DNA of 64,000 nucleotides, from assembly GCF_000003815.2 (NCBI RefSeq), contig NC_049981.1, forward strand, positions 21,089,645 to 21,153,644, in the 5' to 3' direction. The position numbers and the translations under genes are program-made. Source of the DNA: Branchiostoma floridae (taxonomy: Eukaryota > Chordata > Leptocardii > Amphioxiformes > Branchiostomatidae). The notes below the pieces were generated by a model that saw only the letters and a program-made list of their open reading frames with translations, had not been told where the DNA came from and ran no database searches. This document shows positions 1 to 64,000 of the stretch, piece after piece; positions within the stretch are counted from its first letter, which is position 1; every line of letters begins with the position of its first letter.

Positions 1-1899
1 TCTCGATAGCTTCAGGCGGGAGAATGCTGTCCACCTCCCACCGGCGGTTGGCCGTGTGAGCGTAGGCTGCCGCCGTGAAGGCGTGTGTTACACGGGCTGT
101 CGACACGATACCGGTGGACTTACCTTCGTCCGTAATACAGAGGCAAGTTTCAGAGCAAAGTAATAGTGTTGATTTATGATATGACATTTATTTCAACTAT
201 GTTCTAGTCTTCAACTATGTTCTAGTCTTCTTCAGAATGTCTGTCCAGATATCCTTGGGCACGTGACCTTGCAGACACGTCACGTAAGCAATGGACACGT
301 CACGTAAGCAATTTGTTGGAAGTTGGTGTCGTGCCCCGATTCGGTGTCTTATTTCCTTTTGTGTTAAATTCTACTATGATTTTGTCTACCAAAACAAATG
401 AAATTCAAAACTAAATCCTGGAAACCCACCTGCATACTCTGCCCAGGCTAAAACTGACGGGACTTCCCTGCCTTTTGAAGAGCTACAGTCTTCATTCCGC
501 GCCCTGCCGTCTAACCCGAGTGTTGCCCACCTCGCCTTCACGCCGCAAAGGTACGCGGTGGCCGTCACTTCCGGCGTTTGGGCATCTATGTTGTAGGTCT
601 GGAATAAAAACGATATAGAAACGTTCTAAAAACATCAATACGTTACAAGTGACACAGCTGTTATTACTTTATATTGCCCGGTAATTTAGAAAATTTTGAA
701 TATTGTATGTATGAGATCTTCGATTTCTTTCTTGTGTTGTCATCATGTTTGCTAGTATTGTTGATGTATTTTGTTTGTGAAACACGTGTTGATTCTTTCT
801 ATAAACTAAGCATAAAATAGGACATCATTACCTGGGTTTAAATCTTCAGGTAAATAAAGGCGAAAGTATGTGAGCTGGAAATTACGTTACCTTGGACAAC
901 GCCACATGTGGCAGTGTTTCCATGTTCAACACGGTCTCTTCTCCAGGGTTTCCCGCCTTTTGACCCTTCAGGATCCGTGCTGCGGTCACCGTGACCACAC
1001 CCATCCCGTCGCCTAGGAACAGCACCACATTCTTGGCAACCTAAAAACGAAAATATCAAGTTTTAAAAAGTCTTGAAAAGGGAAAAGCTACAAATGAAAT
1101 TCAGTAGAGATAGTACATCTCACACTGGGTACTAATTAATACTTGAAAAAAATGATTTTACTCGAAGATTTCAATGACGAAAATAAGGAAGACTGTTCCT
1201 TATGTCAAACCTTCGTCTTGTGGTTCTTTTGGATTCGCAAGGCGTCTTGGATGGAGGTTTTCGCCATGTTGTTCCAAAACTGTGGGTTCTTTTCGACCTC
1301 CGGTGCCCCTCCAATTTCTCTGGTGTTACGTCTCACGCTGTGAGCGTGCTCGTCCACTGAAACTTTTTGGTTACGAAATTGCATTGGAAACGGATGAGAT
1401 TTCTTGTACAAACTTTGCCTCGTGCCCATGAACACATAACGCTACAAACTATATAGTTTAGAATGAAATTCATTGAAAAACGTTCTATTACCATTACTTG
1501 TCTTCAAATAAAACTTATATATATATATATATTTATATCATTCTATCCTGTTATTGGTGTGGATAACTGTCTTATTGACGTTCGTTACCCTTGACTAAAC
1601 ATCTTCACAATGCCTAGTTATACAAAAAGATTGAGCCCCTTTAGAGAAAGATTTCAGAACTCCGGGCATTGTGAAGGTCTATTGTTTCGGCATTATGAAG
1701 CGTGGCCTATGGTGTTTGTTTCTTTTACGTGAAGTGGTTTGACCCCTGAGGTTCCAACAAACATGGGACCGAATCTAAAGGCTTAGCGTCCCTTCCGACT
1801 GTGAAATGTATCAAACAAAGAACTCTTACCTGCTGATTCCACTGTCACGACAACAGCAAGCAGGAAATACACCACCAGTAGAGCCGTAGTTGTAGCCAT
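1..1899 (-). CDS. Alkaline phosphatase-like secreted/membrane protein, 5' part (probable pseudoenzyme)
   Basis: Five minus-strand exons join in phase: 1899-1830 (start, hydrophobic signal peptide [18 protein letters not shown]...), 1308-1211 ([14 protein letters not shown]), 1040-891 ([20 protein letters not shown]), 598-430 ([17 protein letters not shown]) and 123-1 ([20 protein letters not shown]). The gene continues past the left edge. Order and motifs match animal alkaline phosphatases, which hydrolyse phosphomonoesters outside the cell with two Zn and one Mg. The metal-binding Asp in LGDGMG (residue 67 here) is present. The nucleophile motif DSAGTATAY of the family reads TPEVTATAY, so the catalytic Ser is missing through a net two-residue deletion. 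The Mg-ligand Ser/Thr of RV-x-HA-[ST] is Phe. The frame is open throughout, so a non-catalytic paralogue is more likely than a decayed copy. The family assignment is certain; loss of activity is inferred. Confidence 0.88.
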
Positions 1900-2569
1900 C
1901 TTCCCTCTACGTAGGTGTTCCAACCTGCTAATCTGTGGCCACGTAGATTACGGCAATTAATCGATATACACATCACTACATCTACTAACCATTTTAGTAC
2001 AAAGGACTGATTCAATGGCACAAACATAGCGACTTCTCTGAGCGGACCAAAGGTACACATGGCTGTACGCCAAGGTGATCATGGCCAACAGGAAGGATGT
2101 CGCTTCGTAACATGGTCCATGGCGGTGTGGAAATGCTCAGATCATATGCAGCAATGAAATATAACGTTACCCAATTAGTGTAATTTGCAATGTTATAGAT
2201 TCTAATTACAGGGGGACCGCAAAATTCCACCGCAGCTTTGTACTTTAGACAAACGACAACCTTAGCTGAACGCGCGCGCAATTACGGCATTATTTAAACG
2301 TCTCGTTTGTAAGATGCATATAACCTCGCACAAGTTAAATATTACCATAGAGAAATATCAAAACAATTAACAAAGTTGAAATTAGAAAGTTTATTTCAAG
2401 CATGCTACATGTTACATTGATATTGTGCAATAATCTGCGCCTGGCCAGATAAGTGTTGGGTTTCGGGTAATCAATTTTATGTCATCGGTTCCAAGGAAGC
2501 AAGGTATCTGGCCAACGCCGCAATGTTGACATCTATAGGTGTATGAATAAGCCATTCTATAACATCTGC

Positions 2570-2764
2570 TTAAAGATCAAGAGCTGAACGACCTTCTGTG
2601 ACATACCAAGAAGATACAACCAAGTTACGGTAGTTTGGTGCTTGCGGGTAAAAACTTCTCGGTTCCGTTGAAATACGGGTCAAAGATTTGGCGTTTCGTG
2701 GATCTTTAAACGTGCCAGCTGTGATTAAAACGCAAACGGACACTCCTTCATCGGGGACTTCCAA
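2570..2764 (-). other. Unassigned minus-strand open frame
   Basis: An open frame of about 64 codons ends in TAA at 2572-2570, with the C-terminus reading SSWYVTEGRSALDL. Composition is moderately coding-like. I recognise no family and no convincing upstream acceptor, so it may be chance. It sits between the alkaline phosphatase start and the 2980-3200 exon, on the same strand. Confidence 0.2.
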
Positions 2765-2979
2765 CTTTGGAATACTCTCCGCGAGAGTAGGACGTGATTA
2801 TGATTATTGTGATTATTATTATGCAGAAGCCACTGTTCATACCGACTTAGTTTTGTTCCGTGCTACTCGGTGTACGTGTCACTTCGGTGGCAATTCGGGT
2901 CGATGACCTGTTCCGACTTTTACGTCTGCCCTCTAAAGCTACCCTCAAACGCGGGGCGAAGAATTTCTTATCCTGAATT

Positions 2980-3200
2980 TCATTCTTTATCCAAACAAGG
3001 ACTTCCAGGCCCTTGTCCCAAGAATTTTGCTAGTTTTTCCCATACGTCCACGTTTTGGTGCAGTGACCCAGCGATGAACGTTTTGGTGTCCCGGAAGGGT
3101 AGTGAGGTCGGGTTCACGTCAATCTGGAGGGTACCGCCTCTTCCGCCGGGACACGTGTTCGTCGGGCCCATGCCAGCCACGGGGTGCCCTCCCATGTGAC
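2980..3200 (-). CDS. Probable 3'-terminal exon of an unassigned gene
   Basis: Read on the minus strand from an AG at 3202-3201, the frame is open for 73 codons to TGA at 2982-2980. It contains PTNTCPGGRGGTLQIDV, TSLPFRDTKTFIAG and VWEKLAKFLGQ. Third positions are GC-rich, as in the confirmed exons nearby, which supports coding. I do not recognise the family. The rest of the gene would lie to the right, and the 4723-4945 gap may hide part of it. The promoter-like block at 5280-5440 could serve it. Confidence 0.4.
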
Positions 3201-3202
3201 CT

Positions 3203-4125
3203 ACGTGGTGGCTTTTGCCGTGCGTCTATGGCAGAATAACTATGCAGCACATTATCTTTTGTTACAAAACAACTGACAAAAGGGGAGGTAAGTTGGTCAC
3301 TCATATGATTTGGATTGTATTTAGAAATATCTGGTGTATAGATGTCATGTATGCCTTCCTTTTACTTAGCCGTATTGTGTGATGAATGTGATGATTTGTA
3401 TAAGCTTGCCGCTTGGTGAGGTGGGTGGCCGGGGCCCTTAACGGACGCTGGGCGCTACAGGGAAAACATGAGATGGGGCATCTTAGTTTAAAGTTATGTA
3501 GGGAAAAAGAGACATGTCATGCATTTGCATGAGCGTGATTATCGTCGCGGTGGTTCTGCTCTGTTCTGTGAGTGTGAGTGGTTCTGTTCTAGTAATCAGT
3601 GGCGGTTTGTTTACATCTCCGTGGAAGGGGGAGGCGATAATGTGGTACTTATTTCCTCGTGGACCTCTCTCAAGGGTGGCTCTTGTTATCAGTAACGCAT
3701 GTATTCTGACCTGTCAACTAGGCCTGAACAAACACAGAAACCGCTAAACCATGTGTAGGACGGTGATACCCAACTTTAATGCTCGTCAAAAAATGGACAT
3801 CACTAGCTCTGTATCGTGGGCTGTCCTGTTTTGTCATCTTTTAGCACTACATCCTCTAATCAAACCTCTTTGTGACTAGGACGTGTCTTACTTGTCTATT
3901 ATGCCTTCAAAACATTAACATCTTGTCAAATTATGCCTACCAACAGTTATGGGAACACCAGTATAGGATCTCATAAGCAATAACCGTCAAACGCTATTAG
4001 GTGACCTTATAAAACACAACAGGGCCGATCTCATCTCACTGACCATATCTTACCTCGAATTAAGTAACAATTATAACCGTCCACAGGGCCCCATCAGCAA
4101 GACCGAGCTGAAGTTAGCAGCCCGT
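3203..4125. other. Non-coding stretch, nothing recognised
   Basis: No exon-like open frame with splice sites, RNA gene or clear repeat was found here. It could contain introns of the gene whose last exon is at 2980-3200. Confidence 0.4.
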
Positions 4126-4530
4126 TTAAGCTAGGGGCACAACTCGTCGTACGTGCTTTTTGTCCGTACGTTTTTTGGCGGTCACGTCCGCCACGTTTTT
4201 CTGAAAACGTGGCGAAGGACTGGTAAGAGCAGGGAGGGAGTACGTCTCAACGCACGTCTCTCGCAAGGTTGCGCAAGCTAAGGTGTAAGTATGTGGTCTG
4301 CACGCCACGCCTGTACAATCTCTGTGCGATTTCCCACGTTTTGGCACGCAGACACCACGCAGTTGCAAGTACGGCGGGTTGTGCCCTTAGCTTTACCAGC
4401 ACCAGTTGTGGCACGTAGACACCACGCAGTTGCAAGTACGGCGGGTTGTGTCCTTAGCTTTACCAGCACCAGTTGTGGCACGTAGACACCACGCAGTTGC
4501 ACGTACGGCGGGTTGTGCCCTTAGCTTTAA
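4126..4530. mobile_element. MITE copy 1 (family with AAGCTAAGGGCACAACC ends)
   Basis: The left end reads TTAAGCTAGGGGCACAACTC and the right end GGGTTGTGCCCTTAGCTTTA, which are imperfect inverted repeats. Two further copies at 40018-40320 and 57063-57380 share these ends and an internal segment (CCACGTATTTCTGAAAAC). No protein is encoded, so this is a non-autonomous DNA transposon. Confidence 0.75.
4362..4530. repeat. 67-bp tandem repeat of the MITE 3' end
   Basis: GTTGCAAGTACGGCGGGTTG recurs at 4362 and 4429, and as GTTGCACGTACGGC at 4496, an exact 67-bp period. The right terminal repeat of the MITE is therefore present about three times. Confidence 0.85.
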
Positions 4531-4722
4531 AATGGTCGGACCAGTCCTGCTGTGTATCTCAAGTACATCTTGATATTTGAGCCTACACGGCATGAAGAGT
4601 GTATTCATGTTTACTGTGCTATACCGTGGGCAGTTTGTTGAAACAGAGCTGCCATGCTGAGCCTGGGAGCGTACGCGTACGAAATTTGATCAGTGCTCCA
4701 CCCAACAATAACGTGATGCGCT

Positions 4723-4945
4723 NNNNNNNNNNNNNNNNNNNNNNNNNNNNNNNNNNNNNNNNNNNNNNNNNNNNNNNNNNNNNNNNNNNNNNNNNNNNNN
4801 NNNNNNNNNNNNNNNNNNNNNNNNNNNNNNNNNNNNNNNNNNNNNNNNNNNNNNNNNNNNNNNNNNNNNNNNNNNNNNNNNNNNNNNNNNNNNNNNNNNN
4901 NNNNNNNNNNNNNNNNNNNNNNNNNNNNNNNNNNNNNNNNNNNNN
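4723..4945. other. Assembly gap (223 N)
   Basis: A run of N. Open frames drawn through it are meaningless. Confidence 1.
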
Positions 4946-5279
4946 GGCATTTATCTATACGTCAGTATGACGCGTCTATGCTATAACACTCTCACAAATA
5001 GCGAAGGACCAGGGTTCAGTGTACAGTTTGATGTGATCTTTATTACTACGACCGATTGTATACTACAGTTTATGCAAGTGAACGAATGTGATGATATAAT
5101 ACTACAACTAATACAAGATACGATACCTGGACAGAGTTGCGGCGGATGATACTAACTAACCCGGTTAACTAAACTACGGCGGCGGAAGGTGCGGATGTCC
5201 TTGTCCCTGGGTCTGCTCCTAGCCTAACTAGCACGTACCGCGCCTTATATTACTTCAATTGGAGGCGGAGCTAACGCGA

Positions 5280-5440
5280 GCGCTGCGGGGCGTGGCCTAG
5301 CTGACGTCAGGGCGCGCCCATGGTCACGTGCTCTCACCACGTGACCCCCTGGGCCGCTCAACGTAATAACAGACTTGCTACACATGGGTGAAAGTTCGAG
5401 CAGCTAATTAATTGTTTTGCGCATGCGCCCAAAACATCAC
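5280..5440. promoter_or_regulatory. CpG-rich promoter-like block (CRE, paired E-boxes, NRF-1 site)
   Basis: A CRE palindrome TGACGTCA lies at 5302-5309. GGTCACGTG and CACGTGACC, spaced by 7 bases, form an inverted pair of E-boxes at 5322-5346. A palindromic NRF-1-type site TGCGCATGCGC lies at 5418-5428. The surrounding sequence is rich in CpG, unlike the AT-rich flanks. Such combinations are typical of TATA-less housekeeping or bidirectional promoters. Candidate transcripts are the minus-strand gene ending at 2980 or a plus-strand gene beginning near 5525. No transcript is proven. Confidence 0.5.
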
Positions 5441-6560
5441 TATTATAGCTATGAAGAAAAGCTTCAGCTGAAATTTGCGATTGAGTTCAAACTCTGTTTC
5501 AGATTAACAGAGTTCGAAACCTACCCAATGACACAAGATGAGAGTATTAGAAGAAGGTATGCGTCTAAAATTTCGAGTTCGACCTCTTGTTACTAGAGTG
5601 AAAGACCCCCCAAATGGTAGATACTGTCGGAATGTTGCCGGAAACAAAAACTAAAAATATAGCTGTCTATCAATTCACAAATTATGGTCATGACTTATTT
5701 TCTTTACAGTTTGCGTGTTTTCAGACCTTTATATAATACTTTTAATTCGTTCCCGAGAGCTGCCCGACCGCCCGGTTCAGGGTAATGTGACCGTAACATA
5801 TCCCTTAACTTTGAGGAGTTTTGAAGATCTTACTCGAGTTTCATAAACTTAACCCAATGAGGAGATGTATTGGTTCTTTTAATTGAATAACATGTGTTGA
5901 CCATTTCGCCTCACCTAAGATTAGGTAACAGTAAGTAGATTTTATGGAAGACATCTTTCTCCTCAAGACATGTTTCAATGACGAGAAAATACTGAAATAG
6001 AAAATATGTCCTCTTTGTAGCCTTGATTGTACTTGTAGAAGTGACACTCCTAAGGTAGTCATGAGTGAAGTTGTAGAAGTGAAACTTGGTTCGTAGTTGT
6101 AGAGGTAACACCTGTGTGACTGTGGTAGCCTATATGTTAGCCTGGTATCCAAACCCCAGCCCGATCTCAAGTATCACGAAAGATATTTGAGGTTGGGGTA
6201 TGGTATCCAGGCTACCTACATGTTGGCTATTATAAAGGCACTTTGCGCACTGTGCCTGCTTGAAATTCAGGAATAAAAGACTTGTTGGCTCAAAGTGATA
6301 GGTGACCATCGTTTGTCACTACAATATTGTTGTTACAAGGTTTTTATATCCATTTTGAAAATTTAGGCATCTTGTTTTTTACTCATCTTGTTTTTTTATC
6401 GTATAAAATTTGGAGTCTGCAGGTATGTCACCCACAAAATGTACTTACTGTGGCCTTACTGGGTGCCGCTCGTGTCACGCGGTGACATCGCGTGATGACT
6501 TCCCTGTAACTAAGACCATATGGATTCACCATTTCTAAGTCTCGCGCGATGAGCGGGTTA
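5441..6560. other. Non-coding stretch with one small inverted repeat
   Basis: A possible short first exon (ATG at 5529 followed by a GTATGC donor at about 5554) can be drawn but has no visible partner. TAGCCTGG at 6138 and CCAGGCTA near 6213 bound an imperfect 76-bp inverted repeat, probably a small MITE. Nothing else was recognised. Confidence 0.4.
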
Positions 6561-6561
6561 G

Positions 6562-8567
6562 ATGCAACAAACCTTACATGTGGGCTCACTCCGTGTCGCA
6601 AACTGGACTGGCACGGACCTCACTATGAGCGCTCCGGCTCCACCCGTCCTGCGCGGAGATGCCACCCTTGTGGGGCAGAATTTGTTAGATGTTGTTAAAG
6701 CGGTGCGGGGAGAGGCTCCCCTCCTGGAGGAGGCTCTCCTTGCTAGATTCGAAGCCGACGTGCCGCCCCGAAGCCTCAGCGACGACGAGCTGGCGGAGCG
6801 GCTGGAGACCCTCACGGGAGAGAACTCCGGTTTCCTCCTAGACATGACGGGAAAGGACCTCAAGGCACACGAGACGATCGTCCGCTTGGCGCACTTCTTG
6901 ATCATGGCAGCCAACGATGCCGCGGCACCCAGGCAGCCGATCCGATCATCTAAGGCCGGCAAAACCGCAGCCCAGGCGGTCGCAAACCTCTGGACCCCAC
7001 CGACGAACCGCCCCAAGAGACCCGACGCCACCAGTTCGTCCGGCCTCCCTCCGCCAGCCAAAAAGGCAAAGCCAGCCCCACTGGAGGAGGACTCAAGCTC
7101 CGGTAGCGAGAGCGATCTCGAGGTTAGTACGGTTTTTCCGGAATGTTTTTTTTCGTACACCTGGGTTTTGAAAGATGTATTAAGTACTTGATGTAAGGGC
7201 CAACCGCGGACACGAACGAAACAATGCGGTATAGTGCTGGCAGGACAGGTTTAAGTGGTAGCCTCCGCAAAAACGTTGACACAACACTTTGTTTTCCTAG
7301 TATAGGCAGGCGGGTCGAAGTTGTATCTCCCCGCAGGAAGGAAAAGACAACATTTTGATTCCTGGACGAGCGGGTTGAAGTTGCATGACGTTGCATCTCC
7401 CCGCAGAAACGGAAAAACGGCATTGTATTTCCTGGACGGGCGGGTTGAAGTTGTATCTCCCCACAGACAGGAAGAAACGACACTTTGTTTGCTAGGATGG
7501 GCGAGTTCAAGTTACATCACCCCACAGAACCGGAAAAACAACATTTTTTCCTGAACGGGCGGGTTGACGTTGTATCCCCGCAGAAACGGAGGAAACGAGT
7601 TTGTTTCCTTAGCTGATCGGATTTGAAGTTGGTAACTATGACGGACATGAAAGACATGAGTTGTTCCCGGCGTGTGAGAAAGGACCTATGCATGGCTTGA
7701 CACGAAACGAATGAAACACGTATTAGTTATCCCCCAGTCGATTTTATAAGTACGAACCTATTCGCTGACTTGGTACATAGTGCGACCTAAGTTGAAAACT
7801 TCACCCACAAATACAACACAGGAAAGTTTGGCTTCCCCCACCAGCACCAACAAAACGACGTCGTTTCTCCCCGCTTGCGAGAAAACCATTAGTTTCTCTG
7901 TTTTTTCCGTCCAAAAATTAACCTACCCCAGTTCGGTTTCCCCCACCTCTTGATTAGCTTGTGCAGATTTCTAAGCACAGGTTAAAAGAGGGTGACTGTA
8001 TTCAGTGTATTCTCGCCTTTTTCAAATCCAAACGTTTTTAGCTTCGCCCAGGTGGCTTTATTTTCTAATCGTGAGAAGACAGTTATCGCACCGGGCTTCT
8101 AATTACATCCAGGCCTAGCGAGAGACAAACCGGGGTGTCAGCAACGTGCTCTCACAGCATGAAACAAGTCTTCATTATTCCCTAATCGATCATAACATTC
8201 CACCACGTCACAGTCGAGTGCCGACAAAGGCTCCCTACCGTCCCGGGTTTGGTAACATGTGTCAGCCAGAACCGCCAGGCCCAAATGATTGCGGCAGCGA
8301 GCGGAAAATTGGAGCAGTTGAAAAATAAACCTGACGTTGTTTTCATTTAATTTTCTCTTTAGGAGAACTCACTTCAGCGAGAGCTGGACAAGGCGAAGGA
8401 GGCGTGCCTGGACCCCCTCGTTCACCGCTACCCCGCAAAACTCCACGGGACTGCTGCGCCTGCAGGAGAAAGCCATCCGGGTCGGGGCCAAAAGGAGCGT
8501 GGTTGAGCGCTATAAGAACTTAGCGAATTTCGTCCTCGAAAACCCCTCGAAGACAAACATGTGGTAG
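6562..8567 (+). CDS. Unassigned two-exon gene, possible frameshift in exon 2
   Basis: Exon 1 (6562-7122; start at 6562 or the Met at 6625) is GC-rich and strongly coding-like. It has an acidic leucine-rich part (LSDDELAERLETLTGEN), a Pro/Ser-rich linker, a basic nuclear-localisation-like PPPAKKAKPAP and an acidic Ser-rich tail before a GTTAGT donor. Exon 2 starts at 8363 after CTTTAG and continues in phase (ENSLQRELDKAKEACLDPL). That frame stops at 8506, while the next frame reads coding-like LRLQEKAIRVGAKRSVVERY to TAG at 8567. This suggests a one-base indel near 8448. The family is not recognised; a nuclear protein or a domesticated transposon gag are both possible. Confidence 0.5.
7250..7620. 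repeat. Intronic degenerate ~60-bp tandem repeat
   Basis: TCTCCCCGCAG or close variants followed by RAA recur at about 7329, 7399, 7459, 7520 and 7576, each preceded by GGCGGGTTGAAGTTG. Each unit resembles a splice acceptor (pyrimidines then CAG). It lies in the intron of the 6562-8567 gene. Confidence 0.75.
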
Positions 8568-10315
8568 CTGGTGGCCGTAGGGGCAGTCAGACTAGTTCAC
8601 AAGGTCTTTCTATACTTCTGGCGGTTTTCGGCCAGATGTGCAGTTAAACGTAAATATGGGCCGTTCTAAAAAGTAACCGAACAGTTTGGACGTACCGAAC
8701 TTAACAATGTTTTATATAAAAAATGTATTCGCAATTAATTCATGGGGATGTTGTAGTTTTGCAGATTTTTATCAACAGTTAGGGACTACTGGATCATTTA
8801 TTCTAGCAACTGGACGTAAAGAAACGCTGTATCAGTGTTCATACCACTAGGGATTGACAGTTGCTTTAATTAGATTCATCCGGTGACATTGGCCTTGACA
8901 CTACAGCCTGCAAAGATTCAGGAAAAAATCTGGAAATGGGTTCAACCGACGTAGCACTACAGTAGAAAACAATTTTGAACATAAAGAAAAATACTCTTTC
9001 AACAGAAACATTGCTGCCGTTGTTTTCCCTCGGTAGTATGATCGTTAAGGTTGCAGGTGAGCAAACGCTCCAAAGATTTGTTATAGGCTAACATACGATT
9101 CGTTCTACATATGAAAATGATTACAGAGATATCAAACATTTTCCCGATAAGGCCAACGTTACATAATTCCACAAAGGGGCCCGGTCGGGGACCTTTGGTG
9201 AACGAAAAGTACGATAGGAAAGACAGAAAAAAAACCCCAAAACGGACCAAAAATGATTCAAAAGCATGCCTTGTGCATATTTATCGGCACAAACTTTTTT
9301 TGTTTCTTTAAACAGCCCGACCGGGCCCAGGTAGGAAATGTCACGAGTGGCGTACCATCACTGTTCCACTTAACTGTTCCTAGTCCGTTACAGGCTCAAA
9401 TGCGTGTTTTTGGCCTTTCTGTTTACTAGTTATGACGTTCCAAACGGGAAAATGGCACGCGTCCGTTACGTCGATACACTTCTGTTGATACGTTATAAAA
9501 ATCGCGGTTCGGAAATCCCTCATTAACCATCAGTAAATGCATGACGTATCTGTGTTTAATCTTACAAATCTTTACGTAATTTTCAGAATGTAAGTTGGAT
9601 CGACGTGGGAATTATTGGTCGATGCTACATATATGGTCTAGTCACATATTCTATTCCTAAAATAGGCTAGCTACCTAGTAACATCAACATCTGGTCCGAA
9701 TGAACTATACGGCATCTATCGTATCTGAGTCAGCCTCTTCTTCAAGTGACCGACAAAATTAACATGCTGTGGCCTTAGCGGGTAGCTTGTCCACCGAGCA
9801 GTTTAATAGCGGTGAGCGTACCTGTGACTTATTTCATTCTGTCTTATTACAGGCTAGTGATGGTATAGCCGTTGTATACAGGATGCTTTTCCAATCACCT
9901 TTACCTCCCTTCCACACGTAGAAGTTGGATATCTCTTGCAAATGCAGCCGTTTTACTTGTTTGTTGGACGAAATATTCTGTATACTGGTTTACGCCACCC
10001 GACGTAACAGTGCACTGCATTTTAGACCCGATAGCCGTCGCTTGTGGCTTTTAGGCCGACGTGTATATTGATATTTTGATGTGCCTTCGTTCGTGCGAAG
10101 CCAAGCCGAGAAAGGATATGTTGTGTCATTATTTCTTATTCACGGCGGTACATTTTATTTCTGTAACTTCTTTAATGTTTCAAAACTCGGGCTACACCAA
10201 AAGGTAAATGATAATGCACTTTTGTGCCCTTTGGTTATAAGAGAAATAGACCTCATCGGTCAAAGTAACGACACGTTAGCATCCCGAGTATTGTGGTCTG
10301 TCTACACAAGCGTTA

Positions 10316-10455
10316 TCGCCGGTGCAATGAGACGAGTGGGAAAAGTGTTCGCCATGCATTCGGTACGTGGTAAGTTCGATCCCCGGCCGAATATGGTATG
10401 ACGTGTTAAATGGTCGTGCTAATTTCTCAGCTTAGCACTCAGCATTCGGGAAAGA
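10316..10455 (+). repeat. tRNA-derived SINE copy A
   Basis: The head resembles a tRNA with a Pol III B-box-like AGTTCGATCCCC. It is followed by a body containing CAGCTTAGCACTCAGCATTC. The same head and body occur in reverse at 21362-21522, with a better preserved A-box (GGTCGAGTAGGTAGAGC). Two copies sharing both parts support a SINE family. Confidence 0.7.
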
Positions 10456-10704
10456 GTATGAAATTTGAACACACACCACAACCAGTGTCCTGGCCCCCTG
10501 CTGTAGTAATTGCAGTTGTTTGGCCCAGGGTTACTGCAAGAACATGGGCGCCGCCCTATGCACCATGGAGCGGGAAGGACTTTGACTTGACATGACAATA
10601 TAAGCGTTGTAATTCAATATGTATCACTTTTGCTATAAATTATATCTGAATTACTTTGATGCCTTACATCACTTTCGACTGCCTGTAACTAACAGAAAAC
10701 AACA

Positions 10705-10754
10705 CTCCAGACATACAACAACTCCAGACATACAACAACTCCAGACATACAAAA
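10705..10754. repeat. 17-bp tandem repeat, three copies
   Basis: CTCCAGACATACAACAA is repeated with starts at 10705, 10722 and 10739. Confidence 0.9.
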
Positions 10755-12899
10755 GTTGCTAAGTTAGTATCACTATTGCAAAAAATTCTTCATATCAATC
10801 CTCTCTCACAATCTGTCCCCACAGATGAACGCCGGCATGACAACCCCCAGGTTACAGGAAGAATCGACTGACAAGTACACCCCTTTGTCGCGATGGTTTG
10901 GGAACCAAATGAACATCACAGCAATATGAAAAAAAGGGAAGAATCAAGAGTCACACAACCATACAAAATGATATAACAGAAAGATATGAAATAAAAACCT
11001 TCAAACGAAACAAAACAATCCTCATACATACACGACATCATTACGCCGAATGGTCAAGCCAAAAATATGACTGACCCACTTTTCTCCCCTAACGATACAT
11101 AATATCGGGTAATTTGTTAAAAAATGTAATGTGCTGTATACTTGATGGTGAAACGAGTATCTAACACATGAATTCCTGGTTTATAACATCGGTCACGTCA
11201 TCGTATTATACGCCATACCCAAGACAGACTAAAGGTCACACACAAAAACAAATTCCCTAGGGAATACCCGTAGAAAAATTCCTCGCATGCCTGCGGAATT
11301 CCTAGAATTCCTGTCAAACGGTCGCACACTATAAACATTAGGCTCGCCCCTGAGGCGTCGCCAAAAAGTGTACAGTGGCTAACAATCCACAGCCTCAAAA
11401 AGGCTATGTGACTACCGAGATTGTATATGTCAACATGGCATACTAGCATAGAGAACAAGGAGGTACATGTAATGATACCCCCTTGGTCAGTACAAGTTCA
11501 GCTTTACAGTGATATGCTGACTTCCTTCTTGTTGCATAAGCTGAGATAGTTTCTGTTCTAGAAGACAGACGTTCAATAAAGAAACGAATTTCTGTTGCTG
11601 GCAAGCCCATTCTTACACACAAACACACACACATTCACACCCACAAACATACACCCACACAGTACTGGTACTTGTGTTCCTGACACGCTGCAAGCAAGGC
11701 CTCCCTGAGACACATTCCCAAAGGACCCAGCCAGTGGTGGACAGGCCAGCATCAGGTCACTGGCAGGGTTTGAGATTAGCAATTACTATGCCTGTCAATC
11801 AGCTATTTTGGCTGAGTGCCATATGATGGGGCTATGAATGGGGGGATCTGAGCAGCCTGACGTGATAGCCAGGCCAGGTAGACAGGCCAGGTAGCCTGGC
11901 CTGGTAGACAGCCCAGCCTTTTAAGCGAACCCATAGCGATCAATGTGTAGCTTTGAATACTGCCTCTAAAACCCACTATAAGACAATGTAAAGATTCTGA
12001 TGTAAATGTTACATATGTCTTAATGATTTTACCCTGTCTCTGTTCTTTGTTGTATAATCTTGATAAAAGTTGAACTGCAGTTTCCGACACAAAAATTAGA
12101 CTTACTCATTTATTTACTCGAACACAATACTATAGGGCAATTAGCAGCATGAAAGCTCATCTGTGCTGGAATAATCCATATTGCCAAAATTCGAGGTCAG
12201 CAATTTGTTGTGTTGACTGACAGTTGAAAACTTCAATATGGATTAATTTAATACTATAGGGCAATCATGGTATTGTGTAACAGTGAGGATAGATAGAGTA
12301 CTGTGCTAGTAGGATAAATCCAAACCATATGTGAAGTTAGTTATGTAAGGAGGTTCAGCCCATATTTAGAAGTAGACCATGTGATCAAACCATATTAAGA
12401 ACAGACTGGAAATAGCAGCCAATAGTAGACTAGCTGTTGAGAATAGTTAAGCGTGGGGCAAGATTCAAACTGTCTCAGTTGCAGCCATGGGTTAAGGTCA
12501 GTAGTCACGCATCTTGTAGCTCCACTGTAGTAACATTGTAGAATAGCTGTATCTGTGTAACTGTAATTGTAACTAGACCATTCTGTAGACCTTGTATAGA
12601 CCATTGTATCTAGCCTGGTATATTGTAGTTAGCATTGTGTGTATTGGGTGTTCAAGTATCAGCATAGCAAGACATACAACACGACACTTACGAGCGCAAT
12701 CAAACCTGGCTTGGCGTCCTTCTATATATATAGTGTAGTATAGTCGCTAGTATATAGATAAAGAATCCTACCTCTAGACCTGAAATTCTACAATTGTGCG
12801 CGAGTAGCATGACAAAAGCCTACGGGGAAAACATTCTGCATTTTTTCGCGAAAATGCTGTTGCAATAAACGGTATATATATTCCCTGTATTTGATGCAG

Positions 12900-14687
12900 G
12901 ACTGGCGGGAAAGACGAACATGGAGCAGGCCCGGGCCGACATGATGGTGGACGGGTTCGGGGACATGGTGAACAAAATGGCGGACTATGTCTGGTACGAG
13001 CCGGACGAGGCGAAGAAGGTAAGTCAGAGATCGACTCGAAAATAAACTTTGCATGTTTCAACTTTCCTGTCTGCATATCTCTGTGGCCTAGCGGTTACGA
13101 AACCCCGCTGCTTAACCATCTGAATCCAATTCCATGGATCTCACTGTGGGCCTTAGTTCGATCCCAAGGTAGCAGCTCAGCTCGGACATGTTGTAAGATT
13201 GCTCATTGGAGCTCATCTGTGTTGGTAGTAATCATAGTACAATGCTTAACTCTCTTCCATCACTACGGTGTACACAAATCAAAATTTCAACGATCGCTGT
13301 CGCCTTATTCAAGATTGATAACAGATAAATGAGTACACCTTAATGTTATAATAAAGTTTAGCAATCCTGTAGGGATACCCTGGAGGCCATCCGGGATCGG
13401 GCTTAAACTCCCCCCGAGTGCTCATGTGAGATTGTCGGGCTGACTGCATTGGCTCCCCGAACAAAACTTGCTAACAGACCTTGCTAGCTACCCGGTCCTG
13501 TCTGGCTCCCAGTGTATGTAGGGACAACGTGATGTCATTGGTCATCGTTGATACGGACGGACGAACAAGAAGCATTGCACTACGTGACAGACGGTCCCCG
13601 AAACGACGACTCGTAAAGATTTCAGTACTTAAATACTGATGAAATTATTCACTGATGGTTAGCTTTGCAATCCGTGTTATCTGTGTTTTGTCACCCCGTT
13701 CTCAATTTTAGTATTTTTCTTTCTGACTTTAGGCAGAAAAGAAGAAGACATTCTATGACACCACGCTGCCAGAGTTCCTGGGTTACTTTGAGAAGCTGCT
13801 TGTGGCGAATAACGGTGGAGACGGCTTCTTTGTCGGCGATGGGGTGAGGCACAACAGCCTTTATGTAGCTTTTCCTACCCGAAGTTCAGTGTGTGATTTT
13901 ATATATGATATGCTGTAGTTGGGCCAGAGACTAATATGTAGCTGACAAACTACAATCAAACCTACCCGTGATCAATCAGGAAATTGTATGCTTGTTTGCT
14001 TTTTAACAATGTAATAATAAGAACCTCTGTCTGGAATAGATAGAATAAATGAAAACCTGGTCTCTGTGGACAGGTGGTAACTCCAGACAGTATTCTTAAT
14101 GCTTGGGCCAATGAGAATATTATGTCCAGGTGGTCCATATGTAGAGGTGGTCACTTGTAGACTGATTTGACTGTACATGTTTCACTTTTCTAATCACGGT
14201 GATATTACTTTTTTAACAACCCTCGTAGTCTGCAATTGTTTGAACTTAGGGTCACAGCTACAGCCTTCTTCGGGAAGGCTGACCCACTACTGTTGACACG
14301 TGACCTTACGGCCACGTGACTTTGGTAGGGGTCGAAGACGCCTGGGACACTGTACCCTGTTAACCACCTGCAGTCACTGATCCGAAGTAGTGGATCAGTC
14401 ATGCTGATGACAACCATAGATTGCTAGTTTTCTACAGCAAGATAGATAAACCTCTCCAAGATAGATAACATTTCTATGGTAAAATATCTAACAACTAAAA
14501 AAAATACTATTTCTTTCCCCAGCTGACCCACGCAGACGTGTTTTTCCTGTCCCTGTCTGACGACATCACCGCAGAGAAACCGGACGTTCTCGGTCCTTAT
14601 CCAAAGTTGGCCGCACTTGCGGAACGCATCAAAACGTACCCGGGCATAAAGGAGTGGCTGGCCAAACGTCCGAAGACACCATGGTGA
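12900..14687 (+). CDS. Sigma-class glutathione S-transferase / prostaglandin D synthase-like, C-terminal exons
   Basis: Three exons join in phase: 12900-13018 (GLAGKTNMEQARADMMVDGF), 13733-13843 (KTFYDTTLPEFLGYFEKLL) and 14523-14687 (LTHADVFFLSLSDDI ... PGIKEWLAKRPKTPW, stop TGA). This is the all-helical C-terminal domain of sigma-class GSTs, cytosolic enzymes that conjugate glutathione or isomerise prostaglandin H2. The family is about 200 residues; only about the last 130 are visible. The first exon needs one base from an upstream exon, so the glutathione-binding N-terminal domain should lie to the left, but I could not identify it. AATAAA at 15057 may end the transcript. The family is clear. 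Whether the gene is complete is open. Confidence 0.88.
13081..13240 (+). repeat. Possible tRNA-derived SINE
   Basis: GTGGCCTAGCGGTTACG resembles a Pol III A-box and AGTTCGATCCC at about 13157 a B-box. The spacing is larger than in a real tRNA and the ends do not pair. It lies in a GST intron and runs into a segment related to the hairpin at 54716-54892. Confidence 0.4.
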
Positions 14688-15056
14688 ACAGATAGACACA
14701 AGTCTCTTACGGCGGGCTCACACATATTAAAGCCCGTATGAGGTCCGTATGGAGTTCTTATTCTCTACAAGGATTCACATATCGCTGGAGAGAATAAGAC
14801 ATAAAATAGAATCAATTTTACCTTAAGACAACATTTAGACAATTCTCTGATTGGCCGACAGCTGGTTAGATCAGGCCACGGTCCCAAATTACGATGGAAA
14901 CCTCTGTCCGTTTTAGCCGAGCTTCTCCCAGGGTATATTGTATAAGACGCAGGCGAGCTGTGTGTGCAATTCAAAATTCTAAAGTAAAATGATAGAATGT
15001 TGAAGTAGTTGTACCTTTCCCATGACAGATAGATTGGTTCTGATAGAGATTAAGTG

Positions 15057-15062
15057 AATAAA
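15057..15062 (+). terminator. Polyadenylation signal of the GST gene
   Basis: AATAAA lies 370 bases after the GST stop codon, in AT-rich sequence. Confidence 0.5.
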
Positions 15063-15582
15063 ATACCATTGAAAATACATATCGTTTATACACATCTTTG
15101 ATTCACCTTTTATTCAGTCAATAAAATATTTACAGACTTGTGGAGTATAGCAGCACTACAATCATTCTGTTGCCTTTTTTGTGACTTGGCTTATATATTG
15201 CATTGAAATTTCAGTCCTGATTTTTGCATTGGCAATCACACCTAGGTGTCAATTGTTAAAACTATTCCCACCATTCTTTCATTAAAAAAAAACATTGTAA
15301 AAAGAGACAGCAACCCTAGTATATACTCATTCATAAATATGTTTCCCAAAAAATTTCAGCAGGTTTATCACATAATATAGTATATTTTTGTATTTTCTTT
15401 TTACTATATTGGAGCTTTGTCCATTGATTTTGAAGAACCAAATAAAGAATGACACAAATAAAACAAATATATATACATACATATTAAATAGACTAATCCT
15501 ATAGCTCCATTCACCTCTGTCATAATGTAGTAATGCAAAATAAAAAGCCTGCGAAGGAGGCTAGCATTCATTAGTCCAAGAC

Positions 15583-15680
15583 TTCCTGGTTCTCTTGCCA
15601 CCAGCTTTTCTCGAACACCATGGTACAGCAGCCGACTCCCGACAGCGGCTCGGGAAGGCCTTAGTTGCAGATCCGCCACT
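15583..15680 (-). pseudogene. Duplicated copy A of the KLHL terminal exon
   Basis: The segment matches the KLHL last exon (16329-16550) over its 3' half, including the coding for RICN and GCCTMV. A TAA follows RICN where the intact exon has His, so this copy cannot encode the C-terminus. Confidence 0.8.
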
Positions 15681-15983
15681 CGTTCCTGGCGTACAGTCAG
15701 GATTGTTCATTCTGTTGAAACAAGTTGAACTGAAATACTGTGTATCCAACACAAAAATTGTTCAACTTGTTCCAGAATGACTTCTACCAACACAGATAGA
15801 TGAAATTTCAAGTTAGGATTGGGTGTTTGTCAGTCCGAGACCTCCTGATTCATTCATTCTGAAACAGGTTGGACTTACATTGACAAAGAGTCCAGGAGCT
15901 GATCAGTCAATTTGTGTCAATGTTTGGATTCAACTTGTTCCAGATGAAATTTCAAGTAAGGACCGGGCGTTCATTAGTCCGAG

Positions 15984-16076
15984 ACCTCCTGGTTCCATGG
16001 TACCATGGTGCAGCAGCCGACTCCGGACAGCGGCTCGGGAAGGCCGTGGTTGCAGATCCGCCACTCGTTCCTGGCA
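15984..16076 (-). pseudogene. Duplicated copy B of the KLHL terminal exon
   Basis: It reads in frame ARNEWRICNHGLPEPLSG, then CCTMV, then PWNQEVSD and a stop, so it lacks the FEKRWWQES segment of the intact exon. It starts within the exon and has no strong acceptor. Flanking sequence is also shared with the other copies. Confidence 0.75.
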
Positions 16077-16212
16077 TTAAGTCAGGATCATTCATTCAGA
16101 AACAAGCTGAACTGCAATACCCGTATCCAACACAAAAATTGTTCAACTGGTTCCAGAATGAATGACTTCTACCAACACAGATGAAATTTCAAGTTAGAAC
16201 CTGGTGCTCCTT

Positions 16213-16280
16213 AGTACTACTCTCCAAGCAGAGGATAGGCTCCAGCCATTTTTTGACATCTTTTAAAGGCATTTTTATCC
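16213..16280. mobile_element. MITE fragment, TACTCTCCAAGCAG family
   Basis: The sequence TACTCTCCAAGCAGAGGATA GGCTCC matches the terminus of the intact element at 41491-41693. The other end is not visible. Confidence 0.6.
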
Positions 16281-16328
16281 TGGAGACAACACAGATAGAT
16301 GAAATTTCAAATTAGGATCGGCAGTTTG

Positions 16329-19300
16329 TCAGTCCGAGACCTCCTGACTCTCTTGCCACCAGCGTTTCTCGAACACCATGGTGCAGCAGCCGACTCCGGA
16401 CAGCGGCTCGGGAAGGCCGTGGTTACAGATCCGCCACTCGTTCCTGGCGGGGTCGAACTGGCTGATGACGGACAGGAACTGCTGTGTGTCCCAGCGGTAC
16501 CCACCCAGCACGTAGATCTTCTCCTCCAACACCAGACATGAACACTCGCTCTGGAAAAAAGGAAAGGTATTTAACCATTGCAAACCTGGCACTTATGAAC
16601 GGCTTACCATGGACCATAGTCCTCTTTTCACCCACAGTAAGTCCAATGGTCTGATAATGGACTTACTCAGGGAGGAATGAAGATAGACTTACTGCCTAAA
16701 TTGGTGTAAAGGCCTTACTCTGGATAATAGTCCACCAAAACTAACACCAACTGCCAACAGACATGGCAAAATGGGGTGGACTTACTCAAATTCCTATGTC
16801 CAATCTCGATCCAAGATGTACATGGCCAGTACATAAAGAGTACTCACAGATACTCTCCTAGAATTACTTGGTATTTAGCTCTTGATGCACCATGTGCTAT
16901 CCAGCACCAAAAAACCACGTCTAGCAAAACAACAGATGTTAAAGAACAACAACAGCAACAACAGGTTTACCAGTTATGAAAAAAAAATAACCCACCTGTG
17001 GAACAGGCATGTTGGCCATCACTGCCCACTGTCGTGAGGAGGGGTTGTAGCACTCCACCAGCTTCAGGTCGATCTGCTCTCCGTTGATATTTTTCTCGTT
17101 CCCACCCAGGACAAAGATTTTGTTTCCGACCGCTGCCATGTTGTGCCACGCTCGCCTGGTTACCATGCCGGTTTCTTCGTGCCAAGAGTCGCTGTCAATT
17201 TCATACCTGTGAAAGAAAAACTGTTTTAAAAGATTACAGGACATTGGATGGAACCCTGCAACATTCTGCTGTCAAACCTTTGTGTGTAAAAGAACCCAAC
17301 ACACTTAACAAGAAGTGTAGGGGTATCACTAACACTACATGTGGCTACTTATGAAAAAGCATTACCCGGTGAGCATGAGTGTTTTACCTTTTATCTTTGG
17401 GAAGTTTGAGTTGACTTGGGATGAAAGATTTTTTTCATTTATTCGTCGGCTGACAATACAGGCAGCCAAGGTCACCCAACTAGCCAATGCTACTACACTT
17501 TAAGAGCTGGCCAGCTATCACTATGAGCCAACTTTTATCTGTATGGTAACATCAAGCTCTACAAACTTGATTTTAGAATAAAGCCATATACCTGTAGACC
17601 TTGCTTATCCTCATCATGAGCTCCAAAGAGAATCCACCTGAGATGTAGATGTTCCCTCCAAGTTTACACCCTGCATGTCCATGGAGTGCCTCCGGTAAAT
17701 CCTCCACCCTTGACCAGAGGTTCTGTTTGGGGTTGTAACGTTCTACAGACGACAGACAGTTTTCCGTCTCGTTTCGACCTCCGATTGCGTACAGGTACCC
17801 GCGGGCTTCCACCAGGGCAAAATCGGTCCGGAGTTCAGTTAGCGACGACACCTGTGTCCATTCGTTTCTCCTCGGGTCGAATCTGAAAACGTCGCCGATT
17901 CCCGAACGTCCGAGATCAACCGGGTGGTTCACCGCGTTCTGTCCGCCAACGACGTAAGCAAAGTTGTCCAAGGACGCGACCCTGTGGTACGCCATGGCTT
18001 TGGGTAAAGCGGGACGATCCCAGCGCATCACCTTGGCTTCCATGACTACTTCGAGAACGCTGTCCATGACCCCCAAGTCGCCCTCCCCGCCCACCACCAG
18101 CATGTGTTCCTTTGTGTTCCTGATCCGTGTGCGAGCAGTCTGCAGGGCTGGCTGCATCAGGACATTACTGTGAAAGAACAAGGAGTTCAAGAAGTTCCGA
18201 GTCTCACTCAGAGATGATTTTGACATAGACTGCAAGCATTACAAATCATATCCATATAGACCAGATTTCATGCTCATCAAGTGGTCTTCTTGGGTAAGGT
18301 TGACTGCATAATTATGAATTTTTTGTTGAAAAAGAAAGATGAAGCACCTGTGCTACAATAGGTTGGTGAGTCACTGAATGACAGTATAACTGTATAATAT
18401 TATGTAGACACTTCACGTAAATTGTGACAACATCTGGAAGCAGTGACGCCTATAATTGCAGTGCAACCAGTCGGAATTGCCTGAGGAAGAAGACAGACGG
18501 TCCCCCAAACGGTGGAAATAAAGCAACAGCGGTGTAAAAAGAGTCGCTTATCCACCTGTGGTACTGCCGTGCCTCCTGAAGCACCTGTGGTACTGCCGTG
18601 CCTCCTGAAGCAGGGGCTCGCAGGTGGGGTCTGTCTTCATGAAGTCGTACTGAGACTCACCTGTGGAACTGCATGAAGTCGTACTGAGACTCACCTGTGG
18701 TACTGCATGAAGTCGTACTGAGACTCACCTGTGGTACTGCATGAAGCCGTACTGAGACTCACCTGTGGTACTGCCGTGCCTCCTCCAGTAGAGGCTCACA
18801 GGTGGGGTCTGTCTTCATGAAGTCGTACTGTGACTCCACCACTTCCTTCAGGAGGTCTTCTCTGATCAGGGGAAACCTGATACAGGCCATCACCTGGACA
18901 CAGTGGCACTGTTAGTAAGGCCATGTTGATTTGTTCATATGGAGGACATCCACAGGACATTTTTACACAACCAGTTAATCTCATCTTAGCCTATGTCTTA
19001 TGATCTATCAACCTGATGAAGTTACTTTTGCAAAGACATCCACAGGTGCATTAGGCGCAAAAAGTTTTCAACCATTATACATACTGTAATTCTTACAAAA
19101 CTGGGCAAAATTAGTAAACATGTGCTGTGCATGTACATGTACATGCAGATTGCAAAAAAAATATCTGAAGAGGCTTGGGTTCCACATCCCAATACCCTGC
19201 CCTCAACATATAGTGGATAACAACCCACTGCCCCTACAACCTTAGCTAGGCTTTGAGGCTACCAACAAAGAATATGTCTAGCATTGACCAAGCAAACACA

Positions 19301-22257
19301 CCTGCCGTGCATACTGCAGCCGTCCTGGCTTGTTCAGTAGCCACTGCGCCGCCACGTCAAACAGAGAGAGTTCCCAACAACCTTCCAGATCGTCCCTCGC
19401 CAGGAAGGAGCACAGCTTCATGTAGTCCAGCTCCATGAATTCCGGTTCTTCCGTGAACAGCCGGAAGTTCTTGACGATGTGGGTATCCACGGAGACTCGG
19501 AGGTGGGTGAGGCCGAACGTGTCGGCGATGGACAGCATGGCGCGATGGTTCTTCAGCTCCAGTCCCTCCCGGAGGTAGTTACAGCACACGTCAATCAGCG
19601 ACCTCACCTACATATTGGTGTTGGAAATTGAGCAATGAAGCAATTTGCTTATACTATACGAGGGGCGTGCAATAAGTAATGGTCCTGACCCACTTCCAGT
19701 TGTCTGATCTAAATGAAATTTTGTATGTGTAATAATTCATATCTCTATGGGTTATGTTGCAAAAGACAGCTCTGAACTAATTGTGGTTTCTGATTTACTG
19801 GTGTTTGAACTTAGTCAGGTGCGAAATGGACCAGGTGTGAAATGGAACCAGTTGAGTGTCGCGCAGTGATCCGGTTTTTGTATTTGAAAGGACGCACACC
19901 AAAGAAGACTTTTGATGAAATAAATGAAACTTATGGTGATGATGCCCCATCATATGACCTTGTAAAACGCTGGCATCCTGAATTCAAACGTGGCTGGAAG
20001 TCTGTGGAAACAGCTCCCAGACCTGGTCGTCCCTCTTGTGCCATTGATGAGGCATCAGTTGGAGGACCAACCTGGGGTGTCCTACAAAATCGGTGTCCAG
20101 AGCTGCATCAAACGATGGGAGAAATGCATAACTCTGGGTGATTCCTATGAAGAGAAAGACTAATAACTGTGCCAAGTTTCATTAATCTCCTGCTATGGGA
20201 AATGGGTCAGGACCATTACTAATTGCACGCCCCTCGTATATAGTTATGGAGCAGTTCTGGTCTTGGGCAGTTTGCAGGAACAAAAGGAATGAAATAAAAA
20301 TCATAAAAAATAAAAGCAAAAGAAATTACTCATAAGCATATTTTTTGTACATGATAATACACTTCTACATTTCAGTAGCTCTTGGCCATATAGCTTTGGG
20401 CAATGACTACAGCAGGGGGCTAGTCCACTGGTAGTGGTGTGTGTTCAAATTCTATATAGAAGAACTTTTATTGCTCGACATTTGTACATGGTACAATGTA
20501 TGGCAACGACTGTTACACAAAGTACAAAATAGGTGTATAGAATAAGACTTAATATCCTAATTAACATAACAAGAAGGGCTAACACAAGTCTTTGATATAG
20601 TGTTACAATCGAGTTGGGCTATACATGATTTTCATTACTCTTTCTAATAGCAAAGCATTATGGGAGTTGTGGCATCCAAAGATATATAAAAATCTGTCTG
20701 TAGCATGGAGTCTCTTGAAATCTGCTGTACTGTATTCGAGAAATGTGAATAGTTCATTACGTAAAATAGCGTATCTAGAACATTCCATTAAAAAGTGAAA
20801 TTCATCCTCAATATGCTTTGGACAAAAAGGACAGAACCTTTGGTCAGGGGCTACATTGTACATATCTGCCTGTTTCAATATTGAATTTATGGCTACTGAT
20901 TCTTAACTAAGTAATGGCTTTTCAAATTTCAAAATTATTTATATCATAAAGGTATGTTTCTTGTTCATAACATTCTTTTGACTTGCTAAGGAAAGACAGT
21001 TGTGAATTGTTTTCAATAGAATTAAACCACTTTTGTATATATGTATCTTGTAGCCGGAGGCGTAGTTGGTTGACAATATAATCTACATTATAAGCCTCAT
21101 GTTTCATCCATATGTGTCCAAAGCCATGGTAACAGGGAATGTCTTTAACATGATTAATCCAGTCTTGATTATCAGTAAGTACAGTGTTGTACGCATCGCG
21201 AAGCAAAGAGTCCTCAGGTAAGTTTACCAAATGGTGCCAGTATTGAATGAGCTGAATTCTAGCAGGTATTATAATGGGAAAAATTCCTGACTCTCCTCGC
21301 ACGCCATCATTAGATGATTTTTAATGAAGACCAAGTAGAAATTTCTGAAAACGTATATATGCATACTGTTTCCAGAATGCTGAGTGCTAAGCAGAGAAAG
21401 CAGCATGTAGTACCAGTCTTTGGTATGACTTGGCCGAGGATCAAACTCACAACCTACCGAATGCAAGGCGAATGCTCTACCTACTCGACCATAATGCACC
21501 AGTCCGTCACCCATATAACCCAATCAATATGGCCTAAAAAGTTTTCAGCAGCTGACCTGTAGATGGTTGGCTGCCTCCAGCACGTCCAGTACGTTGTCAG
21601 GTGTGATGCGCACCTGCGCCGTGTACGCATACTCAATCACATGGTGCAGGCCTACCGCTGTCACCTGGATGGGGAGGGGGGCGGATATTTGAGATAGATA
21701 GATTCAGATACAGAAAAAATCTGTTTTCTACTATATATGTATATTGCAGAGTGTGTTGGCTATGCAAAGTATAGTCCTGTGCTGCACTACCCTGGGTACC
21801 ATCCTATTTCTACCAGGGCTCCTTACACTTCCTACCATAAAGCCCCAGTAGAAATAGGATGGCACCCAGGTTAGTGTTGCATTGAACTGCATTTTAGCAA
21901 GGACGTTATATTATATCACGTCCTTGTTTTTAGGTAGTGTTTTAAAATCTTAATCTTAATGAAAGTATTGGATTGCTTCTCACTACTGACCCCTAGCAGT
22001 TCTATGCAGTCTTCTCGACTCTCCCTCAGTCGTCCAGCGAACATGGCACGGAAGTAGTCCGTGAGCGCAGCCATCACCACCCGGTGCACGTGGAAACTCC
22101 TACGCTCGGCAGTCAGCGTGACATCGCACAGGCTGTCCTCGGCGCGGAGCGCGTTCAGACCCCGTAGGAGGTCCTCGCCGTGCACCTTGGACTTGTAGGT
22201 CCGCGTCAGGCTGGCGGGAAGCCAAAGGTCCTCAGGACGAACTGGAAGGGACGTCAT
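16329..22257 (-). CDS. BTB-BACK-Kelch (KLHL-type) protein
   Basis: Seven minus-strand exons join in phase to a 606-residue protein, the usual KLHL length: 22257-21991 and 21664-21557 (BTB: DSLCDVTLTAERRSFHVHR, VTAVGLHHVIEYAYTA), 19607-19302 (BACK: CCNYLREGLELKNHRAMLS), 18893-18763 (end of BACK), 18167-17592, 17206-16996 and 16550-16329 (Kelch repeats with paired Gly: YVVGGQNA, YAIGGRNETE, YISGGF, FVLGGNEK, YVLGGYRW). Stop TGA is at 16331-16329. KLHL proteins are substrate adaptors of Cullin-3 ubiquitin ligases: BTB binds CUL3 and the propeller binds substrate. The closest vertebrate relatives are probably the KLHL9/13/26 type, from memory only. Introns hold a mariner, a LINE fragment and a SINE. 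Exon 4 and exon 7 have tandem partial copies next to them. Confidence 0.92.
18555..18762 (-). repeat. Minisatellite derived from KLHL exon 4 and its splice donor
   Basis: Downstream of exon 4 on the minus strand, a 34-bp unit with the donor CCACAG|GTGAGT is repeated; candidate exon ends are at 18763 (true), 18729, 18695 and 18661. A larger piece of exon 4 (coding MKTDPTCEPLL) is also copied at about 18600-18650. Thirty-four is not a multiple of three, so using a distal donor would shift the frame. Confidence 0.85.
19659..20236 (+). mobile_element. Internally deleted mariner transposon
   Basis: Terminal inverted repeats CGAGGGGCGTGCAATAAGTA and TACTAATTGCACGCCCCTCG (about 33 bases in all) are flanked by TA on both sides, the mariner target duplication. 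From 19842 the frame reads VECRAVIRFLYLKGRTPKK and SVETAPRPGRPS, the N-terminal helix-turn-helix region. A second frame reads SYKIGVQSCIKRWEKCITLG to a stop at about 20163, the C-terminus. The catalytic core between them is deleted, so it is non-autonomous. It lies in a KLHL intron. Confidence 0.93.
20603..21302 (-). mobile_element. LINE (non-LTR retrotransposon) ORF2 3' fragment, degenerate
   Basis: Two adjacent minus-strand frames are broken between 20921 and 20879. The first reads IQLIQYWHHLVNLPEDSLLR. The second contains FCPFCPKHIEDEFHFLMEC, the C-x2-C...H...C motif found at the C-terminus of many LINE polymerases, followed by RYAILRNELF. The reverse transcriptase core is absent, so this is a 5'-truncated dead copy within a KLHL intron. 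Confidence 0.75.
21362..21522 (-). repeat. tRNA-derived SINE copy B
   Basis: On the minus strand GGTCGAGTAGGTAGAGC (A-box) is followed by GAGTTTGATCCTC (B-box) and the shared body CTGCTTAGCACTCAGCATTC. It matches copy A at 10316-10455. Confidence 0.75.
21791..21870. repeat. 30-bp inverted repeat with 20-base loop
   Basis: CATCCTATTTCTACC at the left pairs with GTAGAAATAGGATG at the right. Arms at 21791-21820 and 21841-21870 match with few exceptions. It is intronic in the KLHL gene. Confidence 0.8.
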
Positions 22258-22379
22258 GGTTCCATGTTGGAGTCCACCCTCGAACTTGTGTGTGACAAAA
22301 AGTAGGTTGTCAAGAAGGTACAACATACAGCAATGTCATATAGATGAACATGCAAATATAATAATATAAGTATCGCTGT

Positions 22380-23331
22380 GGCTATTGACACACTCAGTGT
22401 GCCAATAGCCAAACAGGCTATTGACACACCGAGATGCCAGTCAGCCAATCAGAGCTTGTAACATGCCTTTCCGGCAATATTTTACACAAGCAATAGTTGA
22501 TTAGACATTGTTCGGAAGATTAGACATTGGAATCTTTGGATCTTGGAATGAACGGACGTATTCAAGTTATGGCCTACATCTGGATACCTAATAATACAGC
22601 CTTCTTCGTGTATGTATGACGTAGCGTAGTGGATAGAGCGTTGACCCGGGAATTCATGATACCAGCTCCGACCCGGTTCGAGTCCGCGCCGGAGTTTTTT
22701 TTAATTTTTTTTTTTTCAATTTTTCTTGTCCCTTTTTAAACATCCATTTGATATAAGAATATTTTATATATAAACAACTTTTAAAGTTTCTGTTAACAAT
22801 ATAAACCAAAAATAACACTGACCACAAAACATGTCATAATTTTCGGCCGTGTGGTTCCGGCGCTATCGGCAGCGACTCGGAAGAATATTTCTTTCACATT
22901 AAAAATAATGGAGGTAAAACAACAACTATAACTTCACTTCCTTAGTGATATAAGTTTTGAGGCCGAAAATTCTCCAATATGGCAGGAATTCGTCGGTAAA
23001 CACAGCTGAAAACGTGTTCCTAACCGATCCAACATAGCTGCCATGATCACATGCGGTGACAGTAAAACTAGCACCCTATATGATAGCAGATTCCGATGTT
23101 TAAAATTGTGCCGTAAACACGTGAAAAAGATCGTATTTTGGGTTGATAATGGACACAGGATGCCATTTGTATTTTTCAGAGTGTTGATTGTCAAATATAA
23201 TCGTAAGATTTCTTCATTTTAGTGGTTTCTATCACTGGGTGTGTCAATAGCCTAACAGGCTATCGACACACTCAGTGTGCCAATAGCCTAAACAGGCTAT
23301 CGGCTATTGACACACTGGGTGTGTCAATAGC
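22380..23331. mobile_element. Palindrome-ended element containing Pol III box-like sequence
   Basis: The left end carries a near-perfect 31-bp palindrome (GGCTATTGACACAC ... GTGTGCCAATAGCC) plus a half copy. The right end carries three more copies (23232-23331). The interior is non-coding and includes a tRNA-like segment with oligo-T. It lies about 120 bases upstream of the KLHL start codon and may affect that promoter. No transposase is visible. Confidence 0.65.
22622..22700 (+). ncRNA. tRNA-like Pol III module followed by oligo-T
   Basis: TAGCGTAGTGG at 22622-22632 fits the A-box consensus and GGTTCGAGTCC at 22675-22685 fits the B-box exactly. T8 and longer T runs follow within 15 bases, as for a Pol III terminator. 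The ends do not form an acceptor stem, so this is a SINE head or tRNA relic and not a working tRNA. Confidence 0.5.
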
Positions 23332-24762
23332 CTCGCTCTATAAGTATATTTTGCGAAAGAAATAAGCCCTTAGAAACAACTACGATAAGAAATGATGCCA
23401 GCAAACGATAAAAAAAAAAGCCTCTCGCACATTTGACGAAAACAGTCTCGGCTCAACCATCGTTTAGAATTGCATAACAATGTCATATTTCGAAAGTGGG
23501 TAAGCCCTTTTGCACTCCCATGGAAACCAGACCTGTTGCCAGGACCGGCGGACAGAGATTCTGTACGGCAGCAAAGTAATTATTGCCAGGCCAATAGTGG
23601 TCCTCGCTGAGCTTGTGTGGTGAGAAAATGTTTGGCACCCAAGAGAGATGCGTGACTTGCGTAAGTACTAACGTAAGACTATTTAGCCTGGTATCCGGCC
23701 GTATTATAGCTCCTGAATCTCTTCTGTCCTCTCTAGGGCACGTCACTAATGGATTTTCTAATAAAGTCTCAAAGTCTCTCTTTCCTTGAGATTGAGATTT
23801 GCCAAAAACTCAATTACATAACTATCTCGAAAGTTACAATATAACGTTACACGGCCTTCGGCTCTGGGGTTAACAGCAACTCTACCATGTCTACAACAAA
23901 GGTAACGTTAGCGCATATGCTGCAACTACCAGAAAAATATACCATATCAAATATGGTTTTGGTGAACCAAGGATAATTTTTTTTGGGTGAACGAAATAAT
24001 TTTTTGCCAGCTAGCGCGCGGGCCAAGATTACGCATGCGATTTTAGAGTTTAGCGAGCCCTTGAAAGTAAATACAAATAAGCTCAACGAAAATGTTAACT
24101 ATTTTCAATAGCATGGGATCCTACTCTATCGTTATATGTTAAAAATGCATCTTAATACACCTAGAGCTCTTCATATTTACCGAAAATATAAGAACTAGTC
24201 CGGAACTGTTGCGTTTTTCTGCCACTTCCGCGTTTGTCTGGGGTCACTAAACCGCAACAACATGTATAAAATTCGTATTTTATGTAACGTTATTACAAAT
24301 CAAACATGGAGAAATATTATAACACGTGATACATACATTATCCATACATAAGTATATGTAAATACACAAAATCAGGCAAATTGTATGGCAGCTATCTTAT
24401 TTGCTACTTGCAAAATGATATCGCGTTTAGATGATCTTAGATGTTTTGCTTTGGGTCATTGGGTGATACCACTCGGGTCAACGAAGGTAACGTTAGTGTA
24501 ATCGGAGTCCGTAAGACATGTAAGAGTGGATCAAAAGCGATCTCTCACAAATGCTGTCATTATCCAGTGCAGTGCTTATATAACATTATGTACAACAAAG
24601 GTATTAATTCATTTATTATTGTACGAAATCGCCGTCAAGATGGTGCAAAAATAATCTTAACCGCTAGGTGCCCTCATTGACAGGTGACCTATGACAGAAG
24701 AAGGTTGTGAAAACGTGTGTGCACGGCCGACTGACTGTGTCTAGGACAAACAGTGCAAAATC
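23332..24762. other. KLHL-MRPL9 intergenic region
   Basis: The two genes are head-to-head, so this and the 22380-23331 element form their shared upstream region. No open frame, TATA box or clear promoter motif is convincing. TAGCCTGGTATCCGGCCGTA near 23690 belongs to a dispersed repeat; part of it (CGTATTATAGCTCCTGA) recurs near 53180. Confidence 0.4.
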
Positions 24763-27700
24763 ATGTCTGTGAACTTGAGTCTGGTAGCTGTAGCTAGCCG
24801 ACAACTTCTTCAAGCTGCCAGACGATCAGCTGAATGTTTGAGCCTCCAACAAAGACGGGTGAGTGAAATATTATCACCGTTTTCGAAGCCAAATGATTTG
24901 CCCGTGGGAGGGGGGCGTCAGTTTACTAATTTGGTTGGAGGTCATTTTCAGCCCCTAAAGCTATGCTACGTAATATTTGGACAATACAAAAAGTAGATAT
25001 CCCTGCCATTTCTTTACATAGTAAGCTAAGTCTTCCCTTTAGCATTAAATATCAAGGCTCAGTGAGAGAAGTTGCAACATCAGTGCATCAAATAAACATG
25101 TCAGATGATGTCTACAAACTGTGATTATACATGGCAAGAAATTGGACATTGTGAAACATGGGGCATTTCCAAACCTAACAGAAGACCTAACGTAGAATGA
25201 TATTGCACCCAAGGGAATTCACCGATTTTTGCAACACAATCCACCTTACATGCCAATCAGGGAGGTTTTTTTTTTTACTTGAATTTCATGTTGTCTGGGC
25301 TGGGACAGTATACACATTTTCCATCAACCCATCGTCCAAAACCCTCCACAGCCTAACAAGGGACACACGCCATCCTGACACAAGAGGGACACCGAGTCTC
25401 AAGCAAACCTTACCTAACGGCATTAGCACGGGTGGTCCTTCTTAACAAGACACACGCAACCAAGTTTTTCCACCTTACGTTACGAGCTGCGAGCCGCGAT
25501 TTTTTCGTCAACCCTTACGNNNNNNNNNNNNNNNNNNNNNNNNNNNNNNNNNNNNNNNNNNNNNNNNNNNNNNNNNNNNNNNNNNNNNNNNNNNNNNNNN
25601 NNNNNNNNNNNNNNNNNNNGGAAGCCTGTCCGCTATCTCGAGCTGCGATGTTTTCGTCAACCCTTACGTTACGGAAGCCTGTCCGCTATCTCGAGCTGCG
25701 ATTTTTTAGTCAACCCTTACGTTACGGAAGCCTGTCCGCTGTATCTAGCTGCGATTTTTTTGTCAACCCTTACGTTACGGAAGCCTGTCCGCTATCTCGA
25801 GCTGCGATTTTTTAGTCAACCTTTGTTGTCTGGGCTGGGACAGTATACCACATTTTCCATCAACCCATCGTCCAAAACCCTCCACAGCCTAACAAGGGAC
25901 ACACGCCATCCTGACACAAGAGGGACACCGAGTCTCAAGCAAACCTTACATAACGGCATTAGCACGGGTGGTCCTTCTTAACAAGACACACGCAACCAAG
26001 TTTTTCCACCTTACGTTACGAGCTGCGATTTTTTCGTCAACCCTTACGTTACGGAAGCCTGTCCGCTATCTCGAGCTGCGATTTTTTAGTCAACCCTTAC
26101 GTTACGGAAGCCTGTCCGCTATATCTAGCTGCGATTTTTTAGTCAACCCTTACGTTACGGAAGCCAGTTCAAGCCAGTTGCGTGTCCGCTATCTTGAGCT
26201 GCGATCTTTTCGTCAAACGTTACGGAAGTGGTCCTGTGTGGCCCGTTGACGGAAGTGGTCAATTATACGCAAAATCCAAACACTTAGGGCCCCAACGAAT
26301 ATCGAAACAGTCTATATAAAGACACGAACATATGAAAAAATGGAGCATTTAATACCAGTCCTATAATCTTTTAAGGAGACACAGCCCGGTGTGATTCTTT
26401 TAGTTCATGTTTACCAGAATCGTTGGAGAATGCCCCACTGAATGACCAGCAGCATGCACGCCTGGCTTGGCACGTGTTGAGCAAATGTGCTTCCAAGTGT
26501 AAACTCGAAGGTCATACTACACATTTTACCAGAGAAACATTTTTTCGAAATGTTTTAGATTATGCTATATGTAATATTTTTACGAGAACTTTGCTTAACA
26601 GAAGCTCGGTGACAGCTTGTGTACTGATGACTGCTAAATTCTCCCAACAGCCGGATTTTTCCAGCTGTGGGCTCGCCAGCCTCACGTTTCTTCCCCTTCA
26701 CAGCGTTCTTTAGAGGAAAATTGGACATGTAAGCTCCCAAAGTTCTGCACAACATTTTGAATGTCGGAATATTAGTTCTCCTTCTGATGGCCAAAAATCA
26801 CTACCTAACAAATGAAGTCGATTTTGGTGGTCATTTTCAAAAGCTGAGCACCAAACTGGGTGCAACGCAGACGTGATAACGCCAGAGGGGACGTCACTTT
26901 ATACAGCTTGGAACGCCGTGGTAGCCACACAGGACCACTTCCGTAACGTTTGACGAAAAGATCGCAGCTCGAGATAGCGGACACGCAACTGGCTTGAACT
27001 GGCTTCCGTAACGTAAGGGTTGACAAAAAAATCGCAGCTCGAGATAGCGGACAGGCTTCCGTAACGTAAGGGTTGACAAAAAAATCGCAGCTCGAGATAG
27101 CGGACAGGCTTCCGTAACGTAAGGGTTGACTAAAAAAATCGCAGCTCGAGATAGCGGACAGGCTTCCGTAACGTAAGGGTTGACAAAAAAATCGCAGCTC
27201 GAGATAGCGGACAGGCTTCCGTAACGTAAGGGTTGACTAAAAAAATCGCAGCTCGAGATAGCGGACAGGCTTCCGTAACTTAAGGGTTGACTAAAACATC
27301 GCAGCTCGAGATAGCAGACAGGCTTCCGTAACGTAAGGGTTGACTAAAAAATCGCAGCTTGAGATAGCGGACAGGCTTCCGTAACGTAAGGGTTGACTAA
27401 AACATCGCAGCTCGAGATAGCAGACAGGCTTCCGTAACGTAAGGGTTGACTAAAAAATCGCAGCTTGAGATAGCGGACAGGCTTCCGTAACGTAAGGGTT
27501 GACTAAAACATCGCAGCTCGAGATAGCGGACAGGCTTCCGTAACGTAAGGTTTGACTAAAAAAATCGCAGCTCGAGATAGCGGACAGGCTTCCGTAACGT
27601 AAGGGTTGACGAAAACATCGCAGCTCGAGATAGCGGACCACAGCAGGACCTGGACTTAATTGACCACTTCCGTAATGTAAGGTTTGACGAAAACATCGCA

Positions 27701-30700
27701 GCTCGATATAGCGGGCAAGCAACGGGCCATGAACGACACCGGGCAACCTGTTAGTCCTCTGTACTGAAATTCCCAAGGGAGACATGAATGAACCCCTGGT
27801 GTACATTTTACGTAGCCACTGAAGGCAGACTGTTATGAAAACACAATGATGTATTTAAATCGATAGCCCGTTGGTTTGTAAGCTTATTTGTAAGTTTTTG
27901 AAATGCCCCATGTTTCAGAATGTCCAATATTTTGCCACTACTGACTGTGATCTTCCTACATGGACCTCCATGCTCCCTAGGGAAACACGCCCACATCTGG
28001 CTTATCAGTGTCTTGTGTGCCTGACAGCACAGTGTGGTGTCTGAACTCTGATGACAGTTGCACCAGAGTTTTTGAAAAACGTAATCTTTGCAAGATTTCT
28101 TGCAGTTTTGAAGGGAATGTAACCTCAGCTTATTGATACCCTACAAAATAGACTAAGTGCATGATTATATCCTATTCTGAAGTGAAAAAAAATTGAGTGT
28201 TTGAAACGAAGAAGATCTTCCCCTGAAGCCAGCTGGAGTGTGATAAACTCATTAGCCCACCCCCTAGGGTGCCTACTGGAGGCCTGGAAGTTGTTACTTA
28301 CAGCCAAGAGGGTCTAACTTGGGGGGACACAAAGATAATTACGTAGCATACCTTTAATTAGTTAGGGTCAGTCAGAGTTTCTAAAGACATTAGGGTTTTG
28401 AACATGAAGGAACTGAATTTTGTATGTGTGTGTGTGTGTGTGTGTATGTGTGTGTGTGTGTAACAAATGTGTTTCTGTGTTTGTGTATGAATTGTGTGTG
28501 TGTGTGTGTGTGTGTGTGTGCATGTATAATGTGTGTACATGTGTGCGTGCGCACACACACACAAAAAGGATCAGACACGTTTGGCATGGTCAGTGTGATG
28601 GCGCTTGAACCTGCTGTAATATAGTCTGTACTAACATCAATGCCCTGTTTGCTTCCCCAGACAACATCAACTTGATCAAGTTCTGAATAAAGAGACTCTT
28701 TTTCACACAACCATAATATTATTCTCACCAGTGTTTTGGTGACCATCTGTTTATGAACCAGTATGAATTGCCCTGAAGAAGGTGACAGACAGTCACCAAA
28801 ACATTGGTAAGAATAAAGCATTGGTTGTGTAAAAAGAGTCTCTTTATTCAGTGATGTACCAACCTGATGAAACTATTCACAAGCATAAAGTTTATTTGCT
28901 TGTTTCTCCAGACCACCTACGTCTTGAAGAGATCTCACCCACTCCGACTCTTAAAGGAGGGACATGAACACCGGCTGAAGAAAATGAACAAAGTCTACGA
29001 GCTGGTGGAAGAAACGTCTTCCCGGGACGCTAAACGCAAACTCGAGCTTATCCTCACGGAAGATGTGCCAAGTATGAAATCTTAAACTTCCCTAGAAAAA
29101 AGTACAATGTAAACTGGAAATCTTTAAACTTTAGCGGTATATCATCATTGAAATATATATTGAAGATCTTTTTACACAACCAGTAAATACTCGCAGACAT
29201 ATGCATGTCTCACAGACACCTTCTGTAGTTCTGCTTCACCTACATCGGCTACATATAATTGGTTAACGGCAAGAAGCAGAACTCCAATCTGAAGCTCTGA
29301 AGAAATGTATGCAAGTAAATATTTACTGGTTGTGTAAAAAGATCTTCCATACCCTATATTCCAACCAACCTGATGTAAACTCTTGAAAGTATGAAGACAG
29401 CAGACAGAATGAATATCACCAGACCTATGTGACTGTAAAGTGTATGATTCTATGTTCTTTTTGTTTACAGAAATGGGGAAGAGAGGAGATGTGGTACACG
29501 TCAGAAAACAGATCGGGAGAAACAAGCTTCTGGCCACGGGACTGGCCGTGTATGCTTCACCGGAGAACAGGCAGATGTTCCAGGACAGGAAGGTGGGTTG
29601 TACAACAGATCATGATTACAGCTTTGTTTTTTAAAGGACAGCATCAGAAAATTTTCAATTCTTTATTTTCCAGTAGTTTACATTAAAAAGTTGATGTACG
29701 TCAATTTTTACATTGATCCGCCTAATATGACCCTGTAGACACGTTTGAACTTCGCGCTCTCCTCCTCTCCCCGCCGCGCTGGCCGATGACGTAATGGCCT
29801 CGTTCTGATCGTCTGAGATTGTATGACGTCACGGATCAGAAACTTCTAGCCAGCCATTTTGCTCGGTGAACCTCGGTCCTCTCAGTGGTAAATAATCACC
29901 CCGCCATTCTGGAGTTCAGTTGTTGTTGAAAATTACTTTCGTGGGCCTGTAAGTCGCATTGTGAGCTGTCTACGAAGCAATAGTCCCCGGGAGACTGAAC
30001 ATGAATAAGCTTGCCTGCGAGTAAACCACGCGGCGATGGGACGAAATCAAAACAATGGTGGTGGGGAGGTTCACGCACCGTGCCTTTATGGACTTTTACA
30101 AGAGCGAGTTCGGGTCAGTTCTTACCTTCTCCTTTCCGGACAGCACAGCGATAATTACACGTAAGCTTCCACGAATTTTGGTTGAATTCACAATTGTCCA
30201 ACTGGCAGGGATATTAAAAAAAAAAAACATTTTTCCTCTGACAACATACCCTTGATCGCTACATATCGAACCACCCCCTTTTAACGCCGAAACAGATAGC
30301 ACCGCAACTTGTACAGATTGTGCGAGTTACGCCTGGTCTCTCACTTTATTTTCTGTTTCTCGGGTAAATTATCTGAACTGGTCGGTTTTTCAATCATGTA
30401 GCTTTGGCGGAGATTGCTGGGGGCTCATTCAAAACAAATCACGGACTCTGAAACGAAGCCGACATTTCGCGCCATTCACAATGCCGGCCTGTGTTGTATG
30501 TAAATGCAACAATGCTGTATGTATGTTTCGGCGCGGAAGGTTCGTTCGATTTGTAGCGATCAAGGGTATGTTGTCAGAGGAAAAATGTTTTTTTTAATGT
30601 CCCTGCCAGTTGGACAATTGTGAATTCAACCAAAATTCGTGGAAGCTTACGTGTAATTATTGCTGTGCTGTCCGGAAAGGAGAAGGTAAGAACTGACCCG

Positions 30701-33700
30701 AACTCGCTCTAACTTGTAAAAGTCCAGAAAGGCACGGTGCTTGAACCTCCCCACCACCATTGTTTTGATTTCGTTCCGTCGCCGCACGGTTTACTCGCAG
30801 GCAAGCTCATTCACGTTCAGTCTCCCGGGGACTATTGCTTCGTAGACAGCTCACAATGCGACTTACAGGTCCACGAAAGTAATTTTCAACAACAACAAAC
30901 TGATCTCCAGAATGGCGGGGTGATTATTTACCGCTGAGAGGACCGAGGTTCACCGAGCAAAATGGCTGACTAGAAGTTTCTGATCCGTGACGTCATACAA
31001 TCTCAGACGATCAGAACGAGGCCATTATGTCATCGGCCAGCGCGGCGGGGAGAGGAGGAGAGCGCGAAGTTCAAACGTGTCTACAGGTTCATATTAGGCG
31101 CATCAATGTAAAAATTGACGTAAATCAACTTTTTAATGAGTAAACTACTGGAAAATAAAGAATTGAAAATTTTCTGATGCTGTCCTTTAACTTGAAAGTT
31201 CATCTGTGTTCAAAGCAGACATTATTGAACTAGTTAAACTGTAATATCAAACGCAAAAAGTCAATCAATCGTTCGCATGCATCAGTGGTTGATGCGTGGC
31301 GGCTACAGACAGTTCGGACAGTTCTGGCCACGTTGTTCTGCACTGGGCGTAGACAGTCCAGTCGGATCTGGAGACCCCCAGCTCACCCAAATTTTTGACT
31401 GAACAGAATGACAAAGACTAGTGCTGTTCAGTCAAAAATTTGGGTGAGTCATATTTTGTGTTGGATATTACAGTTTAACTGGCTTTGTTTTTGTTTGTTT
31501 GTTTGTTTTGCATACCTGGTAAACCACCTTAAGATGTAACACACCAGATTTGTACCAAACAGTACAAGCTGCATATCTGGACAAATTTGTTTCCTCCACT
31601 CACACTGGGAAAGGACCCCTTCTCATTTTGACATGTGTTGTGGGCTCTTTAATGTGCTTGAGGTGTGGTTCTCCTCAAACACGGGACCTCCATTTAACGT
31701 CCTATCTGACTCTGAGGGAAGGTCCTAGCCGCAATACCACTGCAAACATTTCCCCTTCTACAGTATTTTATGATTGCTATAGCATTGTAGGCTGATGGGC
31801 CAATATGATACATGTAGTTGAGTGTTTTACTTTATTTTTTATGTTCTTTTATGTCATTTATATCATAATATGTCGGGCACCCAATTTTGTTTTCTGTACA
31901 CCTAGTTGTTTATTGTTAGATGAGCCAACATATGAATGATACTTGCTTTGAAGTATAGAAGTGTTAGTTAGCAATTGTTTCTCTGAGTGTGTGTAAAGTC
32001 ATTGATATCTGTGTCTCCCACAGGATGAAGATCCGTCGCAGCGTAAACTCTCTATGACTGCAGAAAAGGTAAGTAGTTGCATGTAGTAAGACAACAGTTC
32101 TTACACTTGTACTTAGATTATTTAGAACTACTTAGAACTTTATCATCCTAGCCTGTACATGTACTTAACTTTTGAAAGCAAAAACGTACAACTCATTCAT
32201 TCATTTATCCATCCATCCATCTATTCATTCATTCATAAACTTTCCCTCAGGACTCCAGGCCGCGCATGTCTACTGAAAGTGGCATGAAAATTACTCTACA
32301 TTCCCCCTTATCTGTTTGCTACATAGATGACCTAAAAGAATAAGATAAAATCTTCGCATATCAAAAGAAAGCTTTAACTTAACTGAAATATACACAGATG
32401 TAACTAACTACTGATTATTGCAGACTCTGGAGTACCTGTCCCAACAGACCCTGACCATATCTGTACGGGACGACTGGCCGGAGGGCTGGGTCATGACCAA
32501 GGAACATCTCGCACACTGGATGAAAAGAAAGGTAAGGCTTTAATAATAGCCTTATACATACATGTGGTAATTTTCACAATATAAGATTAAATAATGAATA
32601 TTATAACTAGTGTTATGCACCAAAAAGATGTAGCAATTTAAAATAGCGTAGACTGACCCCATAGAGCCTAGAGATGCAAAATAAAAACATAATGATGCAA
32701 ATATTTGATGGACATGCAGCCATTCTCTCATTGGTCAATTTCATAATTGTCATGCTATCATCGGTTGAAGTGCTTATTATGATGGACAGTCTTTTGTTTA
32801 TCACATTGACCTCGGTTTCGATCTATCATGGCCACCGAGTCAGAAAGGTGTATTAAAAGATCTGTATTTATTATTACACCATTTGAACTGTTAGCTAGAC
32901 AAGGCAGAACTGGCTATAGGAGGGTGTGGAATGCTAAAGTTAATATTAAAATGACTTCATATATATTTGAAAATACGGTCTGTAGACATGTAGCATAGGG
33001 CCCACGGTCTAAGATAAGTAAGAAATGTGAATTATATGTAACGTGTTATAAAAGGTTTGCTTGTTTTCCCCAGCTGCTTGTAGTGGCCCCTCCACACACC
33101 ATCACATTACCTGAGGAGCCTGTGGACAGGATAGGATCTTACACCTTCACAGTTACAGTAAGTCTCAATTCAGGTTATGTACATTCTTGATATTGCATGC
33201 CACATTGCTTCATATGTATAAGTTCTTTGATGATACACTTCATACAAAATTATTCAATCGCATTTCAATCTATTAAATCATCAGAAAACAAAAGTCAATT
33301 TTTCAAAGTTTTAACTCCTTCTAAAGAGGTTTTAACAACATTTTTCTTTCAAATTTTGTCTTAGATTTCATGTTTGTTAATCCCTCCATCATAAAAGAGC
33401 TTGATAAAAAAACAACAGTTACTGTACTGAAATGTTCATCATAACTTTACAAGGGACTAAATTATTGCTTTTTGTCTTGTACATGTGTCTGTCAGTGAGT
33501 GTGTGTGTTTGACTGTTTGTTTGTTTGTTTGTATGTATGTACACATATGTGTGTGTGTTTGCAGGCATGTAAATGTATATGTGTGTCAGTCTGTGTGCGT
33601 GGCTGCCTTTGTGCAGTGCAGTTTGTTGTATGTTCTGCTAGAGGTCTCTTCTGTCTGAGTGGTTGAAGTCTGCCATCTCTGATCGCCTGTTCTTCTTGCA

Positions 33701-33779
33701 GATAAACGAGCTGGAATCAGTCGAGGTGATGTTAGAGATGGTACAACACGTCCCAGCTGGAGAAGTCTCACAGATCTGA
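24763..33779 (+). CDS. MRPL9: Mitochondrial large ribosomal subunit protein bL9m
   Basis: Seven exons join in phase to a 230-residue protein: 24763-24858 (presequence rich in Arg/Ser, RQLLQAARRSAECLSLQQRR), 28912-29071 (VYELVEETSSRDAKRKLELI), 29471-29592 (GKRGDVVHVRK, GRNKLLATGLAVYASPEN), 32024-32068, 32424-32531, 33074-33157 (VAPPHTITLPEEPVDRIGSY) and 33702-33779 (stop TGA). The GKRGD and GLAVYASPEN blocks are the bL9 signature, and the order matches animal MRPL9. The product is a structural protein of the mitochondrial 39S subunit; the basic, acid-poor N-terminus fits import. Intron 1 (4 kb) and intron 3 (2.4 kb) contain large inverted-repeat elements. Human MRPL9 is somewhat longer (267, from memory). 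Confidence 0.95.
25130..27945. mobile_element. Foldback-like element with tandem-array arms
   Basis: Near the left end TTGGACATTGTGAAACATGG then GGCATTTC, and near the right end its reverse complement (GAAATGCCCCATGTTTCAGA ATGTCCAA), form about 40-bp terminal inverted repeats. Inside, a 53-bp unit (CTATCTCGAGCTGCGATTTT core) is arrayed forward at about 25478-26227 and reversed at 26942-27716 (about 14 units). The centre (26240-26935) is unique and has no recognised domain. A roughly 210-bp flank is duplicated at 25290 and 25830. Long repetitive arms in opposite orientation resemble Foldback or Galileo elements of flies. It sits in MRPL9 intron 1. Confidence 0.7.
25520..25619. other. Assembly gap (100 N) inside the tandem array
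   Basis: Exactly 100 N, so the length is probably a placeholder. The left array is longer or shorter than shown. Confidence 1.
28421..28565. repeat. (TG)n microsatellite
   Basis: TG repeats interrupted by short unique pieces, ending in a CA run. It is intronic in MRPL9. Confidence 0.95.
28683..28851. mobile_element. MITE with CTGAATAAAGAGACTCTTTT ends
   Basis: Terminal inverted repeats of 30 bp (28683-28712 and 28822-28851) differ at one base. The interior is also partly self-complementary (TCACCAGTGTTTTGGTGACC). Related sequences occur at 29164-29345, 34040-34225 and near 18520 and 18958. It is 60 bases upstream of MRPL9 exon 2. Confidence 0.85.
29164..29345. mobile_element. 182-bp MITE with AGATCTTTTTACACAACC ends
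   Basis: A perfect 26-bp terminal inverted repeat starts AGATCTTTTTACACAACCAG. It is non-coding and shares the ACACAACCA core with the 28683 element. Confidence 0.9.
29635..31186. mobile_element. 1.55-kb palindromic transposon flanked by TTAA
   Basis: The left arm (29635 to about 30265) and right arm (about 30553 to 31186) are reverse complements over some 630 bases with few mismatches, around a 290-base centre. Both outer ends are flanked by TTAA, at 29631-29634 and 31187-31190, and the termini read AGGACAGCATC. TTAA target duplication fits Kolobok or piggyBac elements. In the centre, near 30480, a short frame starts MPACVVCKCNN, which faintly resembles a THAP zinc finger start. No transposase is present. 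It lies in MRPL9 intron 3. Confidence 0.85.
31382..31448. repeat. Perfect 25-bp hairpin
   Basis: Arms at 31382-31406 (CTCACCCAAATTTTTGACTG...) and 31424-31448 are perfect reverse complements with a 17-base loop. It is intronic in MRPL9. Confidence 0.95.
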
Positions 33780-36700
33780 AGAAGATAACATCTAAGAACA
33801 ATGTAGCCTACAATACTGCAATTTCTTCAGTCCTGGATTTGGGGTGGAAAGTTAAATGGAGCAGGCAAGAAAAAAAAGATCCCATGATGGACTCCTATGT
33901 GCCACTTCCGCTGTACAGAAACTTCTGATGCATGAATAGAGTCTACAGACAAAATTTAAAAAAAACTCTCCCAGTTAGAGACATTTCATCAAATCTTGAA
34001 CAACCAAAACAACCAGCTACAGACATAGGATGAAGGAGAATTCTTTTTACACAACCAGTTGGTACTTACATTGCTTACGTCTCGATGTCTCTCAGGCACC
34101 TTTGTCAGAGCTTCTAACTGGAGTTCTGCTTCTCACCGCTATATGTAGCCGATGTAGGTGTCGCATTTGCGGTGAGAAAACATTCTCCTTCATCCTATTT
34201 TCTACCAATCTGATGAAACTATTTTCAGCAGCTACAGACATTTCTCAACTGTCTGTGTGAAGTGGGAACCGTCCATACAAACTGCATAGAAATGTTTGAT
34301 CATTCTACATATACTCATACATGTATACTCATGAATAACAACCAATAAACTTTGGAATAGTTTATTGAAGGCAATTGCCAGCTGGCATTTGTAATACTAA
34401 TAGTCACAAAGATTTAGGTATATATAGAACTTGGAAACATCATAGCTAGTATGATATTTATCTGAAACTGCAGAGGGAAACATTATCAGAAAAGGTCAAT
34501 GGCTATTAGCTGACAAATATTCAATCAAGAGCATGTTTTGTTCATGGTTATGATTGTTTAGTGACTAAATAAAGGAAAAAATCATAACCATATCAAGAAC
34601 ATGAGTAGAACATGAGATATCAAAACTGGAAATTCTACTGCAATAGTGTAGAAAGCCACTAGGCAGGCCATTATTGAACTTGACCTTCCTTTTCCTGACA
34701 CCCATCCACATTACCAAATGTCGTAAAGATCCATCCACAGCTTCTGGAGTTATGCTGGCATCAGACAGTCACACAGACAAACACACATCACTGAAAATAT
34801 AACCTTGGCAGCCTGTAACACCTGACCTTAAATGTAAGCTGCTGTAAGTGTTGTTTAATAAGAATTTGCTAATTGGTGGCATCTAGTTCCAATCTATAAT
34901 AGTACTAAGGAAACATTTTGAACACCTAAATTCTTGGTTGATAACTACATGTATGTTAACATCAGCTCTCATAATTCTACCTAATGTTATAATACTGCCA
35001 CTTGAGAAAAAATGCACAAATTTAAAGAAATGTGCCATTGTACCATCAGTAGTCCTTACGTATACATTCTTAAGATATTTAGGGTTTGAGACAATCTTAA
35101 AAAGGGCCTATATAACAATGGTGGATGTTACACTGTATTTGGAAGCATAGCTATTAATTGTTTTAAATACACAATTTAAGTTCAGTTAGATATTGGCCAA
35201 GTCCGACACAATCGACTATTGTAACGTTACGTATACCCTATTTATAAAACCATTTTGTGGAGTATTGGGTTGCATTGGATTTGACCTTGATGCGTTCTAT
35301 CCTCCAATGACCTTCAGTTCAATGCCAAAGGCAAACCAGTAAAGTAGACTGGGAGCCAGATCTCGCTGCCGCATTCCTTGCATAGGGTGCATACTGGTTT
35401 CTGTCGTCTGTACATCTGTACTGCCTTGTCTCTACCATTCTGTCTACGCTGGCTATTAAAGGGAGAATAATTTGCCAGGGGATCTTTGCTACCAGAGGAG
35501 TCGGTCGGCCGGAAGGGAAACATGAACCTAAGCGTTGCCTTACTTTCCTTCCTGGCCAATTTCCCGTTTTTTTTGCCAAATTCTACGATCCCCGCACCCC
35601 CGAAGGATGGCCCGGTGGAGGCTATCTACTGCCCAGCTTGCAAGGTGAAGCGTTATACCCCATTGCCACAAGAGGTTGCGAACGCTGCACAACTTAAGAT
35701 TTGACGGATCACTCGACGAATTTCATACATAAAGAACAGATATTTTAACGTTACCTATTTTTATTCTGAATCATATCTTTACATCGTACATCATATTTCA
35801 ATAACGAAATCAAGGGTCACACAACTCCGGTTTTGGTCGCTGTACAGTCGCTCAGCAATCGCTGTCGAGGAAAAATCGTTTTCCCTAGAACTACTATTAT
35901 AGAGTGGAAGTCATTGCTATTAAGTACCAAAAATGTACCTTATTACCTCACTAGATAAAGTTATCTAGATAACTTTAGCAAGCCTTGAACTGAAGTCAGA
36001 TGTGCAAAGGCTAGATATGACAGGTCTTTCAGTGAAACAAAACCAGCTGCTGACGCGCCGTGTACCTGCTAAGGCCTTGGTCCCAATCTCCTGCCGGGTA
36101 GCTTACGGAAACGAAAAATATGATAAGAAAGGCAACAAAACACATAGAACTTAAAAAATAGTCAGGAGCATAATTAGCGTATATTCGTTGGTAAACAGTT
36201 TCATTCTTTGTTTCCGCACACGTCCCAGCCGGGTCCCGTTTCGGATATGGGACCTAAGCCTAAGCTGGTATATTGCGCGGAAGGGCGGTTCCTAGCATAC
36301 CCGATATACAGATACAGATAGAGATAGAAATCTGCCGTACTGCGTCACTGAGCAAAATATACCTCGGGGCAAGAATGAGGCCGAGGGGAGTCCACAAATC
36401 CAATTGCACAATCTTCAAAATAAAATTTAAAGAAGACACTGTAACAGCTACATACACACGTGGATTCGCTTTACCATTAAAGCCATGATAATGAAAGTTT
36501 ATTGCACACCCTTGCCCGTGTTTTAATTGCAGGTAACATGAAAGGGTACAGACCAACAGTGTAAACAATATAGCGCGTAACTCAAGTCTAAAGGCTAACT
36601 CTAGATTCTGGGAATAAAACGCCAGTTCACCTTTATCCGCGCGGGGTAACCTATAACCGTTGTTCTTAACGCAGGGCATTTAGGGATACCAAGTCGAGGG

Positions 36701-36902
36701 ACGGTGGCTTAAATTGCGATATTTTCACTGTATTTCAGTTTGAAAACACCGCCCGTAGACTTGCTATCAGGAAATCTTTGAAAACGACGAATATCGGTTA
36801 CCCCGCGGCTAAAGGTGAACTAGCGCTATATAAACTATAGTAATGTATCAAATCTAGATAATATATCAAATCTACCCATGATAGATAAGATAGAGTGTCT
36901 GT
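33780..36902. other. MRPL9-GPx intergenic region
   Basis: It contains a member of the ACACAACCA MITE family at about 34040-34225 and otherwise AT-rich sequence. At 35314-35704 opposite-strand open frames occur (plus: KDGPVEAIYCPACKVKRYTP; minus: RRQKPVCTLCKECGSEIW). Each has a CxxC-like pair but no recognised family or splice structure, so I leave them uncalled. Confidence 0.5.
34344..34349 (+). terminator. Candidate MRPL9 polyadenylation signal
   Basis: AATAAA lies 565 bases after the MRPL9 stop codon, beyond a MITE. Confidence 0.4.
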
Positions 36903-39900
36903 ATGACGGAAGGGTGGAGGGTCCCCGCCTTACCCATACATGCTCAGACATTCCTGCACTCTACAACGCAATCCCCCCACCCGCCGTATTTAGAGCGGCC
37001 GGAACGCACGGGACGGAAATCATATCCGAGAGACAAATTTAGAACCATCTTGTTTGTCACTGGAGGAGGACGCGGGGAAGAAATACTAGCTCGTTACCTG
37101 GCCCTCCGACGGACCAACACAAGCGTCACGGTAAAGATTTAATTGTTTTATTGTCTTTTTATGTCATATGTCAATATGGTCACTTAGATGTTTGTCTACG
37201 ATAGTGTAGCTTGTACTGTAACATGGTGTGATAGTTCACTATGTACTGACGACGGTTGGCTCGCCGTACTGCCCGTTTTGGTGGTTGAATAGGTGCGGAA
37301 TTTTGGAGGTAAATCCTACAGCACTTGTTTTGGCTGTGAAGCATGCAGCCGTTGTTTAGTAACCGACTCATCCCAAATGTGAAAAAGTAGGCTTGTTGGT
37401 TTAAGAGCAATAAGAAGAAATTTTCATATTCAACCTAGAGTCAGATTTTCGATTTTTATCAGACAAAACGATCGACGATTGCGCCGACGTCACTGATTTG
37501 TGTGTTACCACATCTAGTGGTTGTTGTGTTAACGATTGACTGATGTTACTGCAGGAAAGGAAACAATATCTCACCCAAAGGAAAACAAGGCTAGGTACCG
37601 CGGAATGCCAACATGCCACCATACCACGTACTTGATTGATGTGTGACGTGTGCGGCCGCACCCAAACCAACCTGCCCTTTTCGGTTTTACCCCTTAAATT
37701 CACGACTCAACCATCAATTTCTTTGTACGATTGCTTGTCTTCTACCAGCGAAAATATTGACAATATTTCTCCTGAAATCGCGTTGCTATACATATGTTGA
37801 TTATATAAGTGGTAGAGCGGTGAATTGGTCATGGTCATCCGTGTTTATTTGGGTGAACCAGTTTTACCTACTAAACACTTACCACTCCTCAGCTATCAAT
37901 TCCTTTGTACTATTGCTTGTTTTTGTAGCCAGCGAAAATGTTGACAATATTTCTGCTGAAATTGCGTTAATACTTATCTTAGTTATAATAGGTAGAGTGG
38001 TAAATTGGTCATGGTCATCCATGTTTATTTGGGTGAACCAGTTTTACCTAGTAAACACTTTCCCACGTACCGTGCTCTTCAATTTTGTCAGCTCTGGAGG
38101 TCGCTATGCCATAGGTTAGCGACCTCGGCAATGGGCTATATATAAAGCTGAAGAAAACTGGTACTTTATCAAGGCTCTTTGGATGTTGTAACGTTGTACG
38201 TTTGGTGTCAACGTTGCAAATAGCAGAGTTCAACAATCCTTTCTACGTGCGGGTCACCGTGTGGTGTGAACATGGGGGGCCTGGAGTTCTGTTAGCCGGT
38301 GTAACTTTTAAATTTATCAAAAGATGATCGGGAATTAATTTTTTACATCTGATCTCAAACATCTCTGTCTCTCTGTGTCTCTCTGTCTTTCTGTGTCTCT
38401 GTATCCCTGTGTTTCTCTGTGTCTCTCTGTCTCTCTGTGTCTCTCTGTATCTCTCTGTGTCTCTCTGTGTCTCTGTCTCTCTGTGTCTCTCTTTGTCTCT
38501 GTCTCTCTGTGTCTCTCTCTCTGTATCTCTGTGTCTCTCTGTATCTCTCTGCCGCTCTGTCTCTCTCTGTCTATATGTATGTATAGCCTCCTTCGGTCAA
38601 TATTAACCATGCATATGGTAAAATCCTAATTGATATCAGCCAATATCAGCGTTACATGTACCTTTACATATTAAGTTAAACTTGAAGTTGCTTTAAGACC
38701 ACACTGAATTCATTCTACAGTAGACATCCTTTTCAAAAACAATTGTGCCAGGTTGTTATTCCAAATGGATAAATTTAACCGTGAAGAAAAACAAACGAAT
38801 ATAAAAGTTGATTGGCAACCCTTCCTAATCTCAAAGCAGATGTGATGAGATGTAATCTCAATACATGAAAACGTCTGAAATTGTCGGAGAAGATAGCCAC
38901 TGGCTTTAAGCCTAATGTCTGGCATACTGCATTTCCATATTCGTACAAGTCAGGACAAAATACTGTATCGGTACTTGATCTGCGATGCTTCCGACAGGCT
39001 ACAACGGCCGTCAAAGTACCAAAGTTTCTGGACGGGGAAATCAAGAAAGGCTCACGAAGGGTTTAAATATTCTAGGCTTAGTTGACTTTGCTTACAATAT
39101 AGGATCATTTTAGATTAAGAATGATGTGTATGACATGATATGAGGGGAGGGGTGCTAGTGCACATGTATGGTGGTGGGGGGGGGGGGGGCGACCGTATCC
39201 AAAGCCGCGAAGCAAAGAAGTTGAAGCCTGCTAGCCCCTATCTCTCATTGCTCTAAGATTGTGAAAACATTTTCCTTTCAGATGCCGGCGGAGGAGATAT
39301 CCGAGGAGACGCTGGCCTTCATAGAAGTGATCAACATCGTGGTCCAACATGTGGCGGAGATCAGGAGCCTGTTGGACTACTACAGGTTAAGGCTGGGTTT
39401 TTCTTATTGGACGGTCCAGAAAAAAACGGACCTGAAAAAATTCGGTGGATCGGATGTTGGACCTATTAGAAAATAAACAGATTATATGATCAGGAATTCA
39501 CGCGTTTTGGGGCTTGCAGGTTGAAGAAAATAATGAAGTGCGAAGTAAAGTAGAGTCTATAGTCATTTCTACCAAGTTATACCGTCAATCGTACAGAGAC
39601 CGATAGCGTTTTAGGATTTTAAAACGCCAGTGTAAATCTATTACTTTACCAAACACATTTCTTTGCAGTGAAATGGACCATTGTTATGAGTATCTTCCAT
39701 ACACAAGTTTTCACATACTGAATCAGGTCCAGGCTCAGGTTCGGACCTGGACCTGATCCTCTGGCCCTGAATCGGACCTGGACCTGAATTTTCTGTACCG
39801 GTACCCACCCCTACTACAGGTACATCACAGCGGAGAAGCAGAGCAAATGCGAGCGGCTGGCGAACACGGCGATGGACTCCCTGAACGAGCTGAGGGACAC

Positions 39901-42900
39901 ACTGGCAGAGGCTAAAAAGCAGCGGGAACTGGAACTTGAGATGATGGTAAGAAGTTTGATTTGTTATCGGCACAAGTTTGTGATTTATTTTGTGTGTGAG
40001 AGGTTATGTTGGTTCGATTAAGCTAAGAGCACAAGCCGCCGTACGTGCAATTTGTCCGTACGTTTTTTGGAGGCCACGTCCGCCACGTATTTCTGAAAAC
40101 GTTCAGGCTGTACATGGCAGGCGCGTCGCCCGTACTGGCACGATGGCACACAAAATTTTGCCTGCACGTAAAGTTCTACGGCGTGTCTGCGTGCTTCAAA
40201 ATCCGTCGGATTCTCTACGAGTTCGTACGGATTACCACTTAAGGATCCCAAAAGATTGCCCACGTTTTGGCACGTAGCTATAGAGAGCACACATTGGCAT
40301 GGGTTGTGCCCTTGGCTTAATATCATCCGCGCGCACACCAATCGTCGTCCGTTTCCGAAAACTGTTTTGTAGATCGTAAAATAAACAGAAACATGCCGTA
40401 AATTAAAAAAATAACGGAAAATGGATACCAAAGACAATTTCAAAGTCAAAGAAGACAGCAAAAGATAAAGAATCTGTTGTTTGCCAAATACCATTAACTC
40501 AAGTAACTCCATGGATATGATTTTGGAAATGGCCAGACGGTTCAGGCAGAATCCACTACCTTTTGTTAGTGATACTAAAGAGAGAAGGTTTGCATATCCT
40601 AAGTATCATTTACTGAAATTGTATGGGAAAATTAGGAGCTGATTTTAACGGACCAAACACCCCTCTGTAATACGCGACACGCAAGTGTGTTCTGGTGTAA
40701 CTTACAGTACCTCACAACTTATCCTCCAATCTAGCGGGGAAAGCTGGTGACAGAGATGGTTGACGTGACGTACGATTTCCACGATGACGTCATCCGTAAC
40801 CCAGCAAGTCGCAGCGAAATCGAAGAGATGTTGAAAGGTTACAACATCGTGGAGTACAACATCCCGCCGCAAGGGGGCGACCCTGACATGGACATTGTGT
40901 ATAAGGTAACAAAGTCATCCAGTCCTTAATGATTAAGCTACGCTACGCTCTTCAAAAAGAGCTCAAGAAATTTCTTCAGCGCTATGAACAATCAAGTCAT
41001 ACAAACGAATAGAGTCTTGTTTTCTCTGCCATGACCGGTGGAGGAGTTGCTCTTTATTGTGTGTTTTTTATCTCATGAACATTTATCCACCAGGTTATAA
41101 ATATCTTCACTTTGAAAACCAGTGTGTTTAAGAGATCTCTAGTGTAGCACTTCTAGTTAAGATATGCAAGGAGTGCATGATACTGAAATATGTTGCACTG
41201 GAGATGTCTTCAAATGCTTTTTCAGGGTGGCAGATATATATGACCTGGTGGATAATCTTAACAAATCAGGCATCTTTCTCATCTTTTTTAATATTATAGA
41301 GTTTAACTGAACCTATAACACAACTTAACTCTAAACAACGTGTTGATGTTAATATCCTGTAGTTGACAGGGTTGCCAGAAGATGTGGCCCGTGCAAAGTT
41401 CGCCCTCCAGGAAAAGTGTGACGCCATGGCAGCGGAGTCCAGAAAGAAAAAGCAAAGAGGACAGCAAATTGACAAGTATTGGGTATGAGTTATTCTCCAA
41501 GCAGAGGTTCGGCTCCGGCCTTTTTTAACGTGTTTTAGGGGGTTTTGTCAGGTCTTCTAATTTTTTAGTGTTATTGTTATAACTGGTAATCTGGCTGGCA
41601 GACATAAAGAAAACAGCGCAGAGTAGCCAGCCCGATATAAATGCCTCCAATGTGTCAAAACACAGTAGCCCCCGAACCTATGCTTGGAGAGTAGGTATGA
41701 GTTAGTGTGCTAGTGGAATTATAAAGGCTGTTTTATATCATAAGATTTTTTTTTTTATATAGTATTCTAATGAAAGCTCTGTGTTGGTAGAATCCATAAC
41801 TGTTGAGCTTTGTTTCAATCCTTATAGTAGTAATAAACATCATCTTCATGATTTTCGAAAATTTTCATCATTATGTGCAAGGACATGTACAGTTAGGACT
41901 AGTGACAGCGAAGTATGCCCAAGATTACCACTCAGGGGTGTACATGTACGTGTAAATTTTTATCTCAATTTTATCTTTCCCACCACTAATATATATATAT
42001 ATATATATATATAACGCTTTTTAATCCATATACTTTTTTGTGTGCAGACGTCAGTTGACCCCAACAAATGGAGAAAGACTCGGTTTATCTACGAGTTTGA
42101 AGCTAAAGACATTGATGGCAACATGATCAGCTTTGAGAAGTACAGGTATGTTATGTCGATGATGGTTTTTTTGTTTGAATCCGTTAAGTTTGTTTATTCA
42201 GGTTATGAGATACGCCAAAAAGCAGTTACTCAAGCAACTGGATAATAATTATATCATAAAATTTGAAGTCTCCGTCAATTTGAAGTGGAGTAGGGTCAGT
42301 TATTGATTCCCAGACACCGCAAGGGTTTTCAGTTAATACTTCCTCAAATATTTCTTTAGCTGTTAAAACAAAACTGTTAGAATGCAAGGCAACAAACACC
42401 GACGAGGTAATGTCCACTAGACTCTAGTCCTGGTATTTTGATATCAAAAACGTAAGAACTTCAAACTAAACCGTGACATTTTTCCCCATATATTTTCCTA
42501 TCTTCCTAGGCACAGGTGATCATTTTAAAAAAAATCTATGTGCCCTAACAAATATACAAATGTATTCGACGACACATTGACTGATGACAACTTGTATGCC
42601 ACCATCAGGGGGCAACCGCTGCTCATCGTCAACGTCGCGTCCAGATGTGGGGGTACGGACCGGAACTACAAACAGCTGATGGATCTGTACCGGAAGTACG
42701 GAGAAAAGGGACTGAGGATTCTGGCATTCCCATGCAATCAATTCCACAATCAGGTGAGTGATACTATAATGTGATCAAGTACATTGTTTAAACCTATGCC
42801 AAAAAAAGTCACTCAAGCAAAAGTGGTTATGGTATCTGGACGTCTAATCTACATCGACGTATTGTTTAAACTTTTTTTTCGGGTATGCATGCTCTTTTCC

Positions 42901-45900
42901 GTAAGTCTTAAGGCAGGCCTGTTTAATTTCCTGTAATTCGTAGGGAAACTATTTCATTTTACCTAATTCGTAGTGGGATGAAGCGTAAAGCGTTGGTAGC
43001 CTTCGTGAATTTAACGTAATTAAAGCGTTACGTGAGCAGCCGTCCCGAATTAAGCGTAAATCGTTTTCAGGACCCCCCGTGCAGACCCTTTTTTTGCCTT
43101 TAAGTGTGAATATGGGACCAGAACGACACATTACCCTTTTGCCAACTCAAAGGCCCAGTTTAAATTGGCCCAACACCAAGGTCAACTTGGCTTGGATTAG
43201 GGTTGGGATTAGGGATTAGGACGTTGGGCCAAGTTGGTCTCATTAGCCCTGGATAATCTCCAAGCAGATTCCCGGTGGCATAAGATAGTATCAAAGCTGC
43301 CAATGAGTATCGGGTCAGAGGAGGTCCAGAGCCTCGGAGGTAGGCAGCTTGAACTATCTTATCTGCCACCGGGAATCTGCTTGGAGATTAAGCTATGGGC
43401 TGAGTCGATTACTAAGTTGATGCCAAAGTATCGATCCAACATGCCCATAAACCTACAATAAGCTAGACCATTAGCAAAACTGACGGTCCAGTTAGAAGCA
43501 CAGAGAGAGATGAGAGAGAAGAAGAGCACATGTGACCAGATACTGACGAATCTGAAGCGGCGCGGGTATACCGATAGAGAGACAACAACCGTTGACAGCA
43601 AAGCTCATGTCTGTCCTCTCCTTTTCTTCAGGAGCCATACATTGAGAGGGACATCAAGGAGTTTGTTACCACCCGCTATGGAGTAAGCTTTGACATGTTC
43701 AGTAAGATCCACGTACTCGGACCAGAAACCCATCCCATATACAACTGGCTGGTGAATACCACACGTGGGACACTTGGAGAGTGAGTATAGATAACATTAC
43801 TTAGTACAGTACTGTATACAGATGGAGAACAACGATTTTCAAAAATGTAACGTTAACTGTAAGTGAAGGGCTCTCTCTAGCCAAAGCGACTTTGATAGCT
43901 TGGAGCCCAGCATTGTTCGATAGTCCGCTCCCAAAGGCTGCTACCGTAGTGACCTACAGGAACGGACTAAAGCGAACAAGACTGGACTCCAGGCATGGAA
44001 AGACGTATTTACTTGCATATTATTAAGCGTGTCCTCCTGATATATAATATTAACTTGATTAAGTAAATACACTGTACGTCCTCCCATGCCTCGGCTAGGC
44101 TTTCTCCAGGACGAGTCCCTCCGCCCAGCATGGAAATGTGCTTGTTGGGAAAAAAAAATCCAACCTGTTTATGAAATATATCCGAACTTCATGACATGAA
44201 ATTGATGAAAGTTAATTATAATTACAGAATATGAAAATGACGAAAATCAGCAATATTGGCTTCAAACAATGAGTTGTACAGAAAAATCTAAAGCTGTATA
44301 CAGCCCTGATATAGCGTCAATTATGTTTCGCACACCGTGGCTTCTATTTTCTTTTGCTTTTTATGCTCCATCATGTTTTTAGTTTAGGCCCATGCATGGT
44401 TTGAAATAATTGTGGTGAAATTTTCTTGTCATTACAACTGCAAACAAGTTGTCATTTAACAATACTACATGTATATGCATGGCTTATGTGTATGTACAGT
44501 CTGTAGCTTTATGTTCAAAATCAATTCTGAAGAATGTAAGGTCATCTAAGTTGATTTCTATATTTTGTTATGTGGGCGAAGCCACACATTTATTATGTGG
44601 GCGAAGCCACACATTTAGTATTCTCTACAGATATTCCACCCTACCAATCAAAACTCAGAAAAAAATGGAACCTGTAGCATGCAGTCCATGTTTCCAGCTT
44701 TTTGATTGGCTAACATTCTGACTGTCTGGTGGATACGTCAGGGGTAAACCTATCAACGCACAGATCACAAAATGGCACTCGGCAGCGCAGTATCACAAAA
44801 ACGTTGAAAATGCAGCAAGTTCAGAGCATCTAATCGGCTAAATAACAACATAAAAATGCCCCACAAAGAATATTCTAGTATTCTGTCCAAGTTTTAGTGA
44901 AATACCTTCGATTATAAGCGAGAAAAATAGCCAGCGGAAGCTCGCGGGTTTTTCAAGCAACGCAATACATTTTTATACCTGTTAAAACGTGCGCACGTAA
45001 CATGTTGTAGCACTGGCTCAATGGGATTATTCTGGCGTGGTAAACCAACGCTCCGGGATCGAATCCGTGGATAGACAATGTTTTTTAATTTTTTTTTCTT
45101 TTTGCTGCATTTTCGCGAAAATGTTGCCTTCCTTGTTGCTTCTTTTCCTGCGATTTTTGCTTTCTTTTCCCTTCGCCCACATCCTGCATTTTTTTCAAAA
45201 ATGTTGCCTTTCTAGTTTGAACTAGGAATTCCAAAATCATGCCAATCAGTGATGTGTTTCATAATTCTTGCTCAATGCTAGAATCATATACATTGTAACC
45301 TGTTGATATGAATATTAACATTCAACAACTAACAGCTATATGCAATAGGGTGTTGTAAAGGTCTTCATGAAACTTTGTGTTGCCATGTTGTTTCAGCATC
45401 ATCAAGTGGAACTTTACAAAGGTAGGACTTCCAATCTTATAAGATTCACAGATCTACTAGTTCCATAAGAATTTTGACGGTCTCTTATTTTCTTCCCTTA
45501 TTTCCAGTCTCATCAAGTGGAATTTTACCAAGGTAACATGTGAGGTGTGATCAATGTTACGTGCTTCAGTCTGATCCACTGGTGATGTTGCCTAGCTTAG
45601 AATGTCTGTAGTATGTTGTTTTATATATTGTTCTTGTTATGTTTTGCTTTACGTCTTGGTCCAATGGTGTGTAGTTACATGTAACGTCACCAGTATCTGT
45701 TTTCGTCTGAAAATGTAAAGGATCATGCGCTTTTTGTACACTGTATCTGTTTGTACCTAAGTTTAGAACAGTAGTTCAATGGTAAAATTTGTGTCTTTCA
45801 AAATCAATCTTATTGAGGTAAGTTTCCTTCTGAAATGTCGTTTCATTGGAAACCATCCTTACAATTGAATGAAAAATGGCCTTAAGTTTGGATAACGCTT

Positions 45901-47045
45901 CTTGCCAAATGCTCAATATGTTGAACATCTAAGGATAAATCTAATAGTATTATCATGTCAGATCGTAGTTCAGTGACACTATATATAGTTTTAGCTTATT
46001 GTGAAGGCTGCTGGACTAAAGGCAGTAGTTAAATAATCATAATTTTATTGTTTTTGTTGTCCCCTTAACTCTCCTCAGTTCATTGTTGACAAGAAAGGCA
46101 GGGCTGTCAATAGGTACGGACCCAACGTCGACCCTGAGGTAAAGTCCTGAGCTCCTATTACAAGTGTGTTAACTTTGTATCACATTGCTCTACATGTATG
46201 TCAAACTGTTTCTGGATGCAACTTAGATACAGCAATATGCTCGCTCACACTTTCCGAGTGCACATGCGCACTGTCAGTGCATCAAAAATTGTATGTCGTA
46301 TATCAATATACCAGTATCCAAGGAGCTTTAATATCAGGTATAAAAGCTCCTTGATATACCATATATTACCCACAATTTCTGTTGCAGCGCATGTGTACTT
46401 AGAAGTGCGAATGAGCTTGATTGATTTGAAAGTACAGAGGCCGTTGGTTAAACCAAATCAGGGGCCTAAATCATTTGTCATCAAGATAATTACAAGTCAA
46501 CTAATAGTCATTGAAAGACATAGATCATTGAAAAATATGTGAACTTTTTGGATTCTCCATGGCCTGGTCTCAACTGTGGATCCCATCTTTACTGATTTGC
46601 TGTTTTTGACAATGATCTTAATGTTGTACAATCTTATAGCAGGCTGTGGCAGAACCAAACAAGGTTTTTCTGTACAAAGACGGATTAATTTTTCAGGACT
46701 AATGCAGGGCCACACCAATTTAATTTGTTGGTTCTCAGATTGAAAAAAAACCAACCCTTAACGGGAAAAACATTATGATGAAGCCTGGGGACCAGGCTTG
46801 TGCCATGGTGCACTCAGTTTTATGGGGTGAATAGTCATATTTACAAGTTGTACTCTGTACCCACTAGCTTTATGATGTCGTCTTGCTATATTTTCACTTT
46901 TAAAAATCTGAGAACCAATGGCCTAAAAAAATGCCTTAAGTTTGCCATTGTATGACAATCGTGCGACATATGTAACCAGGTCCTTTAAGTGATCTTGTCT
47001 TTTCCTCCACAGAAAATTGACCCTGACATCCCGAAATACCTGTAA
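36903..47045 (+). CDS. KH-like domain / Cys-type glutathione peroxidase fusion
   Basis: Eleven exon positions join in phase to about 419 residues: 36903-37130, 39282-39385, 39820-39946, 40735-40905, 41363-41482, 42048-42145, 42609-42753, 43632-43780, one of 45397-45421 or 45508-45532, 46079-46138 and 47013-47045 (TAA). Residues 262-419 are a GPX4-like peroxidase ([40 protein letters not shown]). The tetrad is Cys296 (TGT, in VASRCGGT, replacing selenocysteine), Gln331, Trp385 and Asn386. Residues 158-235 resemble a KH fold ([13 protein letters not shown] ... VEYNIPP ... [18 protein letters not shown]) without GxxG; residues 77-150 look like a coiled coil. Family role of GPx: reduction of hydroperoxides. 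Exon 1 is the least certain; exon 2 begins with ATG and could be an alternative start. The GPx part is firm; the fusion rests on matching phases. Confidence 0.75.
37713..38063. repeat. Diverged 182-bp tandem duplication
   Basis: ATCAATTTCTTTGTACGATT at 37713 recurs as ATCAATTCCTTTGTACTATT at 37895, and the next 170 bases stay similar (shared GTGAACCAGTTTTACCTA). It is intronic. A long plus-strand open frame here is a by-product. Confidence 0.85.
38361..38580. repeat. (CTCTCTGTGT)n-type microsatellite
   Basis: CTCTGTCTCTCTGTGT units with variation over about 220 bases. It is intronic. Confidence 0.95.
40018..40320. mobile_element. MITE copy 2 (family of 4126-4530)
   Basis: Ends TTAAGCTAAGAGCACAAGCC and GGGTTGTGCCCTTGGCTTAA are inverted repeats. 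The interior (CCACGTATTTCTGAAAACGT, GATGGCACACAAAATTTTGC) is shared with copy 3. It is intronic in the GPx fusion gene. Confidence 0.85.
41491..41693. mobile_element. 203-bp MITE inserted at a splice donor
   Basis: The left end TATTCTCCAAGCAGAGGTTC and the right end (reverse complement TACTCTCCAAGCATAGGTTC) are terminal inverted repeats. The 9-base sequence GGTATGAGT flanks both sides (41482-41490 and 41694-41702) and is the target duplication. Its first base is the last base of the exon ending at 41482 and the rest is that exon's donor. Confidence 0.9.
41988..42014. repeat. (TA)n run
   Basis: AT dinucleotide repeat, 33 bases before the exon starting at 42048. Confidence 0.9.
43254..43389. 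repeat. Inverted repeat with 47-bp arms
   Basis: AATCTCCAAGCAGATTCCCG at the left pairs with CGGGAATCTGCTTGGAGATT at the right; the arms are about 47 bases around a 41-base centre. The end resembles the CTCCAAGCAG family at 41491. It is intronic in the GPx gene. Confidence 0.85.
44570..45182. mobile_element. Inverted-repeat element containing Pol III box-like sequence
   Basis: The left end has two copies of ATGTGGGCGAAGCCACACAT with a 25-base period (44570 and 44595). The right end has CTTCGCCCACAT (45171-45182), the reverse complement of the start. Within it, TGGCTCAATGG (45014) and GGATCGAATCC (45056-45066) resemble Pol III A and B boxes and are followed by T-runs. The plan matches the element at 22380-23331. 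It is intronic in the GPx gene. Confidence 0.55.
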
Positions 47046-49077
47046 TGGCTGATGGAATGTGATGGCGTATTATAGGCCCCGACAGTCAAAGGACAGGCTT
47101 ATATCATGGCAAACTAGCATGAAGACTGTCTGGAAGACTGGATGCCCTTGGTAATAAACTGCTGGTGACATTATGTGTCTACTACGTGTACATGTACGTG
47201 TGCTTGTAATTGTCAGCAGTAATACACTGCCATGTTATACAAGTTATATACTGCACAAAAATAAGCCCAAATGATGAATCACCTGGGATGAATAAGTGTG
47301 AACATTTTGAACATTCAACACTAAAGATTTGTGTTTGTACCTGACATTTCCGCTACACAGCAGCTCCTGCAAAATCACATTTCATTATCAAATTATTATA
47401 AGTTTGATATGACTTACAAACTTAGAATTATGGTTAATTACTGAGATGATACAATGTAACTTACTATCATGCAGCTATTGTATAGGATTGTAAACTGAGT
47501 TGTGGTAGACCCCTGTACAGAAACACATAGTGAGTTATAATCTTGAGCTATGAAAACCGAAAAAAAGTGCAAGAAGGTCAATGAATACAAGACATAGTAA
47601 TGTTTGAATAATCCAAGTCATTTTTTACATTATTTTACCAGCACATTGTATGAATTCTATTATTTGCAATTACATGGACAGAAGGCAGAAGCAAAGTAGG
47701 CCATGATCGATTGCATATGGAAGATACAAAAAATCTGCACATTAGTGTGTATATTAAGAAGGCATTACATTGAAGGCACATACAACATGTACAACACAAA
47801 CATGTTTGTGTTTGCTATGATCAAGGCAGAAGAGTTGATATCACAATCCCAAAGTCAAAACATCGTAACTTTGCAAACTGTTCTCAAGGCTTTACTTTAA
47901 TAAATTTTGTAAATCTTTGACTTGCAGTCCCATGTTGAAATTTGTTTAACGTTACCTTTGCCTAGATTCAAATGTCTAGAATGGTATCATATTCAGAGGG
48001 TACTTTTAAGAGGTTGTCTTGGCCTCTACAAATTTGACATGAGCACAACATCATAAATCATTGAATCAGAGCAAAATGTAGTGTTATTTCATGATGAACA
48101 ATAAAGTCTAGTGAACACAGCAATGCCTGAGTTTCACATTATTTTTATACTTACTGTACAGTTAGTAAACATATTGTTCTTTGGATGGCCAAACCAGTAA
48201 AGATTAAACTGGAGTGTACAATAAGTCTTTAACTTTTTTTACAAATTGATATGCAGCCACTACAGTAACTGTACAGTAGGATTTTTATATCATTTGACAC
48301 AATAGAGAGATATTTTTAGAATTTCAACACTCACTACAGCTTTCAAGCATAGGTTAGATGCAACAGTACATTTGTAACATGAACTCTCATAATTCCACCG
48401 GGTGCCACAATACTGCCACATATCAAGAAAAAATATGTGTTTAATTTTTAGTGATTTAGAGAGATGTACAATGTACCAATGCAGCATCAGTAATCCAGAG
48501 GTATATACGTTTCAGATACATGTATTTAGGTGTTCAAGACAATCTTCAGCAAGCCTTACTTTCTACATGTATAACAATGTTTTTTTCTTATTAAACTTGG
48601 CAGTATTATGGCACCCAGGGTAACTATGAGAGTTCATGCTAATGACTACAAATATGATCAGTCAACAATAGCGGTCCAGTGGCACACATTTTTGTGTCGC
48701 TATATCATATTAAATACATCATCAAGCTGCAAGCTCACACACTTTAAATTTTGTCAATGATGTTGACATACATTGATACAATGTACTTGTTAGACATCAT
48801 TTACATGTACAGTAACATTACATAGTTGACAGAGATACCATTTTCTGCTCAATCTCACAGCAAATAAATTAAAAACACGCTGCACTTCTTAAATGCATTA
48901 CTGATAAAATAATACACTGTGCCAGTCCCTGCAGTCTGTACCATATATGGTATGGCCAAAATTGAGGATCACAGCCATTGGTCTGTACTGGTTTAAATTC
49001 ACACTTTAAACATAGGAGTTGATGCAATGTAGGTTCTGATTGGTCGATTGCAGTTGCCATGATGACCATTAGCAACA
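47046..49077. other. GPx-ABHD18 tail-to-tail intergenic region
   Basis: AT-rich 3' flanks of two convergent genes. Apart from the GPx poly(A) signal I see no gene, RNA or clear repeat. Confidence 0.5.
47153..47158 (+). terminator. Polyadenylation signal of the GPx fusion gene
   Basis: AATAAA lies 108 bases after the stop codon, a usual 3' UTR distance. Confidence 0.7.
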
Positions 49078-57524
<8,447 letters not shown>

Positions 57525-57546
57525 TCATACTGGTCACCTGCAATGT

Positions 57547-57646
57547 NNNNNNNNNNNNNNNNNNNNNNNNNNNNNNNNNNNNNNNNNNNNNNNNNNNNNN
57601 NNNNNNNNNNNNNNNNNNNNNNNNNNNNNNNNNNNNNNNNNNNNNN
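57547..57646. other. Assembly gap (100 N)
   Basis: Placeholder run of N immediately upstream of the ABHD18 start codon; it may hide that gene's promoter. Confidence 1.
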
Positions 57647-58473
57647 AAGCTACAGGGCTGGACAACTCCACTAGACCTATTGCCCAGGCCAAGTGAAAGT
57701 GCCAATCTGACAAGTGCATGTCCAACCCCTGTCTGCCCCGATTGGGCAAGTAAGATTTTTTCATGACTGCAACCACCTCCTCATTACAGTATTGGCTTGT
57801 AACATGTGCTGACGTTTTTGTTGTTATTTTCCCCCCGGTTCACTGTCAATTGCCACCAAAGAGGAAACAAACTATGACATGCCTCAAAAAACTCCTGTAG
57901 TTATCAGGCTTTCTGTAATCATGTTTATAAAGTGCCTATATCCCAACAAAAAACATCAGATATCCCAAAAATAAAAGAATTTTATTGTTGGAAGTGAAAA
58001 TACATAGAAAAGGTTCATTCAAATTTCGGGCAAGTGAAAAGTTGGTTCGGGCAAGTGAATTTTTAATTTCCTTGCCCGAAAGGACAAGTGAAGTTTACAA
58101 AACTTGTCCAACGCTGGCAGGCCATTTCAAATCAACTCCTTTGTAAGTAATGTCCTTCCTGACAGGAGAAGTTGAAATTTTACTATGCAACATGAAGTTG
58201 GAATTTTACTATGCAACAATAACATTGTAAGGAACAACTCAACAAGCCACAAAATATCTCGAAAACCCTGTAGTTACCTTCAGCTAGATATAATTAACCC
58301 ATTACTAGTTACAATTGTGACCTTGATTGTCCTTAATATAGCAAACTATCTGTCCTAGAATTTGGAGACAAATGTTGTAAATGATCCTTTACAAAACATG
58401 CATCAGTCTTTCTATATAAGTGTACTGGAGGACAATAGCCATCTTCCATCCACAAGGAGAAACAAAGAAATAT

Positions 58474-60585
58474 TCGGCTACTTCACAATCTAATGTACCA
58501 AAAGGGGGTCACTAGGGGTGAAAATTCAACTCCATTTTATTCTTTTTTTGTTGTTAGCATTTCAAAGGTACACACCTTGGGCATACTATCCTAAAGGATC
58601 TCTGCACAAGGAGCTTTTATAACTTCGGTACATGGGCTTTTATAAATGTATCACTAAGGGGGTACGGACGCTACAACTGTAGAATTACTGGAACTGCAGC
58701 ATACTGTATATTCAACATTAGAACAGAAAATGGGTGTTTTATCCTTATCTTCTTGTATAATTAGCATTTGCTATGCTAGAAAATCAACTCAAGTTGCAGT
58801 ATGACTATGTTAGGTCATTTTCTGGTCATCTGTTACTAAAGCAGCTATAATGATATGCGGGTAGTTTGGCTTGAAGCAAAGATCAAATGCTATAATTCTT
58901 AATCCAGGCACCATAGTAGCTAAATTTTGGTGGTTATCTATCCTTATTGGGCTTCTACATAAAATTACAACAGATATAGTGTATAACATAACATAGAATC
59001 TTTCATATGACCATTAATGAACATTTCAAGGGGGGTACGGACGCTACACAATTATAGTAAAGACTGGTAGTGAACAATGGAATTAGCCCACTAAACATGT
59101 CCATTTTCTAATAATCATTAACTATTTATTAATTGAAGCATCCATTAATGCTACTGCAGCAGTTTAACAAAGATAATGAGAATATAAATATGCCAGTTGA
59201 GATTCCACCCAGTTGGATCTGTACTCTACTTTTTGATAGCGGGCCTACTGATAGAAGATTTTACAGAATCTGTGATAAAGAGGTGGTGGTTTACATAAAA
59301 GAATATAACACACTGTGCTTCCCATGCCATCAAGCCAGCAATGTATTATTACTTGCATCTTTTTTGAATACATTCTGTGTACATTAGTTTGGACAAGAGA
59401 AACAATAGTGCAGGGGGTACGGACGCTACACATTACATACTATGTAATACCATGTTTAATTTATGCCTTGTATAATGTAGATCTACCAAACTGGTGTTCT
59501 TATATCAGCTAAACTCATGGGGGAATATCAAATATCATCTCACATCCATCTTTGGCTGCTTTGGAATGAACCATTTATGAAGTCTGAGGGGGTGTAGCAA
59601 ATGTGGATTTGTGGAGGAAATCTCAGAAAAATGCAGCTCAAATTCATTGAAAAGTCACATTTTTAGAGAAAAAAGTTAACCAATCATATCTGTAAGAACT
59701 GTAATTAATGTATTGAATCAGAATTGTAGCAGTTGGACAGCAATTTTAACAGCATTTTGCTAAAAAGCTTCAAATGGGGGTACGGACGCTACAGGTGGGG
59801 GTACGGACGCTACAGGGGGTACGGACGCTACATTTTGATGTTTACGGTGCTATACTAGACAGAGTTTTCAGGACAGCAATGGTTTACAGGGTGTTCTAGT
59901 ATGTGGTAATAGAGACTTCTAAACTGCCATAATCACAAGCTTGTGGGATTTACTTAGTACAGAAATTAAAGGGGGTACGGACGCTACAGATTTTTTTCGG
60001 AAAATGACATTCTGGACTTTGCTTGTAAATAATATGTCATAACAGTGTGCTACTGGTCTTATTCTACTTCTGACCTTATATACACATAATACCTTACTTT
60101 TACATACAAAGACAACACCAATATTACCAAACAATTAGCTGCTACAGACTACAGATATATCCAGTTAAAATAACATTGGAATCTGTCAACATGTGGGTAA
60201 AATGGAAAAATAGTCCATATGGAACCAAAAAATGGTCATGTCCTTAAAAAAAAGCATAAAATCACTAGTAGTCACATGACCGCATATCAAAAGCAAGTGG
60301 TTTCTAACTACCAACTTCAATTTTTCTGTTAGATCAGAGATTTAAGAATTAGTAAAAACTGAATGGTCCCCGATAACGCTTAAAATTGGGCATTTTTCGG
60401 TTATATTTAGGTCAATATTTTCGCCAAATATTGACCGATTTACAAAATTCTTTTTGTGACATGTTCCTTGTTGTACCAGGTTTTGGGAAATGAATTTATA
60501 AAACAGCTATAGACTGTGTATCTTTTGCTATCAACTGATAACATGTCAGAAAAAAAATGGGTACATTTGATTGTGAAGTAGCCGA
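58474..60585. mobile_element. 2.1-kb TIR-bounded segment with seven GGGGGTACGGACGCTACA motifs
   Basis: TCGGCTACTTCACAATC then TAATGTACC (58474-58499) and its reverse complement at 60560-60585 match at 25 of 26 bases. Between them the 18-bp motif GGGGGTACGGACGCTACA occurs at 58658, 59031, 59413, 59776, 59797, 59815 and 59971, always in the same orientation. No protein domain was recognised; the sequence is otherwise AT-rich. A non-autonomous DNA transposon with internal repeats is the simplest reading. Confidence 0.6.
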
Positions 60586-63465
60586 TTAAAAGATGGTAGA
60601 CTTCACCCCTTTGACCCAATTGTGACCCTTAGTTATAGACATACACATTGCACCAAACAATGATACTTCTCTCTCCCTCCCTCCCTCCCTTCCTTCCTCC
60701 CTCCCTCACAATTTCTGTAAATTGACGACTTATTTGACAAGGATTTTTAGGTAGAACTATAAGGCAGCTATATGGTAGTTCAGATTTTCAGACTGCCATG
60801 GCTATTGATGTAAGGAAACATAATCAGAGATTGGTTTACTCGCCATACATGTATTTAGTAAAGTGTAAGTATTGAGCCTTAATTGATTCTTAATTCAAAT
60901 CAGACGCTGCCTAGTCAGTTTGCGTCAAAATACTCAAAATTCTATAAAAAGATGTTGAATATTTCGAGTTGTTAACGTCATGCAACTTTCTCATTATTTC
61001 CGTGTTCAAGAAAATTTTGAACTGTTCTCTTCCGTTAAAAATCATGCGATATGTTCTAACGTGTAGAGCCACTGTTAGTCAACTTTTGCCTATCCCTTCA
61101 TACTCTGCTTCATAGTTAACACCTAGGTTATATTGTAAACATTTTCTATAATGAAAAGATAGCGTTCATATCACTTAAAACGGGCAGAACTTACCCAATC
61201 TGACATTGGAAGAGGGGACACGTAACGATTAGGGTGAGAGTTGAAGGGTCACTGGATTAAACCATTCACTCTACCTACGAGGGGGATACTAGTGTAAGAA
61301 ACAACTAGAGTTCGACGACCTCATACCTCCATGAAATATTCAGTGCTTTTGTATATCTTATGCAAATGACTTACATATTTACATAATCTACAAATTCTGA
61401 TGTTCATCAATTACAAACTTCCGCATGTCACACGTGCAAAACTCTCATGATTCTCGCATCATTTACCATCAATCTGTATTGCCATTTTTACGTAGATTAT
61501 GCAAATCCATTCCTCCTTTGCATAACGTTATATGGTGCTTGTTTATGTTCTAACTATCACAAATTACATGTGCTACATTTATTGAAGTCCCGTTTATGAA
61601 AAACAATGGAATTATATATGGAATTATATCATTTCCTATTAATTATGCAAATTAAGTCCTCATTTGCATAACGTGTATATCATTATGGAGATCTACTTGC
61701 ATGCAATGGAACTCGGTCGTTCCTTTCTTCAGTTATCCGCTTTGGAAAGTCTTTACAAAAATATAATCCCCCTGCAGTTCCAAAATTCAATTCTGATCTC
61801 ATTCGACGGAGAACCGGCCGGCCACAAGAATGAACACAAACATTTGGAATGAAGTTAGAATTTCTAGAATGAAGTACGAATATCCAGGAACCGTTACAAG
61901 ATTTTTCATTCAGACGGCATTCCGGCTCATTCCGCCTCTCATGTGAAGAGGTATTGATCCATTTGGAATTCCCGCCTGAATTTGGCACGAATTTTGCAAG
62001 TTCTTCATTCCGGCTAGTTCTGCTTGATTCCTGCTGATTCGGTTTCAGTGTGAAGGCTCTATAATGATGATCACATGCCTAATAAATACATGAATGCCAA
62101 GCGTAGCCAAATCTTATTATAAGTACACAATACATATATATTCATAAGTACATATGAATGCTTTGACAATGGTCAATAGTCTGGAATAAAGTTTACGATT
62201 AAGATTGAAGACTAATGGATTTCACGCCTTTAATTGCAATGTATCTTTACTTCTTCCAATCAAATTACAAACAGTCTGAATTTAAATTGAATGTACATTG
62301 CATTGACCTAGTACTCACGATGTTGAATGAAGGGCTTGTGATTTCAATACATTTCGTACTACATAAACACAAATAGTAGTCATATTAGACACAGCACAGA
62401 AAATGCCATGAAAATACTCAACCAGGGAATAAGCAGCAAGTAATAGATGTATTATATATTTTCTTCTCAATCTGGTTAAACCGTTTCTACATGCCATGGT
62501 AGGCTTTTTTTTAACAAAATGTGTAAATATATATTGTGTAGTTATACACATAACGTATGTTACTGATTATAATACCAGGCTAAGACAACAGAAAGAAAGA
62601 AATCAGCATTCCATTCACAATACTCTTTCTCATTAGTCATCAGAAAACTACAATAGAATAGTAGAGTTTAACATAGACGGGCCCTTTGCGGGCTGGGGCG
62701 GGTGATGATATTAGTCACTCTTGTTATGTTGTCCTGACTGCATCAGATCAAAGCTTATGTCAGCTGAGTGCTGCAGCAATGTCTGTGTCTTGTACGGCAG
62801 CAGTCTGTAATGAAAAGCAACACAATGATCGCACATTTGCACGGGTCTATTGGAATATATCGCAATATTGGCATGACGGCCGTGGTACTTTGTAAATACT
62901 AATTGATGGACATTGACGTGTAAGTTCTAATCTAAATTTTATCTACTTTTCGTGACTTAAGTATTTTTTATTCATGTATGGTGATGATTTATACATGATT
63001 TCATATTATAACTGAGCATTGATACACATTGATATGCAATCTGTTAGTCTATCTATCTATCCAATTCAGAATAAACTGATCATATGACGTGCGGTAGGTA
63101 TATCCTGAAAAGATAAATAAATGAAATGTGCATGAAAAGATAAATAAATGAAATGTGCATAGAGTTACGCCTGTTTGAAGAGAAAGCTGATCACACTGTA
63201 CATTTTGGGATATTCATAGATTATCGTAGTAAAGGGCAAACACATTGAATTATTGTCTGATTGTATATTGCATGTCAGCTTTCAGGTTCATCCTAAAAGG
63301 TGAAAACAACACTTAATTTAGTTGTTAGAGGTTAGCATAATAGGCTAATCCTAGCTTTTGCAACACACTACACAATATTTATGTTGATATGCAAGACCAT
63401 TTCCCTTTAGTTTGTACACACGTGCCCTGCCAGTGAGTATCATTCATTTTAACTAGTGGTCAGAC
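60586..63465. other. AT-rich intergenic or intronic stretch
   Basis: A (CCCT)n-like run lies at about 60671-60712. A 26-bp duplication (GAAAAGATAAATAAATGAAA TGTGCAT) occurs at 63105-63157. Repeated ATTCCGGCTnrTTC-like pieces at 61910-62020 suggest a degenerate repeat. No gene was recognised; it may hold further introns of the dehydrogenase gene. Confidence 0.45.
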
Positions 63466-63595
63466 TTACTGGCTAGTGAGAGGAACGGATCTCAGCTCCG
63501 GTGGCAAGATGAGACGTCTTTTGTTCTTGAGAACGGCATCGACTGCCTCCAAGGCAACTTCCTCTGGTGAAAGAACGCGCATCCCACCTCTGGTA
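63466..63595 (-). CDS. Probable short-chain dehydrogenase/reductase C-terminal exon
   Basis: After a TTTCAG acceptor the minus-strand frame reads GGMRVLSPEEVALEAVDAVL then KNKRRLILPPELRS. The pattern L-[ST]-P-E-x-V-A-x12-ILPP resembles the C-terminal region of membrane-associated SDR enzymes such as the HSD17B11/RDH10 type. These oxidise or reduce steroid or retinoid-like substrates with NAD(P). The exon ends either at TAA (63468-63466) or at the strong donor A|GTAAGT after 63470; I cannot choose between them. Upstream exons lie beyond the right edge. Confidence 0.5.
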
Positions 63596-64000
63596 CTGAA
63601 AGGTGACAAGGGCAAGGTTGTGGTCTTTTGTTTGTTTGTTTGAACCTTTATTTATTCATGAGCTCAAATAGGCCTGCAGGTCGCTTTTCATTGAGGTCAT
63701 GAGGGAGGTATGGGTCAGATAAGATATAACAGAGATACAAATTACATCGAGTCCTAATAGATCCATCAACATTTATATCACTACATAAACATGATACAAA
63801 AATTTAGAACAGCGAAAGCTCAGATTTCATAGTCTGTGTCTCAAGCAGGTCAGATTTTGGGCCGTTACGTGTGTCTGGCGGTAGGTTGTACTTTCAAACA
63901 TTTGGTCAACGGTAGGCTATCGATCTTCTGAAGGTGATTGACTTGGTCAAAGACACGGTAATTCTGACTGTACTGAGCCGAGAAATAACTATGTAAGTTG

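Follow-up and report, generated by a model that had tools for sequence, protein, structure and literature searches.

A candidate fusion of a degenerate vigilin-type KH module to a cysteine GPx4-type peroxidase in Branchiostoma floridae

The locus considered here lies on the forward strand of a 64,000-nucleotide stretch of Branchiostoma floridae DNA (the window), in which nine GT–AG junctions join a series of exons into a single frame of 343 residues extending from 39282 to 47045. The exon end phases are 2, 0, 0, 0, 2, 0, 2, 0 and 0, the chain closes with a TAA at 47045, and an AATAAA follows at 47153. A preceding sequence-only reading had held that every junction into the glutathione peroxidase (GPx) exons is phase-consistent, with 41482/42048 read as 0/0, and both the GT–AG borders and the single frame bear this out. 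Scored with a donor matrix, the two weakest donors of the model reached 3.5 bits (39385) and 4.2 bits (41482). Overall, the gene model looks sound on the strength of its frame and borders.

The carboxyl half of the predicted protein (residues 175–343) is a GPx4-type peroxidase that carries Cys at the selenocysteine site, and it matches the Pfam GSHPx family (PF00255; E 8.3e-42; 141.6 bits against a cut-off of 27). Specifically, the domain begins with a phase-0 exon at 42048–42145, continues through 42609–42753, which in the spliced frame provides the active-site Cys220 as well as Gln251, and through 43632–43780, and is completed by exons at 46079–46138 and 47013–47045, the last of which includes the stop codon. 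Between these lies a 25-nt microexon (45397–45421) that encodes Trp309 and Asn310, and a duplicate of it with the same phases is found at 45508–45532. Exchanging one copy for the other leaves the phases unchanged and yields DLIKWNFTK in place of DIIKWNFTK; inclusion of both would shift the frame, and thus either the first or the second would be used. The catalytic set, which we take to be Sec/Cys, Gln, Trp and Asn, is intact (Cys220, Gln251, Trp309 and Asn310). A thioredoxin-dependent Cys-GPx would have a resolving Cys in a block that is FVCTRF in plant GPx; here that block lacks it, reading FVTTRYG at residue 266, and the only cysteines of the GPx domain are Cys220 and Cys249.

Comparison by scores, as opposed to a tree, places this domain with GPX4. 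Matches in the PDB to GPX4/phospholipid hydroperoxide GPx gave 182–197 bits when designed variants (up to 207 bits) were left out, as compared with 132 bits for GPX7, 126–127 bits for GPX8 and 77 bits for GPX1 (2f8a). In the amphioxus genome, the domain is 59% identical over 153 residues to a GPx4 gene on contig C8, and its five inner introns coincide with those of the C8 gene in both place and phase. The leading intron of the GPx part is also phase 0 as in C8 GPx4, with the start of the first GPx exon falling within one codon of its counterpart. The first and last exons of C8 GPx4 were looked for and not located, and by the E-value of a single match a longer GPx exon on contig C19 (47% identity) ranks ahead of the C8 exons. 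The C8 gene is a selenocysteine gene with a TGA codon, and its match to the SECIS_1 model scores 32.7 bits (E 0.0021), which is below the gathering score of 35. At the locus studied here the active-site codon encodes Cys, and a search of positions 36000–52000 of the window returned no SECIS element at E ≤ 1, nor was a remnant of one found in that interval. The gene appears to be a single-copy, Cys-based peroxidase of the GPx4 type.

Upstream of the peroxidase, four exons encode an amino module of 174 residues. The first (39282–39385) supplies the ATG, which stands directly behind an acceptor, along with the amino end, and among the matches listed in its own genome it finds only itself. The second (39820–39946; residues 35–77) encodes a long helix; positions 39821–39946 were predicted by AlphaFold2 as one helix of 38 residues (residues 4–41 of 42) with a mean pLDDT of 97.1. 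The sequence-only reading had described this part as a coiled coil, a label that we do not retain, as the heptad score of residues 1–82, itself a crude score, was equalled or exceeded by 231 of 1000 shuffled sequences. We also considered a repeated or mobile element as the origin of the module. This candidate was set aside: all 4 genome matches at E ≤ 1 (5 candidates scored) belong to the locus itself, in a search that also missed the vigilin repeat described below and is therefore blind to copies with identity near 30%.

The remaining two exons of the module encode what sequence profiles identify as a degenerate type I KH domain (residues 82–159). Exon 40735–40905 covers, according to profile and pairwise alignment, the first to the third strand of the KH domain, and exon 41363–41482 provides, by alignment to vigilin, the carboxyl helix of the domain followed by a basic linker (RKKKQR, pI 10.2). 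Against an HMM of KH domains from which its own best hit was withheld, the segment scored 16.1 bits, whereas the maximum among shuffled sequences was 9.1 (5000 shuffles, of which the program reported 4153) and the reversed segment gave −1.8 bits; the four domains of the profile had been collected from the PDB with human vigilin KH 2ctk as the query, and the profile leans towards vigilin. An hhalign probability of 86.9 was likewise obtained against a profile leaving out the best hit. Profiles built from the animal's own genome gave smaller separations, with 10.4 against 7.9 for shuffles (17 KH domains) and 13.3 against 11.2 (9 vigilin repeats). No Pfam KH model exceeded its cut-off on the segment, the best being KH_PARP14_3 at E 0.11, and NCBIfam offered no name for the KH part. 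AlphaFold2 applied to exon 40735–40905 alone returned one helix and two strands at low confidence (mean pLDDT 57.9). In terms of the GxxG loop, both glycines are gone and the positions read R-N-P-A; in the pairwise alignment the surrounding stretch is set against IIGQKGRDIRKLM of the vigilin counterpart, and a MAFFT alignment assigns the same loop positions. At the level of sequence, these profile scores and the replaced loop uphold the earlier description of a KH-like module lacking GxxG. A chance open frame was rejected on the basis of the leave-one-out profile test together with the vigilin match.

A vigilin repeat as the source of this KH segment is supported by several sequence comparisons. 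Among KH matches in the animal's own genome (30 of 37 scored), the third-last match of the vigilin locus, which we take to be the 12th in the 14-repeat numbering, ranks first with 77 against 52 for the next. The same repeat gave a BLASTP E of 5e-7 as a single pair, shares 29% identity with the segment, and is the best match within the 20-kb vigilin locus by tblastn (E 1.7e-4). The sole match of the segment among 177,635 PDB sequences was 2ctk, at E 0.19, or 0.12 with a longer query, neither of which is significant alone. Moreover, in both the fused gene and vigilin an exon starts four residues ahead of an aligned Val/Ile, in phase 0 as read. This shared start carries less weight than first appears, since a candidate phase-0 acceptor lies 3–7 residues ahead of the match in all 11 vigilin repeats inspected. 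The fused KH is interrupted by an intron absent from the vigilin exon, and its helix 2 reads SEIEEM as compared with RDIRKLM in the pairwise alignment. When frames of the vigilin locus were searched against the window (tblastn, E ≤ 0.05), only repeat-like stretches were returned, and exon 40735–40905 itself was missed by this insensitive search. An origin from a PARP14-type KH was rejected, the match being weaker and partial. Two PARP14-type KH matches occur in the genome, both on contig C4.

Taken together, we consider it probable that the locus is one fused gene of vigilin-KH and GPx4 origin, and at the level of the gene model the KH–GPx fusion that had been proposed holds. At the junction between 41482 and 42048, the donor (TGG/GTATGA) is weak, with 9.4% of the 4019 GT dinucleotides in the window scoring equal or better, read-through past 41482 meets a stop after one codon, and an AATAAA lies at 41832, so that the KH exons might belong to a gene of their own. 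The locus would then comprise two neighbors, a small KH protein that terminates at the read-through stop past 41482 and a distinct Cys-GPx4 whose first exon is unrecognised, and a 0/0 junction would fit by chance about one time in three. What speaks against such an arrangement is the interval itself: within 41483–42040, 7 phase-0 donors lie behind an ATG and score only −1.8 to 1.4 bits versus 4.2 at 41482, and the frame leading into 42048 is closed by a stop at 42012 with no ATG in between. The interval thus offers no workable start for a short GPx and the peroxidase needs an upstream exon, which renders two adjacent genes unlikely. The high GC3 on both sides of the junction (0.72 and 0.63) speaks for coding, not for joining.

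An exon further upstream could supply a second amino end. Positions 36903–37130 on the forward strand form an ATG-started open frame of 76 codons, either coding or 5′ UTR, that terminates at a phase-0 GT (5.2 bits) and that in a DNA search of the genome matched only itself. Spliced to 39282 it would give a long KH form, and spliced to 42048 a short GPx form, in the manner of vertebrate GPX4 and its first exons; in mouse Gpx4 an alternative first exon sets nuclear location (PMC4510835). A Pfam search with the 76 residues found no family, however, and the exon may be untranslated, and we regard alternative amino ends as quite unlikely. For the same reason, and with an ATG standing right behind the acceptor at 39282, the proposal that the gene starts at 36903 was not upheld. 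The alternative-end reading overlaps with the fusion, in that the KH form would exist in both.

For the fused gene, the likely origin would be exon shuffling at phase-0 introns, which we infer because the vigilin repeats inspected and the GPx4 counterpart exon all begin in phase 0. In a duplicated GPx4 copy, the first exon would have been replaced by the long helix and the degenerate vigilin-type KH, and the parts would be spliced into one mRNA whose product would reduce peroxides through Cys220. The intron at the joining site is presumably the same one at which mammals attach alternative GPx4 first exons.

As for the role of the amino module, RNA binding is unlikely because both GxxG glycines are lost, and the suggestion that the fusion ties peroxide reduction to RNA is not supported for that reason. 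For KH domains cited in PMC7949032, a change of the first GxxG glycine disrupts binding or abolishes it. A KH module still able to bind RNA, and thereby to carry the peroxidase to ribonucleoprotein or to ER ribosomes, would be a rival to docking and not to the fusion; this reading could draw on the basic linker and on the parent protein vigilin, a binder of mRNA both in the cytosol and on ER membranes (PMC9117268). The lost loop and the acidic helix 2 make this reading highly improbable. Docking or targeting appears likelier: the module may be a docking or address domain for protein partners, comparable to the nuclear address that mouse Gpx4 receives from its alternative first exon, a guess to which we give somewhat less than even weight. 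A more specific version, in which a vigilin repeat lacking its RNA grip would anchor the Cys-GPx4 to ribonucleoprotein complexes, whether or not these contain vigilin, or to the ER, is improbable; if docked there, the enzyme could protect its immediate surroundings from peroxides of lipids or proteins.

If transcribed, the gene would represent a clean example of shuffling of exons at phase-0 introns in a genome that still has relatives of both parent genes, a GPx4 that gained a folded amino domain upstream of the exon following GPx4's first intron, and a KH repeat put to new use in the absence of its nucleic-acid loop. In keeping with the earlier remark that no animal GPx of this architecture is described, our search, which was of the literature, named no such fusion in the sources as far as accessible; specifically, none is described in the available portions of an amphioxus KEAP1–NRF paper (PMC11989980) or a selenoprotein survey (PMC3473315).

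Several known systems offer points of comparison. With GPX4 the fused gene has in common its introns, the Cys/Sec-Gln-Trp-Asn set and its best PDB matches, and it differs in having Cys for Sec, no SECIS found, and the amino module upstream. The third-last KH of vigilin/HDLBP is the best relative of the segment, in the PDB as well as among those KH matches of the genome that were scored, and its exon likewise begins in phase 0 at the corresponding residue, whereas the fused KH has R-N-P-A at GxxG, two extra loop residues in the pairwise alignment, an acidic helix 2 and an extra intron. Vigilin also strings some 14 KH repeats together in tandem, while the 343-residue model contains one. The PARP14 KH-like domains match the carboxyl part of the segment weakly, in a partial alignment under the cut-off, whereas vigilin aligns over the full domain. 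Finally, nuclear Gpx4, made with the alternative first exon E1b, owes its location to an exchanged amino end on an otherwise common Gpx4 body (PMC4510835); E1b is part of the Gpx4 gene itself, whereas the fused gene would be a separate paralogue with a domain from another gene.

When spliced from the window DNA, ten exons between 39282 and 47045, all with GT–AG borders, yield a single frame of 343 residues. The GPx half of this product is, on sequence, of the GPX4 type: Pfam GSHPx matches it with an E-value of 8.3e-42, and its top PDB matches are two designed GPX4 variants (204–207 bits), followed by GPX4 and phospholipid hydroperoxide GPx entries (≤197 bits), with GPX7 (132 bits) and GPX1 (2f8a, 77 bits) lower. 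Specifically, it carries Cys220, Gln251, Trp309 and Asn310. The sole other cysteine in this half is Cys249, and FVTTRYG stands at what we take to be the resolving-cysteine position of thioredoxin-dependent GPx. The 25-nt microexon carrying the catalytic Trp and Asn is tandemly duplicated (45397–45421 and 45508–45532, with donors of 8.3 and 6.7 bits, respectively); the products of the two copies differ in Ile/Leu alone, and including both would cause a frameshift. A GPx intron also holds an imperfect inverted repeat (43250–43394), whose miRNA-family matches, on both strands, lie far under the gathering scores, and which is therefore probably a hairpin element.

We consider it likely that the KH and GPx parts form one fused product. 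The sequence-only reading had claimed such a fusion, and the continuous ten-exon frame upholds it; the joining donor at 41482 is weak, its 4.2 bits (computed with a donor matrix) being equaled or exceeded by 9.4% of the 4019 GT in the window. This weak donor favors an alternative in which the KH part is a gene separate from the GPx part, as do a stop one codon into read-through past 41482 and an AATAAA at 41832. Such an arrangement is nonetheless left with no good GPx start between the two parts: read back from 42048, the GPx frame runs into a stop (42012) with no ATG on the way, and in the interval the ATG-preceded donors in phase 0, seven in number, score −1.8 to 1.4 bits. A single fused product is the reading that we prefer. 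At longer range, a first exon at 36903–37130 could be spliced in phase 0 to the KH part or the GPx part alike. A long CTCTGT-type simple repeat lies upstream of exon 1 (38350–38580).

With respect to the amino module, the segment KLVTEM...AAESR (residues 80–161) has a single match among 177,635 distinct PDB sequences, the human vigilin KH domain 2ctk, which aligns over the whole domain with an unconvincing E-value of 0.19 (for a query running one residue past 161); a longer query returned 2ctk and a BGL14 entry (E 9.3, helical part). To test this match with 2ctk itself left out, we assembled a profile of four further KH domains, on which the segment scored 16.1 bits; the highest-scoring shuffle reached 9.1 (5000 shuffles, 4153 reported), the GPx half 2.1 and the reversed segment −1.8. 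Same-genome profiles separated the segment from shuffles by narrower margins (10.4 versus 7.9 with 17 KH domains, and 13.3 versus 11.2 with nine vigilin repeats).

Scoring against the 30 of 37 genomic KH matches that had loci placed the third-last KH match of a locus on contig C14 first (77, runner-up 52). This locus is named vigilin because of its 13 consecutive KH matches and their likeness to human vigilin domains. In a single-pair BLASTP comparison, the segment and this repeat share 23 of 78 residues (E 5e-7). The exon of the repeat, as read from DNA, starts in phase 0 four residues ahead of an aligned Ile, and window exon 3 (40735–40905) starts in phase 0 four residues ahead of the corresponding Val. 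A candidate acceptor of this kind was present at all 11 repeats inspected of the 13, and the shared start therefore marks a vigilin-type exon, not one repeat. Elsewhere in the window, 54712–54886 and 13235–13315 resemble a frame in the vigilin locus in translated comparison; some of these stretches contain stops, and they are therefore probably an interspersed repeat. Contig C4 carries two PARP14-type KH matches (L045 and L046) in long open frames of 849 and 907 residues.

These matches agree with the earlier prediction of a KH-like fold lacking GxxG: where vigilin has IIGQKGRDIRKLM, the window counterpart is a 14-residue stretch without this motif. The RNA link proposed alongside it fares worse. 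Vigilin basic residues of helix 2 are replaced by acidic ones in the pairwise alignment (MAFFT places helix 2 otherwise and leaves the loop unchanged), the KH domains cited in an excerpt of one study require the first glycine of GxxG for binding (PMC7949032), and, in a passage on HDLBP, the five carboxyl KH domains were weaker than the full protein on one tested RNA (PMC9117268). Taken together, these points make RNA binding by the module unlikely. Overall charge alone is no argument, since the human vigilin repeat itself has a pI of 4.9 (4.4 for the segment).

Among 18 GPx exon matches listed genome-wide, including two in the fusion gene itself, the gene on contig C8 is closest by identity (62, 51 and 63% over three exons; 59% over 153 joined residues), although a longer single exon on C19, 47% identical, has a better single E-value. 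The C8 gene has a TGA at its active site and a SECIS match of 32.7 bits (gathering score 35, E 0.0021). Its five inner introns are identical to those of the fusion gene in place and phase; the C19 exon is uninterrupted across the site of one of them. Both genes have their leading intron in phase 0, seven codons ahead of the aligned tryptophan in the fusion gene (TSVDPNKW) and six ahead of it in C8 (ATGGEEW). A search of the C8 locus for that gene's first exon did not find it. We infer that the GPx half arose from GPx4 by DNA duplication rather than by retrocopying, and that the amino module attaches where the GPx4 first exon formerly did.

The window (G000:C3:21089645-21153644, from a 513-Mb genome of 431 contigs) was scanned with Pfam at 63 of 105 shortlisted open frames, 20 of them singly to locate matches. 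Minus-strand Kelch (17576–18238) and BTB (21919–22335) exons are assigned by these matches to a KLHL-type gene, an ABHD18-like hydrolase exon lies at 51675–52019 (minus strand, E 9.5e-5), and the scanned frames include further Kelch, BACK and ABHD18 matches. Runs of N at 4723–4945, 25520–25619 and 57547–57646, the last two exactly 100 bases each, are probably assembly gaps.

In terms of origin, GPx4 would most likely have been duplicated with Cys replacing Sec, and the duplicate would most likely have acquired a helix and a KH domain through exon shuffling at phase-0 introns. This domain, its RNA binding probably lost, may act as a docking or address domain. Exons 1 and 2 gave no Pfam family over the cut-off, no convincing PDB match and, among the matches listed, no second place in their own genome. 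By its pattern, the linker RKKKQR is a putative simple nuclear signal. In mouse Gpx4, a nuclear address is supplied by an alternative first exon (PMC4510835). The sequence-only reading knew of no described animal GPx with this architecture, and the literature matches listed for KH domain with glutathione peroxidase, vigilin with peroxidase, or amphioxus glutathione peroxidase likewise give no description of such a fusion. Domain shuffling is a familiar theme for amphioxus in the literature, so that in an amphioxus this fusion would be unusual in its parts, not in kind.
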